Source of the DNA: Bacteroidales bacterium
Lineage (GTDB): Bacteria; Bacteroidota; Bacteroidia; Bacteroidales; P3
NCBI GenBank assembly: GCA_017962445.1
Contig: JAGCVI010000002.1
Location: 1 to 55,354 of the forward strand
Reading direction: 5' to 3'
DNA: 55,354 bases
Below the pieces are notes generated by a model that saw only the letters and a program-made list of their open reading frames with translations, ran no database searches and had not been told where the DNA came from. Shown piece after piece: positions 1-55,354 of the stretch. The translations under genes were made by a program, and so were the position numbers. How positions within the stretch are numbered: the stretch's first letter is position 1; every line of letters begins with the position of its first letter.

Positions 1-140
1 AACTTGCCGACTATATCGACTATTACAACAACAAACGTATCAAACTGAAACTAAAAATGAGTCCGGTGCAATACCGAACTCATTTCTATAGACAAATTAA
101 CTGATTTTATTAATCCGTCCAACTTTTGGGGGTCACTTCA
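1..140 (+). mobile_element. Right end of an IS3-family (IS150-like) insertion sequence
   Basis: The first 140 bases hold the end of an IS3-type transposase frame, followed by a terminal inverted repeat at about 117-140. Read outward-in on the minus strand, this repeat starts TGAAGTGACCCCCAAAAG, the usual tip of IS150-group elements with terminal TG...CA. The bases just outside (141-143, tag) could be one copy of a 3-bp target duplication, but the other copy is off the window. The left part of the element is not visible, so its length and integrity are unknown. It inserted just downstream of the minus-strand tRNA cluster. Confidence 0.85.
3..104 (+). CDS. IS3-family transposase OrfB, C-terminal end (cut by window edge)
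   Basis: An open frame runs from base 3 to a tga stop at 102-104 and gives the typical end of the DDE (rve) integrase domain of IS3 OrfB: a DYIDYYNNKRIKLKLK stretch followed by MSPVQYRTH. The YYNNKR and SPxxYR signatures are diagnostic for the family. Only 33 residues are in view, so whether the transposase is intact cannot be judged. Confidence 0.85.
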   Translation, partial: LADYIDYYNNKRIKLKLKMSPVQYRTHFYRQIN

Positions 141-161
141 TAGGACTCTCTTCTTTTTTTG

Positions 162-235
162 TGACCCTGCTGCGATTCGAACGCAGGACCTACTGCTTAG
201 AAGGCAGTTGCTCTATCCAGCTGAGCTACGGGGCC
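162..235 (-). tRNA. tRNA-Arg (anticodon TCT)
   Basis: The minus strand folds as a 74-nt cloverleaf: D arm GCTC/GAGC, anticodon stem ACTGC/GCAGT with loop CTTCTAA (anticodon TCT), T arm CTGCG/CGCAG with a TTCGAAT loop, and discriminator A. CCA is not encoded. The acceptor stem is imperfect, with G2-U71 and a C6-A67 mismatch. It is the last gene of a three-tRNA minus-strand cluster. Confidence 0.9.
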
Positions 236-241
236 ATTGTT

Positions 242-312
242 AATTTTGAATTATGAATTGTGAAATGTTAAATAATGTCCTCTCAAATTTCAAAATTCTT
301 AATTCAAAATTT
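242..312. repeat. AT-rich inverted repeat between tRNA-Pro and tRNA-Arg
   Basis: Bases 242-267 (beginning aattttgaattatgaattg) are nearly complementary to 284-312 (ending cttaattcaaaatt), giving an imperfect stem of about 26 bp around a 16-base loop. It is low-complexity and lacks a T tract. It may be a processing spacer in the tRNA precursor; no gene is seen here. Confidence 0.5.
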
Positions 313-317
313 TCTTG

Positions 318-392
318 TCGGGATGGCCAGATTCGAACTGGCGGTCTCCTGCTCCCAAAGCAGGCGCGATAACCGGACTACGCTACATCCCG
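318..392 (-). tRNA. tRNA-Pro (anticodon TGG)
   Basis: The minus-strand cloverleaf has acceptor arms CGGGATG and CATCCCG, anticodon stem CCTGC/GCAGG with loop TTTGGGA (anticodon TGG), and a T loop TTCGAAT. The C1-G72 first pair fits tRNA-Pro. It lies between tRNA-Ser and tRNA-Arg on the same strand. Confidence 0.92.
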
Positions 393-408
393 CTGGATAA
401 TCATTAAA

Positions 409-436
409 AAAACGCCTTTCCTTTCGGCGGCGTTTT
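409..436 (-). terminator. Rho-independent terminator after tRNA-Ser
   Basis: Bases 409-416 (aaaacgcc) pair with 429-436 (ggcgtttt) around a 12-base loop. In the minus direction the stem is followed by a T tract (bases 404-410). It sits just downstream of tRNA-Ser, so it may partly separate tRNA-Ser from tRNA-Pro. Confidence 0.7.
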
Positions 437-437
437 G

Positions 438-525
438 CGGAGAAGGGGGGATTCGAACCCCCGGTACCCTAATCGAGTACGACAGTTTAGCAAACTGTTG
501 GTTTCAGCCACTCACCCACCTCTCC
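438..525 (-). tRNA. tRNA-Ser (anticodon GCT)
   Basis: This 88-nt class II tRNA has acceptor GGAGAGG/CTTCTCC with discriminator G, anticodon stem ACAGT/ACTGT with loop TTGCTAA (anticodon GCT), a long variable arm (GTACTCGATTAGGGTAC), and T stem GGGGG/CCCCC. It is the first gene of the cluster behind the promoter at 592-622. Confidence 0.95.
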
Positions 526-591
526 GTGGTCAATGTTGAATGCTTATTCCAAGTGCAGAATAACTGTTTCAAACCTCATTGAAATCGGCTG

Positions 592-622
592 CAAAAGTAC
601 TAACTTTTTACAACCTGACAAA
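592..622 (-). promoter_or_regulatory. Bacteroidetes-type promoter for the tRNA cluster
   Basis: The minus strand has TTTG (619-622), 19 bases, then TACTTTTG (592-599), an exact match to the TTTG/TAnnTTTG consensus. It points into tRNA-Ser and lies between gpmA's 3' end and the tRNA, so the tRNA genes have their own promoter. Confidence 0.8.
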
Positions 623-657
623 ATTTTTTTTCTTTTTGGCCTAAAAAACGGTCTCTT

Positions 658-1404
658 CTACTTCTTTGATGCTTGATTAGCAACACTTTCCATCTTCTTG
701 CGGATTTCTTCCTGATTGCCGAGGAAGAACTCTTTCTGGAGCCTCATATTGTCATCAAACTGGAAAATATAGGGCACCGCAGTAGGTATGTTAAACTTGA
801 TAATCTCATCGTTCGACATTCCGCGCAGCTCCTTGACGATACCACGCAGACTGTTGCCGTGAGCAACAACAAGGACAGTGTCATAACGGTCGAATGACTT
901 CATAATAACACCCTTGTAATAAGGCATCAAGCGTGCGATGGTGTCTTTGAGCGACTCGGTCAATGGAATCTCGGCATCAGTGAGCTCGGCATAACGTGGA
1001 TCCATGCGCGGACTGCGTTCGTCGTGCATATCGAGTGCCGGGGGCTGAACGTCGAAACTGCGTCTCCACAACAGCACCTGGTCGTCGCCATATTTCTTTG
1101 CGGTGTCTGCCTTGTTGAGACCCTGGATGGCACCATAGCTCTTCTCGTTGAGACGCCAACTCTTCTCGACCGGCAGGTAGTCCATATCCATTGCCTCGAG
1201 AACCTGATTGAGAGTGCGAACAGCACGCTTCAGGTAGGAGGTGAAACACATCTGCGGCTTGTAGCCTTCTTGCTTCAGCAGCAGGCCGGCATCATATGCC
1301 TCCTTGCGACCGAACTCGGTCAGGTCGACATCGGTCCAGCCAGTAAAAAGATTCAGTTTGTTCCATTCGCTCTCGCCGTGGCGAACCAGAATCAGCTGTT
1401 TCAT
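658..1404 (-). CDS. gpmA: 2,3-bisphosphoglycerate-dependent phosphoglycerate mutase
   Basis: It interconverts 3- and 2-phosphoglycerate in glycolysis and gluconeogenesis in the cytosol. The 248-residue length is normal for GpmA. The histidine phosphatase signature LVRHGESEWN has the phospho-acceptor His at residue 9. The acid/base Glu87 is in RLNEKSYG, and the second catalytic His182 is in VVAHGNSLRG. The TGWTDVDLTE stretch after the active site is typical of the cofactor-dependent type. It follows a small unknown gene at a 21-base gap on the same strand. Confidence 0.97.
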   Translation of the reverse strand: MKQLILVRHGESEWNKLNLFTGWTDVDLTEFGRKEAYDAGLLLKQEGYKPQMCFTSYLKRAVRTLNQVLEAMDMDYLPVEKSWRLNEKSYGAIQGLNKADTAKKYGDDQVLLWRRSFDVQPPALDMHDERSPRMDPRYAELTDAEIPLTESLKDTIARLMPYYKGVIMKSFDRYDTVLVVAHGNSLRGIVKELRGMSNDEIIKFNIPTAVPYIFQFDDNMRLQKEFFLGNQEEIRKKMESVANQASKK

Positions 1405-1425
1405 AATCTATAGGTTTTGTTATGA

Positions 1426-1761
1426 TTAAATATCAAAATCGACTGTCTCAGCATTATTGGAGACTTGGTATTGAGTGGTGTCCTCTGGCCAATCCATGGG
1501 CTCGGCAACGTCGCCTTCTGTCGTACATGATGCCGCGAGGCTAAGTGTTATGCCTGCAATAATGGCGGCCTTGCCCAATTTGTGCTTCTTGCCAATCTCG
1601 CGTTCAAGATAATGCAGTTCGGCATCGCAACGCGGACAGGTGCCTTTGCATGGTCCCTCGTAATGGCATTCGTGCGATTCCAGAGGAATGCCATTGTCGT
1701 CTGCTATCTGTTGTCGGATTCTCTTCAACTCGTTGCAGATATCCTTGCCGTTGCCAGTCAT
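1426..1761 (-). CDS. Small Cys-rich membrane-anchored protein of unknown function
   Basis: This 111-residue protein has a helical N-terminus (ICNELKRIRQQIADDNGI) and then a Cys/His cluster, CHYEGPCKGTCPRCDAE at about residues 32-48, that could bind a metal. A charged helix and one hydrophobic segment (about residues 62-76) ending in a Cys follow, with an acidic tail. The same N-terminal module occurs in Bacteroidales membrane proteins, some of them TonB-like, as far as I recall. No enzymatic motif is seen. It lies between lgt and gpmA on the same strand, with short gaps that suggest cotranscription. Function unknown. Confidence 0.75.
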   Translation of the reverse strand: MTGNGKDICNELKRIRQQIADDNGIPLESHECHYEGPCKGTCPRCDAELHYLEREIGKKHKLGKAAIIAGITLSLAASCTTEGDVAEPMDWPEDTTQYQVSNNAETVDFDI

Positions 1762-1783
1762 GGTTAAAGTGAGTTATTAATTA

Positions 1784-2704
1784 TCATTTAACATCATTCG
1801 GTTTCTGGGGCTTCAAAAACAATTTCTCCTCTTTCTCAAGAATGACATGGTTGTTGAACACTCCCTTGTAAGCGAGCATGCACATGGCGACGCCGAGCAG
1901 TATGAACGGTATGCTGAGCCACTGACCCATGTCGAGAGCCATGCCCTGCTCGAAGTCAACCTGTTCCTCTTTGACAAACTCGACAATAAAACGGACACTG
2001 AACAAAGCTATCAGCCACCATCCAAACATAGCTCCAGTGCGGAGCTTTCCCTCTTTCTTATGGTAAACCAGCAAGCAGACAAAGAAAATAATGAAATAGC
2101 TCAACGACTCATAGAGTTGGGTTGGATGCTTGGGCACCGTTTCGCCACGGAGCTCGTAGACAAAACCCCACGGCATGGTGGTCTCAACACCGTAGATCTC
2201 GCTGTTGAACAGGTTGCCCAGACGGATGAAAGCACCACCCAAGGCTACCACAATAACGAGACGGTCCAAGAACCAGACAGGATTCATGCGATACTTGCGG
2301 AAATATAACCACAGCGCAATCAGTATGCCGCAGGCGGCACCATGACTTGCCAAACCTTCAAAGCCCGTGAAATGCCAACCTTCGGCATCACGTCCGAAGG
2401 GAAGTATCATCTCAATCCAATGATCCTTGCTAAGATAATAGTCCGGCTCATAAAACAGGCAGTGACCCAGACGGGCACCAAGAAGGACGGCAAGGAACAT
2501 GTATATCAACAAAGACTCGAGGTATTTTGAGTCGACTTTCTCCTTCTTGAACATCTGTGAGATAATGTAATATCCCAACAGGAATGCAAGAAGGAATCCC
2601 ATGGAATACCAGCGCACACCGAACGAACCCAGATGAAACATTACCGGGTCGACATGCCAATGTATAAACAATGTTGACAGATTAAGTCCTAAAAATGTTA
2701 TCAT
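1784..2704 (-). CDS. lgt: Prolipoprotein diacylglyceryl transferase
   Basis: Lgt transfers diacylglycerol from phosphatidylglycerol to the lipobox Cys of prolipoproteins, in the inner membrane. The 306-residue polytopic protein carries GARLGHCLFYEP (about 76-87), the conserved ASHGAACG motif (His121) and FIRLGNLFNSEIYG (about 159-172), all family signatures. A cytoplasmic tail of about 20 charged residues ends the protein. It is 27 bases from rny upstream on the same strand. Candidate clients in this window are the lipoproteins at 9191 and 9976. Confidence 0.97.
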   Translation of the reverse strand: MITFLGLNLSTLFIHWHVDPVMFHLGSFGVRWYSMGFLLAFLLGYYIISQMFKKEKVDSKYLESLLIYMFLAVLLGARLGHCLFYEPDYYLSKDHWIEMILPFGRDAEGWHFTGFEGLASHGAACGILIALWLYFRKYRMNPVWFLDRLVIVVALGGAFIRLGNLFNSEIYGVETTMPWGFVYELRGETVPKHPTQLYESLSYFIIFFVCLLVYHKKEGKLRTGAMFGWWLIALFSVRFIVEFVKEEQVDFEQGMALDMGQWLSIPFILLGVAMCMLAYKGVFNNHVILEKEEKLFLKPQKPNDVK

Positions 2705-2731
2705 ATCGCAATGTTCATTATTTGCAATAAA

Positions 2732-4273
2732 CTACTTGGCATAGTTGACAGCACGGGTCTCGCGAATGACAGTGACCTTGATTTGGCCCGGATATGTCAT
2801 CTCGCTCTGAATCTGGCGCGAGAGGTCGTAGCTGAGTTTGTTTGCCTCGATATCGTTGATTTTGTCGGCGCCGACAATGACACGCAGCTCGCGACCTGCC
2901 TGGATGGCGTATGTCTTGACAACACCGTTGTAGGTCATGGCCATCTCCTCAAGCTTCTTGAGGCGGTTGATGTAAGCCTCGACAACCTCGCGGCGTGCTC
3001 CAGGACGGGCACCGCTGATAGCGTCGCAAACCTGAATGATAGGTGCAATGAGACTGGTCATTTCTGTCTCGTCGTGGTGTGCACCGATGGCGTTGCATAC
3101 ATCAGGATGCTCTTTGTATTTTTCGGCAAGCTTCATACCAAGGATTGCATGCGGCAGGTCGGGCTCGTTCTCAGGCACCTTGCCGATATCGTGGAGCAGA
3201 CCGGCGCGCTTGGCCAATTTGGGATTCAAGCCCAGCTCGGAAGCCATAGTGGCAGCCAGATTAGCAACCTCGCGGCTGTGCTGCAAAAGATTCTGGCCAT
3301 ACGATGAACGGTATTTCATACGTCCGACCATACGCATAAGCTCGTGGTTCATATTGAGGATGCCGAGGTCGATACAGGTGCGCTTGCCAACCTCAATGAT
3401 TTCCTGTTCAATCTGCTTGCGTGTCTTGGCGACAACCTCCTCGATACGTGCGGGGTGGATACGACCGTCTGTCACCAGTTTGTGAAGCGACAAACGAGCT
3501 ATCTCGCGACGAATGGGGTCGAAACCGGAAAGGATGATTGCATCAGGCGAGTCGTCGATAATCACCTCGACACCGGTAAGAGATTCAAGGGTGCGGATAT
3601 TGCGGCCCTCACGACCGATAATACGGCCTTTCACCTCCTCGTTTTCAAGGTTGAAGACACTGACTGTATTCTCGATGGCATGCTCAGTGGCCGTGCGCTG
3701 AATAGACTGGATGACAATCTTCTTGGCCTCCTCGTTGGCTGTGATCTTGGCCTCTTCAACGATATCCATGATGGTGTTCGATGCTTCGGCTTTGGCCTCG
3801 TCTGTCATCATCTCCACCAGCTGCTGTTTGGCCTCGTCAGCCGATAGACCGGCTATATGCTCCAGTTTCTCGACACTCTCCTTGTATATCTTCTCGGCCT
3901 CAGCCTTACGTTTGTTGAGTACCTCTATCTGGCTGTTGAGATTATCGCTGGCGGTTTTAAGCTCGTTGCTCTTTTTCTGCAACTCTTCAACCTTCTGTGC
4001 GAGAGTCTGTTCACGTTGTTTTATTTTTTGTTCCGCCGACTGCAGCTTGCTGTTACGCTCGTTGACCTGTTTCTCATACTCGGTCTTCATCTGCAGATAT
4101 TTTTCTTTGGCCTGAAGTATTTTGTCTTTCTTGATTACTTCTCCCTTTTCCTCGGCGTCCTTAAGCACCTGCTGGCTCTTGCTCAGCAGCTTGTTTCGCA
4201 GAATGGTCGTTGTAGCGGCGACACCTGCGCCTGCTCCTACGACGATTCCAATGATAGGCAATAATATATCCAT
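2732..4273 (-). CDS. rny: Ribonuclease Y
   Basis: RNase Y is a membrane-anchored endoribonuclease that starts mRNA decay. From the Met at 4273 the protein has 513 residues: an N-terminal membrane helix (about 4-23), a long coiled coil (about 35-190), a KH domain with [10 protein letters not shown] (216-225), and an HD domain with H332 and H361-D362 (GLLHDIGK). An in-frame Met 54 bases upstream would add a polar extension before the anchor. The 4273 start puts the membrane helix at the N-terminus as in the family and follows an A-rich leader. It lies directly after the probable 6S RNA and zapA. Confidence 0.95.
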
Positions 4274-4324
4274 TTTAGTTTGAAAGATTTTAAGTAGGAA
4301 TACGGGCGTCTGTCGCGGCATTTT

Positions 4325-4515
4325 CAAAAAACCTGCACCGTCACCCTCCGAGAGTTATGATAAACTCCATAAAGATAGGATTTGAGCGCCGGGTGTCTCA
4401 GCTGTTCCGCCCATCGGAGAACTTGCGCCCTCCATCGGGCAACCTACCCACCCATGAGCAAACTCGGTTCGTAAATTGTGTTGAGTTTACAAACTGTTTT
4501 GGGATGGGTGCAGGC
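4325..4515 (-). ncRNA. ssrS: Structured RNA between zapA and rny, probable 6S RNA
   Basis: On the minus strand, CCTGCACC (4507-4514) is perfectly complementary to GGTGCAGG (4332-4339). This closes a structure of about 183 nt, and a run of six T follows at once, as at an intrinsic terminator. Inside are further helices: AAACTC with GAGTTT, and the hairpin GAGTT-TATCAT-AACTC at 4352-4367. A long closing stem, a central open region and a length of 180-190 nt fit 6S RNA, which sequesters RNA polymerase. In many bacteria the gene lies next to zapA. The 5' strand of the closing stem overlaps the last codons of zapA, so the RNA may be processed from the zapA transcript. The family assignment is inferred from position and shape. 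Confidence 0.6.
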
Positions 4516-4792
4516 TATTCTCTAAAACAGAGTCAATCTCCGTCAGTTTATTTATCAGCTCTGTGTCTTTGTATTGCAGGCTGTCCTGAGTCTTTACAAG
4601 TTCTGTCACCTGTGCCAGTGCCACCATAGCCAGAAGGTCCTGCGGGTCGCGGTGTCCATATTGTTTCTTGAACAAGCGAGCCTGAGTGTCTATTAGCGAT
4701 GCCGCCGAACGCAGATACTTCTCTTCGGAGGCTGCAATGGATAGCTTATAGTCGCGTTCCAATATTTTAACTGTAACTGATACGTTTTCCAT
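4487..4792 (-). CDS. zapA: Cell division protein ZapA
   Basis: ZapA bundles FtsZ filaments at the division site. The 101-residue length and the start (VTVKILERDYKLSIAASEE) followed by YLRSAASLIDTQA match the family. The globular head occupies about 1-50 and a C-terminal helix the rest, with the conserved DLLAMVALAQVTEL core. It lies 4 bases after a small coiled-coil gene and before the probable 6S RNA. Confidence 0.93.
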   Translation of the reverse strand: MENVSVTVKILERDYKLSIAASEEKYLRSAASLIDTQARLFKKQYGHRDPQDLLAMVALAQVTELVKTQDSLQYKDTELINKLTEIDSVLENSLHPSQNSL

Positions 4793-4796
4793 CTGG

Positions 4797-5090
4797 TTAG
4801 TCCACTTGTGTCAGTAATGACAGACTTTTATCGATATTGCGGATCAACTGATTGATCTTGAGTTTTATTTCTGTTGAATCGCCTTTTTGAACAAGCGTAT
4901 TCCTGAGTTTTAATATTTGGGTTTCTTCTTTTAAATTATTTATTTCAATTTGTTGATTACTAATTTTTTCCTTTAAATTTTCGTTTTTTTCGGTCAACTC
5001 CATAAGCCTCGACTGCAGCCGGTTGTTTTCGTCAATCAGCTTCCTAATCTTGTATTCAATCCCGCTGAGTTGGGTTTCGAAGTCGAACAT
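4797..5090 (-). CDS. Small coiled-coil protein, possible ZapB-like partner of ZapA
   Basis: This 97-residue protein is almost entirely one coiled coil (about residues 12-60, ENNRLQSRLMELTEKNENLK with leucines in heptad spacing), followed by a short helical tail. It has no signal peptide or membrane segment. It starts the minus-strand run that continues with zapA four bases later, so translation of the two is probably coupled. Size, shape and place suggest a division factor like ZapB, but sequence alone does not prove homology. Confidence 0.7.
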   Translation of the reverse strand: MFDFETQLSGIEYKIRKLIDENNRLQSRLMELTEKNENLKEKISNQQIEINNLKEETQILKLRNTLVQKGDSTEIKLKINQLIRNIDKSLSLLTQVD

Positions 5091-5119
5091 TATTAATATT
5101 AATTATTATTTAGACGCTG

Positions 5120-5127
5120 CAAAGTTA
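5120..5127 (-). promoter_or_regulatory. Probable -7 element for the coiled-coil/zapA/rny unit
   Basis: The minus strand reads TAACTTTG followed by CAGCG, an exact TAnnTTTG match 30 bases before the coiled-coil gene. No clear TTTG lies at the expected upstream distance. The surrounding 110 bases are very AT-rich. Confidence 0.6.
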
Positions 5128-5200
5128 CAAATTTTTCGATTAATTTTAGAAAAAATAATAAATTTTGCAAAATTACAACTATTAATCAGAATGTTATGAT

Positions 5201-6412
5201 TTACTTGAGATTCAATTTGTGACCCATTCTATCCTGTTTTGTCTTCAAATACTTCTCATTATACTGATTCGGCTCAATGACAATCGGAAGGGTTTCCACA
5301 ATCTCGAGGCCGTAACCCTCCAAGCCGCTACGCTTGACGGGGTTGTTAGTGATGAGACGCATTTTCTTGACACCGAGGTTACGCAAAATCTGGGCTCCGA
5401 TGCCATAGTCGCGTTCGTCGGCCTTGAATCCAAGTTTAAGATTGGCTTCCACCGTGTCGAATCCCTGCTCCTGGAGATGATAGGCCTTGAGTTTATTGAC
5501 CAGTCCTATGCCACGACCTTCCTGGCTCATGTAAAGGATCAGACCTTTGCCCTCTTTTTCGACCATTTGCATAGCACGATGCAACTGATTGCCACAATCA
5601 CACTTGCACGAACCGAAAATATCGCCCGTGGCGCAGCTTGAATGCACGCGTACCATCAGAGGCTCGTCCTCCTTCCATTCGCCTTTTTTCAAAGCCAGAT
5701 GGGTAGCACCGTTGTCGAGCTGGGTGTAGGCAATCAAATTGAAGTTACCCCATTCTGTCGGCAGGAACACCTCTTCCTCCTTGCGAATCATGGTTTCGTG
5801 AGCCACGCGATAAGAGATCAGGTCCTTGATGGTGACAATCTTAAGTCCGTATTTCTTGGCCACCTCTTGTAACTGGGGCATACGGGCCATAGTGCCGTCG
5901 TCGTTGATGATTTCGATAAGGGCAGCTACCGGCTTCAGGCCTGCAAGACGGGCCAAGTCGACAGCGGCTTCTGTGTGTCCCGCGCGGACCAGCACGCCAC
6001 CGTTGCGGGCACGCAGCGGATTGACATGTCCTGGACGGCCAAGATCGTTGGCGGTGGTAGCATCGTCAGCGAGGGCTTTGATGGTCATTGCACGGTCATG
6101 CATGCTCACACCGGTGGTGCAACCATGACCAAGAAGGTCAACGGTGACGGTGAACGGTGTGCCGAGCAGAGAAGTGTTGTCATGCACCTGCATGTCGAGG
6201 TTCAGCTCGTGACAGCGGTCCTCAGTGACAGGTGTGCAGAGCACTCCACGTCCGTTTTTTAGCATAAAGTTCACCTTCTCTGGTGTGATTTTTTCAGCTG
6301 CAATGATGAAATCGCCCTCGTTTTCACGATCCTCATCATCGACAACAATCACAAATTTACCCTCGCGGAAATCTTCGATGGCTTCTTCTATCGTGTTGAG
6401 TTTAAATTCCAT
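5201..6412 (-). CDS. ribBA: Bifunctional DHBP synthase / GTP cyclohydrolase II
   Basis: It makes both riboflavin precursors: 3,4-dihydroxy-2-butanone 4-phosphate from ribulose 5-phosphate, and the pyrimidine intermediate from GTP. Residues 1-200 are the RibB domain, with acidic [10 protein letters not shown] at 25-34 and [11 protein letters not shown] near 143-153. Residues 206-403 are RibA, with Zn ligands Cys260, Cys271 and Cys273 and the SQEGRGIGL loop at 296-304. The 403-residue length is normal for the fusion. It stands alone behind the promoter at 6453-6485. No FMN riboswitch is seen in the 130-base leader region. Confidence 0.97.
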
Positions 6413-6452
6413 AAATATTAAAAAAAATTATATATATAATTAAATAAACATG

Positions 6453-6485
6453 CAAAATTACATAAAAATTCGGATACACGCCAAA
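6453..6485 (-). promoter_or_regulatory. Bacteroidetes-type promoter of ribBA
   Basis: The minus strand has TTTG (6482-6485), 21 bases, then TAATTTTG (6453-6460), 41 bases before the ribBA ATG. The short AT-only leader leaves no room for a riboswitch. Confidence 0.7.
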
Positions 6486-6588
6486 AGTGAAGAGAAATAT
6501 CTATTTATTGCCACTTCAGAAAAGGCTTTGAACTGAAATTATGACAGTCTGTAATACAATATTTCGACATCAAGCGAGTTTTACATGC

Positions 6589-8835
6589 ATGACTGATTTC
6601 ATCTTAATAAAGGGAGCCACTGAAAACAATCTGAAAAACATCTCGCTGCGGATTCCGAAAAAACAAATAACGGTCTTTACCGGTGTGTCGGGTTCGGGCA
6701 AATCGTCGCTATGCCTCGACACCATAGCCGCCGAAAGCCGCCGCGAACTGAACGAAACCTTTCCCAGCTTTGTACAGCAATACCTGCCAAAATACGGTCG
6801 TCCTCATGTTGAACAAATTGAGAACCTGCCTGTCACAATATTAATTGACCAAAAAAAACCTGCAAACAATGCCCGCTCAACAGTGGCAACATATACTGAC
6901 ATCTATTCTTTGCTGAGACTACTGTTTTCGCGTGTAGGCCAACCCTTTGTAGGCTACAGCGACTCCTTCTCTTTCAACCACCCGTCAGGCAGCTGTCCGC
7001 GCTGTGAAGGCCTTGGCGTGGTTACCGACCTTGACATCCACAAACTCGTTGATTTCGACAAATGCCTCAACGACGAAGACGTTATACATTTCCCCACCTT
7101 CACAACCGGTGCATGGCGATGGAAACGTTATGCCTACAGTGGACTTTTCGACCTGAACAAGAAGATACGCGACTACTCGAAAGAGGAACTTGACCTGTTC
7201 CTATACTCACCTCAAGTCAGACTTAAGAACCCGCCGTCGAACTGGCCCAAGAGCGCCAAATTCGAAGGGCTCTATCCCCGCATGTACCGCAGCATCATCA
7301 CAACTAAGGAAGGCAAGCGGCAACAGAAGGTGCTCGACCTGATGGTATGCTCGCATGAATGCCCAGACTGTCACGGTACACGTCTCAACGAGCGTGTACG
7401 CAGCTGCAAAATCGACGGCAAGAACCTGGCCGACGTGGTGGCAATGCCTATCGACAAGGCACTGGACTTTGTCAAGTCTATCAACCATCCGCTTGCTGTA
7501 GACATACAGCGCGAACTCGGCAAACGGCTGCAAGCCCTTTGCGATATCGGTCTCAGCTACCTGACCCTCAGCCGAGGTACAGGCACGCTCAGTGGAGGCG
7601 AAGCACAGCGCATCAAGATAGCCAAATATATTAACTCGTCACTTACAGACATGGTATATGTACTCGACGAGCCAAGCGTAGGACTGCATCCGCAGGACAT
7701 TAACCGTCTGAAGAAATCGCTGCAGCACCTTCGAGACCACGGCAACACAGTACTTATCGTGGAGCACCATCGCGAAATCATAGCCATGGCCGACCATGTG
7801 GTCGACATGGGACCTGGAGCTGGCGGCAAAGGTGGACAAATCACTTTTGAAGGCTCGTATGACGAGCTGCTGCAATCCGACACCGTGACAGGACGCATGC
7901 TGCACCATAGCACTGATTTCAAGAAAACTGTCAGAAAACCCAACGGATGGTTTAATATCAAAAATGCCACTCTACACAACCTCAAGAACCTATCACTTGA
8001 TATCCCACAAGGGGTGATGACCGTCATAGCCGGAGTTGCAGGATCGGGTAAAAGTTCCCTAATGGAACATTTCATAAGCAACTACGAACAGAAAGATATT
8101 ATTTTCATCGGACAGAAGAACATAGGTGTCAACCTGCGTTCGACACCTGCCACCTACCTCGACATCAGCGATACCATACGACGTCTGTTTGCGAAAGAAA
8201 ACCATGTGAGCGCACAGCTCTTCTCATTCAATAGTCAAGGTGCTTGCCCCGCCTGCAAAGGAAAAGGCATCATTGTCAGCGATATGGCCTATATGGAAAG
8301 CATCGAAACCACATGCGAGTTATGCCATGGAAGCCGCTACAATGCACAGGCGTTAAGCTACAAATACAAGGGAATGAATATCGCCGAGGTGATGTCGCTC
8401 ACCGTCGACGAAGCCCTTGATTTCTTTACCGGACAACCTTTCGAACCGCAACTGAAAGCGTTGTCGAAAGTCGGCCTCGGCTATCTGCATCTGGACCAAA
8501 GCATGTCGACATTGAGCGGCGGCGAGTTGCAGCGTGTCAAACTGGCCGACAACCTGCACCGCAGAGGCGAGATATACGTTATCGACGAACCTACCGACGG
8601 TCTGCACCTCGACGACATCCAGCGTCTGATGCTTCTGTTCGACGAAATGACCGACAACGGCAACACACTCATCCTGATAGAGCACTGCACGGATGTCATG
8701 AAACATGCCGATTGGCTGATTGAGCTCGGCCCAGGCGGAGGCGAGAATGGAGGCGAGTTGCTGTTTGCCGGAATTCCCAATGATATTGCCAATGCCAATA
8801 AGTCAGTAACAAAAGAATATCTAATTCAATCATGA
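6589..8835 (+). CDS. Short UvrA paralogue (UvrA-like ATPase without the UvrB-binding insert)
   Basis: This tandem ABC ATPase of the UvrA family has about 748 residues from the Met at 6589, against about 940 for true UvrA. Both halves are present: Walker A GVSGSGKSS and GVAGSGKSS, signatures TLSGGEAQR and TLSGGELQR, Walker B motifs with DEPSVGLHP and DEPTDGLHLDD, and Zn modules (CPRCEGLG, CPDCHGTR, CPACKGKG, CELCHGSR). The missing length is in the N-terminal region where UvrA binds UvrB. Such paralogues occur alone and some are linked to drug resistance. The role here is unknown. An in-frame ATG at 6541 is possible, but the family-like sequence starts at MTDFILIKGA. Confidence 0.9.
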   Translation: MTDFILIKGATENNLKNISLRIPKKQITVFTGVSGSGKSSLCLDTIAAESRRELNETFPSFVQQYLPKYGRPHVEQIENLPVTILIDQKKPANNARSTVATYTDIYSLLRLLFSRVGQPFVGYSDSFSFNHPSGSCPRCEGLGVVTDLDIHKLVDFDKCLNDEDVIHFPTFTTGAWRWKRYAYSGLFDLNKKIRDYSKEELDLFLYSPQVRLKNPPSNWPKSAKFEGLYPRMYRSIITTKEGKRQQKVLDLMVCSHECPDCHGTRLNERVRSCKIDGKNLADVVAMPIDKALDFVKSINHPLAVDIQRELGKRLQALCDIGLSYLTLSRGTGTLSGGEAQRIKIAKYINSSLTDMVYVLDEPSVGLHPQDINRLKKSLQHLRDHGNTVLIVEHHREIIAMADHVVDMGPGAGGKGGQITFEGSYDELLQSDTVTGRMLHHSTDFKKTVRKPNGWFNIKNATLHNLKNLSLDIPQGVMTVIAGVAGSGKSSLMEHFISNYEQKDIIFIGQKNIGVNLRSTPATYLDISDTIRRLFAKENHVSAQLFSFNSQGACPACKGKGIIVSDMAYMESIETTCELCHGSRYNAQALSYKYKGMNIAEVMSLTVDEALDFFTGQPFEPQLKALSKVGLGYLHLDQSMSTLSGGELQRVKLADNLHRRGEIYVIDEPTDGLHLDDIQRLMLLFDEMTDNGNTLILIEHCTDVMKHADWLIELGPGGGENGGELLFAGIPNDIANANKSVTKEYLIQS

Positions 8836-9134
8836 AATCCGTAAAAATAACAGCCATACGGCAAAGCGTATATCCTGATTTGTCGGAGAAATACGAAAAT
8901 CCGATAGAACACACCTGCGATATTAAGATTGGCGACAGCTGGATTGCCATCGCCGGGCGGCAGCCTGAAGGTTTATGCGACAGTGCCTGGCAGTCGATGC
9001 AGCCGTTCGTCGAAAAACTGGCAGCCGGTGAGGGCAACTTCTACGACGGATGGATGAAAAACCCCTACAGCGCAATGATCAGCTGCAACGACGGCTTCAG
9101 ACCCATGAGTTTCCTGATTGAAACAATAGACTGA
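8832..9134 (+). CDS. TIGR04076 family protein of unknown function
   Basis: This 100-residue protein overlaps the UvrA-like gene by 4 bases (ATGA), so the two are translationally coupled. It has CDIKIGDSW near residue 29, the PEGLCDSAWQSMQPFV segment and a conserved second Cys (MISCNDGFRP, about residue 83), the pattern of TIGR04076 proteins. The family's function is not known to me; the paired Cys residues could be redox-active or bind a metal. Confidence 0.85.
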   Translation: MKSVKITAIRQSVYPDLSEKYENPIEHTCDIKIGDSWIAIAGRQPEGLCDSAWQSMQPFVEKLAAGEGNFYDGWMKNPYSAMISCNDGFRPMSFLIETID

Positions 9135-9144
9135 TACAAAAAAA

Positions 9145-9168
9145 GCCGCAACTACACATTGTTGCGGC
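9145..9168 (-). terminator. Intrinsic terminator of the FMN-binding lipoprotein gene
   Basis: GCCGCAA (9145-9151) pairs with TTGCGGC (9162-9168) around a 10-base loop. The A run at 9138-9144 is a T run in the minus direction, so it ends the 9191-9703 gene. It may also stop plus-strand readthrough from 9134. Confidence 0.85.
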
Positions 9169-9190
9169 AATATCAAATAACTATTTATTC

Positions 9191-9703
9191 TTACTTTTTG
9201 TTTTCCATGTAATACTTGAGGGCGCGATGCACGTTCTCAACGACGGCATTGGATGAGTAGGTGGCACCCGCAACGGCATCGACATTGGCATTCAAGGCCT
9301 CGTCAACTGTTTTTCCGTTCCATCTGTCGAGCATACCGCCATTAGTCATATGCTGGAAAAATCTTGGTGTTTCTTCATTGTCCAAAGCTGTCACCTTCAC
9401 CACCTTGTCGTTCTCAATAGTGACAATCAGAGGCGTCGCGCCATTATAACCCTTCACGTCAGCGGCAAGTGATGTTGTGTTGATTTCGTATACATTCCCA
9501 TTTACAGTCATTACGGCATCCGGTTCAGCAACCACCGTCTGCTCGGAAGTCTTGTTGGTTTGTGCAGTTGCACTCTGCTCAGGCGCCTTGGTTGTCTTGT
9601 CGTTTGATGATGCTGAGTCGTTGTTGTTCTTGGCACTGCCGCATGCCACCGATATGGCGACACACGCTGCACATGTTAAAGCTAATAATATTCCTCTTTT
9701 CAT
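9191..9703 (-). CDS. FMN-binding domain lipoprotein
   Basis: From the Met at 9703 this is a 170-residue lipoprotein: signal segment MKRGILLALTCAACVAISVAC with lipobox SVAC (Cys21), a Ser/Thr/Asn linker to about residue 65, then an FMN-binding domain (PF04205 type). The motif DAVAGATYSSNAV near the C-terminus matches the Dxx(S/A)GA(T/S) site where ApbE links FMN to Thr in NqrC/RnfG-type proteins. So it is probably a flavinylated electron carrier outside the inner membrane. A non-ATG start 78 bases upstream would put residues before the signal peptide and is unlikely. No apbE lies nearby. Confidence 0.85.
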   Translation of the reverse strand: MKRGILLALTCAACVAISVACGSAKNNNDSASSNDKTTKAPEQSATAQTNKTSEQTVVAEPDAVMTVNGNVYEINTTSLAADVKGYNGATPLIVTIENDKVVKVTALDNEETPRFFQHMTNGGMLDRWNGKTVDEALNANVDAVAGATYSSNAVVENVHRALKYYMENKK

Positions 9704-9767
9704 AATTCTTGATTTTTGCGTCTTTGGAAACGCAACTTCATCAGAAAAATTGTTGTTTAAATAAAAA

Positions 9768-9797
9768 ATGGGCTCTTTCAATCAAAAAAGAGCCCAT
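9768..9797 (-). terminator. Terminator-like hairpin in the leader of the FMN-lipoprotein gene
   Basis: ATGGGCTCTTT (9768-9778) pairs with AAAGAGCCCAT (9787-9797) around an 8-base loop. In the minus direction the stem is followed by TTTTTTATTT, the form of an intrinsic terminator, 65 bases before the gene start. No minus-strand gene ends here, so it is either an attenuator of 9191-9703 or a stop for antisense transcription. A tiny frame (9817-9843, eight codons with two Cys) lies just upstream in the same leader. Confidence 0.6.
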
Positions 9798-9975
9798 AAA
9801 TACATCTTGAAATTTTTTAGCACGCCATAATAACGCAATACATGGGTTTTTGTTGGGTGCAACACCTTAAAAAATCTTAAATCGGCTCTTTTTAACATTT
9901 ACAAACTTTATCGTCATACAATTACAATAATGATAGAACTATTACGTTATAATAATTTAATATAGCGACACCTTT

Positions 9976-11640
9976 ATGCGACGTATCGTACTAATAATAA
10001 ATATTCTGGCATTGACTTTGTGCATGGGCTCGTGTGCCAAGCAGGGCATGCCCTCGGGCGGTCCAAAAGATGTCACACCTCCCAAGACACGCGCCACACA
10101 ACCTGAAAACAAGACTCTCAGCTTCGCAGAGAAGAGTTTTTATGTGGAATTTGACGAATATGTGGTGCTTAAAGATGCCGACAACAACATACTTGTGTCG
10201 CCACCGATGAAAAACAAACCAGAATACAAAACCAAAGGTCACGGCATTCAGGTTAAAATCAACGACACCCTGCAACCCAACACAACATACCTTTTTCAAT
10301 TCAAAAACGCAATTGCAGACCTTAACGAAGGCAACCTGCTGCCATCGTTCGAATACGTGTTCTCAACGGGTGATGTAATTGACAGCTTGTCGTTACATGG
10401 ACGTGTGTTGGATGCACAACAACAAATCCCGCGAAAAGAGACTGTGACCGTTATGCTGTACGATGCCAGCAAGAAGAATCAGCTGCAGATAGTGTCTGAC
10501 TCAGACAGTGTAGCGTCACCCGAACCGCTGTATGTTACACGCTGCGACAGCACAGGCAGATTTAAATTCAACTACATACGGGACGGAGTATACTATGTGG
10601 TTGCTGTCGAAGACGGTGACAAGAACCTTCAAGTCGGCAAGAGCGAAGCTGTGGCATTCTCCAACAGCCATTACACTGCCACGCCCATGAATGCCACCGA
10701 CAGCACTGGCAAGTCCGACATCGCGCTGAATATTTTCGAGCCTGATGTTTCTGTTCAACGAATAACGGGAAGCGGTTTCGTCAAACAGGGAATGATAACC
10801 GTCAGCACTCTCAAACCGATGCAACAACCTGTGGTCAACGCAGGCACAGAAAAAACGTTCTGTCATCTCAACAATGGACGCGACACCCTGACAATATGGA
10901 CCTTGAATGAAAAATGCGATTCGCTGCGCTTTGTTGTCAGCGACCCGTCGGGACTGCAGGACACACTAAAACTACGCCTACCGACAAGGAAAAAAGGGCA
11001 AGTCGTGCAATCGGATTCAAAGTCTGCCGACATATCGCTTAACTACAAGCAACTACCATATTTCGACACGCTTCGGATAGTTTCTAAAATTCCGTTAGAC
11101 ACAGCCAAATGCTTAACCGACAGTGTGGTCAGTATTCTGCAACTGAAGGACAGCAGTCTTGCTCGTTGTGGCGTGACTTTAGACAGTAGCTTGATGGCTA
11201 TGGCTCTACCCTACCCTTTCAAACAGGGCGAGAAATATCTGATACGCGTAGAGAAAGATGTTTTTCATGACATTTATGGCAACGCTAACGACTCCTTGCA
11301 AAGTGAAGTCAGCGTAACCTCAGCCGAACAATACGGAAAAATCATAATCAATGTGCAAAGCGACAGCCTAATGGCTGAAACTCCTTTGATTGTAGAGCTT
11401 CTTGACGGGAAAGGGAATGTGAAAGCCACCGAAAAGTGCAACGGCAACGCAAAGATAACCTTCAAAAACCTTCTGCCCGACAAATACCGTGTAAGGGTTA
11501 TTGCCGATGAGAACAACAATGGCAAGTGGGACACTGGCGACTACAGCAAGGGTCGACAGCCTGAAAGGGTCATATACATGAAAAAAACCATCGACCTACG
11601 CGCCAACTGGGACTTTGAAGAAAAGATGATAATTGAATAA
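9976..11640 (+). CDS. Ig-like domain lipoprotein
   Basis: This 554-residue exported lipoprotein has a signal segment with lipobox MGSC (Cys20), then the segment MPSGGPKDVTPP and an Ig-like domain of the Big_5/SbsA type (about residues 40-125, ending FSTGDVIDSLSL). Further beta-rich repeats follow, and an EF-hand-like DENNNGKWDTGD near residue 520 may bind calcium. This architecture is common and single-copy in Bacteroidota; its function is not established. It sits directly upstream of a flippase gene. Confidence 0.8.
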   Translation: MRRIVLIINILALTLCMGSCAKQGMPSGGPKDVTPPKTRATQPENKTLSFAEKSFYVEFDEYVVLKDADNNILVSPPMKNKPEYKTKGHGIQVKINDTLQPNTTYLFQFKNAIADLNEGNLLPSFEYVFSTGDVIDSLSLHGRVLDAQQQIPRKETVTVMLYDASKKNQLQIVSDSDSVASPEPLYVTRCDSTGRFKFNYIRDGVYYVVAVEDGDKNLQVGKSEAVAFSNSHYTATPMNATDSTGKSDIALNIFEPDVSVQRITGSGFVKQGMITVSTLKPMQQPVVNAGTEKTFCHLNNGRDTLTIWTLNEKCDSLRFVVSDPSGLQDTLKLRLPTRKKGQVVQSDSKSADISLNYKQLPYFDTLRIVSKIPLDTAKCLTDSVVSILQLKDSSLARCGVTLDSSLMAMALPYPFKQGEKYLIRVEKDVFHDIYGNANDSLQSEVSVTSAEQYGKIIINVQSDSLMAETPLIVELLDGKGNVKATEKCNGNAKITFKNLLPDKYRVRVIADENNNGKWDTGDYSKGRQPERVIYMKKTIDLRANWDFEEKMIIE

Positions 11641-11644
11641 TAGA

Positions 11645-13126
11645 ATGAAGAAGTCGCTCCTCTCCGGTCTTTTCTGGATTCTGATAGCAAACCTGCTCGT
11701 CAAGCCGTTCTGGATTCTCGGCATCGAGGTGGGCGTACAGAATGCCGTGGGAACAGAGATGTACGGCTTCTATATCGGCATCTTCAATATCACCTATATT
11801 TTCAACATACTGCTCGACCTCGGCATTACCAACTTCAACACACGCAACATAGCACAATATCCGAAGCTGATCGGAAAACACCTGCCGTCGATCCTGGGCA
11901 TAAAAGTGCTGTTATTCCTTCTATACATCGTTATCACATTCAGCGTCGGGGCATTACTGGGCTACAGTTCATTGCAGTTCAAGCTGCTGGCATGGCTCAC
12001 CTTCAACCAATTCCTCAACTCATTGATACTATATCTACGAAGCAATTTCGAGGGGTTGCTGCTGTTCAAATGGGACAGCCTGCTAAGCATAATGGACCGT
12101 CTGGTAATGATAGTCATTTGCGGCTTGCTGCTTTGGGCACCACAACTGTCGTCAAACGGTTTTCATTTCACGATTTTCCATTTTGTCTACGCCCAGACTG
12201 CAGCATACGTCATCACAGCTGTCACGGCTGTCGTCGTGTTGATGCATAAGACAGGGTTCCGTGGCATACGCTTCAACAAGCCTTTCTCTCTGGCAATCAT
12301 CAAGCAAAGCCTGCCATTTGCACTGCTTGTGCTTTTGATGGCAAGCTACAACCGTCTTGATCCTGTCATGCTTCAGAAATTGTCGCCAGGAACAAGCGGC
12401 GACTACAATGCCGGCATATACGCAGGAGCATTCCGACTGCTCGACGCACTGACAATGATTGCCTACCTTGTTTCTGTCCCTCTGCTTCCTATTTTCTCGA
12501 AGATGACAAAAGGAAATAAATCTTCAGATAGGAAGACTGAGAACAAGGAACTTGGCGACACTGTGCGGACAATGTTCAGCATAGTAATGGTGTTTGCCGT
12601 CACGGCGGCATGCACGCTGGCATGTATGAACGAGGAACTAATGGGACTTTTCTACAACGAGAACATTAGCGACTATGCAAGAGTGTTTAAAATCATTATT
12701 TTCTGCATTATACCCATTTCGACAACCTACGTCTTCGGAACACTGCTTACAGCCGCCGGTAAGCTTAAGCAGCTCAACCTCTATGCTGCCGCATCGCTTG
12801 CGCTGAACCTTATAGTCAACTGCATCTGCATTCCCCGTTGGGGCGCCGTAGGCAGCGCTTGGGCAGGACTTACAGCCCAGATATTCATGGCAGTGGCACA
12901 GGTGGTTACGGCCATGTATCTGTTCAGAATGCGATTGTCAGCCGGATACATAATAAAACTGGCAGTGTTTACGTTGTTTATTGTTGCCCTAACGTTCTGC
13001 ACACCACACGTAACATGGTGGCTGACACTGACGGTGGTTGGAGTACTGGCAATAGTTCTTGCAATGATTTTAAAACTAATCGATATCAAAGAGATTATAA
13101 AAACCCTGAAAAGTAAAGAAGAATAA
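11645..13126 (+). CDS. Polysaccharide flippase (Wzx/MATE-like, MOP superfamily)
   Basis: This is a polytopic membrane protein of about 493 residues with 12-14 predicted hydrophobic segments. The conserved start (FWILIANLLVKPFWILGIEVGVQN) and the FNLL/ITNFNTRNIAQ loop fit oligosaccharide flippases that move undecaprenyl-linked glycans. The ATG at 11645 is preferred: a TTG 12 bases earlier overlaps the upstream stop and adds only MNNR. No glycosyltransferases are adjacent, so the substrate cannot be told. Confidence 0.85.
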   Translation: MKKSLLSGLFWILIANLLVKPFWILGIEVGVQNAVGTEMYGFYIGIFNITYIFNILLDLGITNFNTRNIAQYPKLIGKHLPSILGIKVLLFLLYIVITFSVGALLGYSSLQFKLLAWLTFNQFLNSLILYLRSNFEGLLLFKWDSLLSIMDRLVMIVICGLLLWAPQLSSNGFHFTIFHFVYAQTAAYVITAVTAVVVLMHKTGFRGIRFNKPFSLAIIKQSLPFALLVLLMASYNRLDPVMLQKLSPGTSGDYNAGIYAGAFRLLDALTMIAYLVSVPLLPIFSKMTKGNKSSDRKTENKELGDTVRTMFSIVMVFAVTAACTLACMNEELMGLFYNENISDYARVFKIIIFCIIPISTTYVFGTLLTAAGKLKQLNLYAAASLALNLIVNCICIPRWGAVGSAWAGLTAQIFMAVAQVVTAMYLFRMRLSAGYIIKLAVFTLFIVALTFCTPHVTWWLTLTVVGVLAIVLAMILKLIDIKEIIKTLKSKEE

Positions 13127-13144
13127 TATCAAACAATAACAGAA

Positions 13145-14029
13145 ATGAAAAAAGCATACGTATTTCCCGGTCAGGGAGCCCAGTTCGTAGGAATGGGTAA
13201 AGACTTATACGACAATAATAAACAATGTCGCGACATGTTCGAGGCTGCCAACGACATCATCGGTTTCCGCATCACCGACCTGATGTTTGCCGGCACCCCT
13301 GAAGACTTGAAGCAGACTAAGGTGACACAGCCCGCCATCTTCTTGCATTCCACCATCCTGGCAGCCTATATGGGCGATAAGTTCCAGCCCGACATGGTGG
13401 GCGGACATTCGTTAGGCGAGTTCTCGGCTCTTGTCGCCGCCAAGGCCATGAGCTTCGAAGACGGTCTGCGTCTGGTCATAGCACGTGCCAACGCCATGCA
13501 GAAATGCTGCGAGGCCCATCCGTCAACCATGGCCGCTGTGCTTAAACTCGACGACAAAACCGTTGAGGATATCTGTGCCAGCATCAACGACGAAGTGGTT
13601 GTCGCCGCTAACTACAACTGCCCTGGCCAGCTGGTAATCAGCGGCACCATCGAAGGTGTCAACCGTGCTTGCGAGAAAGTGAAAGAGGCCAAGGGCCGCG
13701 CTTTGCCCCTCGCCGTAGGCGGAGCATTCCACTCGCCTCTTATGGAGCCTGCACGCGTTGAGTTGTCGGCAGCCATCGAGAAAACCATGTTCCATGCACC
13801 CATCTGCCCCTGCTACCAGAATGTTTGTGCACTGCCCGTCAGCGACCCCGACGAAATCAAGGCCAACCTCAACAAGCAACTTACATCCCCCGTGCGCTGG
13901 ACCGCAACAGTGCAGAACATGTTAAAAGACGGTGCATCGGAATTTATCGAAGTGGGCCCCGGCACTGCACTGCAAGGCATGATAAAACGTGTAGATGCCG
14001 AAGCCAACGCCCATTCGGCCGAGGTATAG
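13145..14029 (+). CDS. fabD: Malonyl-CoA:ACP transacylase
   Basis: It loads malonyl groups onto acyl carrier protein for fatty acid synthesis. The 294-residue protein has the GQGAQ motif (9-13), the nucleophile Ser89 in GHSLGE, Arg114, which binds the malonyl carboxylate, and catalytic His196 in GGAFHSPLM. A C-terminal VGPG motif completes the family pattern. It lies 18 bases after the flippase and 18 before a PspC gene. Confidence 0.97.
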   Translation: MKKAYVFPGQGAQFVGMGKDLYDNNKQCRDMFEAANDIIGFRITDLMFAGTPEDLKQTKVTQPAIFLHSTILAAYMGDKFQPDMVGGHSLGEFSALVAAKAMSFEDGLRLVIARANAMQKCCEAHPSTMAAVLKLDDKTVEDICASINDEVVVAANYNCPGQLVISGTIEGVNRACEKVKEAKGRALPLAVGGAFHSPLMEPARVELSAAIEKTMFHAPICPCYQNVCALPVSDPDEIKANLNKQLTSPVRWTATVQNMLKDGASEFIEVGPGTALQGMIKRVDAEANAHSAEV

Positions 14030-14047
14030 CATCAAACCTTAACTATC

Positions 14048-14251
14048 ATGGATCAGAACGTAAAAAGACTGACACGCAGCACCTCCGACAAGAAAATAGC
14101 CGGTGTATGCGGTGGAATCGCCAACTATCTGAACGTGGATCCTACCGTCGTGCGCATTATCTTCTTAGTGGCACTAATATGTGGCAGCATCGGCTTCTGG
14201 GCATACATAATCACATGGATTGCTGCCCCGGAAGACAAAAACCTGCAATAA
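14048..14251 (+). CDS. PspC domain protein
   Basis: This 67-residue protein is a single PspC domain: a basic N-terminus, the signature KIAGVCGGIANYLNVDPT (18-35), and one membrane segment (about 38-60) ending in WIAAPED. PspC proteins act in envelope stress sensing in Proteobacteria; stand-alone small versions in Bacteroidota are uncharacterised. It ends just before the terminator shared with lptB. Confidence 0.88.
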   Translation: MDQNVKRLTRSTSDKKIAGVCGGIANYLNVDPTVVRIIFLVALICGSIGFWAYIITWIAAPEDKNLQ

Positions 14252-14271
14252 CTAACTGAAAAATAAAGAAG

Positions 14272-14308
14272 ACAAAGAAGCTCAATCCTCTTCGTTGAGC
14301 TTCTTTGT
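14272..14308. terminator. Bidirectional terminator that includes the end of lptB
   Basis: A 14-bp perfect stem (ACAAAGAAGCTCAA at 14272-14285 with its complement at 14295-14308) with a 9-base loop lies between the convergent PspC and lptB genes. The last codons and the stop of lptB are inside the hairpin. Flanking A/T runs on both sides allow termination in both directions. Confidence 0.8.
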
Positions 14309-15043
14309 TTGTTTACGTCCTCGCCACTCGAAGTCGCGACCCAAATATTTCTCACGCACATCCGGGTCGTTGGCCATCTCCTCGGGCGTGCCGTGGTGCA
14401 GCACGTTGCCTTCATAGAGAAGATAGGCACGGTCTGTGATGCGCAATGTCTCGTTGACGTTGTGGTCGGTAATCAGGATGCCGATGTTTTTCTCCTTCAG
14501 GTGAGCGACAATGTCCTGAATGTCTTGTACGGCGATAGGGTCGACACCGGCGAAGGGCTCGTCAAGCAGCAGAAAGCCCGGATCGTTGGCCAAAGCACGG
14601 GCAATCTCAGTACGGCGGCGTTCGCCACCCGACAGCTGGATACCCTTGCTGTTGCGTATGTGCTGCAGACCGAACTCGTCAAGCAGCGACTCCAATTTTT
14701 CTTTGCGCTGGCTTCTGTCCAAATCCTTACGGAATTCAAGTATCGACATGATGTTGTCAGCAACCGTCATCTGCCTGAACACCGAGGCTTCCTGAGCCAG
14801 ATAGCCCACACCCATCTGGGCACGGCGGTACATGGGAAGTTCCGTGATGTCGGTATCGTTGAAGAAGACACGCCCCGAATTTGGCTTGATGATTCCAACA
14901 ATCATGTAAAACGTGGTGGTCTTGCCAGCGCCGTTGGGGCCAAGAAGACCGACAATCTCTCCCTGTTTGACACTAACGCTGACCTCTTTGACGACGGTAC
15001 GCTGTTTGTATTTCTTGACAACTTTTTCGGTTCTGATTTCCAT
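14282..15043 (-). CDS. lptB: LPS export ABC transporter ATPase LptB
   Basis: This cytoplasmic ATPase powers LPS extraction from the inner membrane with LptFG. The 253-residue protein has Walker A GPNGAGKT (35-42), signature LSGGERRR, Walker B FLLLDEPFAGVDP and the switch His (LITDHNV). The segment RAQMGVGYLAQEASVFRQMTV and ERRRTEIARAL are LptB-specific in style. It ends with a charged tail encoded within the terminator stem. It lies 26 bases downstream of kdsD, so the two form an LPS assembly unit. Confidence 0.95.
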   Translation of the reverse strand: MEIRTEKVVKKYKQRTVVKEVSVSVKQGEIVGLLGPNGAGKTTTFYMIVGIIKPNSGRVFFNDTDITELPMYRRAQMGVGYLAQEASVFRQMTVADNIMSILEFRKDLDRSQRKEKLESLLDEFGLQHIRNSKGIQLSGGERRRTEIARALANDPGFLLLDEPFAGVDPIAVQDIQDIVAHLKEKNIGILITDHNVNETLRITDRAYLLYEGNVLHHGTPEEMANDPDVREKYLGRDFEWRGRKQTKKLNEED

Positions 15044-15069
15044 ACAAAACGTGGTTTCAGTTTGAACAA

Positions 15070-16047
15070 TTAGATAATGCCCTCCCTCAGAATGTCGTGA
15101 ATGTGCAGCACGCCAAGATAAGCATCGTTGAAATCGACCACGACAAGCTGGGTGATAGCGTTGGACCTCATTATGTTGAGAGCATGGACAGCATATTCTT
15201 GCGGGACGACGCGTTTGGGGTTGGGCGACATAATGTCGGCAGCTGTGAGATTGCTGACATCGCGATGCTGTTCCATCATGCGCCGTAAGTCACCGTCGCA
15301 GATGATACCGACAATTCTGCCATTATCGGGAGTGTCAACAACCACGGTGCATCCCAAGCGTTTGGAGGTCATCTCTAAAACCACATCCCTGATGGATGTT
15401 GTCGGAAGCACCTGTGGTTTCTCATTTTCGCGATAAAGGTCGTCGACACGCACATAGAGCTTCTTGCCCAAAGCACCGCCTGGATGATAGCGTGCAAAAT
15501 CGCGAGCCGAGAAATTACGGCACTCAATAAGAGCCACTGCAAGGGCATCGCCCATCACGAGCTGAGCGGTGGTGGATGCCGTGGGAGCCAGGTTGTTGGG
15601 ACAGGACTCGTGGTCCACCGAACTGTTAATCACTATGTCGGCCTGCGACGCAAGGAACGACGATGTATTGCCGACAATGGCTATCAGGCTGTTGCCAAAG
15701 TTTTTAATCAAAGGAACCAATACCTTGATTTCAGGAGTGTCGCCACTCTTGGATATGCATATAACCACATCATCGGGCTGCACCATGCCGAGGTCGCCAT
15801 GGATGGCGTCAGCGGCATGAAGAAACAGTGCCGGAGTACCAGTGGAATTGAAGGTAGAGACCATTTTGTTGGCAATATTGGCACTTTTGCCGACACCCGT
15901 TACAACAACGCGTCCACGGCACGAAAAAATGGTTTCGACTGCCTTCACAAAGCCATCGTCAACGTATTCAGCAAGTTGTGCGATAGCTTTTTTTTCATCG
16001 TTAATAACCTGATAAGCAATATTTTTTATTTCTTCTGGCGTTCTCAA
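15070..16047 (-). CDS. kdsD: Arabinose-5-phosphate isomerase (KpsF/GutQ/KdsD family)
   Basis: It converts ribulose 5-phosphate to arabinose 5-phosphate, the first step to KDO of LPS. The 325-residue protein has a SIS domain (about 35-190, VTGVGKSANIANKMVSTFNSTG and CISKSGDTPE) and two CBS domains (about 205-325). No ATG or GTG is available near the N-terminus; the frame opens at a TTG at 16045-16047, and the next Met is about 60 residues in, inside the SIS domain. So TTG is the likely start, which may lower expression. Confidence 0.92.
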   Translation of the reverse strand: MRTPEEIKNIAYQVINDEKKAIAQLAEYVDDGFVKAVETIFSCRGRVVVTGVGKSANIANKMVSTFNSTGTPALFLHAADAIHGDLGMVQPDDVVICISKSGDTPEIKVLVPLIKNFGNSLIAIVGNTSSFLASQADIVINSSVDHESCPNNLAPTASTTAQLVMGDALAVALIECRNFSARDFARYHPGGALGKKLYVRVDDLYRENEKPQVLPTTSIRDVVLEMTSKRLGCTVVVDTPDNGRIVGIICDGDLRRMMEQHRDVSNLTAADIMSPNPKRVVPQEYAVHALNIMRSNAITQLVVVDFNDAYLGVLHIHDILREGII

Positions 16048-16057
16048 ATCAAAAAAA

Positions 16058-16089
16058 TTTTGTCGTTTAGAAAAATAAACGTAACTTTG
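16058..16089 (+). promoter_or_regulatory. Bacteroidetes-type promoter of recQ
   Basis: TTTG (16058-16061), 19 bases, then TAACTTTG (16082-16089) match the consensus exactly. The implied transcript starts about 95 bases before recQ. It overlaps the region just upstream of the divergent kdsD start. Confidence 0.8.
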
Positions 16090-16190
16090 TAAACAATATT
16101 TTCATTTTTTATAACGCCACTCCGTCTGGAAAATTATAACAAACTAAAACTTTATTTATCTTAGCCCCGCAAGGCCGACTCAAACGAACT

Positions 16191-18401
16191 ATGGAGACGA
16201 GCATTGACCTCAAACAGAAGCTGAAGGAAATATTCGGTTTCGACAATTTCAAAGGCGACCAAGAGCATATTATCGAAAGCGTCCTGGCCGGCTATGACAC
16301 CTTTGTCATTATGCCGACCGGTGGCGGAAAATCGCTGTGCTACCAACTGCCGGCAATGATACTTGAGGGAACCACGATAGTTGTTTCGCCTCTGATAGCC
16401 CTGATGAAAAACCAGGTCGACGCGGTGCGCTATACCTCGGGGCATGATGCTGTGGCTCACTTCCTAAACTCTTCTCTCAACAAGCAACAAATCACTGAAG
16501 TCAAGGAAGACCTTATGCTTGGCGGGACCAAACTGCTCTATGTTGCACCCGAGACCCTGTCGAAAGAAGAGACCGTAGAGTTTCTTAAACACCTGAAAAT
16601 AACCTTTTTCGCTATAGACGAGGCACACTGCATATCGGAATGGGGACACGACTTCCGCCCCGAATACCGCCGCCTGCGCAACGCCATCAACCAGATAAAC
16701 AACAAAGTACCTATCCTTACACTGACAGCATCGGCCACTCCCAAGGTACAGCAGGACATCATCAAGAACCTGCAGATGGAGAACGCCAAAGTGTTCGTGT
16801 CGAGCTTCAACCGCCCCAACTTATACTACGAGGTGCGTCCGAAACCTGCCGAGACACTGCTGCTGCACAAGGAGATAATCAAGTTTATCAAGGAAAACAG
16901 CGGCAAAAGTGGCATCATCTATTGCCTGACCCGCAAACGTGTTGAAGACCTCGCCGAACTGCTGACGATAAACGGAATAAAAGCCCTGCCCTATCATGCA
17001 GGCCTCGACTCGAAGACACGCGCTGAAAACCAGGACAAATTCCTGATGGAAGAGGTCGACGTGATTGTGGCCACCATAGCCTTCGGCATGGGCATCAACA
17101 AACCCGACGTACGTTTCGTTATCCACTACGACATACCCAAGAGCCTTGAAGGCTACTATCAGGAGACCGGTCGTGCAGGCCGCGACGGCGGCGAAGGCAA
17201 GTGTATAGCCTTCTACTCTGAACACGACATCGAAAGACTATACAAGTTCTTCACCGACAAGAATATAACCGAGCAGGAGATGGCTGGCCAGCTGGTACAG
17301 GAGATTGTGTCGTATGCCGAAAGCTCCATGTGCCGCCGCATGAACATACTCCGCTATTTCGGCGAGGAATACAACGAGCCGAACTGCGGCAACTGCGACA
17401 ACTGCCTGCATCCCAAGCCGCGTGTCGAGACGAAAGAGGAGATGGTCTATGTCCTCGAGACAATCATAGCCATGAAGCAGGCCTTCAAGTCGAAAGAAAT
17501 CGTGGATGTAATCATGGGCCGCACCAACGCCCATACGCGCATATACAAACATAACTTATTGGAACAATTCGGCAAAGGCACCGACCACAACGACCTCTAC
17601 TGGAAAGCCGTGATTCGCCATGCCGTGTTCGAGAAACTGCTGAGCAAAGAGATTGAGATGTACGGTGTGCTGAAGGTCACACCTGCAGGATACAAATACA
17701 TCAAAGCTCCTTACACTGTCTTCGTGCCGTGCGACCACGACTACACCAACACTGGCAACGACGACATTGAAGACATCGGCATTGGTGGCGCTGGCTCGGC
17801 AGCAGGCGACGAAACGCTGTACATACAGCTGAAAGGACTGCTGCGCTCAATAGCACAAAAAGCTAATTTGGCACCGCATGTCATCTTCGAGGACCGCTCG
17901 ATAAAAGACATGACCATCCAGTACCCCTGCACCATCGAGGAACTGAGCCGATGCACAGGCATTGGCATTGCCAAGGCACAGAAAAACGGCGCACCCTTCG
18001 TGGAACTGATAAAGAAATATGTCGAGGAAAACGAGATTGAGCGTCCTCAAGACATAGTGGTGCGCTCGGCGGTCAACAAATCAGGTCTTAAGGTCTATAT
18101 CATCAAAGAGATAGACCGTCAAATGCCACTCGAGGACATTGCCCGCGGAAAAGGCATCACGATGAAAGAGCTGATAACCGAAATGGAAAGCATTATCTCG
18201 TCGGGAACCAAGTTAAGCATTGACTACTACATCGATGCAAACATTGAACAGGAACACCAGGATGTGCTGTTCGACTACTGGCACGACACTGAAAGCGACT
18301 CACTGGAAGAGGCTTACGAAGAGTTCGAAGACGATCCAGACTACACCGAGGAGGAGATAAGACTTATGAGAATCAAATTTTTGACGACAGCAGGTTTCTA
18401 A
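16191..18401 (+). CDS. recQ: ATP-dependent DNA helicase RecQ
   Basis: This 3'-5' helicase acts in recombination and replication-fork repair. The 736-residue protein has Walker A PTGGGKS (42-48), DEAH box with the RecQ aromatic loop (DEAHCISEWGHDFRPEY), motif VI GRAGRDG, the Zn subdomain (CRRM...NCGNCDNC), a winged helix and an HRDC-like region. A long acidic tail (EEAYEEFEDDPDYTEEE) follows, longer than in E. coli RecQ (about 610 residues) and typical of Bacteroidota RecQ. Confidence 0.96.
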   Translation: METSIDLKQKLKEIFGFDNFKGDQEHIIESVLAGYDTFVIMPTGGGKSLCYQLPAMILEGTTIVVSPLIALMKNQVDAVRYTSGHDAVAHFLNSSLNKQQITEVKEDLMLGGTKLLYVAPETLSKEETVEFLKHLKITFFAIDEAHCISEWGHDFRPEYRRLRNAINQINNKVPILTLTASATPKVQQDIIKNLQMENAKVFVSSFNRPNLYYEVRPKPAETLLLHKEIIKFIKENSGKSGIIYCLTRKRVEDLAELLTINGIKALPYHAGLDSKTRAENQDKFLMEEVDVIVATIAFGMGINKPDVRFVIHYDIPKSLEGYYQETGRAGRDGGEGKCIAFYSEHDIERLYKFFTDKNITEQEMAGQLVQEIVSYAESSMCRRMNILRYFGEEYNEPNCGNCDNCLHPKPRVETKEEMVYVLETIIAMKQAFKSKEIVDVIMGRTNAHTRIYKHNLLEQFGKGTDHNDLYWKAVIRHAVFEKLLSKEIEMYGVLKVTPAGYKYIKAPYTVFVPCDHDYTNTGNDDIEDIGIGGAGSAAGDETLYIQLKGLLRSIAQKANLAPHVIFEDRSIKDMTIQYPCTIEELSRCTGIGIAKAQKNGAPFVELIKKYVEENEIERPQDIVVRSAVNKSGLKVYIIKEIDRQMPLEDIARGKGITMKELITEMESIISSGTKLSIDYYIDANIEQEHQDVLFDYWHDTESDSLEEAYEEFEDDPDYTEEEIRLMRIKFLTTAGF

Positions 18402-18516
18402 ACAAAAATATTATGATTATCAATATTTTACCCCCCCCGTGACAACAAAAACAATTGTCGTGAACAAAGCAAGTAATAATTAACCTTTTTTCTAATCATA
18501 TATTAATTTATCATTT

Positions 18517-19341
18517 ATGCGCGTACTTATTGCAAAAGACTACGACGAAATGTCAGTAGCAGCGGCCAACTATGTGGCCAAAAGAATTGTTGATTTCCAC
18601 CCAACTGAAGACCATCCCTTTGTGCTTGGATGTCCCACCGGCAGCTCACCGCTGGGTCTCTACAGCCATCTGGCCCTGTTGAACCGGAAAGGGTTGGTAA
18701 GTTTCAAGAATGTGGTGACTTTCAACATGGACGAATATGTAGGACTGCCCGAAGAGCATCCTGAAAGCTACCACAGCTTCATGTGGACCAACTTCTTTAA
18801 CAAAATCGACATACGCAAAGAGAATGTACACATTCTCAACGGCAATGCACCTGACCTGACAGCCGAGTGCAAACATTACGAAGAGTTGATTGCACAGGCA
18901 GGCGGAATCGAACTCTTTATGGGTGGCGTTGGTCCTGACGGACACATAGCCTTCAACGAACCCGGAAGTTCGCTTTCCAGCCGCACCCGTATCAAGACAC
19001 TAACCACCGACACCATACAAGCCAACTGCCGCTTCTTCGACAACGATGTCACTAAAGTGCCCAAGCAGGCTCTGACTGTCGGTGTAGGCACAGTGATGGA
19101 TGCCAACGAGGTTCTGATTCTCTGCAACGGCCCGAAGAAAGCACGTGCACTGCACCACATGATCGAAAATGGTGTCAACCACATGTGGACCTCGAGCATG
19201 CTGCAGATGCACCAGCACGGCACCGTGTTCTGCGACGAGGAAGCCACCGTAGAGCTGAAGATGAGCACATACGAATACTTCAAGGACAAACAGACCATCG
19301 AAAAAACCCTTGAACGCTTCAAAGGCTATTTTCCCCTTTAA
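18517..19341 (+). CDS. nagB: Glucosamine-6-phosphate deaminase
   Basis: It converts glucosamine 6-phosphate to fructose 6-phosphate and ammonia in amino-sugar use. The 274-residue length fits NagB. Motifs are [12 protein letters not shown] (phosphate loop), FNMDEYVGL (catalytic Asp), and [16 protein letters not shown] with the active-site His. The 115-base upstream gap holds a run of eight C (18431-18438) and a small gacaa/ttgtc hairpin, but no consensus promoter. No nagA or transporter lies nearby. Confidence 0.96.
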
Positions 19342-19350
19342 TCTTCATTA

Positions 19351-19374
19351 AGAGCCGTGCCATGGCACGGCTCT
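19351..19374. terminator. Perfect 24-bp palindrome after nagB
   Basis: The sequence starting agagccgtgccat is fully self-complementary over 19351-19374, ten bases after the nagB stop. No T run follows, so it may be a weak terminator, an mRNA end protector or a protein site. It argues against starting the next gene at an ATG that lies inside it. Confidence 0.6.
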
Positions 19375-19398
19375 ACTTCAATTCAAAATCCACAACAG

Positions 19399-21207
19399 AT
19401 GAAATACAGAAATCTTAGTAACATAGAGGCAGAACAACTGAAATTGCAAGGCAACCGCGCCGAAAACTGGGACAACATCCAGGTGACAGACACGTTCAAT
19501 CCTGCCAACATATACGGCAATTTCTTCGGAGGAAAAATATTCATCGGTGACATCACTGACGACCTGCTCCGTGACGGCGACCTCGCCCTGCCTGAAGGCA
19601 TAAGCAACAGCATGTTGCGCGACTGCGTTGTCGGAAACCACTGCGCAATCTACAATGTGAAGATGCTGTCGGGATACACCATCGGTGACAATTGCCTGCT
19701 TTTCAATATCGACGAGATGACAGCCTCGACCGATGCCGACATCAAGTACGCATGGCTCGAACCCATGAACGAGAACGGCGGACGCCGCATACTGCCGTTC
19801 AGCGGCATGACCATCGGCGACGCCTACATGTGGGCACGTTTCCGCGGACAGGCCAAGCTTATGGAGCGCCTCGAAAACCTAACACTGAAAGAGCTTAAAG
19901 GCAGCGAGAACGGCTACAACCATGTCGGACCGCACACCATCATAAAAAACACCAAGTGCATACACAACGTGGCAGTGCGTGGCAGTGCTGACGACCGTAG
20001 CCGCATCGAGGAATGTATCGTGCTCCGCGACGGCGTAATAGGCTTCGGCTGCAAACTTGAGTACGGCATTATCGCCGAACGTTTCCTGCTCGGCGAACAT
20101 GTACATCTTGAATACGGACTGCGCCTCAACGACACGGTGGTTGGTGACAACTCGACACTGGCACGCTGCGAGGTGGGCAACAGCATCATCTTCCCTGCCC
20201 ACGAGCAGCACCACAACAACTCGTTCCTTATCGCCGCGCTAGTCATGGGACAGAGCAATATCGCCGCCGGCGGCACCCTCGGCAGCAACCACAACAGCCG
20301 TACCGCTGACAACGAAATCAGCGGTGGACGCGGCTTCTGGCCGGGATTGTGCGTCAGCGTGAAGCATAGCAGCCGTTTTGCAAGCTACTGCCTGCTCGCC
20401 AAGGCCGACTATCCGGCAGAGCTCAACATCACCCTGCCCTTCGCACTCGTCAACAACAACGCTGAGAAGAACCGCCTTGAAGTCATGCCGGCCTATTGGT
20501 GGCTCTACAACATGTATGCCATGGACCGCAACAGCAGGAAATTCGCCGCCCGCGACAAACGCCTCTATAAGGCCCAGCATGTGGAGTTCGACAACCTCGC
20601 ACCCGACACAGCCGAGGAAATCATCATCGGCCGCGACCTTCTGCACATGTGGACCGAGGAGTCGTACCGCGAAGGCAAAACCGACATCGAAGCACACGGC
20701 ATGGAGAAAGGTAAACGCAAGACCGTCATCCTCAAGGCCGGCGAAGGCTACAAAGCCTACTACGACATGCTGGTGTACTACGCTATGAAGAATCTTGAGC
20801 CCGTCTATGGCAACAACCTGCCCGATGCAACCCTTGGTGATGGCGAACGTACAACCCACTGGGTAAACATCGGCGGACAGCTGATAGCCGAATCCGATAT
20901 GAAACAGATGATTTCCGATATCGAGAACGGCGCACTCGACAGCTGGGGAGCCATCCATAAACGTTTCGACACGCTGTGGGACGACTACACGACGGCAAAG
21001 CAGAAACATGCCTATCAGGTGCTCTGCCACCTGTCGCAGAAGAAATCGCTCGATGCAGCCGAATGGGCCATGTACAACAGCGAGTACCAACGCATACAGC
21101 AGTACGTCAACGACCAGAAAGTCTTGAGCCGCAAGAAAGACGACCAGAACGAATTCCGCCACATGACCTACTGGAACGATGCCGAGATGAACGCCGTCTT
21201 AGGCTGA
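19399..21207 (+). CDS. DUF4954 family protein
   Basis: This is a protein of about 602 residues. Its middle part (about 60-350) is rich in short hexapeptide-like turns (VVGNHCAIYNVK, TIGDNCLLFN, VVGDNSTLARCEVGN), suggesting a left-handed beta helix as in sugar nucleotidyl- or acyltransferases. The C-terminal third is helical. It matches DUF4954, conserved in Bacteroidota and Spirochaetes and uncharacterised. The start MKYRNL at 19399 is chosen because the earlier ATG lies in the palindrome. Its place after nagB hints at a sugar-related role, but this is weak evidence. Confidence 0.88.
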   Translation: MKYRNLSNIEAEQLKLQGNRAENWDNIQVTDTFNPANIYGNFFGGKIFIGDITDDLLRDGDLALPEGISNSMLRDCVVGNHCAIYNVKMLSGYTIGDNCLLFNIDEMTASTDADIKYAWLEPMNENGGRRILPFSGMTIGDAYMWARFRGQAKLMERLENLTLKELKGSENGYNHVGPHTIIKNTKCIHNVAVRGSADDRSRIEECIVLRDGVIGFGCKLEYGIIAERFLLGEHVHLEYGLRLNDTVVGDNSTLARCEVGNSIIFPAHEQHHNNSFLIAALVMGQSNIAAGGTLGSNHNSRTADNEISGGRGFWPGLCVSVKHSSRFASYCLLAKADYPAELNITLPFALVNNNAEKNRLEVMPAYWWLYNMYAMDRNSRKFAARDKRLYKAQHVEFDNLAPDTAEEIIIGRDLLHMWTEESYREGKTDIEAHGMEKGKRKTVILKAGEGYKAYYDMLVYYAMKNLEPVYGNNLPDATLGDGERTTHWVNIGGQLIAESDMKQMISDIENGALDSWGAIHKRFDTLWDDYTTAKQKHAYQVLCHLSQKKSLDAAEWAMYNSEYQRIQQYVNDQKVLSRKKDDQNEFRHMTYWNDAEMNAVLG

Positions 21208-21252
21208 TGCTTCCCGACTCCACCTGCGTTCCCATTGTAACGCCGATAATCT

Positions 21253-21287
21253 AAAAAGGATGCCAAAAATTTTGACATCCTTTTTTA
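21253..21287 (+). terminator. Intrinsic terminator after the DUF4954 gene
   Basis: AAAAAGGATG (21253-21262) pairs with CATCCTTTTT (21276 on), followed by TTATT. It closes the plus-strand unit. The rest of the 322-base gap up to 21530 is AT-rich and I see no gene in it. Confidence 0.85.
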
Positions 21288-21529
21288 TTCGGACAAATCC
21301 ACGAGTGAGTTATTCTACGTGGTTTTTTGAATTGGGGAAATGCTTTTGAGAGTGAAAATATGTGAAAGTCAGCAGAATCAAGGGAATGTCAAAGATTTTT
21401 GAATAAGAATAATTCGATTGTATTTCATTCGTTTTAAATATATTTACGTGTATATTGTAAAGAAGGCGCCACCTTACTCTGCTCGGTTCAAGAAACCTCA
21501 CATTGGTATCGACGAGGGTAAATTATTGC

Positions 21530-22444
21530 CTAGTCTTTCAAACATCCTATTGGAATAATCTTCACTCCATCGGGACGGGTATAAGCCATCTTGCCTCCCG
21601 TAAATACAATCATTAGGTCAGGCTCACGGATGGTCATTTGCTTCTCCTTCTTGTTGTGCTCGCAAATTAGGCGTTTCAGCTCCACAAGGTGTCCTGCTCC
21701 CTCTTCAATCTCACGACTTCCGAGTTTGCACTCTATCAGCGCATACCGTCCGTCATACAGATGCAACACCCAGTCGGCTTCAAGTCCATAGCGGTCGTGA
21801 TAATACGACAAATGTGTTTCAATATCCAGCGTGTATGCTTTAAGGTCGCGGATACACATCTGTTCAAAGATGAAACCGAACGTATTTAACTGTACCATCA
21901 GTGCCTCTGGCGTCAGTCCCATAGCAGCTACAGCTATCGATGGGTCAACAAAGGCCCGTTTCATTCCGCTGCGTATGGCGGTTTTGCTGCGTATGGCGGG
22001 ACACCATGCCTCTACGTCACATATTACAAAAAGTTTCTTCAGCGCCCCCACATAATCATCAAACGTTGGTTCGCTGCAAGACACCTCGCCAGAAGCCGCC
22101 ACATCAGCAATCATCGACGACTTTTTGGCAAGGGTGGAAATATTCCGTGCATACGACCGAAGAATCATCCGAGCCAGCTGTTCGTCACGTTGCACGCCGT
22201 CCACCCTGTTAATATCCTCCGAACAAACGGTCTTGATATAATTCTTCGCAATCAGCAGCTTGGCACTATCTTTCTTGATATTCATTGTGCCAGGCCACCC
22301 TCCGCGGCAGGCACTGAAAATCAAGTCTTCAACCGTCATGTCAGACTCGATGCCGTCAATATCAAGGTTTGGATTATCAAATAGTTCCATCAGCGAGATA
22401 CGTCCGTTCGATTCCTGTGACTCCCATAGACTCATCGGAATCAT
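21530..22444 (-). pseudogene. 5'-truncated ATPase of the AAA_14/DUF4143 type
   Basis: The 304-residue frame is the C-terminal two thirds of a Bacteroidota AAA-type ATPase with a DUF4143-like nuclease-fold tail. MSLWESQESNGRISLMELF is normally internal, and HDRYGLEADWVLHL with YALIECKLGS (an E-x-K-like site) and GGKMAYTRPDGV...PIGCLKD end the protein. The N-terminal Walker A and B half (over 100 residues) is absent. Upstream of the first Met is not coding sequence but a 23-bp AT-rich repeat array. So the ATPase is a remnant, although the rest of the frame is intact. Conservation of the open frame could mean recent loss. Confidence 0.8.
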
Positions 22445-22469
22445 TTAATTTTCGGACTCACCAAATTGT

Positions 22470-22559
22470 TTTTGGTTTTTTGTGACATTTTACTTTTGGT
22501 TTTTGTGGTATATTATTTTGGTTTTTTGTGGCACATTGTTTATGTTTTTTGTAAATTAT
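22470..22559. repeat. Four imperfect ~23-bp AT-rich repeats
   Basis: Units of the form ttttggttttttgtgacatt begin at about 22470, 22493, 22516 and 22539; the fourth is diverged. They lie just upstream of the truncated ATPase frame. On the minus strand they are rich in CACAAAAAACCAAAA. The function is unknown; they may mark the deletion endpoint. Confidence 0.75.
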
Positions 22560-22686
22560 CGAGATTCTGTTTTACCCCGACTATGAGTTCGGTACTTTTG
22601 GTAAGGTTTCACCGAAGTCTGACATGGCATCCTTGCGTGCCGAAGGCTGCCGACCGAAGTAGAGGCAACCAAGAACTCTACCAACG

Positions 22687-22718
22687 AAAAAGACAGCCAT
22701 TGGTATTGACTGTCTTTT
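22687..22718 (-). terminator. Terminator after tRNA-Ala(CGC)
   Basis: AAAAGACAG pairs with CTGTCTTTT (22687-22696 with 22710-22718). In the minus direction the stem ends in a T run. It lies 2 bases past the tRNA 3' end. Confidence 0.85.
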
Positions 22719-22719
22719 G

Positions 22720-22792
22720 TGGAGTATGCGGGACTCGAACCCGCTACCTTTTGATTGCGAACCAAACGCTCTACCAGATGAGCTAATACCCC
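22720..22792 (-). tRNA. tRNA-Ala (anticodon CGC)
   Basis: A 73-nt cloverleaf: acceptor GGGGTAT/ATACTCC with the G3-U70 pair that marks alanine tRNAs, D arm GCTC/GAGC, anticodon stem TTTGG/TCAAA with loop TTCGCAA (anticodon CGC), and T stem GCGGG/CCCGC. The C34 version of tRNA-Ala is less common than TGC and GGC. Confidence 0.85.
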
Positions 22793-22805
22793 AATTCCCA
22801 TCAAC

Positions 22806-22831
22806 AAAAAAAGTCACCTTTCAGATGACTT
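22806..22831 (-). terminator. Terminator between the two tRNA-Ala genes
   Basis: AAGTCA (22811-22816) pairs with TGACTT (22826-22831). A run of A at 22806-22812 is a T run in the minus direction. It lies after tRNA-Ala(GGC), so readthrough must supply the CGC gene unless it has its own promoter. Confidence 0.75.
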
Positions 22832-22837
22832 GATTTG

Positions 22838-22911
22838 TGGAGTATATCGGAATCGAACCGATTACCTCGTGACTGCCAGTCACGCGCTCTAGCCAAGTGA
22901 GCTAATACCCC
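22838..22911 (-). tRNA. tRNA-Ala (anticodon GGC)
   Basis: A 74-nt cloverleaf with the same acceptor as its neighbour, including G3-U70. The anticodon stem CGTGA/TCACG has loop CTGGCAG (anticodon GGC), and the T stem ATCGG/CCGAT has a TTCGATT loop. It is first behind the promoter at 22925-22955. The shared acceptor suggests a tandem duplication followed by divergence. Confidence 0.92.
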
Positions 22912-22924
22912 GTTTTTCAGGTTG

Positions 22925-22955
22925 CAAAAATACAACTAATTTCCAATTCACCAAA
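22925..22955 (-). promoter_or_regulatory. Bacteroidetes-type promoter of the tRNA-Ala pair
   Basis: The minus strand has TTTG (22952-22955), 19 bases, then TATTTTTG (22925-22932), an exact consensus match 14 bases before tRNA-Ala(GGC). Confidence 0.8.
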
Positions 22956-23090
22956 ATTTTTTTTTAGTTAATTGAGTTTCAATGTGCATTTTCCATATTG
23001 ACAACTGGCAGCATGACAACCGGCAACTGCAAAGCAGTCTATTTCAAGACTCGTTGCATATTCTCCATTGCCTGTAAAAACAAAGGGGTA

Positions 23091-23630
23091 TTACCACACT
23101 ATAATAAATGGCTTGTCATAACAGAAATCATCCAGGCGCTCAATCCGAAAGAAGTGAGAGACTGTTTCTTTCTGAACATGATGAATGGCTTCCTTGCCGA
23201 CACTTCCATTAAGGGAAATGATTGTAAATGATTCGCTTGGGAGGATCTTTTTTATAAATGTACATCCTATCACTGGAGGAGGGGGATACCCATTGCTAAA
23301 ACTTATATTTCCATCATTGCATAAAAAATCCAGTCCTAATTCACATTTAGGAGCACGGATGTATTTAAAAAAGAGCTGAATATTCTTCTGTTTTAACGAC
23401 AGCGAGTCATTACCAACAGTGTCAGTGTCAATCCAAATATAGATAGTATCTTGCGTCCTGTTTCTTACAACATACTCTGCATAGTTTAGATCCGAAGAAT
23501 CATATTTGAAAATAACTTGTCGGCTCTCTTCTATTTCACATTGCCCAAACGCAGGACAATATAAGAAAAAAGAGGAGAACAAAATACAAATACCGAGTGC
23601 TGTTTTATCTATTATAAGTTGCAACTTCAT
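23091..23630 (-). CDS. Exported protein of unknown function (accessory cassette gene 4)
   Basis: This 179-residue protein starts at MKLQLIID, with a hydrophobic export signal (about 10-27, ending AFGQC). The signal end could be a Sec or lipoprotein site, but the lipobox is poor. The mature part has the duplicate-style phrase VRNRTQDTIYIWIDTD, which resembles Bacteroidota surface proteins of unknown role, and six or so Cys. It is more AT-rich than the flanking genes and has no recognised domain. A Met three codons earlier is also possible. Confidence 0.65.
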   Translation of the reverse strand: MKLQLIIDKTALGICILFSSFFLYCPAFGQCEIEESRQVIFKYDSSDLNYAEYVVRNRTQDTIYIWIDTDTVGNDSLSLKQKNIQLFFKYIRAPKCELGLDFLCNDGNISFSNGYPPPPVIGCTFIKKILPSESFTIISLNGSVGKEAIHHVQKETVSHFFRIERLDDFCYDKPFIIVW

Positions 23631-23794
23631 TTTGTGCACGTTTTATGCGATTTTTAAGTTCAGAATTACTGTTTTTGTCGTCATCTTTTCATATAACGGA
23701 TTGAGAGCCCACACAGTATCTCGTGATTGATTTTTGCAATGCAGTCATATCTGCCACGGCTGAGCCCTAGCTTCCACCGCAGCAGGTTTCAGCA

Positions 23795-24217
23795 TTACTT
23801 CTCTACACAATTATACCATGTTTCGTCTTTGAAATATAAGTCAATAAAATAAACCAGACCATTGTCATTTTTGATTGGGAACAGTGAAGGATCCAAATAA
23901 CATTCCAGACAATATTTCCCGACAGGATAACAATATGACGTGTGTACACGGTCTTTCCTGTCTGGTATATTGTAATCAAATAACCTTACAATAATTGAGT
24001 CGGCATTTATGTAGTATTGTCTTGGAATACTCAAAACTGTTTCTCCGAAGCAGATTGAAGTCTCTTTAACAGAAGTACTATCAATGGTATATGGTAGAAA
24101 AATTTTTCCTTGTTTGCAAATCACCTTACTCTGAGCCAACACAATACCATTGCAAGAAATAAATATTGCAATGAAAAAAAATACAGCAAATCTTAATATT
24201 TTATTGTGGCAAAGCAT
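23795..24217 (-). CDS. Exported protein of unknown function (accessory cassette gene 3)
   Basis: This 140-residue protein has an N-terminal hydrophobic signal (about 9-27). It may be cleaved after VLAQ or lipidated at Cys22 in FISCNG. Several Cys (YCYPVGKYCLECYL) suggest disulfides in an extracytoplasmic fold. Its ATG directly abuts the stop of the upstream gene, so the two are coupled. No domain recognised. Confidence 0.65.
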   Translation of the reverse strand: MLCHNKILRFAVFFFIAIFISCNGIVLAQSKVICKQGKIFLPYTIDSTSVKETSICFGETVLSIPRQYYINADSIIVRLFDYNIPDRKDRVHTSYCYPVGKYCLECYLDPSLFPIKNDNGLVYFIDLYFKDETWYNCVEK

Positions 24218-24886
24218 TTAAAATTCCCAACCGCTATTTTTATCGTTATCTACAAAACAACCGCTTATTGGCAAGGTGAATTCAAACGTTCTTTGCTTCT
24301 TGCCTTGCAGATCCTTCATGACAGTATATATTATCAACTGATTGACCGCCGTTCCGTAAGATTCTGTTGGCTCTTCATACTCATTGATTGAAATACCATG
24401 TTTCCATAGAATCTCTTTCATTGGAACCTTTATCGTTTTAATAATTGAATATGCAGGGTCTTTGGCCTGTTGTACATATTTTATGGCTGCATCAAGATCA
24501 ATAGTGTCATTCATTAATGTGTATCCATCGGTTCTTTTAGGGTTGACAACATAGAAACTGTTGTCCATTTCACCATACTTAAAACTGATAGACGATTCCA
24601 CAATGCATTTTCCAAATATGACACTATCCAATTCACCACTCATTACATCCATGTCTGTATAGAGATGCATGTTAATCAACAATTGATTGGGAATCCTCCG
24701 GGTTGTGTCCACCTGATCACTTGTGTACCAATAGTTCGTCCAGTAATCCACTTGAGTAGATTTGCTGACATATTCATTATAAAGATGTGGTTCTATGAGG
24801 AATCTATTAAACAATGTAGATTCCTCTTTTTGTGCTAGACATAATGTCGTTTGAATTAGAAAACACAGGCAAATCAGGTATTTCAT
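24218..24886 (-). CDS. Exported protein of unknown function (accessory cassette gene 2)
   Basis: This 222-residue protein has a clear signal peptide (MKYLICLCFLIQTTLCLAQ, cut after LAQ). The mature part has mixed composition with no motif I recognise. It is directly followed by 23795-24217 with stop and start abutting. Like its neighbours it is AT-rich, which suggests recent acquisition or low selection. Function unknown. Confidence 0.68.
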   Translation of the reverse strand: MKYLICLCFLIQTTLCLAQKEESTLFNRFLIEPHLYNEYVSKSTQVDYWTNYWYTSDQVDTTRRIPNQLLINMHLYTDMDVMSGELDSVIFGKCIVESSISFKYGEMDNSFYVVNPKRTDGYTLMNDTIDLDAAIKYVQQAKDPAYSIIKTIKVPMKEILWKHGISINEYEEPTESYGTAVNQLIIYTVMKDLQGKKQRTFEFTLPISGCFVDNDKNSGWEF

Positions 24887-25014
24887 ATTAAGGAGTTTCT
24901 ATTTCGTATGTCAGTTTTAGTAGTCATGTCCTATATGTAACATTTCTTTACGAAAATTTACACTTAGGTGTATTTTTTGAATCGGACTTATGTGTTAGAG
25001 ACACTTCCTTTCTG

Positions 25015-25062
25015 TTGATGATTATTGTTTGTATATCAGTTTCGACCGTAGAAACGAATTTG
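25015..25062. repeat. Direct repeat, copy 1 (3' side of the 25063 gene)
   Basis: This 48-base unit (starts ttgatgattattgttt, includes atcagtttcgacc) is closely matched by 25603-25652. It begins right after the stop of the minus-strand gene. A small gtttc/gaaac stem lies inside. Confidence 0.75.
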
Positions 25063-25578
25063 TCAATATTGTTCAAAGGTATTGTTTGAAGGTATCATTA
25101 GCTTGCCTTCATTTCGAATAAGCAGATTAAGGCTTTCGTCATAGTCATAGCCATCCAGGTGTCGAAAAATCATTTCACTGGTTTTAATTCCGCTTTTTAA
25201 TTCAAAGTGAGTATTTGACTTCAAAATCAGAGGAGTTATTGGATATTCTTTCCATCCGAATGGCACAAAGAAACTCTCCTGAACAATGTTGTTTGTGTCA
25301 ACCTTTGTAATTACCGCCTGTCTTACAAAAGCATATCCGCCATCAACAGACTCCCCATATATATATCTTTCAAAAAATACTATACTATGGTTTCCAGGTT
25401 TAATAGCAAAAACACTGTCAAGATCCATCCCCGTAGAATCCATAAATAGACTTATGTTTTGGATTCGATTATTGTATAAATCTGATTTCTCATACCTTTG
25501 TGTAATCCAGAAGTCCACGTCTTGACCCGAAGCGTTATAACTTAGTATAACAACAATTATTAATACAATCTTTTTCAT
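25063..25578 (-). CDS. Exported protein of unknown function (accessory cassette gene 1)
   Basis: This 171-residue protein has a signal peptide (MKKIVLIIVVILSYNASGQ, cut after SGQ). The mature part lacks Cys and known motifs. It is flanked on both sides by copies of a 48-50-base direct repeat, so it may be a movable or duplicated unit. The base composition is AT-rich like the rest of the cassette. Confidence 0.65.
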   Translation of the reverse strand: MKKIVLIIVVILSYNASGQDVDFWITQRYEKSDLYNNRIQNISLFMDSTGMDLDSVFAIKPGNHSIVFFERYIYGESVDGGYAFVRQAVITKVDTNNIVQESFFVPFGWKEYPITPLILKSNTHFELKSGIKTSEMIFRHLDGYDYDESLNLLIRNEGKLMIPSNNTFEQY

Positions 25579-25602
25579 AGCCAGTTTTTAGTAATTCCGA
25601 TA

Positions 25603-25652
25603 TTGATGATTATTGTTTTTAAACATCAGTTTCGACGGTAGAGACAGATTTG
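25603..25652. repeat. Direct repeat, copy 2 (5' side of the 25063 gene)
   Basis: This is the second copy of the unit at 25015-25062, differing at about 9 positions with a small length change. It lies 25 bases before the gene start, so it could also hold leader or promoter sequence. Confidence 0.75.
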
Positions 25653-25695
25653 CATAGTCGCAACGGCGTCCAGCGGTGGCCTACATTGTGAAAAC

Positions 25696-26481
25696 TCAGA
25701 CATCCCATTTCATTTCCGACAATGGCTTTACACCATCTGAATGAATATCCTGACGGTCGTAGCCTGCATGCTGTTCACGGCTGAGCTCCTGAAGATGACG
25801 CAGGCGTTTTATACCTTTCTTCCACAGGAATATGTCGAAAACAATGAACACAACAAACAGTATGATTGACAATGCTGTCTCAGCCTCTCCCATTGACTCT
25901 GGAATCATCAGCAGGGAGTCAAAAGTGCCATGCATCAACATCGGGACAAGAAAAGCCAGCATCAAGTTGCGCCTACGCTCAGCAGGGCGGAATTTGGCCA
26001 ACGCAAAGAAATAACCCATGGCGACGCCAAACAGGAAATGCCCGGGCACTGAAAGCACGGCACGCATTGCCCCTGTTGTCAATGCTATTGCAAATGACCC
26101 TGACTGAAAAACATACATGAAGTTCTCGACCGCCGCAAATCCAAGCGACACAAAACAGGAGTAAACTATACCGTCGAAATACTCGTTGAAATCTCTGCTC
26201 TTCCACACCGCCCACGACAATAGCAGTATCTTGCTTAGTTCCTCTGAACATCCGGCAACAACAAAGCCGTTGTAAACACCGAACAAGGGACCTGACGGAG
26301 CAAAAGCGCCAAGCATCAACTCAAGTATCACGGCAGGTATGACCGACAGACAACCAAAAAAGAAAGCCTTGAACAACATGCGAAGCGGCTCCTTCTCGTA
26401 ACGGTCGCTGCGATAAACATACACACCAAGTACAATAACAGGCAATAAAGCCAAAACTATCAGTATTATATCTGTATTCAT
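25696..26481 (-). CDS. PrsW-family intramembrane metalloprotease
   Basis: This polytopic membrane protein of 261 residues (start at MNTDIILIV) has the PrsW motifs: SEELSK (EExxK) near residue 94, FAAVENFMY, PGHFLFGVAMGY and HGTFDS near residue 200. PrsW cleaves the anti-sigma factor RsiW in Bacillus; the substrate here is unknown, and no anti-sigma factor is in the window. The start at 26481 puts the first membrane helix at the N-terminus. An in-frame upstream start would add a polar stretch. Confidence 0.88.
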   Translation of the reverse strand: MNTDIILIVLALLPVIVLGVYVYRSDRYEKEPLRMLFKAFFFGCLSVIPAVILELMLGAFAPSGPLFGVYNGFVVAGCSEELSKILLLSWAVWKSRDFNEYFDGIVYSCFVSLGFAAVENFMYVFQSGSFAIALTTGAMRAVLSVPGHFLFGVAMGYFFALAKFRPAERRRNLMLAFLVPMLMHGTFDSLLMIPESMGEAETALSIILFVVFIVFDIFLWKKGIKRLRHLQELSREQHAGYDRQDIHSDGVKPLSEMKWDV

Positions 26482-26727
26482 GAGGGTTATAGGGTTTGAG
26501 GGTTTTAGTTCAAGGTTAATTATGGTCAATCCGCTATCGATTCATTACATTTTTAGGTGGTCGCAGCCTACAACACACTGGTCACAGGTCACTGATCACT
26601 GACCACTATTCATAATTCAACATTTTTACATAGTTACATAACATATTTTAAATCATGTTTGCAACTGCAAAAATACATATCTTTCAGCAATTATGAAAAT
26701 ATTTTTTCACATTCCATAAAACTTGCG

Positions 26728-26735
26728 TAATTTTG
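26728..26735 (+). promoter_or_regulatory. Probable -7 element of the lutA operon
   Basis: TAATTTTG followed by CAG matches TAnnTTTG and lies 23 bases before the ATG at 26759. No good TTTG lies upstream. The site rules out a lutA start at the TTG inside it (26723). Confidence 0.6.
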
Positions 26736-26758
26736 CAGAAAATTTAAAAAATCTCGAC

Positions 26759-27502
26759 ATGACTGCCAAAAACATGACCGTCGGCATCTTCATACCCTGC
26801 TGTGTAGACCAGTTTTCAGCCCAGTCGGGCCTCAAAATGCTCAATCTGCTGCGGGGTCTCGGCTTGGAATGCCATTATCCTCAGAATCTGACCTGCTGCG
26901 GCAGGGAACTGTTCATACATGGCGACAGGGAGACTGCCAAAACTCTTGGAACCAGACTGATAGAAGACTACACAGAATGCAGCCATATCGTTTCGTGCGG
27001 AAGCGGTTGTGTGGCATACATGAGGACGCAGTTCCCTAAGCTATTCCACAATACAACTCTCCACAACAACTATCGCCATTTTATTGACAACCTGTACGAC
27101 ATCAGCGACTTTCTTGTCAACACCATGCACTACCAGCCCTCCAATGCCAGTTTCCCGCACCGCGTGGCCTTGATGGACCACTGCACAACATCGCACGACT
27201 ATCTGCCTGGCGGCCTGCACGACGAACCGAGGGCCCTGCTGAAAGCTGTCGGCGGCCTGCAGCTGGTGGAGATGGAGCAAAACGAGGTATGCTGCGGCTA
27301 CAGCGCCACACTGACAACACAGTTCACCCCAATCTCGGACAGCCTGGCCAAGCGCAAGGTGGACAACGCCCTGGCGGCAGGCGCGGAATACATCACCTCG
27401 ACCGAACCCACTTGTCTGCTGCATCTGCAGTCGTACATCCAGAAAAACAACATACCCCTTAACTGCATCAACCTCATCGACATCATCACCGCCACCCCAT
27501 GA
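26759..27502 (+). CDS. lutA: LutA-type (Fe-S)-binding oxidoreductase subunit (CCG domains)
   Basis: This 247-residue protein has two CCG domains: CCVDQ and NLTCCGRELF with CGSGC in the first half, and DHCTTSHDY with EVCCGYSA in the second. It resembles LutA/YkgE of the L-lactate oxidation complex, whose Cys clusters bind an Fe-S centre. The start at 26759 (MTAKNMTVG) is chosen because the promoter lies just upstream; 26774 is also possible. The usual partners are not adjacent, but a LutB-like gene is at 49466. It overlaps the radical SAM gene by 4 bases. Confidence 0.87.
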   Translation: MTAKNMTVGIFIPCCVDQFSAQSGLKMLNLLRGLGLECHYPQNLTCCGRELFIHGDRETAKTLGTRLIEDYTECSHIVSCGSGCVAYMRTQFPKLFHNTTLHNNYRHFIDNLYDISDFLVNTMHYQPSNASFPHRVALMDHCTTSHDYLPGGLHDEPRALLKAVGGLQLVEMEQNEVCCGYSATLTTQFTPISDSLAKRKVDNALAAGAEYITSTEPTCLLHLQSYIQKNNIPLNCINLIDIITATP

Positions 27503-28458
27503 ACCTGAACCCATGGGGCGACAATCGTCCCTACAACTCATACGCCAACTTCTTCAAGAAACGTTTCGGACACAGGCTGCAGAAACTCTGTGTGGATGCG
27601 GGTTTTTCGTGTCCCAACCGCGACCCGGACGACCGCAGCCGTGGCGGCTGCACATTCTGCAACAACAATGCTTTCACCCCCTCATACTGCAACCCGTCGA
27701 AATCAATAACACAACAGCTTGACGAAGGTATCCTTTTCCACCAACGACGCTACAGAAAAGCTCCCGCATACCTCGCCTACTTCCAACCCTATTCCAACAC
27801 CTTCGCTCCCCTACCCCATCTGCAACGCGTCTACTCCGAAGCCCTCGCCCATCCGCTGGTGGCCGGTTTGATAATCTCGACACGCCCCGACTGCGTGGAT
27901 GACGAAAAACTAGACTATATCGCAAGCCTCTCAGAAAAGACATTCGTGGCTGTGGAATACGGCATCGAATCGTGCAACGACGATACACTTCGAACCATTA
28001 ACCGCAGACACACCTTTGCCACCTCGCGCAAAGCCATAGAAATGACCGCCGCTCGCGGCATACACTGCGGAGCGCACATGATTGTCGGTCTGCCAGGAGA
28101 ATCACCGCAGTCGATACTCGACCAGGCATCTATAATCAACACGCTGCCCATCGACACACTCAAACTGCACCAACTGCAGATACTCAACGGAACAAAGCTC
28201 TGCACCGCACCGCACCCGGCACAGATGAGCCTTGAGGAATATATCGGGCTGGTGTGCGACTTCTTGGAACGGCTGCGACCCGACATCATGATGCAACGCT
28301 TTGCCGGCGAAGTGCCGCCACCCTATCAGGCCGAGCCTCAACGGGCATGGCGACGCACGGACGGCAAGCACCTGCGCAACCAGGAAATACCCGCACTAGT
28401 GGAAGCCGAGCTGAACCGCCGCAACACACACCAAGGAAGCAAATACTCAGGCCAATGA
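27499..28458 (+). CDS. TIGR01212 family radical SAM protein (YhcC-like)
   Basis: This 319-residue radical SAM protein has the cluster Cys38-x12-Cys51-x2-Cys54 (FSCPNRD...GGCTFCNN), a wider spacing than the usual CxxxCxxC and typical for YhcC. The SAM domain continues to about residue 270 with VEYGIES and GAHMIVGLPGE. The start overlaps lutA by ATGA and the end overlaps the permease by ATGA, so four genes are translationally linked. Its substrate is unknown. Confidence 0.93.
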   Translation: MNLNPWGDNRPYNSYANFFKKRFGHRLQKLCVDAGFSCPNRDPDDRSRGGCTFCNNNAFTPSYCNPSKSITQQLDEGILFHQRRYRKAPAYLAYFQPYSNTFAPLPHLQRVYSEALAHPLVAGLIISTRPDCVDDEKLDYIASLSEKTFVAVEYGIESCNDDTLRTINRRHTFATSRKAIEMTAARGIHCGAHMIVGLPGESPQSILDQASIINTLPIDTLKLHQLQILNGTKLCTAPHPAQMSLEEYIGLVCDFLERLRPDIMMQRFAGEVPPPYQAEPQRAWRRTDGKHLRNQEIPALVEAELNRRNTHQGSKYSGQ

Positions 28459-29414
28459 AAAAGAGACTGCCCATAACTATATCCATCATCCTGCTGCTGA
28501 TATTGCTTGCAGCCACCGTGATTGCCAGTCTTAGCGTCGGCGTGGCTGACATAAGCCTGGAACAGCTTTTGCATTCGCCCATACTATGGAAACTGCGCAT
28601 GCCTCGTGTGCTTCTTGCAGCTACGGCGGGCGCGGCACTGGCCACATCGGGTGCCGTCTACCAGTCGGTGTTCCGCAATCCACTGACCGACCCTTACGTC
28701 CTTGGCATTTCGTCGGGCGCTTCGCTCGGAGCGGCATTGGCCATTCTGCTTGGCCTCGAAGCCTACCTCGTCGGTGTAGGCGCAGCGGCGCTGACCACTG
28801 CTCTGCTCACCATGCTGCTGCTCTTCAAGACATCGACACGTACCAACCGTATCGACACCAACACCCTGCTGCTGACCGGTGTATGCATGACTTTCCTTAT
28901 CACCGCTGTCATTTCGCTGCTCATGGCTCTACGCCACGACAAGATGGAAAGCATCATTTTCTGGACCATGGGCAGCTTCTCGTCGGCATCGTGGCTTGAC
29001 CTCGCTATACTACTTCCCGTGACAATGTTGTGCCTGGTTCCTGTACTGTATCACCGCAAGGACCTGAATCTGCTGCTGACAGGTGCCGAAACAGCTCAGA
29101 GCCTGGGTCTCGATGTCGAGAAAGTGCGTCGCAGACTACTGATAACCACAACGCTTATGGTAGCCTTCACTGTGTCGGCATGCGGCGTGATAGGATTTGT
29201 GGGACTTGTGGTCCCGCACGTGGTGCGCCTTGTGGCAGGAACAGACAACCGCAGGCTGATACCACTCACCATACTGACAGGTGCGATATTTCTACTTCTG
29301 TGCGACACGCTGGCGCGCATCCTGATACCCCCCAACGAACTGCCGGTAGGCTCAATAACATCACTAATCGGGGCTCCTATGTTCATCTATCTTCTTCACA
29401 AAAACCATCGCTAA
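28455..29414 (+). CDS. FecCD-family iron/cobalamin ABC transporter permease
   Basis: This is a 319-residue permease with 8-10 membrane segments and the family signatures RMPRVLLAATAGAALATSGAVYQ, NPLTDPYVLGISSGASLG and GLVVPHVVRLVAGTDNR, the latter contacting the ATPase. It works with the ATPase at 29414 to import a siderophore, haem or cobalamin. The start at 28455 overlaps the radical SAM stop. No substrate-binding protein is present here. Confidence 0.94.
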   Translation: MKKRLPITISIILLLILLAATVIASLSVGVADISLEQLLHSPILWKLRMPRVLLAATAGAALATSGAVYQSVFRNPLTDPYVLGISSGASLGAALAILLGLEAYLVGVGAAALTTALLTMLLLFKTSTRTNRIDTNTLLLTGVCMTFLITAVISLLMALRHDKMESIIFWTMGSFSSASWLDLAILLPVTMLCLVPVLYHRKDLNLLLTGAETAQSLGLDVEKVRRRLLITTTLMVAFTVSACGVIGFVGLVVPHVVRLVAGTDNRRLIPLTILTGAIFLLLCDTLARILIPPNELPVGSITSLIGAPMFIYLLHKNHR

Positions 29415-30184
29415 TGCTTACGCTCGACCATATAAGCCATCGTTTCGGCAAGAAGGAAATACTCAACGATGTAGACCTGACCATCGCCGATGGCAGCTTC
29501 ACCGCCATCCTGGGTCCCAACGGCAGTGGAAAAACAACTATGCTGCGACTGATTGCCAACCTGATAACTCCATCTGCAGGTTGCGTGCTGATTGACGGCA
29601 AAGCGGCAAGCGAATATCCTGTACGCCAACTGGCCCAGAAGATAGCCATCGTGCGGCAGAACGCCTACACCGATATCGACTTCACCGCCAAGCAACTTGT
29701 GATGATGGGTCGAAATCCTTACCAGCGGCCTCTGCAGGACGACACACCGCTCGACCTTCAGATTGTGGAACAGGCCATGCGACAGACCAAATCGTGGCAT
29801 CTGCGCGACTCGCTGCCAACCCAGCTCAGTGGCGGCGAGCTGCAACGAGTGATGATAGCTCGTGCACTGGCACAGCAGACACCAATACTGCTGCTCGACG
29901 AACCCACATCGAGCCTCGACGTGTGCCACCAGTTCGAAATCATGGAACTGCTGCGTACCATCAACCGCGAACAAGGAAAAACCATACTCATAGTGCTGCA
30001 CGATTTGAACCTCGCACTGCGCTATTGCCCCGAAACTATACTGCTTTACAACCAACAGCTGTACTTCCACGGCCCAACGTCTGAGGCTCTTACTTCCAAG
30101 AACATAGCTACGGTGTTCAGCATTACAGCTATCGCCACACCCGACAGCCAGCTGTCTCTACAGCCCATGCCCGCCGGACAATAA
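29414..30184 (+). CDS. FecE-type ABC transporter ATP-binding protein
   Basis: This 256-residue ATPase has Walker A GPNGSGKT (34-41), signature LSGGELQRV, Walker B ILLLDEPTSSLD and switch His in VLHDLNLAL. These place it with BtuD/FecE ATPases. Its ATG overlaps the permease stop by one base (TAATG). The binding protein must be encoded elsewhere. Confidence 0.94.
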   Translation: MLTLDHISHRFGKKEILNDVDLTIADGSFTAILGPNGSGKTTMLRLIANLITPSAGCVLIDGKAASEYPVRQLAQKIAIVRQNAYTDIDFTAKQLVMMGRNPYQRPLQDDTPLDLQIVEQAMRQTKSWHLRDSLPTQLSGGELQRVMIARALAQQTPILLLDEPTSSLDVCHQFEIMELLRTINREQGKTILIVLHDLNLALRYCPETILLYNQQLYFHGPTSEALTSKNIATVFSITAIATPDSQLSLQPMPAGQ

Positions 30185-30223
30185 AAAACCTTCAACATCG
30201 TTAACAATAAAAAACTTATCAAT

Positions 30224-31534
30224 ATGAACATTCTCCTTATCGGCTCAGGCGGACGCGAACACGCCATAGCTGCAAAAATAGCCGCAAGCAAGAAATGTAG
30301 CCAACTATACATCGCCCCCGGCAACGCCGGCACCACCGAATGCGGCACCAATGTCAACCTGAAGGTCGACGACTTTGAAGGAATAGGTAAATTCGTGGTC
30401 GACAACGACGTGAAGATGGTTGTCGTAGGTCCCGAAGCTCCTTTGGTTGCAGGTATTGCCGACTTTTTCGCCTCCAAGGAGCAATTGCGCAACATCATGG
30501 TGATAGGTCCCCGCGCCGACGGAGCACGCCTTGAAGGAAGCAAAGACTTCGCCAAGCAGTTCATGCAACGTCACCGCATACCGACAGCAGCATACAAAAC
30601 GTTCAACAAGAGCACTCTGAAAGAGGGACAGAAATTCCTCACGACGCTGAAGCCGCCCTTTGTACTCAAGGCCGATGGTCTTGCAGCAGGCAAGGGAGTA
30701 CTGATTATCGAGAAGCTGAAAGAGGCCCAAAAAGAGTTGAAGGCCATGCTGGAAGAGGAGAAATTCGGTGCAGCATCGAGCAACGTGGTGATTGAGGAAT
30801 ACCTGTCTGGCATCGAGTTGTCGGTGTTTGTGCTCACCGACGGCAAACACTACAAGATTCTTCCCTCGGCCAAGGATTACAAGCGCATCGGTGAAGGCGA
30901 CACAGGCCTCAACACCGGCGGCATGGGCTCGGTAAGCCCTGTGCCATTCGCCGACAAGGCCTTCATGCAGAAAGTCGAGCAACGTATCGTCGCCCCGACA
31001 GTGAAAGGTCTGCAAAAGGAGAACATCAACTACAAAGGCTTTATCTTTGTCGGACTGATGGCCGTGACAGGTGCCGACGGTTCATTGGACCCCTATGTCA
31101 TAGAGTATAATGTCCGCATGGGCGACCCCGAAACTGAATCGGTCTTTCCGCGCATCAAGAGCGACGTTGTAGAACTGTTTGAAGCTGTTTGGAACGGCAA
31201 CCTGAATACAGCGACTCTCAGCATCGATGAACGAACCGCAGCTTGCGTGATGCTCACCGCCGAAGGCTATCCAGAAAGCTACCGCAAGGGCGATGCCATC
31301 AATGGTCTTGAAAAGGTGAAGGAAGGCATCATCTTCCATGCCGGCACTAAGATGAACGACAAAGGCAAGATACTCACCAATGGTGGACGAGTGCTGTGTG
31401 TGACATCAATGGCCGATAACCTACCGGCAGCGCTGCTGAAAAGCCTGCAAATGGCCGAGACAATCAAATGGAAAGGCCGCTACTACCGTCACGATATTGG
31501 ACAAGACTTACTGAAAAGAATAATAGAGAATTAA
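30224..31534 (+). CDS. purD: Phosphoribosylamine-glycine ligase (GARS)
   Basis: It catalyses the second step of purine synthesis. The 436-residue protein has the start LLIGSGGREHAIA, the PGNAGT loop, and the ATP-grasp core (about 105-330) with VLKADGLAAGKGV, EEYLSGIELSVF and YNVRMGDPETE. The length is normal. It lies 39 bases after the ABC transporter; purB is also in the window, at 40821. Confidence 0.97.
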   Translation: MNILLIGSGGREHAIAAKIAASKKCSQLYIAPGNAGTTECGTNVNLKVDDFEGIGKFVVDNDVKMVVVGPEAPLVAGIADFFASKEQLRNIMVIGPRADGARLEGSKDFAKQFMQRHRIPTAAYKTFNKSTLKEGQKFLTTLKPPFVLKADGLAAGKGVLIIEKLKEAQKELKAMLEEEKFGAASSNVVIEEYLSGIELSVFVLTDGKHYKILPSAKDYKRIGEGDTGLNTGGMGSVSPVPFADKAFMQKVEQRIVAPTVKGLQKENINYKGFIFVGLMAVTGADGSLDPYVIEYNVRMGDPETESVFPRIKSDVVELFEAVWNGNLNTATLSIDERTAACVMLTAEGYPESYRKGDAINGLEKVKEGIIFHAGTKMNDKGKILTNGGRVLCVTSMADNLPAALLKSLQMAETIKWKGRYYRHDIGQDLLKRIIEN

Positions 31535-31567
31535 TAATATCTGTGACCTGTGATGTGTGACCTGTAG

Positions 31568-31673
31568 GAAGTAAAGAAGGAAGTTAATCTTCGATGGAAG
31601 TTAAATGCTTCGCACAGGACAATACGAATCATTTGTCCATTTTAACTCCCTTTTTAACTTCCACTTTTACTTC
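31568..31673. repeat. Inverted-repeat element with an interspersed 62-base repeat, copy 1
   Basis: Bases 31568-31587 are nearly complementary to 31654-31673 (about 17 of 20), forming a long stem in the gap between convergent purD and thiN. Within it, 31579-31640 (ggaagttaatcttcgatgga and on) is almost identical to 48706-48767. It could end transcription from both sides. It looks like a miniature interspersed element. Confidence 0.75.
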
Positions 31674-31718
31674 TACTTATACTTTTTACTTCCGCTTTTT
31701 AATCCCGTTTTTATTCCC

Positions 31719-32426
31719 TTACCTTTTTTTTTCACTTTCACTTAGTGGATATTTTGCATCCCAGGTGCGGTAGACAAGCACTGCTCCGTCACCACGCAAC
31801 GATAACCGGAAGAAATCTCCCTCGGCCTCATTGAGTGTGGCCTCCCACAAAGCATGGAATACTCTTTGTTCTATAGGATATTTTAGTCCTTTGGACGTCA
31901 CCTCGATGCCGCAATCCATGGCAAACAGCGATACCTGCTGCCGTGCAAAAGACTCCAATTCGACATCGGCCTCGCCACATGTCAAAAGCGGTGTAAAACG
32001 TCCATAATCCGTCCACATTTCCACCTTCAACATGCCACCATTATTAGTGGCCATCCTCGCATACTCTGCCAGCAGGCTTATATTACCCAGCGTGTGATCC
32101 TCGCGCAAGCCTGTGGCACCAAGAATAACCAGTCGCTCCATACCAATAGAGAGAGCGTACTTCACCGCTTTAGTGAGGTCATTGGTGTCCTGGTCGGTGT
32201 ATTTGTCGACGACAACGACCGGAAACGGAGATTCGACACATATAAGCGAGTCACCGTCACCGACAACATGGACAACTCCACGTCTTTGTTCCGTTATAAG
32301 CTTCGTGTCGACAAGCTTGTTAAACGCTCCGTCACAGCACACTATGCATTCGGAATGCATCAAAGCCTGAAGAGACTCTTCGCGCTGGGGGAAAGAACCG
32401 TTGGCAAGAATTATAGCTTCATTCAT
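31719..32426 (-). CDS. thiN: Thiamine pyrophosphokinase
   Basis: It converts thiamine to thiamine pyrophosphate. The 235-residue protein has CCDGAFNKL, VVGDGDSL (the family has GDxDS), and the DQDTNDLTKAV and LGATGLREDHTLGN motifs of TPK catalytic domains. The C-terminal thiamine-binding beta domain has FAMDCGIEVTSKGLKYPI. It overlaps pnuT by 8 bases and is the last gene of a TPP-controlled operon. Confidence 0.94.
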   Translation of the reverse strand: MNEAIILANGSFPQREESLQALMHSECIVCCDGAFNKLVDTKLITEQRRGVVHVVGDGDSLICVESPFPVVVVDKYTDQDTNDLTKAVKYALSIGMERLVILGATGLREDHTLGNISLLAEYARMATNNGGMLKVEMWTDYGRFTPLLTCGEADVELESFARQQVSLFAMDCGIEVTSKGLKYPIEQRVFHALWEATLNEAEGDFFRLSLRGDGAVLVYRTWDAKYPLSESEKKR

Positions 32427-33012
32427 TTTGTTTGTATTTACGATACCACGACACTATGCCAAGTATGCAAAAGACTTCATAAACAATATACAGCACAGCC
32501 GAGGCATAGTTGCCGCTCATCCAGAAAAGAGCTACCATGACAGGCTCCACAAGCATCCAGCAGAACCACTGCTGCCACCATTTCTGTGCCAGCATCCACA
32601 TGCCAACAATGGACAATGCTGATGAAATACCGTCGAGGAGAGGATAATTGCTTTCGCCCAACAGCCTCAGCAGCCACCAAAATACGGCCGACAGGACAAC
32701 CACAGCAATGATGAGCCATGGCACCTGCCCCACAGGACACGAACCAAAGGGACGCTCCTCCTTTGTTCTGCTCTGCACGATGCCTCGCCACACAAGAATG
32801 CCATAGACAGACATCAAAAAATTGTAGATGCAAATCGAGCCGTTGGCATAGTACCCTGCCATGAAATCAATTACAATATAGAACAACGACATCAAAAGGC
32901 ACGACGGCCAGAACCATCGGTTTGCCTTATATTCACTCACGATATAAACCAAACCGATGGCTGCGCCGACAATGTCGATAATTGATATTTGAAGTCCTAG
33001 GATATCTATCAT
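32419..33012 (-). CDS. pnuT: PnuT/PnuC-family thiamine transporter
   Basis: This 197-residue inner-membrane protein has 6-7 hydrophobic segments and the family style NDxxG/W-rich ends (KANRWFWPSCLLMSLFY, IYNFLMSVYG). PnuC carries nicotinamide riboside. Here the TPP riboswitch, the TonB receptor upstream and thiN downstream argue for thiamine, the PnuT variant. Its ATG directly follows the stop of the receptor gene. Confidence 0.9.
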   Translation of the reverse strand: MIDILGLQISIIDIVGAAIGLVYIVSEYKANRWFWPSCLLMSLFYIVIDFMAGYYANGSICIYNFLMSVYGILVWRGIVQSRTKEERPFGSCPVGQVPWLIIAVVVLSAVFWWLLRLLGESNYPLLDGISSALSIVGMWMLAQKWWQQWFCWMLVEPVMVALFWMSGNYASAVLYIVYEVFCILGIVSWYRKYKQNE

Positions 33013-35226
33013 TTAGAATCGGTATATCACACGAGCCATAAAGTTGGTGCCAGGTTGCTGCAGGAAACCGCGGCTGTGGTAATAGTAGTCGGTACCCGGC
33101 GTGGTGTAGTCGTCAATCCAGTCGCCCACCCAGGCACTCAATCTGTACTGGTGGTTCAAGACGTTGTTGACCAGCAGCTGAGCCTCTATCTCGTTGCTGC
33201 CGCGAAGATGCCACGTGTACGAAGCCCTGATGTTCAACAGGAAGTAGGGGTCGACGGCGTAGCATTCGCGGCTGGTGTTGTCGGCATACTGCTTGCCGAC
33301 ATATTTGCCAACAATCTGCAGCTTGCTGTTCTTGATAGGCGAGAAAGTGGCGATAGCGGCACCGACGATATCAGGCGAGAGGGCGAGGTCGGTTGTTCCA
33401 GTGACGAGGTTGGGATTGGCATCGCCGTCAGCAAAGTCAGCAAAGTTGTAGTCAATCACCTTGTTACGGCTCAGCGTGAGGTTGGCATCCATACGGAACC
33501 AGTCATAGAATTTGTAACCGCCTTCGAGCTCAATGCCGATGCGATAGCTCTTGTCAACATTCTCCATAAGCGCGTAGCCGCTGCTGCTGAGGTCGCCGTT
33601 TGGGGTGAGTTGGTCTTTGTAGAGCATAGCGTAGACGTTGACATTGAAAACGCCGCGTTTGCCGGCCAGCTGATATCCCAGCTCGAAGTCAAGCATAGCT
33701 TCCGCCTTTACAGTGTCGCCGCTTTCTATGGCGTCCTTGATGTCGCTGCGGGTGGGCTCGCGGTGGCTGATGCCGGCAACGAAATAGGTGCGCTGGTGGT
33801 CATTTATGCGGTAGTTGACACCGGCTTTGGGGTTGAAGAAGAAATAGTCCTCGTTGAAGTCCATCTCGCCGATGTCGTCGTCCAAACCTGTAAGCGTATA
33901 ATCGATTGTGCGCAGCTGCAGGTCGGCATAGGCATTGAATTTGTCGCTGAAGCTGTAATTGGCTTTGGCGAAGACGCTGTTGTCAATCTTGGTTCCACGG
34001 TAGCGGTACCATTCAAACGGAAGGTCGATATGCAGCGAGGTATCGCGACACCACAATATGTTGCCGTAATGGTAGCCGTTGAAGTAGAGTATATTGTCGC
34101 CGAACGAGAAGTTGAGCTTCTTGCCGTTATAGTTCAGAGCCGCAACGCCGGTGATGCCGTCGTTGTACATCTCCTTGCGGATTATGAAGTCCGAGCGTCC
34201 CGAGCGGTTGATGCCGTATTTCGTGAATTTCTTGTTCTCCTTGTATTGCTCATAGTAACCGTCGCCACGGGTATAGTCGACGGTGGCTTTCAGGTTCCAC
34301 CTGTCGCTCAGAAGGTGCGATACGTTGAGCTGGTAGTGCTGCTGGAGATAGTTGTCGGTCTCGTTGCCATAGAACATCGTGTTGCCGTCCACGTGGTACA
34401 TACCGGCAGGATTGTAGGTGGGGTCGGCGTCGAGCTCCTCGGCCGATGCTCCGTCCCAGGTGATGCCGGCCTTAGGGGCGCCGATGATGGTGACAAATTT
34501 GACAAGGGTGCGGTCGCCGTACCACGACAGGCATCCGAAGAAACTCTGCTGCTCGGTATATCCCCCGCGGACAAAACCGTCGGAAGTGAGGCTGCTGTAT
34601 GCCAAATCCAACGAAAGACCGCTCTTCATAATGCCGGTGCCGACAGCGAGGCTGTACTGGCGTGTGTTCCAGCTACCGTAGCCGAAATCGGCCGTGCCGT
34701 AAGGGCTGCTCTGCGCGTTGATTGTCTGCATATTGATAGCGGCGCCGAATGCGGGGCTGCCGCCCGTCGATGCTCCAAGACCGCGCTGTATCTGCATACT
34801 CTGCGCCATCCCTCCGAAGTTGGGGATGTTGTACCAAAAAACTGACTGGCTTTCGGGGTCGTTCAGCGTGATACCGTTGATGTTCACATTGATGCGCGAG
34901 GCGTCGACTCCACGGATGCGGATGTATGTCGCTCCAACAGTGCCGTTCTCGCCGCTGGCCACCACCGAGGGCAGGGTCTCAAGCATATAGGGGACGCTAA
35001 CATTGCCTTGTGCCTCGTTGAGCTGTTCGCGGCTGACTGTTGTTGTGGTAAGCGGTGTCTTGTTGCTCACACGCGAGTCGGAGATGACAATCCTCTCCAA
35101 CCGCTGAACCGTTGCGGTGTCGCGCTTATCGGTTTGACCATACGTTGTAGCTGTTGCGGCAAACATAATTGCCGCGGTGCAGAGCGTCTTGCTCAGTGCA
35201 CCCATTCTAATCTGGTGTTTTTTCAT
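33013..35226 (-). CDS. TonB-dependent outer-membrane receptor, predicted thiamine uptake
   Basis: This is a 737-residue receptor with a signal peptide (about 1-30, ending TTYGQ). A plug domain follows (about 45-160; VTVSREQLNEAQGNVSVPYMLE-like start, IRIRGVDASRINVNINGI). Then a 22-strand barrel ends in RVIYRF, a typical outer-membrane C-terminus. The start is set at MKKHQIRMG (35226); an earlier in-frame start would lie inside the riboswitch and is rejected. With the TPP riboswitch, PnuT and ThiN it forms a complete salvage route from outer membrane to cofactor. Confidence 0.93.
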   Translation of the reverse strand: MKKHQIRMGALSKTLCTAAIMFAATATTYGQTDKRDTATVQRLERIVISDSRVSNKTPLTTTTVSREQLNEAQGNVSVPYMLETLPSVVASGENGTVGATYIRIRGVDASRINVNINGITLNDPESQSVFWYNIPNFGGMAQSMQIQRGLGASTGGSPAFGAAINMQTINAQSSPYGTADFGYGSWNTRQYSLAVGTGIMKSGLSLDLAYSSLTSDGFVRGGYTEQQSFFGCLSWYGDRTLVKFVTIIGAPKAGITWDGASAEELDADPTYNPAGMYHVDGNTMFYGNETDNYLQQHYQLNVSHLLSDRWNLKATVDYTRGDGYYEQYKENKKFTKYGINRSGRSDFIIRKEMYNDGITGVAALNYNGKKLNFSFGDNILYFNGYHYGNILWCRDTSLHIDLPFEWYRYRGTKIDNSVFAKANYSFSDKFNAYADLQLRTIDYTLTGLDDDIGEMDFNEDYFFFNPKAGVNYRINDHQRTYFVAGISHREPTRSDIKDAIESGDTVKAEAMLDFELGYQLAGKRGVFNVNVYAMLYKDQLTPNGDLSSSGYALMENVDKSYRIGIELEGGYKFYDWFRMDANLTLSRNKVIDYNFADFADGDANPNLVTGTTDLALSPDIVGAAIATFSPIKNSKLQIVGKYVGKQYADNTSRECYAVDPYFLLNIRASYTWHLRGSNEIEAQLLVNNVLNHQYRLSAWVGDWIDDYTTPGTDYYYHSRGFLQQPGTNFMARVIYRF

Positions 35227-35231
35227 AAAAT

Positions 35232-35314
35232 TTTCCTCCGCCGGTATTATCCGGATCAGGTTCGCGGGGTATGTTCTCAGCCCAGCATTACGCAGGTGGG
35301 GCACCCCCAAGGTT
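35232..35314 (-). promoter_or_regulatory. TPP riboswitch (THI element)
   Basis: The minus strand shows the conserved TPP aptamer: GGGGGTGCCCC near 35298-35308, GGCTGAGA near 35275-35282, ACCC, then GAACCTGATCCGGATAATAC (35242-35261) and the closing CGGCGGAGG. It ends just 5-6 bases before the receptor ATG, so it probably hides the start site when TPP binds. Confidence 0.96.
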
Positions 35315-35340
35315 AATAGATATTGTTAATTAAAAGTTTC

Positions 35341-36486
35341 TCAATTTACTCGTTGATAATATTTCCACCACAACTCTGGCATCTCGTTCTTCTGTGCACG
35401 CTCGTAGTCGGCATAGGTGCATGGAACAAGCAGGTGGCGTTGATACTGCTCTTTCTGTTCGCCGTTGTACGGAACCTCCATCCACCAGCGATCGCTCTTC
35501 TTGCTCTTGTAGAACGAAATCTCGACATCACCTTCGTTGAGACCGACCATATAATGCTTGTAGTTCTGCTTGTCGCGATGCGGGAAGTCGGCCACACGCT
35601 TGTAGTAGCCCTCGATGAAGTACCACACTGCATGAGCAATCAGATGCGCAGTCTGGCCACGACGGTCATACAACGGGTTGTAGCCGTAAAAACCTATGGA
35701 TGTCAGCTTATCGCTCATGCCCGCGAAGCGGGTCAGTCGGCACAGCTCCTCACCATAGAAGCCGTGTGGCGATCCCTCGTCCTGGCCAGGGGCGTCGGAC
35801 AGGCGCACCGAAGCGATGTCGACAGAAACAAGGTCGGCCTGGCGCACAAGCGTCTCTGCACGCTCCATGTCGCCCTGTATCACGCCGAGACGATAGGCGT
35901 CAAAGTCCAGTTCGTCCATCAATTTGGCCAGCCCTTCACCGTTGAAGTAGGTCTGGTAGCCCATGTTGGAGAGGTTGAACAGATAGTTGGGTTGCTGAGC
36001 CACGATATGGCTTATCCAGTTCCTTGGAGTTAGTTCGGCAGTGTCGTTGCCGATGTCGAGCAGCGAGTCGACAGTGGCGATGTTTATCACTCTTCCCAAC
36101 ACCTCGTAGGCCTTGTAGTTGCTGAAGGTTATATCCTGTCCGCCACCGAGAATAACCACGGTCATATTCCTCTCAAGCAACTTGTACAGCACTTCGGTTA
36201 TCGCGAAACGGGTGTCTTCGGGTGTGTTGCCTAAAACCATATTGCCGAGGTCGACCAGACTGACACCGTCGCAGGGCAGCGACAGGCGATAGAGGTAATG
36301 CCTTATCTCGTCGGCGGCCTCGTCCTGCGACATGCCCACCAGAACCAGACCGGCACCGTCAAGCTCGGGAAAGTCTCCATCCTTGGTATAAATCCTGCCC
36401 ACCATGCCGAGGTTTGTGAAGAAATCGTTCTTCACCAAACCCACTCTATCGAGGTCAACAGGTTGGAAATATGTACTTAACTCCAT
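35341..36486 (-). CDS. Arginase/formimidoylglutamase-fold protein with altered metal site
   Basis: This 381-residue protein follows the arginase fold in order: VVILGGGQDITFSN (arginase: GGxHD), NIATVDSLLDIG (DAHxD) and VSVDIASVRLSDAPG (SxDxDxxDP), then ENPLYD-like GYNPLYDRRG. In each motif most Mn-binding His and Asp are replaced: Gln for His in the first, no His in the second, and only one Asp kept early in the third. So it is either a pseudoenzyme or a different chemistry. Related Bacteroidota proteins show the same changes, as far as I recall. A 27-base gap separates it from the riboswitch. Confidence 0.82.
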   Translation of the reverse strand: MELSTYFQPVDLDRVGLVKNDFFTNLGMVGRIYTKDGDFPELDGAGLVLVGMSQDEAADEIRHYLYRLSLPCDGVSLVDLGNMVLGNTPEDTRFAITEVLYKLLERNMTVVILGGGQDITFSNYKAYEVLGRVINIATVDSLLDIGNDTAELTPRNWISHIVAQQPNYLFNLSNMGYQTYFNGEGLAKLMDELDFDAYRLGVIQGDMERAETLVRQADLVSVDIASVRLSDAPGQDEGSPHGFYGEELCRLTRFAGMSDKLTSIGFYGYNPLYDRRGQTAHLIAHAVWYFIEGYYKRVADFPHRDKQNYKHYMVGLNEGDVEISFYKSKKSDRWWMEVPYNGEQKEQYQRHLLVPCTYADYERAQKNEMPELWWKYYQRVN

Positions 36487-36545
36487 TTCAGATGATATTG
36501 TTTAAGGATGTAAAAATACGAAAAATATTAAAAACGAACCACACC

Positions 36546-37343
36546 TTACAGACCCCACATGAGTTTCTCCCTTATAGCCGAGAAGAAATTCTGTTTTTCA
36601 AGACGCACTAGCTTGGTGCTGTAGTTTGCTTTATGAACCTCTATCACGCTGTCTCCGCCCAATCGGCAAACATAAGAGTCGACGCCAAGAGTGAAATGAA
36701 CGTCCCTCTCCTCGTCCTGCAGCCGGAGTCTCACATTGTCGCTCAGAATCACGGGCCTTTGTGTCAGCGTGTGTGCCGCAATAGGTGTTAGTACCAGGCT
36801 GCCCGAACCAGGGGCAAGTATCGGACCGCCGCAACTCAAAGAATAGGCCGTCGAACCTGTCGGTGTAGCAACAATCAGACCGTCGGCGGCATAGGTGGCG
36901 ACACGTTCGCCGTCTACTTCCACTTGCGTGTGAAGCAACGGGCTTTCCTCGCAACGATGCAGATAGACTTCATTGAGGGCATTGAGACTTCTGAGCTCGC
37001 CGTCGGCATAAACACCAACTTCCAGCATGGTGCGCTGCTCTATGCTATACCGGCCTTCCTTAAGGCATAGCGCTAGCTTGTCGATGTCGTTGCGTCCCGC
37101 CGTGGTGAGGAAGCCGAGGTGACCGAAATTAATGCCAACCACGGGGATTCCCTCGCGTCCTATCTGATGCACGGCGTTCAGCAATGTGCCGTCGCCGCCT
37201 ATAGAAATCATCATGTCTATCGGCACACCTGTCTTCCAGTTTTCTACAACTTCTATTCCCTGTTTCTTAAGAGCCGATACCAACTCTATCCTGCCGTTCT
37301 CATGCTCTGCCGTTTTGTTTTTGGTGTGTATTGCTACCCTCAT
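36546..37343 (-). CDS. nadK: NAD kinase
   Basis: It phosphorylates NAD to NADP with ATP or polyphosphate. The 265-residue protein has the GGDGTLLNA motif (near residue 50), NFGHLGFL, and ATPTGSTAYSLSCGGPIL, all NadK signatures. The length is slightly short for Bacteroidota (about 290), and the N-terminus starts at once with the fold. It lies 30 bases after the T9SS type B protein gene. Confidence 0.96.
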   Translation of the reverse strand: MRVAIHTKNKTAEHENGRIELVSALKKQGIEVVENWKTGVPIDMMISIGGDGTLLNAVHQIGREGIPVVGINFGHLGFLTTAGRNDIDKLALCLKEGRYSIEQRTMLEVGVYADGELRSLNALNEVYLHRCEESPLLHTQVEVDGERVATYAADGLIVATPTGSTAYSLSCGGPILAPGSGSLVLTPIAAHTLTQRPVILSDNVRLRLQDEERDVHFTLGVDSYVCRLGGDSVIEVHKANYSTKLVRLEKQNFFSAIREKLMWGL

Positions 37344-37373
37344 GGTTGTTGAATATTATTTGTTTACAAATTC

Positions 37374-39098
37374 TTATCTTATCAGTGTGACTGTTCCCTT
37401 CATTTCTTGTATTGTGCCGTCGCTTTGCCTGAAACGCAGCGCATAAACATATGCTCCTGCCGGCTGAGCAACACCGTTCAGGCGACCGTCCCATTCGTCG
37501 TCAGGGTTGGACGTTGAAAAAATCAGCACTCCGTAACGGTTATAGATTGCAAAAAGATAGCCTTCTGCATCCATGTAGTTGAACTTGGGGCCAAAACGAT
37601 TGTTCGACGACTCATCGGGCATGAAGGCGTTGGCCATCCACACCGTGGAGAGCTGCTTCATCTCGAACACGGCACTCTGAAGGCTGTCGTCAAGCATGTA
37701 TTGGGAATTGTAGCCCTCCGTTGCCACCACCTTGTATCGCCTTGTTCCTGTAGTGGCCCCGCCGGCATCGAGAATTTCCTGGCCGATACCTGCACCCACC
37801 GAAGTCCAAATTCCGTCATCGGCATTGCATGCCATGAGCTCATACACCGTTGTTCCGCTCCATCCCTCATAGGCATTCCACTGCACCGCGACATCATCGC
37901 CGCTGGACTCGAGTTCAAGCAACAGGGTGCTGCCTTTCTGTGTCTTTATCTCATTGAGGCCGCAGCCGTCCTCGACACCGAAACAATAGGTGTAGACGTG
38001 TTCCTTCGGTCGCACCGAGTAGTCTTCCCACCGCAGCATACCCTGGGCATCAGACTGACAATGGCCAACTACCGAGGCGGCACCGCCGTCTTCCGAGCGA
38101 TACACCTTATAGTCGCCAGCGGCGAAAGAGGGGTCGGTCTGGCCTATAACGGTCACCCTGTCGCCGGCATCGGAACAGGTCACTTTCCTCAAATAGAGGT
38201 ATGCCGGACGCTCCGCCGTGGAGAAAGTGTACTCCTGTCGGTTGCTTTTCGACTCGTATGCTGTGCCGACGGCCTTGACGTATGCCACCAGACTCATAGT
38301 GCTTTCCGCCACATCGAAATTAGCCGACACGGCATCGGTGGTTGTGGCGGCCAGCCTGAACTCGCCTCCGTTCTCGCTTATCCACACTTCATAGCGTTGC
38401 ACGCCGCCTGGCATGTTCACGTAGCTGTTCCACACGGCATTCACCGTGCGGCTGCAAGGCGCGCTGGAAAGGGTGAGGACGATGTTATTGCAATTATCGG
38501 TCAACGCGGATGCCTGACGGCAGGTGTCGAAAGCGCAGATGCGGAACTGGAAAGCCTCGGAGCAGCTGTATTGCGTCGCCGAATAGTGGGTGTTTTCCCT
38601 GCCAAAGACAGTGTCTATCACCATACTCGGCATACCCTCGCATATCATGTACCCCATTATGTCGCTGTCGGCACTCGCCACCCAGTCCAGCTCTATGCTC
38701 TGGTTCTCCACTGTAACGACGCCCCATTCGGCTGCCGACGTAGCGTCCATGTCCAAGACGTTCACCGCTACATATCCATTGTTTTCAATGCCAGCTACCG
38801 TCTGGCTTATGCTGTAGTGCACCGTGTCGTCGCAAACGGCGCGTGCATGATGGTCTGTGAATGTGGTGCCTGTGGTTACTCCTATCTCTGTTTCAACACT
38901 CTCGCCAGGATATCTGCGACTGATATGAGTTTCGACCGCCGCATCCCAGGTCAGCTCAACAGTGCGCGTGGCCGTCTGTGTGGCCTGCAACGGAATTGTG
39001 TCACCTGCCGGCGGAGCAAAAGCCTGTACAGCATTGCAGAGGCCGCCCACAGCAAGCAGCACCGTCGTCAAATAATATTTCAAGAGTGTTCCTTTCAT
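37374..39098 (-). CDS. T9SS type B cargo protein (CHU_C / gliding-motility C-terminal domain)
   Basis: This 574-residue exported protein has a signal peptide (about 1-26) and several fibronectin-like beta domains (WDAAVETHISRR, LDWVASADSDIMGY, VWNSYVNMPGGVQRYEVW). Its C-terminal domain runs NAFMPDESSNNRFGPKF, YLFAIYNRYGVLIFST, EWDGRLNGVAQPAGAYVYAL and GTVTLIR. This is the CHU_C type B sorting tail, which sends proteins through the type IX system to the surface. It overlaps the ABC exporter gene by 4 bases (ATGA). The repeat domains may bind glycans or act as an adhesin. Confidence 0.9.
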   Translation of the reverse strand: MKGTLLKYYLTTVLLAVGGLCNAVQAFAPPAGDTIPLQATQTATRTVELTWDAAVETHISRRYPGESVETEIGVTTGTTFTDHHARAVCDDTVHYSISQTVAGIENNGYVAVNVLDMDATSAAEWGVVTVENQSIELDWVASADSDIMGYMICEGMPSMVIDTVFGRENTHYSATQYSCSEAFQFRICAFDTCRQASALTDNCNNIVLTLSSAPCSRTVNAVWNSYVNMPGGVQRYEVWISENGGEFRLAATTTDAVSANFDVAESTMSLVAYVKAVGTAYESKSNRQEYTFSTAERPAYLYLRKVTCSDAGDRVTVIGQTDPSFAAGDYKVYRSEDGGAASVVGHCQSDAQGMLRWEDYSVRPKEHVYTYCFGVEDGCGLNEIKTQKGSTLLLELESSGDDVAVQWNAYEGWSGTTVYELMACNADDGIWTSVGAGIGQEILDAGGATTGTRRYKVVATEGYNSQYMLDDSLQSAVFEMKQLSTVWMANAFMPDESSNNRFGPKFNYMDAEGYLFAIYNRYGVLIFSTSNPDDEWDGRLNGVAQPAGAYVYALRFRQSDGTIQEMKGTVTLIR

Positions 39099-40813
39099 CG
39101 TAGGTACCTCTTCTCTTCCATGCTGTAAACCTTGTCACACCGCGCTATTGTTGAAGCCCTGTGGGCTATGACGACCACTGTCCGCCCGCCCATAGTGTCG
39201 CGTAGCATATCGCTGAAATGCTGCTCGGTGGCGGCATCTAGAGCAGCCGTGGCCTCGTCCATGACTATCACATCGGGGTTGCCGGCCAGTGCCCTGGCGA
39301 TGTTCACACGCTGCCGTTCGCCACCCGACAGACGGCTGCCGCCGTCACCGATGTTGGTCTGCAAGCCTTCTGGCAGGTTACGCAATATTGGTTCCACTTG
39401 GGCAATCCTTACTGCAGCGTCAATCTGCTCGCGCGTAATCCATTCGCGACCGAAACGTATGTTGGCCTCGATGGTGTCGTTGAAAAGCATCGGCTCCTGG
39501 GGTATATAGGCAATTCTGCCGGCACGTTCCGCGCCGTTGCATGCCTTGCCGCCAATCAGCACCTCGCCTTCGTCGGGCTCTATCAGGCCGACAAGCATGC
39601 GGCCAAGCGTTGTCTTGCCCGATCCGCTTTCACCGACAATGGCTGTATGGCAATGTGCCTCGATGGTCAAGTCAAGATGCTCTATCACCTTTTCGCGACC
39701 ATAGCCGAAACTGACGTCTTTAAACTCTATAACACCGCTGCATTCTGCACTCCTCCCCGACTCCTCGTTCCAATCGCCTTTCACATTCAGAGCCTCCTCT
39801 ATCCGTTCAGCGACACCCATACCCTTCTTCAGCTGCGCTATGGCGTTGCTGAAATCCTTTATCGGTGTAAGCAGGAGGACGTAAATCATTATGTACGAAA
39901 CGAAAAGTGCAGGTGTCATCGACGCTGCGTCGCCAAGCACACGCTGTGCGCCGAGCATAAGGATAACAACAACTATGGTGTTGCCGACAAAGTCGCTTAT
40001 CGGCGATGCGGCATAGATGCGTCTGTACAGCGATATACGCCGCTGGGTGAACAACTTGTTCTGTTCACGTTGGCGTTCATTGACGTATTCTATTGCCGTG
40101 GCGGCCTTGATTTCCTTGAGCGAATCCAGGGTTTCCTGCGTTGTCGACATCAGCTCGCCGTTCAATGCCTGCAGCTTTTTTGATTGTCTCTTCAGCTTTC
40201 TGCTTACCGACAGCAGCCACGTGCCTATGCCCATCACCGCGACGACAAGCAATGTCATTTGCCAGTCGAGATAGAAAAGCATGAAGACGTAGACTACCAT
40301 TGTGAGTAGTGCACTGACAAGCATCTGTATGCTGTCGAGCACATTGGCCTCGTATTCTGCCACGTCGTTGCTCATGCGCGAAAGCCATTGGCCTTGCTGC
40401 TGACTTCCCCAATGGGCGAAATTCTGCCGCAAAGCTCCTTTGTGCAGGCCGTCGCGCACCTCACGCAACACTCCTGTCTTGACCTTGGCATACGACACCG
40501 CAGCCACATAGGAACACACATTCTTCATGCCATAGAGCACGAAAAGAAGCATGGCGTATAGTATCAACGCCCGTTGCGGACCTTCGGCGACAAGCAGTAG
40601 GTAAACCTTGCTGAGAAGCCTTTCTATCGGGTTGACGCTGCCAGTCGAAAACGAAAGACCCTGTTCGCCTGAAGGGAAAATGAGTTGCAGAAAGTCGGTT
40701 ACACTCAGTGCCGTGGCCATAGTAAACAATGCGGCCAACGCTGCGACTACCACATAGAGACACAGCGATCCCGCCTGATGGCTCATACCACTGCGAGTGA
40801 TTCCTTTCTGCAT
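39095..40813 (-). CDS. ABC exporter, fused permease and ATPase (MsbA-like)
   Basis: This 572-residue half transporter has six membrane segments (about 20-310), then an ATPase domain with Walker A GESGSGKTT, signature LSGGERQRVNIARAL, Walker B VIVMDEATAALD and switch His in VIAHRAST. It belongs to lipid or drug exporters; MsbA-like lipid flipping is possible. It lies 7 bases after purB and overlaps the T9SS protein gene. Confidence 0.92.
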   Translation of the reverse strand: MQKGITRSGMSHQAGSLCLYVVVAALAALFTMATALSVTDFLQLIFPSGEQGLSFSTGSVNPIERLLSKVYLLLVAEGPQRALILYAMLLFVLYGMKNVCSYVAAVSYAKVKTGVLREVRDGLHKGALRQNFAHWGSQQQGQWLSRMSNDVAEYEANVLDSIQMLVSALLTMVVYVFMLFYLDWQMTLLVVAVMGIGTWLLSVSRKLKRQSKKLQALNGELMSTTQETLDSLKEIKAATAIEYVNERQREQNKLFTQRRISLYRRIYAASPISDFVGNTIVVVILMLGAQRVLGDAASMTPALFVSYIMIYVLLLTPIKDFSNAIAQLKKGMGVAERIEEALNVKGDWNEESGRSAECSGVIEFKDVSFGYGREKVIEHLDLTIEAHCHTAIVGESGSGKTTLGRMLVGLIEPDEGEVLIGGKACNGAERAGRIAYIPQEPMLFNDTIEANIRFGREWITREQIDAAVRIAQVEPILRNLPEGLQTNIGDGGSRLSGGERQRVNIARALAGNPDVIVMDEATAALDAATEQHFSDMLRDTMGGRTVVVIAHRASTIARCDKVYSMEEKRYLR

Positions 40814-40820
40814 CGTTCAA

Positions 40821-42161
40821 TCAGAATTCTTCGGCATAGCCAAGGTAGTTGTGCGGCGTGATTTTGTGCAGCCGTTCCTTCACCTCGGCGGAGACTTCAA
40901 GTCCGTCGATAAAAGCGCTCATAGTCTCTGCAGTGACTTTCTCGTTGGTGCGTGTCAGCTGCTTCAACGCCTCGTACGGGTTGGGGTAGTCCACGCTGCG
41001 CAGCACCGTCTGTATTGCCTCTGCGGTTACAGCCCAGTTGTCCTCGAGGTCTTCGCTCAGCTTCGCCTCGTTCAGCAACAGTTTGCCAAGACCCTTCTGC
41101 AGCGATTGCAAGGCCACCAGTGAATGTGCCAGCGGCACACCGAGGTTGCGTATCACCGTCGAGTCGGTCAGGTCGCGCTGCATGCGCGAGATGGGCAGCT
41201 TCATCGAGAAATGGGTGAACAGCGCATCGGCAACTCCAAAGTTGCCCTCGGCGTTCTCGAAATCGATGGGGTTGACTTTGTGCGGCATGGCAGAGCTGCC
41301 AACCTCTCCGGCTTTTATCTTCTGACGGAAATAGTTCATCGAGATGTATGTCCAGATGTCGCGGCATAGGTCTATCAGCACCGTGTTCATCCTGCGTATT
41401 CCGTCCATATAGGCGGCCAAGTGATCGTAGTTCTCTATCTGCGTGGTGAGCTGCTGGCGTTCCAGACCGAGATGTTCCTTCAAGAACCTGTTGCCGAAAT
41501 CACGCCAGTCGATATCAGGGTATGCCACCCTGTGGGCGTTGTAGTTGCCTGTGGCTCCGCCGAACTTGCCGGTGAACGGTATGCCGTCCAACGCCTTCAG
41601 CTGCTCTTTCAAACGGTACACAAACACCATCAGTTCCTTGCCCAATCCTGTCGGCGATGCAGGCTGTCCGTGGGTATGTGCCAGCATCGGTATGTTGCGC
41701 CATTCCTGAGCCAGCGTCTCCAGCTTCTCGATAAGCGCAACATACGCCGGACGCACCACCGTTTCGTGCGACTCCTTGATCATCATCGGGAAAGCGGTGT
41801 TGTTGATGTCCTGCGATGTCAAACCGAAGTGTACCAACTCGCGCGGCAGCTTGCTGCCCATGGCATCCAACCTCTCCTTGATGAAATATTCCACGGCCTT
41901 CACGTCGTGGTTGGTTGTTTTCTCTATCTCTTTGACTCGTTCTGCCGACTCGGTGTTCCAGTTGCGGTACAAGCCACGCAACGCCTCGCTGTCGACAGGC
42001 TCCTTGACGGTGCCAAGCTCCTGCATCAAGGCGATGTAGTATTCAATTTCAACCTTCACGCGATAGCGTATCAGTGCCGATTCCGAAAAAAATGCGGCCA
42101 ACGGCTCTGACTTTCCATGGTAGCGCCCGTCTATAGGCGATATTGCGTCTAATATATTCAT
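40821..42161 (-). CDS. purB: Adenylosuccinate lyase
   Basis: It acts twice in purine synthesis, splitting fumarate from SAICAR and from adenylosuccinate. The 446-residue protein has the lyase signature SSAMPHKVNPIDFEN, the TSQDINNTA loop and HTHGQPASPT with catalytic His. The N-terminus (ISPIDGRYHGK) is the E. coli-type PurB form. It lies 10 bases after the PHP phosphatase gene. Confidence 0.97.
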   Translation of the reverse strand: MNILDAISPIDGRYHGKSEPLAAFFSESALIRYRVKVEIEYYIALMQELGTVKEPVDSEALRGLYRNWNTESAERVKEIEKTTNHDVKAVEYFIKERLDAMGSKLPRELVHFGLTSQDINNTAFPMMIKESHETVVRPAYVALIEKLETLAQEWRNIPMLAHTHGQPASPTGLGKELMVFVYRLKEQLKALDGIPFTGKFGGATGNYNAHRVAYPDIDWRDFGNRFLKEHLGLERQQLTTQIENYDHLAAYMDGIRRMNTVLIDLCRDIWTYISMNYFRQKIKAGEVGSSAMPHKVNPIDFENAEGNFGVADALFTHFSMKLPISRMQRDLTDSTVIRNLGVPLAHSLVALQSLQKGLGKLLLNEAKLSEDLEDNWAVTAEAIQTVLRSVDYPNPYEALKQLTRTNEKVTAETMSAFIDGLEVSAEVKERLHKITPHNYLGYAEEF

Positions 42162-42171
42162 AATGTCTTAA

Positions 42172-42954
42172 TTATTTGTCTTCTACCAGATATTTGTTTT
42201 GGAATTCCTCCTTCTCGATCAATTGTATTATCTTGCGGTTGGTCGATGCGTGGCGTAGAGCCTGGGCATACATGGTGTTGTGCATGTCGGTGCCGAGAAA
42301 TTCTATCCATCCGTTCTCTATGAAATCGAAAGCCTTCTTGCGAGCCTCTTCGCCATAGAAACCGTCAAGCGACAATATGTTGGACTGGAAATAAACGCCT
42401 TGCTCCTTCATTTGTTCCAAGCGGCTACTGTGGCTGTCGAAATAGGGATAACGCTCCGGATGGGCCAATATCACGTCGTATCCTTCCATCTGCCGCTCAA
42501 ACATCACCTCCTCGAATCCCATCACCGGCTGGTGCAAGGACAGCTCCATAAGCAGAAAACCTTTCTTTGAGCCTTTTGAAGGGTCGCTGAAACGGAACGT
42601 CAGGATTTCGTCCCGCTTAATGTGTTCACCGAAACCGTCGTCGATCCTGTACTCTCCCGAAATGCCGTTAATCTTGGGCAGATCCCTGTCGCCCCGATTT
42701 CTCTCAATCTCTTCAAGAAAGTTCTTATAGCGCTCCAGTATGTCGCTCTCCACATTAGGAAAACGCGGATATTGGAAATGCGGCGTCAGCTTAATCTCGT
42801 CGAAACCGACCTCCTTCATAGCCACCATCGACTCTAGAGATTCTTCAAGCGATTTGCTGCCGTCGTCCACCAGTGGCAACAGGTGGCAGTGCATGTCGGT
42901 CTTCAACGGCGCGAAAGTAGGCAGGGTCTTGTTCTTCTTAAAAAGTCCAAACAT
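42172..42954 (-). CDS. CpsB/YwqE-type protein-tyrosine phosphatase (PHP domain)
   Basis: This 260-residue PHP-fold metallohydrolase has DMHCHLLPLVDDGS (metal ligands), LTPHFQ, ELSLH, ILAHPERYPYF and GTDMHN. These match CpsB/CapC phosphatases, which act on the tyrosine kinase that regulates capsule or exopolysaccharide export. No kinase or capsule genes are nearby in this window. Confidence 0.93.
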   Translation of the reverse strand: MFGLFKKNKTLPTFAPLKTDMHCHLLPLVDDGSKSLEESLESMVAMKEVGFDEIKLTPHFQYPRFPNVESDILERYKNFLEEIERNRGDRDLPKINGISGEYRIDDGFGEHIKRDEILTFRFSDPSKGSKKGFLLMELSLHQPVMGFEEVMFERQMEGYDVILAHPERYPYFDSHSSRLEQMKEQGVYFQSNILSLDGFYGEEARKKAFDFIENGWIEFLGTDMHNTMYAQALRHASTNRKIIQLIEKEEFQNKYLVEDK

Positions 42955-43047
42955 TTTTTTTATATTGTTTTCGTTGACAGGTTGATTCGTTGAATTGTTT
43001 ATGAGGTCTTAAGTTTTATGGACAACGTAAAAGCCGTTGTTGTCTCC

Positions 43048-44403
43048 TTACAGCCTCTTTATATGGGCTCCGAGGGCGTTGAGACGCTCGTCGATGTTCT
43101 GGTATCCACGGTCTATCTGCTCGATATTGTCAATATGGCTCACTCCCTGTGCTGCCATGGCTGCTATCAGCAAAGCCACGCCGGCACGGATATCTGGCGA
43201 TGTCATGTGGGTGCCGCGCAGTGGGTGTTCACGGCCAAGACCTATGACGGTGGCGCGGTGAGGGTCGCAGAGTATTATCTGTGCACCCATGTCTATCAGC
43301 TTGTCGACAAAGAACAGGCGGCTTTCGAACATCTTCTGGTGTATAAGCACGCTACCTCGCGCCTGTATGGCAGTAACCAACGCAATACTTATCAAGTCGG
43401 GCGTGAAACCAGGCCACGGAGCATCAGCGATGGTAAGAATAGAGCCATCCATGAAGCGGTCTATCTCGTAGACCTCCTGTGCCGGAATGTACAGGTCGTC
43501 GCCTTTCTGCCAAATCTCTATGCCAAGGCGACGGAAAATCTGGGGTATCAGACCGAGGTGCTGCAGCGCGACATTGCTGATGGTGATGTCGCTCTGTGTC
43601 ATGGCGGCCATGCCTATGAAACTTCCCACCTCAATCATGTCGGGCAACAGGCGATGGCAAGTACCGTGAAGCTTTTCAACACCCTCTATCGTCAATAGGT
43701 TGCTTCTGACTCCGGAAATCTTTGCTCCCATCCTGTTGAGCATCTCGCAGAGCTGGTATACATAAGGCTCGCAAGCGGCGTTCATTATTGTTGTGGTTCC
43801 CTTGCCCATGACAGCGGCCATGATGATATTGGCCGTACCGGTGACACTGGCTTCGTCAAGCAGCATGTAACAGCCGCTCAGTCCATTTTCAGCAGTGAGG
43901 CTGTAGCCTCCATAGTTGTCTCCTTTCTTTTTTCCTACCGTCGGTGTGCGGAGCAGGAAATCGTCTATCTTCGCTCCCAGGTTTTCAAGTCCTGTCATGT
44001 GGGTGTCGACTCTTCGACGACCAATCTTGTCGCCACCGGGTTGAGGAACAACAGCGCGACCGAAACGAGTCAGCAGCGGTCCGGCGAGCATAATGCTGCC
44101 GCGCAGACTTGACGCCAAGGCGCAGTATTCGGATGTGCCAAGCATGTCGAGGTTTATCTCGTCGCACTGGAAAGTGTAGCTCTTTCCTACACCGTCCCAT
44201 GGCTCCTCCTTCACTTTGGCACCCAACAGCTGCATCAGCTTTATCAGATGGTTCACATCCCTGATGTCGGGGATGTTCTCTATTTTTACCGGTTCATCGG
44301 TCAGCATGACGGCGCATATCACCTGCAAGGCCTCGTTCTTGGCTCCCTGAGGTGTTATGGTACCGTGCAACCGGTGTCCGCCTTCTATTTCGAATGTTGA
44401 CAT
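43048..44403 (-). CDS. murA: UDP-N-acetylglucosamine 1-carboxyvinyltransferase
   Basis: It starts peptidoglycan synthesis by adding enolpyruvate to UDP-GlcNAc. The 451-residue protein has Lys22-Asn23 (GAKNEALQ), the RRVDTH region and the two-fold repeated EPSP-like domains. In the catalytic loop, GGDKIGRRRVD has Asp125 where E. coli MurA has Cys115. That change gives fosfomycin resistance in other bacteria. The length is a little above the usual 420-430. Confidence 0.95.
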   Translation of the reverse strand: MSTFEIEGGHRLHGTITPQGAKNEALQVICAVMLTDEPVKIENIPDIRDVNHLIKLMQLLGAKVKEEPWDGVGKSYTFQCDEINLDMLGTSEYCALASSLRGSIMLAGPLLTRFGRAVVPQPGGDKIGRRRVDTHMTGLENLGAKIDDFLLRTPTVGKKKGDNYGGYSLTAENGLSGCYMLLDEASVTGTANIIMAAVMGKGTTTIMNAACEPYVYQLCEMLNRMGAKISGVRSNLLTIEGVEKLHGTCHRLLPDMIEVGSFIGMAAMTQSDITISNVALQHLGLIPQIFRRLGIEIWQKGDDLYIPAQEVYEIDRFMDGSILTIADAPWPGFTPDLISIALVTAIQARGSVLIHQKMFESRLFFVDKLIDMGAQIILCDPHRATVIGLGREHPLRGTHMTSPDIRAGVALLIAAMAAQGVSHIDNIEQIDRGYQNIDERLNALGAHIKRL

Positions 44404-44430
44404 AATACTGGTTTTTGGTTCGTCGCCGTA

Positions 44431-45054
44431 TTATTTTTTCTTTTTCTTCTTCTTGCCTTGCGACTGCTCTACCGGCAGGCTCGCATGGTTGACATATATG
44501 TTCTTGCCTTGCAGTCTGTCTCTCACCCGCTCGTCGCCCGACATCTGTACAATCTGATTGACGACAATCTCATCATCCGAAAGGTCACCGTTCCACACCA
44601 GGTACGAACGTTTGGCTTGCTGAGCTATCAGCATCACCAGCGAGTCGTACTCTTCGCCGTCGGGCAAATCCTTCAGTTTTTTTATCATCAACTCCAAGTA
44701 TTCGCCGTAGTGACGGCGGTCTATCTCGGTATTCTTGTATTGCAGTCTTTCGTGGGGCTTGTTGGTTTCTTCACTGGCTCTTTTCTTTAATTCGGCAAGT
44801 TCTTCTTGCGCGAACGGCCATGCCGATTCCAGTCTGAATTCCGACATCACCATAAGGTGGTCCCATAATTTGTGCAGCGACACTTCGTCGCGCAACGACA
44901 GCCCGCTCACCTGACCCATCACCGAAATCAAAGCCCTTGTGGCCTCCTTTCTCGGTTCTCCTTCTTCAACGGCACACACGGTCTCTATCATCTTCTTTAT
45001 GTTGCGCCCATACTCACGATACTGCATGTCGCCTCTTTTCGTATTGTATTCCAT
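44431..45054 (-). CDS. DUF4290 family protein
   Basis: This 207-residue, mostly helical protein starts MEYNTKRGDMQYREYGRNIKK, the typical opening of DUF4290, which is conserved next to murA in Bacteroidota. It has no signal or membrane segment. It ends in a run of Lys (codons at 44431-44451) that may bind nucleic acid or the membrane. Function unknown; it lies 27 bases before murA and is probably cotranscribed. Confidence 0.92.
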   Translation of the reverse strand: MEYNTKRGDMQYREYGRNIKKMIETVCAVEEGEPRKEATRALISVMGQVSGLSLRDEVSLHKLWDHLMVMSEFRLESAWPFAQEELAELKKRASEETNKPHERLQYKNTEIDRRHYGEYLELMIKKLKDLPDGEEYDSLVMLIAQQAKRSYLVWNGDLSDDEIVVNQIVQMSGDERVRDRLQGKNIYVNHASLPVEQSQGKKKKKKK

Positions 45055-45091
45055 TTTTCAAAACTTTAAATAAAATAACGCGGCACCCTTA

Positions 45092-45985
45092 TTATTTATT
45101 ATTTTTATTTACGTTTCTTTTTTCAAAAAGGTCCAGGAACTCCTGCGGTATGGGAGTTTCAAGTCTCACGTCCTCGCCGGTCACCGGATGGTGGAAACAA
45201 AGGCGGAATGCATGAAGCGCCAGTCTGTTCAACGGCGACTTGTCGTCCTTGTAGCCATAGATGGGATCTTTCAGCAATGGATGTCCGATGTCGCGCATGT
45301 GAACCCTTATCTGATTGCGTCGGCCTGTCTCAAGCTGCATCTGCACCAAAGCATACCTGGCGTTGCTCTTCAAAGTCTTGTAATGCGTCACCGCCAGCTT
45401 TCCGCCGTTGTCGGTGGGTGACGACAGTACCGAGTACTCGCCGTCTGTCAACCACGACCTCACCATTCCGTCGCGTGGCACAGGCGTGCCCCATGTAACC
45501 GCAACGTAGGCTCTGTCGTACACCTGCTCTTTCCAGTTCCTCTCAAGCATCATCGACACCTCCTTGCTTTTGGACACCAACAACAGTCCCGATGTGTCCC
45601 TGTCGAGACGATGGACTACATGTGCCCTTTGGCGTGAACGCCGACGGATGAAGTATTCGTTCAGCTCGGAGATGACAGTGATATCGTTGGGGTGACTGCT
45701 GCTGCTCAATACACCGACAGGCTTGTTGACCACCAAGAGGTGGCGATCCTCGAAGACTATTGGCATCATGCCGCCCAACATTTTCATCCTGTTGTCGTCG
45801 CCCTCTATTATTACCTTCATCCCTTCGTGCAGCGGGTAGTCGTACTGTGTCACTCTCCGCGAAGCAATGACAACGCGATGTGCCAGTATTTCCTTATGTT
45901 TTGTGCGGCTGCTGTCGGGGAAAACCCGTTCTATCAACTCAAGCAGTTTTATCGGTTCCTTTATCTCGATTTCTAAAGTCTTCAT
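45092..45985 (-). CDS. RluA-family pseudouridine synthase
   Basis: This 297-residue pseudouridine synthase has the RluA catalytic motif HRLDRDTSGLLL with Asp128 (residues 125-136), after a short S4-like N-terminus (about 8-60). C-terminal RNQIRVHMRDIGHPL and LHAFRLCFHHP complete the family pattern. It modifies uridines in rRNA or tRNA; RluC or RluD specificity cannot be told. Confidence 0.94.
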   Translation of the reverse strand: MKTLEIEIKEPIKLLELIERVFPDSSRTKHKEILAHRVVIASRRVTQYDYPLHEGMKVIIEGDDNRMKMLGGMMPIVFEDRHLLVVNKPVGVLSSSSHPNDITVISELNEYFIRRRSRQRAHVVHRLDRDTSGLLLVSKSKEVSMMLERNWKEQVYDRAYVAVTWGTPVPRDGMVRSWLTDGEYSVLSSPTDNGGKLAVTHYKTLKSNARYALVQMQLETGRRNQIRVHMRDIGHPLLKDPIYGYKDDKSPLNRLALHAFRLCFHHPVTGEDVRLETPIPQEFLDLFEKRNVNKNNK

Positions 45986-46053
45986 CTATGTTTTTACTAT
46001 TTGTTTTTTGCTTACTTTTTTCATTCCAAATATTATCAAATCAGTCACAAAAA

Positions 46054-46069
46054 TGTTTCACATGAAACA
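46054..46069. promoter_or_regulatory. parS-like site (ParB/Spo0J binding), one mismatch
   Basis: TGTTTCACATGAAACA matches the bacterial parS consensus TGTTTCACGTGAAACA at 15 of 16 positions. The two 7-base arms are perfect inverted repeats around CA. It lies in the gap between the RluA-type and ProX-type genes, 1.5 kb from the repeat-rich region. Only one such site was seen. Confidence 0.55.
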
Positions 46070-46082
46070 TTACGATAAGTTA

Positions 46083-46640
46083 TTAACAACCAGTTTGATG
46101 AATATTATCTCTATGAACATTTTCCTGCACGTTTTCAACAGTGTCCTTATCGTACAGTTTCAGCACCTCGAATTGGTTGCCGATATTATTGATGAATTTC
46201 AGCATATCCTTGTTCGAAATCACCAGCGACGCCCTGTTGTCGTTTGGGTGGAAACTCACCTTTTCGGCCTTGAGCAAACCCTCATCGACAAATAAGATCA
46301 CCTCGTGGTTTTCATCGTTGACAAGGTTGAACAGGCTCACCGAGCCGGGACGCACACCGAGGTATTTCATCATCCGTTCCGGCGACGCAAAAGAGAGCTT
46401 GCCTTGATGCAGCATCTTCTCGATGGCATGGATGTCCATGTCATGACGACTGTCCATGATGACGAGGTAATGTTTGTTACCTTTATGGTTGCGGAAAAAA
46501 AGGTTTTTGCACAGCGTGGTGCCTTCTCCTCGGTAGAACTGTGCGGCTATCTCTATCGTCGGCGCTTCCGGATGCTCGTAATATTCATACTCCACGCCTA
46601 TCTTCTCCAGGTAGTCGTAGACTTGCTTCTGACCTGTCAT
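46083..46640 (-). CDS. YbaK/ProX-type aminoacyl-tRNA deacylase
   Basis: This 185-residue INS-fold protein (EHPEAPTIEIAAQ, CKNLFFRNHKGNKHYLVIM, KLSFASPERMMKYLGVRPGSVS) resembles ProX/PrdX, which removes mischarged Ala from tRNA-Pro. K45-type lysine (CKNLF) is likely in the active site. It overlaps nadA by 4 bases (ATGA). Confidence 0.9.
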   Translation of the reverse strand: MTGQKQVYDYLEKIGVEYEYYEHPEAPTIEIAAQFYRGEGTTLCKNLFFRNHKGNKHYLVIMDSRHDMDIHAIEKMLHQGKLSFASPERMMKYLGVRPGSVSLFNLVNDENHEVILFVDEGLLKAEKVSFHPNDNRASLVISNKDMLKFINNIGNQFEVLKLYDKDTVENVQENVHRDNIHQTGC

Positions 46641-47584
46641 TTTATTATTCCGAGTTCTTTCGACATATCCAGCATCCGCACAATCGGTGTTTTGGCCTTC
46701 TCAATCAAATCGCTGTCGAGGATTATTTCCGGTTTTTCGTCACGCAGGCAAAGATACAGTTTTTCCAGAGTGTTCATCTTCATGTACGAGCATTCGTTGC
46801 AACTGCAGCTGTCGCTGCCCGATGGGACAATAAATTCCTTGTCGGGATTGTTCTTCTTCATCTCGTACAGGATGCCTGGCTCGGTGGCGACGATAATACG
46901 CTTACTTTCGCTTTTCTGTATATAGTTGAGCATTGCCTTGGTCGAGCCGATGAAATCGGCGACAGCCAGAAGTGCCGAATTGCACTCAGGATGGGCAACC
47001 ATCGGTGCGTCGGGATATTCAGATTTTAGCTTCAGGAAACTCTCGGCCTCCATGGCGTCGTGAACCACACAGACTCCGTCCCATAAAACCATGTTGCGGC
47101 CAGTCTTGCTGTTTATGTATCCGCCAAGGTTGCGGTCGGGAGCGAAAATAATCTTCTCGTCGGCCGGCAAAGCGTTGATGAGTTTCTCGGCATTGCCAGA
47201 GGTGCAAATCAAATCCGACTCCGCCTTGACTTCGGCTGAGCAGTTGACATACGAGACCACAATATGACCTGGATATTGTTCTTTGAATTTTCGCAGGTCC
47301 TCTCCGTTGCACGACTCGGCAAGCGAGCAACTGGCGGCAACGTCAGGTAAAAGGACCTTACGCGAAGGATTCAGTATCTTTGCCGTCTCCGCCATAAAAT
47401 GAACGCCGCAAAAAACGATTATATCAGCATCGGTGCGCTGAGCCTCCTGCGCCAAGGCAAGGCTGTCGCCTATATAGTCGGAGATATCCTGAATGTCGTC
47501 AATTTGGTAATAATGTCCCAAAATGACAGCCCGTTTTTCTTTTTTAAGCCTTATAATCTCGCTTTTAAGCTCATCCTTTGTCAT
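46637..47584 (-). CDS. nadA: Quinolinate synthase
   Basis: It condenses iminoaspartate with dihydroxyacetone phosphate to quinolinate in NAD synthesis. The 315-residue protein has the three cluster Cys (Cys86, Cys172, Cys260) of a 4Fe-4S enzyme, AILGHYYQ-like ILGHYYQIDD, and FCGVHFMAETAK. A second small Cys group (SCSCNEC) lies at the C-terminus. No nadB or nadC is adjacent. A perfect palindrome lies 30 bases upstream. Confidence 0.96.
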   Translation of the reverse strand: MTKDELKSEIIRLKKEKRAVILGHYYQIDDIQDISDYIGDSLALAQEAQRTDADIIVFCGVHFMAETAKILNPSRKVLLPDVAASCSLAESCNGEDLRKFKEQYPGHIVVSYVNCSAEVKAESDLICTSGNAEKLINALPADEKIIFAPDRNLGGYINSKTGRNMVLWDGVCVVHDAMEAESFLKLKSEYPDAPMVAHPECNSALLAVADFIGSTKAMLNYIQKSESKRIIVATEPGILYEMKKNNPDKEFIVPSGSDSCSCNECSYMKMNTLEKLYLCLRDEKPEIILDSDLIEKAKTPIVRMLDMSKELGIIK

Positions 47585-47613
47585 ATTATTTCATTTTTAT
47601 GTTCAAACTCAAT

Positions 47614-47635
47614 ATGAGTGATATATATCACTCAT
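47614..47635. promoter_or_regulatory. Perfect 22-bp palindrome upstream of nadA
   Basis: ATGAGTGATAT and its exact inverted copy ATATCACTCAT meet at the centre. It lies 30 bases before the nadA ATG and 20 bases after the probable -7 element, so it covers the early transcript. It could be an operator for a NAD-responsive repressor, or a leader hairpin. Confidence 0.65.
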
Positions 47636-47654
47636 ACAAGTTAAATTGTTTTTG

Positions 47655-47662
47655 CAAAATTA
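47655..47662 (-). promoter_or_regulatory. Probable -7 element of nadA
   Basis: The minus strand reads TAATTTTG followed by CAAA, a full TAnnTTTG match 71 bases before nadA. No TTTG is found at the usual upstream spacing. Confidence 0.55.
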
Positions 47663-48146
47663 CGAATTTTCAAAAGAATACTAAAATCATTTTTTTGTCA
47701 ACACGAATTTATAAAAACAGAAAACAAAAAAGATATTTTTAAAAAGTAATTTTTTTTCTTCTTTTTTCTTTAGCTGTTCATTTGTTGAAAAAGGTTGTTT
47801 ATTGACAGTTTTTCTATCATTGTCTTAACATATAAGAAACAACTTATCACCGTTTAATTGTTATTGTTTCAAATTGTTGTTTAATTATAAACATATTGTT
47901 AATTCTACTATTTCACAATACTCGAATAGATCTGTTTTTTGTTGAGAACGATGATGAAATACCATTAATATCTTTTCATATTTTTGTCGTTTTTCAACAA
48001 TTATGCAGTAATTGACAATCGCCGTTTTTTTTCAACAATTTTTCAATGCATAATTCAACTTGTAGATGTTTATAAATTTCCTCTGAAATAACGGCGAATA
48101 AATTTAATTATACGAAATTACACAGGTCAAAATATTCGAAAGATTG

Positions 48147-48656
48147 CGTAGCTTAGAGTAATTCGAGAAATTCGCCGTTTTTTCAAATGTCAAGATATCT
48201 ATGTAAATTTACAGTTGTAAACAAAGGATGTGTTTCCTCTAAAATAACGGCGAATAATTCTAACTTGACGAAGCCGCACATGTCAATTTAGGACAAATTA
48301 TCCGAATGTTTGACAATCCCACTTTACATGCGTAGCTTAGAGTGATTCGAGAAATTCGCCGTTTTCATATGTCAAGACATTTATGTAAATTTCACAGTTG
48401 TAAACACAAGGTGTGTTTCCTCCGAAAAAACGGCGAATAACTCTAATTTAAAGAATCCGCATAGGTCAATTTAGGGAAGATTACCCGAATGCTTGGCAAT
48501 CCGCCTTACTTGCGTAGCTTAGAGTAATTCGCAAAAAATCTGTATGATAAGGGCAGCGTAGATTATCGTAATTCGAGAAATTATCCGTTTTTTACATTTG
48601 TCTGTGTTTATGTCAAGATATTTTTGTAAATTTGCAGCGAAAAAAAATGTGATTAA
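48147..48656. repeat. About three direct copies of a ~183-bp unit with inverted arms
   Basis: Units begin with cgtagcttagag at 48147, 48331 and 48513 (spacings 184 and 182). Units 1 and 2 are alike at about five of six positions over their length. Unit 3 is rearranged, with a second start (cgtagattatcg) at 48557. A diverged partial copy precedes at about 48020-48146. Each unit has ttagagtaattcg and ccgtttt on the left and aaaacgg with cgaataactctaa on the right, forming a long imperfect stem. In unit 1, TGTAAATTTACA (48202-48213) is a perfect palindrome between the arms. Confidence 0.85.
48597..48626 (+). promoter_or_regulatory. Promoter-like sequence in the third repeat unit
   Basis: TTTG (48597-48600), 18 bases, then TATTTTTG (48619-48626) match the Bacteroidetes consensus. 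The same place in units 1 and 2 reads TATCTATG and CATTTATG, so only unit 3 matches. It could drive rpiB 390 bases downstream or a short RNA. Confidence 0.5.
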
Positions 48657-48705
48657 GAGAAAATGAAAAATAAGGTGAGATGGGAGAAAGAGTAGAAGTT
48701 AAAGA

Positions 48706-48767
48706 GGAAGTTAATCTTCGATGGAAGTTAAGTGCTTCGCACAGGACAATACCGATTCATTTGTCCA
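48706..48767. repeat. Interspersed 62-base repeat, copy 2
   Basis: This is almost identical to 31579-31640; the main differences are aagtgc for aaatgc and a one-base shift near aatacc. Both copies share the run cttcgcacaggacaatac. Here it is followed by three copies of a ggctgcg element (tgccgaaggctgcgtgccag), also echoed near 22640. Confidence 0.8.
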
Positions 48768-48810
48768 CTTTTGCCGAAGGCTGCGTGCCAGAGGCTGCGT
48801 GCCAGAGGCT

Positions 48811-48937
48811 GCGAACACCTTATTAAAAAATATTGTAGTGAGCAACACCTTAATTAAAATTTATTGTGGTGAGCAACACCTTAATTAAAATTTATTGTGG
48901 TGAGCAACACCGTAGAAATAAAAGAAACTACAGTGAG
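48811..48937. repeat. Tandem array of a 31-base unit, about four copies
   Basis: Units start at 48811, 48842, 48873 and 48904, with a partial fifth at 48937. The form is gcaacaccttaattaaaatt then tattgtggtga. Units 2 and 3 are identical, unit 1 is close and unit 4 diverges in the middle. There are no unique spacers, so it is not a CRISPR. It ends 79 bases before rpiB. Confidence 0.9.
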
Positions 48938-49015
48938 CAACTCCCATTTTTATTTCCCATCGTTCCACTTTATTATTTCATCAATAACAATACCAATCTA
49001 TAACTCTATCATATC

Positions 49016-49459
49016 ATGCCAGAAATAATACCAATTGCCTCAGATCATGCAGGCTTCGAATTGAAAGAAAAAGTAAAACAGTATCTGTCTTCCAAAAATA
49101 TGGAAGTCAAGGATTTCGGAACTTTTTCCGCCGACAGTGTCGACTACCCCGACTATGCTCACCTCATCGGTTCTGCAGTCAACCGCGGCGATTTCAAGCG
49201 CGGCATCGTCATCTGCGGTTCCGGCAACGGTGTGCAGATGACAGTCAACAAGTATCCAAACGTGCGGTGTGCCTTGTGCTGGAACGAGGAGATTGCCTCG
49301 CTTGCACGTCAGCACAACGACGCCAACATGATTGCCATGCCTGCAAGGTTCATTCCATCCGACTTGGCTCTCCGTATCGTCGACATCTTTCTGTCCACTC
49401 CTTTCGAAGGTGGCCGCCATCAACGTCGTGTAGAAAAAATTAATCACTTGTTATCTTGA
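49016..49459 (+). CDS. rpiB: Ribose-5-phosphate isomerase B
   Basis: It interconverts ribulose 5-phosphate and ribose 5-phosphate in the pentose phosphate pathway. The 147-residue protein has the start IASDHAGFELKE, the active-site loop VICGSGNGVQM with catalytic Cys, and RCALCWNEEIASLARQHNDANM. It is the first plus-strand gene after the repeat region. With deoC nearby it supports pentose and deoxyribose use. Confidence 0.96.
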   Translation: MPEIIPIASDHAGFELKEKVKQYLSSKNMEVKDFGTFSADSVDYPDYAHLIGSAVNRGDFKRGIVICGSGNGVQMTVNKYPNVRCALCWNEEIASLARQHNDANMIAMPARFIPSDLALRIVDIFLSTPFEGGRHQRRVEKINHLLS

Positions 49460-49465
49460 TTTTTG

Positions 49466-50602
49466 ATGAATAAAGATTTTTACATCAATTTTTTAAGTAA
49501 TTCAGAAAAGGCTGTCAAGGAAAGTCAGGGAGCGGCAGTTTTTCAAAAGCATGCCGACAACCTCCCTTTCGTTGACTCTGATTCAGCGGCGAAGTGTCTG
49601 CACAATGCCCAGCTGCGCACCATCGAGAACCTTGACGAGGAATTGAACCGCTTCGAGAAGAATTTCGCCAACAAGCACAACTCCGTCTTCTGGGCCTCCG
49701 ATTTCAACGATGTGTTCAGCAGTTTGAAGCAACTCTTCAAGACCCACAAAGTCAAGTCGGTGCGACTGCCTAATGTCAAGGCTTCGACAATATTCCGCGA
49801 GCTCGGCATAAAGTATTTCCTCAAAGAGGAAAAGATATCGCTTGCCGACGATGCCGACATGCAGTTTTTCGCCGTCGACATGATGGTTGCCGACACAGGT
49901 TCGCTGCTCTTTGTCAACCAGAGCAACAACTCGCTGTCGAAGCTTTCGAACAACCGCACCAATGTCTTTTTCGTCACTGTCGACCATATCCTTCCCAACG
50001 CTTCGAAAGTGGAGGTCTACCAGCAGCTTGTCTCTTATCACAATGGAGCAGCACAGCAGGACATGTTCCTGTTCAAAGGGTCGCCAAACTGCAACAACTA
50101 CCTCTTCATTATCGACAACCAGCGAAGCACATTGCTGAAAGAAAAACAGTTGCGTCAGTCTATGACCTGCCTTCAGTGTGGACGTTGCAGCGATGTGTGT
50201 CCCGTTTTCCAAACCATCGGCGAGGAACCTTACAATAATGTCTTCACAGGACCTGTCGCCAACATCATGCTCCCCTGGCTTGAAACCATCGAGTCGTACA
50301 GGCATGTTCTTTACACCTGCACCCTTTGCGGACGTTGCGAAGAGGTCTGCCCTGTCGACATGCCTATCCGCGACATGATTCTTGATGCCAGACATTCATT
50401 TTTCATCAACGGACAGATAGACAAAAAGGACAAGAAAGTGATGTCGGCAATGCGCAAGACAGCGCTGAGCCGCTCAAAGATGAACGCATCCAGCATGTTC
50501 CGCCGCCGTCGCCTGCGCAAATTCCTGTCGTCCGATTTCCGCCGCCGTCGCAAAACCCCACCCCTGAGCAAAGAGACATTCAACAGGTTATTCATGAAAT
50601 AA
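49466..50602 (+). CDS. LutB-like iron-sulfur protein
   Basis: This 378-residue protein has an N-terminal LUD-type domain (about 1-225) and two 4Fe-4S motifs, CLQCGRCSDVCPV and CTLCGRCEEVCPVD (about 230-300). An Arg-rich tail (FRRRRLRKF, FRRRRK) follows. True LutB has about 470 residues and a further C-terminal part, so this is a short form. It may pair with the LutA at 26759 in lactate oxidation, although the two are 22 kb apart. The ATG at 49466 is chosen over a TTG three bases earlier. Confidence 0.85.
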   Translation: MNKDFYINFLSNSEKAVKESQGAAVFQKHADNLPFVDSDSAAKCLHNAQLRTIENLDEELNRFEKNFANKHNSVFWASDFNDVFSSLKQLFKTHKVKSVRLPNVKASTIFRELGIKYFLKEEKISLADDADMQFFAVDMMVADTGSLLFVNQSNNSLSKLSNNRTNVFFVTVDHILPNASKVEVYQQLVSYHNGAAQQDMFLFKGSPNCNNYLFIIDNQRSTLLKEKQLRQSMTCLQCGRCSDVCPVFQTIGEEPYNNVFTGPVANIMLPWLETIESYRHVLYTCTLCGRCEEVCPVDMPIRDMILDARHSFFINGQIDKKDKKVMSAMRKTALSRSKMNASSMFRRRRLRKFLSSDFRRRRKTPPLSKETFNRLFMK

Positions 50603-50632
50603 ACTATAACTATCAGCTGCGTTTACAACAAC

Positions 50633-51382
50633 ATGCCATCATCACTTACCACCCTTTTCTCCTGCATCGACAACACCACCCTCAGCGGCACCGACAGCGT
50701 TGAGTCGGTAGCCGCCTTCTGCAAGGCCACTGCTGCCATGCAGACCATCGAGGTACCCCATGTCGCGTCGGTATGCGTCTATCCTCTTTTTGTCGAGACG
50801 GCCAAGAAGTCGCTCGCAGGCACATCAATACGTGTCGCCTCGGTGGCCGGCGGCTTTCCGGCAGGACAGATACCTCTGAATCTGAAACTTGACGAAATCC
50901 GCTATGCCATAGACTCTGGTGCCGATGAGATAGATTTTGTCATCAACCGTGGACGCTTTCTCCAGGGTGGCGAAAACCATCTTTTCGACGAGGTGGCGGC
51001 AGCCAAAGAGGCCTGCAAGGACCACACCCTCAAGGTTATCATCGAGACAGGCGAGTTGGTCGATGCCGGACATATCTACAGTGCCTCGATGGTTTCTCTC
51101 AACGCCGGCGCCGACTTCATCAAGACCTCCACGGGCAAGATACCCGTCGGAGCCACCCCCTTTGCCGCCTATACCATGTTGTGCGCGTTGCGTGATTTTA
51201 TAAAAAACAATAAAAAAGAGGTCGGTTTCAAGGCCGCTGGAGGCATTTCCACACCCTCCGACGCTCTGTTCTACTACAATTTAGCAGAAAAAATATTGAA
51301 AGATAAAAATATTACTAATCAGAATTTTAGAATTGGAGCCAGCCGCCTGACAGCAAAAATGTTTAAAATTTTAACAGAGTAG
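50633..51382 (+). CDS. deoC: Deoxyribose-phosphate aldolase
   Basis: It splits 2-deoxyribose 5-phosphate into glyceraldehyde 3-phosphate and acetaldehyde in nucleoside breakdown. The 249-residue protein has the Schiff-base lysine in FIKTSTGK, KVIIETGEL, and GFKAAGGIS with the second active-site Lys. The length is normal. It lies 30 bases after the LutB-like gene. Confidence 0.96.
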   Translation: MPSSLTTLFSCIDNTTLSGTDSVESVAAFCKATAAMQTIEVPHVASVCVYPLFVETAKKSLAGTSIRVASVAGGFPAGQIPLNLKLDEIRYAIDSGADEIDFVINRGRFLQGGENHLFDEVAAAKEACKDHTLKVIIETGELVDAGHIYSASMVSLNAGADFIKTSTGKIPVGATPFAAYTMLCALRDFIKNNKKEVGFKAAGGISTPSDALFYYNLAEKILKDKNITNQNFRIGASRLTAKMFKILTE

Positions 51383-51383
51383 T

Positions 51384-51416
51384 TTTGTGTTTTTTCGATT
51401 TTTTTTTGTTATTTTG
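51384..51416 (+). promoter_or_regulatory. Probable promoter of spt
   Basis: TTTG (51384-51387), 21 bases, then TTATTTTG (51409-51416), one mismatch from TAnnTTTG, and GCACC. It lies 34 bases before the spt ATG and right after the deoC stop. Confidence 0.5.
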
Positions 51417-51449
51417 CACCTTATTTAATATATCAACTCGTCTTTTTAA

Positions 51450-52634
51450 ATGAAACCATTACGACAAAAACTCTCCAGATATACCGCCCCACAGGAAGCC
51501 AAAGCCAAGGGCGTTTATCCTTATTTCAGAGAGATTGCTAGCGATCAGGACACTGAGGTTTTGATGAATGGAAGAAAAGTCCTGATGCTTGGTTCCAATA
51601 GTTATTTGGGTCTTACCAATCATCCTAAAATCAAGGAGGCTGCCAAGGCCGCTATCGACAAGTACGGCACCGGCTGTGCAGGTTCTCCCTTCCTCAATGG
51701 TACCCTTGATATTCATATCAAACTTGAAAACACTCTTGCCGAATTTCTTGGTAAGGATGGTGTTATGCTTTTCTCAGCTGGCTTCCAGGCTAATTCCGGT
51801 GTCATCCCTTGTGTTACGGGACGTAACGACTACGTCATTTTCGATGAGATGGACCATGCTTCCATCATCGAAGGCAAGCGTCTCACCTTTGCCTCAACTC
51901 TCAAATACCGTCACAACGATATGGCAGACCTTGAACGTGTGCTGCAACGCTGCCCACTCGATGCCGCCAAGCTGGTGGTCACCGATGGTGTCTTCAGTAT
52001 GGAAGGCGATGTCGCCAAACTTCCCGAAATGCAGCAACTGTGCGACAAATATCAGGCCACCCTCATGGTTGACGAAGCTCACGGACTCGGTGTTTTCGGA
52101 CGCGAAGGCCGTGGTGTGACAGATCATTTTAATCTGCTTGACAAGACGGAGCTTATCATGGGCACTTTCTCCAAGTCGCTCGCTTCTATCGGTGGTTTCA
52201 TAGCTGCCGACAAGGATACCATCAATTGGATGCGTCACAACGTGCGGCCCTATATTTTCACCGCCAGCATCCCGCCATCGGCTACAGCATCTGTCCTTGC
52301 AGCCCTCGAAATCATGCGCAGCGAGCCCGAACGCCAGGAAAATCTTTGGAAGGTGGCGAACTACGCCCTCAAATCATTCCGCGATGCAGGCTTTGAAATC
52401 GGCAACACCGAAACACCTATCCTGCCTCTATATGTGCGTGACAACGAGAAGACCTTCATGGTCACACGTATGCTCCTTGACGAAGGTGTATTTGTCAACC
52501 CCGTCATCTCGCCTGCCGTGCCTCCCGAGGACACTCTCATCCGTCTTGCATGGATGGCAACCCATACCCTCGAACATGTCGATTTTGCAGTCGAGAAAAC
52601 GGTGAAATGCTTCAAAAAACTTGGTTTGCTTTGA
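51450..52634 (+). CDS. spt: Serine palmitoyltransferase
   Basis: This PLP enzyme of the alpha-oxoamine synthase family condenses serine with an acyl-CoA to 3-ketosphinganine, the first step of sphingolipid synthesis. Sphingolipids are typical of Bacteroidota membranes. The 394-residue protein has PLP Lys242 in TFSKSLASIGGF, His136 (MDHASI), Asp208 and His211 (DEAHGLG) and the GSNSYLGL start. Related KBL (glycine C-acetyltransferase) and BioF differ, but the N-terminal KGVYPYFREI and the organism favour SPT. Confidence 0.9.
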   Translation: MKPLRQKLSRYTAPQEAKAKGVYPYFREIASDQDTEVLMNGRKVLMLGSNSYLGLTNHPKIKEAAKAAIDKYGTGCAGSPFLNGTLDIHIKLENTLAEFLGKDGVMLFSAGFQANSGVIPCVTGRNDYVIFDEMDHASIIEGKRLTFASTLKYRHNDMADLERVLQRCPLDAAKLVVTDGVFSMEGDVAKLPEMQQLCDKYQATLMVDEAHGLGVFGREGRGVTDHFNLLDKTELIMGTFSKSLASIGGFIAADKDTINWMRHNVRPYIFTASIPPSATASVLAALEIMRSEPERQENLWKVANYALKSFRDAGFEIGNTETPILPLYVRDNEKTFMVTRMLLDEGVFVNPVISPAVPPEDTLIRLAWMATHTLEHVDFAVEKTVKCFKKLGLL

Positions 52635-52707
52635 TGGGAGCCCTCTCCTCACCATCAATTCGTAATTAGGAATTAACAGTTTCATTGCCATTCAAAACCT
52701 TTCAACC

Positions 52708-53829
52708 ATGAAAGACATTGTTATCAGTGAAGTCAAAGGTCGCCGTGACCTGAACAAGTTCATTGCATTCCCTAACAAGCTCTTCAAGAATGTACCCACC
52801 TACATTCCTCCGTTGAATCGCGATGAGCGTGCTTTGCTGACCGACAAGAACCCCTCGTTAGAACATTGCGACCTGCAGATGTACCTTGCCACTGTCGACG
52901 GCACAATCGTAGGTCGTGTTGCAGCCATCATCAACCACACTGTCAACGAGCATTGGAACAAGAAAGCCGTCCGTTTCGGATGGTTCGATTTTGTCGAGGA
53001 TTTCGATGTCTGCAAGGCTCTTTTCGACAAGGTTGTGGAGTATGGCAAAAGCAAGGGCATGACCGAAATAGAAGGTCCGTTCGGCTTCACCGACATGGAC
53101 AAGGAGTGTTGGGTCATAGAGGGTTTTGACGCACGGCAGAACCTCAGTACTCTATACAACCCGAAATATTATATCGACTTTATTGAACGGCTCGACTGCA
53201 AGGTGCTTTGCCGCTGGCAGCAGTACAAGATGCCGGCAAGCCAGCCCATTCCCGAAAAGGTGGCGCGCATCAACGAGCTTATCCTTCAGCGTTACAACCT
53301 TAAGCTCTTGCGTTTCAAGAAGCGCAGTGAAGTTTATCCGTATGCTCGCAAGTTCTTCCACACCTTGAACGACGCTTTCAAGGACCTGTACGATTTCGTG
53401 CCGATGACCGAGAAGGAGATTGATGTGTATATCAAGGAGTATTTCCCGTTCATCAATCTGGATTTTTGCAATTTCGTTGTCGACAAGGACGACAATCTTG
53501 TGGCTTTCGGCCTCAGCATCCCGAGCCTTACGGAGGCTTACAAGAAGGCAAACGGGCATCTCTTCCCGTTCGGGTGGTACCATCTGTTGCGTGCCCTGCA
53601 CAAGTATGACACCATCGACCTTCTGCTTAACGGAGTTCATCCCGATTGGCAGAAGCGGGGTGTGCATTCCATCTATTATGCCGAGATGAACCGCAACGCC
53701 ATCAAAAACAAAGTCATTTGGGCCTACACCAACCCGCAGATTATAGGCAACGAAGCCGAGAAGATATGGGGCACCACCTACCAGACCGAGCCTCTGATGA
53801 TGCGTGCCGTCTTCGGCAAGACTTTCTAA
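52708..53829 (+). CDS. GNAT-like acyltransferase next to spt, possible ceramide synthase
   Basis: This 373-residue cytosolic protein has a GNAT-like fold: an N-terminal acyltransferase-like part (YLATVDGTIVGRVAAIIN, GRVAA as the CoA loop) and a second one (VVDKDDNLVAFGLSIPS). GPFGFTDMDKECWVIEGFD is a conserved central motif of the family. It has no signal or membrane segment. A bacterial ceramide synthase of the GNAT superfamily is known from Caulobacter, and the place next to spt makes a role in N-acylation of sphinganine plausible. This is inference from context. Confidence 0.75.
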   Translation: MKDIVISEVKGRRDLNKFIAFPNKLFKNVPTYIPPLNRDERALLTDKNPSLEHCDLQMYLATVDGTIVGRVAAIINHTVNEHWNKKAVRFGWFDFVEDFDVCKALFDKVVEYGKSKGMTEIEGPFGFTDMDKECWVIEGFDARQNLSTLYNPKYYIDFIERLDCKVLCRWQQYKMPASQPIPEKVARINELILQRYNLKLLRFKKRSEVYPYARKFFHTLNDAFKDLYDFVPMTEKEIDVYIKEYFPFINLDFCNFVVDKDDNLVAFGLSIPSLTEAYKKANGHLFPFGWYHLLRALHKYDTIDLLLNGVHPDWQKRGVHSIYYAEMNRNAIKNKVIWAYTNPQIIGNEAEKIWGTTYQTEPLMMRAVFGKTF

Positions 53830-53921
53830 TATCCCTAAGACGTATCAGGAGCAGGTACACAAAAGCCTTGCCTGCAATACCACACCAATCCTTATTGGCA
53901 TAAAAAAGCCCCTGTCGTGAA

Positions 53922-53997
53922 GGGAGCAGCCGGTGGCTGCTCCCGATAGCGAAGCGGAGAAAGCGACCCTTGCGGTCGCTGCGGCCTGTAAGGCCGC
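53922..53997. repeat. Three consecutive GC-rich hairpins between convergent genes
   Basis: Hairpin 1 pairs gggagcagcc (53922-53931) with ggctgctccc (53935-53944). Hairpin 2 pairs agcgacc (53962-53968) with ggtcgct (53974-53980). Hairpin 3 pairs gcggcc (53981-53986) with ggccgc (53992-53997). The gap at 53830-54090 holds no gene. There is no T run, so it may be a rho-aided terminator for both sides, or an interspersed palindromic element. Confidence 0.75.
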
Positions 53998-54090
53998 TCC
54001 GCCGATCCGAACACGGCGGGATTTACATAGTGCAACAGCAGTGTAGCTGTAAAAATTACACATCACACATCCCACATCATACATCACTCA

Positions 54091-55353
54091 TCACTCCACC
54101 ACCAGTTTCTTCACTGTAATCCCATGGTTTGTGGTGATGCGGACGAGGTAGGTTGCGGAGGGCAGGGAGCGGGTGTCGAGGGTGGCGGAGGTCTCGTTGG
54201 GGTGCAGCTCTGCCACTGTGCGGCCACTCATGTCGATGATTGTCAGCGTCAGAATTGTCTCGTCGGACGAGACCAGCACCGTCTCCTTGGCTGGGTTGGG
54301 GGTGACTGTCAGCGAGGGATTGCCGTCGGGGCCGTCGATGGCGAGGACCTGTGCGAACATGGCCGTAAACGCGGTGTCCTGGGTTAGGGTGAACATGCGT
54401 GGGTTGTTCCAGTCGCCGTCGTTCCACTGCTCGAAGGCGAAGGTGTCGTTGACCGGCTCGGCAGATATGGTGACAATGGAGCCGTAAGGGTAGGAGCCGT
54501 CTCCGCTGACGGTACCCCAGTCGGGGTTGTTGGCGGTGAGCTGCACGGTGTGGTGCTCGTTCTCGACAAAGTAGGCTGTGAACACGGTGTCTTGCACGGC
54601 CATCACCACGCGCGGGTTCTCGGTGCTGCCGTCGCTCCAGTGGGTGAAACGGAAGCCGGGGTTAGGCTGTGCGCTGATGGTGTCGTACCAGCCGTCGGGT
54701 ATCAGTCCGCCGCCGCCGACACTGCCCATCCCGGTATTGTCGGAGCGCACCTCGATGTTGAACTTGTCGACAATGGCGAGGTAATAGCCGTAAGGGTTGT
54801 CGGGCCACGGACTTTCCCACAAATCCATTGTTATCCCCGACCAGTGCGTGCCGACATAATGCAGGCGCAGCCATGTCGACAGGTCGTTCGGGTCCACGTT
54901 CAGGCAGTTGAGGAACGACGGCAGGATGTCGGCATAGAGGGTCTGTGCATAGTTACGATGGTTGTGTGTCGTGCCCCAGAGGAAGAAGACAGAATCCACT
55001 GTGGCCGGTTTGTCGAAATAAGCCTCGAAGACGTAGCAGTACTGGTAGTGGACGGTGTCGGTGAGGCCCTGCGATATGGCCATGATGCGATACTGAGCCG
55101 TATCCCAGCGCGCCGAGTCGACCGCTATCATGCTGTCGTGGACATGCCAAGCCTCATGCAATGACAGAAGTATGGAATCAACATGGGTCTTCCTGGTGAG
55201 CTGGAACACCCCAACGTATTCGGGGATGTACTCAGGATTTATGTTTGGGGAAGTGTTGTCGTATATCAGCAGGGCCGCGATACCCTTTATCTTGAGCGGC
55301 TGCGGGGTGCGTTCATACTTCGCCACTATTTCGGCATCGACGCGCTGCCCTAC
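54091..55353 (-). CDS. T9SS type A cargo protein, N-terminus beyond the window
   Basis: The frame is open to the right edge (VGQRVDAEIVAKYERT at the edge), so the gene starts outside and at least 420 residues are in view. The visible part has a beta-rich domain of unknown type, then two Listeria-Bacteroides-like repeats (GFRFTHWSDGSTENPR and FAFEQWNDGDWNNPR), then a type A sorting tail (VTPNPAKETVLV, LTIIDMSGRTVAEL, SATYLVRITT, KKLVVE). It is probably a surface or secreted protein. A GTG at 55326 is not the real start, as coding continues upstream. Confidence 0.88.
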   Translation of the reverse strand, partial: VGQRVDAEIVAKYERTPQPLKIKGIAALLIYDNTSPNINPEYIPEYVGVFQLTRKTHVDSILLSLHEAWHVHDSMIAVDSARWDTAQYRIMAISQGLTDTVHYQYCYVFEAYFDKPATVDSVFFLWGTTHNHRNYAQTLYADILPSFLNCLNVDPNDLSTWLRLHYVGTHWSGITMDLWESPWPDNPYGYYLAIVDKFNIEVRSDNTGMGSVGGGGLIPDGWYDTISAQPNPGFRFTHWSDGSTENPRVVMAVQDTVFTAYFVENEHHTVQLTANNPDWGTVSGDGSYPYGSIVTISAEPVNDTFAFEQWNDGDWNNPRMFTLTQDTAFTAMFAQVLAIDGPDGNPSLTVTPNPAKETVLVSSDETILTLTIIDMSGRTVAELHPNETSATLDTRSLPSATYLVRITTNHGITVKKLVVE

Positions 55354-55354
55354 A

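Follow-up and report, generated by a model that had tools for sequence, protein, structure and literature searches.

The dnaA gene usually marks the bacterial origin of replication. In the Bacteroidetes, oriC commonly lies far from dnaA, as stated in passages of PMC4755523, and a study that placed gut-bacterial origins by the same parS consensus as used here, with two mismatches, warns that dnaA is not always an origin marker (PMC10197239); figures in PMC5771137 set the oriC of Porphyromonas gingivalis at dnaA. The oriC of Prevotella intermedia chromosome I, as described in PMC4755523, sits at a GC-skew transition and resembles the locus reported below in having several DnaA boxes and in lying away from dnaA, but it differs in that it was found with E. 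coli-type boxes at one mismatch; its flanking genes are left unnamed in the relevant passages. In Tenacibaculum, Ori-Finder put oriC next to rpiB on six of the seven circular chromosomes and near rpiB on the seventh (PMC9864904), so rpiB as an origin neighbour is already published for another class, as a prediction. Tenacibaculum is, however, a flavobacterium and not a member of the Bacteroidales, its oriC is a prediction only, and the relevant passages of PMC9864904 mention neither nadA nor box sequences. The oriC of the linear chromosome of Cyanothece, which is bound by DnaA domain IV, shares the DnaA box TTATCAACA with the gaps of our relatives, but this organism is a cyanobacterium and the passages describe one TTATCAACA box only (PMC4674748). 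Among the open-licence papers that literature searches listed, no title or abstract placed a Bacteroidales origin at nadA-rpiB. Because Bacteroidota origins are often unlinked to dnaA, growth-rate methods that use origin copy number, and genome finishing as well, are without an anchor in uncultured lineages.

The window analysed here is a stretch of 55,354 bp, positions 1-55354 of contig C10 of an uncultured Bacteroidales genome (G000; 38 contigs, 80% complete). The most similar NadA among named relatives, at 82% identity, belongs to an uncultured Bacteroidales metagenome assembly from reindeer. The original prediction had proposed a candidate chromosomal origin in a repeat-filled gap between divergent gene blocks, and the ORF list agrees with this arrangement: 14 minus-strand ORFs tile 31719-47584 and five plus-strand ORFs tile 49016-53829, followed by an ORF on the minus strand at 54091-55326. 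The gap divides into two dissimilar halves, the left at 47585-48075 and the right at 48077-48988. On the basis of the motifs, motif statistics, conservation, and parS and synteny context computed here, we are highly confident that 47585-48075, the AT-rich half on the left of the gap between nadA and rpiB, is the chromosomal oriC; boxes, weak duplex, parS and synteny all support the proposed origin, with its limits narrowed to this half. The features of the locus are as follows.

46054-46069, plus strand: parS-like site TGTTTCACATGAAACA, the sole match at ≤1 mismatch in the window (0.01 expected)
46637-47584, minus strand: nadA (quinolinate synthase; PF02445, E 2.7e-121), left flank, pointing away from the gap
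47585-49015: gene-free gap of 1431 bp with divergent nadA and rpiB on either side (ORF list and Pfam matches)
47585-48075: candidate oriC core, AT-rich with DnaA-box-like motifs (box statistics and duplex energies)
47622-47771: candidate duplex unwinding element, the weakest 150-bp duplex of the window (nearest-neighbour energies)
47695-47703, plus strand: relaxed box TTGTCAACA (motif scan, as for all boxes below)
47750-47770, minus strand: seven NAN trinucleotides, DnaA-trio-like (trio rule of PMC8287927)
47783-47791, minus strand: box TTTTCAACA adjoining a T/C tract, candidate unwinding box
47885-47893, plus strand: variant box TTATAAACA
47940-47948, minus strand: relaxed box TTCTCAACA
47991-47999, plus strand: box TTTTCAACA
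48029-48037, plus strand: box TTTTCAACA
48067-48075, minus strand: variant box TTATAAACA
48077-48636: lineage-specific tandem repeat, unit length about 183 bp, containing the inverted repeat ACGGCGAAT..ATTCGCCGT
48695-48988: dispersed repeat and 31-bp tandem array, with related copies on other contigs
49016-49459, plus strand: rpiB (ribose 5-phosphate isomerase B; PF02502, E 4.6e-59), right flank

The TTCAACAA-type motifs noticed earlier proved to be real and non-random, with three TTTTCAACA and two TTATAAACA in 47585-48075. None of 1000 dinucleotide shuffles of the left half, which was delimited for shuffling only after the boxes had been seen, contained five boxes, and 1 of 1000 shuffles of the whole gap did; the left-half boxes also form the densest 500-bp cluster of the window. 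The boxes at 47991 and 48029 form a direct TTWTCAACA pair at a spacing of 10-40 bp, the only one in the genome assembly, and this pair is weak evidence on its own because the reversed control pattern gave two matches. As the original prediction had noted, there is no exact E. coli-type box: TTATCCACA is absent from the gap even at ≤1 mismatch, and the window contains six such matches versus 12.8 expected. The AT-rich half that had been described includes 47622-47771, which is weaker than any other 150-bp duplex in the 55 kb, and the best stretch of the gap ranks third when 50 or 100 bp are considered. The left half combines two features expected of an oriC, namely an above-chance cluster of putative DnaA boxes (TTWTCAACA/TTATAAACA) and an AT-rich candidate unwinding element adjoining a box.

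Conservation of the gap and of the gene divergence in relatives, suggested as a check in the original prediction, was observed at two taxonomic depths. The divergent nadA-rpiB pair was present in 28 of the 30 family genomes chosen (eight genera), with gaps of 414-1082 bp; these genomes, and the 12 contig stretches used below, were chosen from those with long contigs around nadA. In G011 and G022, nadA and rpiB are on different contigs. When the family loci were taken with 1.5-kb flanks, 27 of 29 showed the divergent pair, and rpiB was not found within the 1.5-kb flank in L110 and L121. The order-wide sample comprised 119 genomes from 118 families, 97 of which had both nadA and rpiB. Both genes were on one contig in 48 of the 97, and 44, among them our own genome and G003 of the same family, had the pair in divergent orientation no more than 5 kb apart, the gaps spanning 397-1877 bp (median 577). 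Among the 53 genomes in which the pair was not shown, the genes were on different contigs in 49 and on one contig at more than 5 kb in four.

A box scan appropriate to the lineage, also suggested at the outset, found the box strongly over-represented in the gaps of our genome and its relatives. In an unguided k-mer count over 31 of 33 gaps (L023 and L037 left out), the top k-mers were TTATCAACA and TTTTCAACA, which occurred 40 times versus 0.67 expected and 49 times versus 2.23 expected, respectively, and TTATAAACA occurred 27 times versus 1.87 expected; these gaps come from related genomes and are hence not independent. TTATCAACA is one base off the E. coli DnaA box and TTTTCAACA is two bases off. 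Over 20 order gaps hand-picked from the 44, TTATTAACA occurred 34 times versus 1.92 expected and TTATCAACA 12 times versus 0.42 expected. TTWTCAACA was missing from 13 of these 20, with TTATTAACA there instead, so the putative DnaA box appears to drift at its fifth base between lineages. Closer to our genome, TTWTCAACA was absent in 4 of 32 relatives' gaps, including two from close relatives, G002 (L101) and G090 (L103), and the same two had none in the gap when 12 contig stretches of relatives (107-200 kb) were tested. In 10 of these 12 stretches the gap was the densest 600-bp window of TTWTCAACA, with a lead of just one box in G032, G027, and G055.

With a confidence only slightly above even, we further propose that the nadA-rpiB interval is the ancestral, vertically kept origin of the Bacteroidales, perhaps of the Bacteroidota, uncoupled from dnaA and with a box, TTWTHAACA, that shifts by lineage. 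If true, this ancestral origin would be a landmark for origin placement in uncultured genomes of the phylum. The nadA-rpiB landmark (a gap of 0.4-1.9 kb, with parS close by in this genus) would, together with the lineage-specific box, supply the anchor mentioned above, and it would make origin evolution testable across the order.

The parS-like site that had been noticed 1.5 kb away lies 1516 bp from the gap with one mismatch, and parS is found by the gap across the genus too. TGTTTCACATGAAACA remains the sole match in the window at ≤3 mismatches, where 3.45 are expected. At ≤1 mismatch, parS was found in 14 of 30 family genomes, including all nine of our genus, and not in the other 16; each of the 14 has at least one site on the contig of nadA, and the reversed control gave 0 in 30. 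At ≤2 mismatches, 31 of 32 genus genomes have parS, and the reversed control also matches in 21 of 32. The position was similar among the genus contigs, seven of eight having parS (≤1 mismatch) 1.7-3.6 kb from the gap midpoint, towards nadA; contigs from other genera, four in all, had only two-mismatch sites or none.

That the origin may be unlinked to dnaA, as originally suggested, is in line with the location of dnaA on contig C8, not on C10, and with the separation of dnaA and nadA onto different contigs in all 29 relatives (of 30) in which dnaA was found. The classic layout with oriC adjacent to dnaA is not seen on these contigs. The C-terminal stretch of our DnaA reads KDHATVLHAC, which we take to resemble that of E. 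coli DnaA.

We propose that DnaA, encoded on another contig, would bind the TTTTCAACA-type boxes and would spread from the box at 47783-47791 onto the A-rich minus strand at 47750-47770. The weak duplex would then open at about 47622-47771, the helicase would be loaded, and two forks would depart, each running the same way as one of the diverging gene blocks. ParB, which presumably binds parS 1.5 kb away, may help organise and segregate the new origins. The closest described counterpart of the opening step is the basal unwinding system (BUS), whose rule is a box, a spacer of about 10-13 (at most 16), and three or more NAN trios (PMC8287927). Like the BUS, the window has a box, a spacer of 12, and seven trios: the trio run starts 12 nt after the box at 47783-47791, inside the T/C tract at 47730-47774, where the minus strand is A-rich. 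The arrangement obeys the rule, yet the run is not beyond shuffles, since 345 of 5000 same-composition shuffles reach seven trios; we therefore dropped it as origin evidence and regard it as consistent with a BUS, no more. Unlike the window, the BUS was tested in other bacteria, and Bacteroidetes are unmentioned in the main text of PMC8287927.

The T/C tract is part of a module that consists of the tract, then TGTT(A/C)ATT or TGTCA(A/G)T, then GTTGA or similar, the copy in the window being at 47730-47795. In 28 of the 33 gaps, the module could be recognised by eye on the picked site or immediately ahead of it; the site had been picked by a score that included T content. The weakest 60-bp duplex adjoins the module in 24 of 28 gaps examined out of the 33 (L102, L109, L118, L122, and L128 left out), with positions entered by hand, and given the site picking and the hand entry this figure leans towards the claim. 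Because the module regex matched in just 3 of the 20 order gaps, we claim the module for the family only.

GC skew is the weak point of the oriC reading and gives it partial support. A change of skew at the gap, which had been proposed as a check, stood in so far as 10 of 12 relatives have a higher skew to the right of the gap than to its left; it did not stand in that the minimum falls within 1 kb of the gap in three of 12 and that there is no flip in the window. The right-minus-left difference was positive in 10 of 12 relatives with up to 100 kb on each side, in 10 of 12 with 50 kb, and in 9 of 12 with 20 kb, and G027 and G055 do not follow this order. Within the window, skew values are below zero on either side of the gap and the cumulative curve reaches its minimum at 54123; as the window extends just 6.3 kb beyond the gap on the right, window skew alone is uninformative as an origin test and was set aside. 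The cumulative minimum was 22-79 kb off in seven relatives, and in G093, where it was 7 kb off, it is simply the contig end. With a 40-kb switch-point score, the gap was in the top tenth in 4 of 11 scorable relatives (G002, G032, G055, and G096) and in the lower half in five (G077, G094, G100, G052, and G027). For third-codon skew taken by gene strand, six contigs gave 12 comparisons, and in 9 of these the right side had the higher value.

An alternative is that the region is only origin-proximal and that oriC lies some kilobases off in the direction of rpiB, for instance close to mnmG/gidA and its parS sites. In G090 the minimum is indeed displaced by 9 kb towards the rpiB side, in the window it falls at 54123, and both G002 and G090 have mnmG with parS at a distance of about 12-14 kb. 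However, no second box cluster was as strong and the gap tops 10 of 12 contigs, G096, G023, and G032 have their minimum no more than 1 kb from the gap, and the gap remains long across families; we consider an origin on the rpiB side unlikely. In G090, the 8 kb on the rpiB side run against the skew trend, as in the window. Contig C1 of our genome matches the rpiB side of G090, C1:14377-31248 also matches that of G002, and farther along C1 the matches are to other places in G002. The skew of our genome was −0.062 left of the gap, +0.070 in C1:14101-31250, which is syntenic with the rpiB side, and −0.018 in C1:1-14100, with the orientation of C1 relative to the gap taken from synteny.

On C1 (L014), a segment at about 3600-12700 that carries mnmG plus three parS-like sites has the opposite orientation to its counterpart in G002 and G090. 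Copies of a dispersed repeat lie in opposite orientations near both of its ends, at C1:2816-2928 (plus strand) and C1:14136-14225 (minus strand), and a repeat-mediated inversion of the mnmG/parS segment next to the origin is possible.

That the gap is an ordinary divergent promoter region, with the boxes as regulator sites for nadA or rpiB and the rest as repeat clutter, is very improbable: promoter-like elements were seen by eye at both gap ends, a perfect 24-bp palindrome lies beside nadA, and the right half is dispersed repeat, but the top k-mer of the relatives' gaps, TTATCAACA, is a single base from the E. coli DnaA box, with TTTTCAACA two bases away, and a regulator site would not predict an adjoining parS or conservation across families. 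The palindrome, TATGAGTGATATATATCACTCATA, is at 47613-47636 just upstream of nadA and is a possible regulator site.

Returning to the oriC reading, the repeats that had been counted towards the origin fall largely outside the left half. The tandem units of ~183 bp, the 31-bp array, and the 24-bp palindrome are real, but most of the repeated sequence (48077-48988) is not conserved origin; the right half is a set of lineage-specific repeats between the core and rpiB. Segments of it have matches on 13 further contigs of our genome (47 match rows, the gap itself included). When folding of the units was compared with shuffles, two window units and the copy on contig C35 folded better than most shuffles did, with z values of −2.84, −2.15, and −3.17; the third window unit gave 0.10, but it had been trimmed before folding, with loss of the 3′ arm and is no fair test. 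Tandem units as small-RNA genes were considered and set aside, and because related hairpins sit at other intergenic spots, the units are treated as dispersed palindromic repeats. The copies in the gap and on C35 are accompanied by an element, TAnnTTTGC, that we take to be promoter-like.

The ACGGCGAAT..ATTCGCCGT palindromic repeats are intergenic and occur as clusters in both orientations, at 48077-48636 in the window, at 1448-1752 in L011, and in L012 near 77-340, 5168-6280, and 13980-14500. The family at 48695-48988 is made of dispersed non-coding repeats with inner tandem arrays, found for example on C1, C17, C7, C15, C20, and C31. Among the listed output, the gaps of L019, L101, L119, L125, and L129 were seen by eye to have long inverted repeats whose sequences differ. 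Elsewhere in the window, the minus-strand ORF at 54091-55326, at the contig end, encodes a protein with InlB-like repeats and a Por secretion tail, which had no match in the stretches of G002 and G090 searched. Rfam at the gathering threshold gave no match at the gap; a TPP riboswitch is located at 35216-35318 on the minus strand, ahead of the ORF at 33013-35310.
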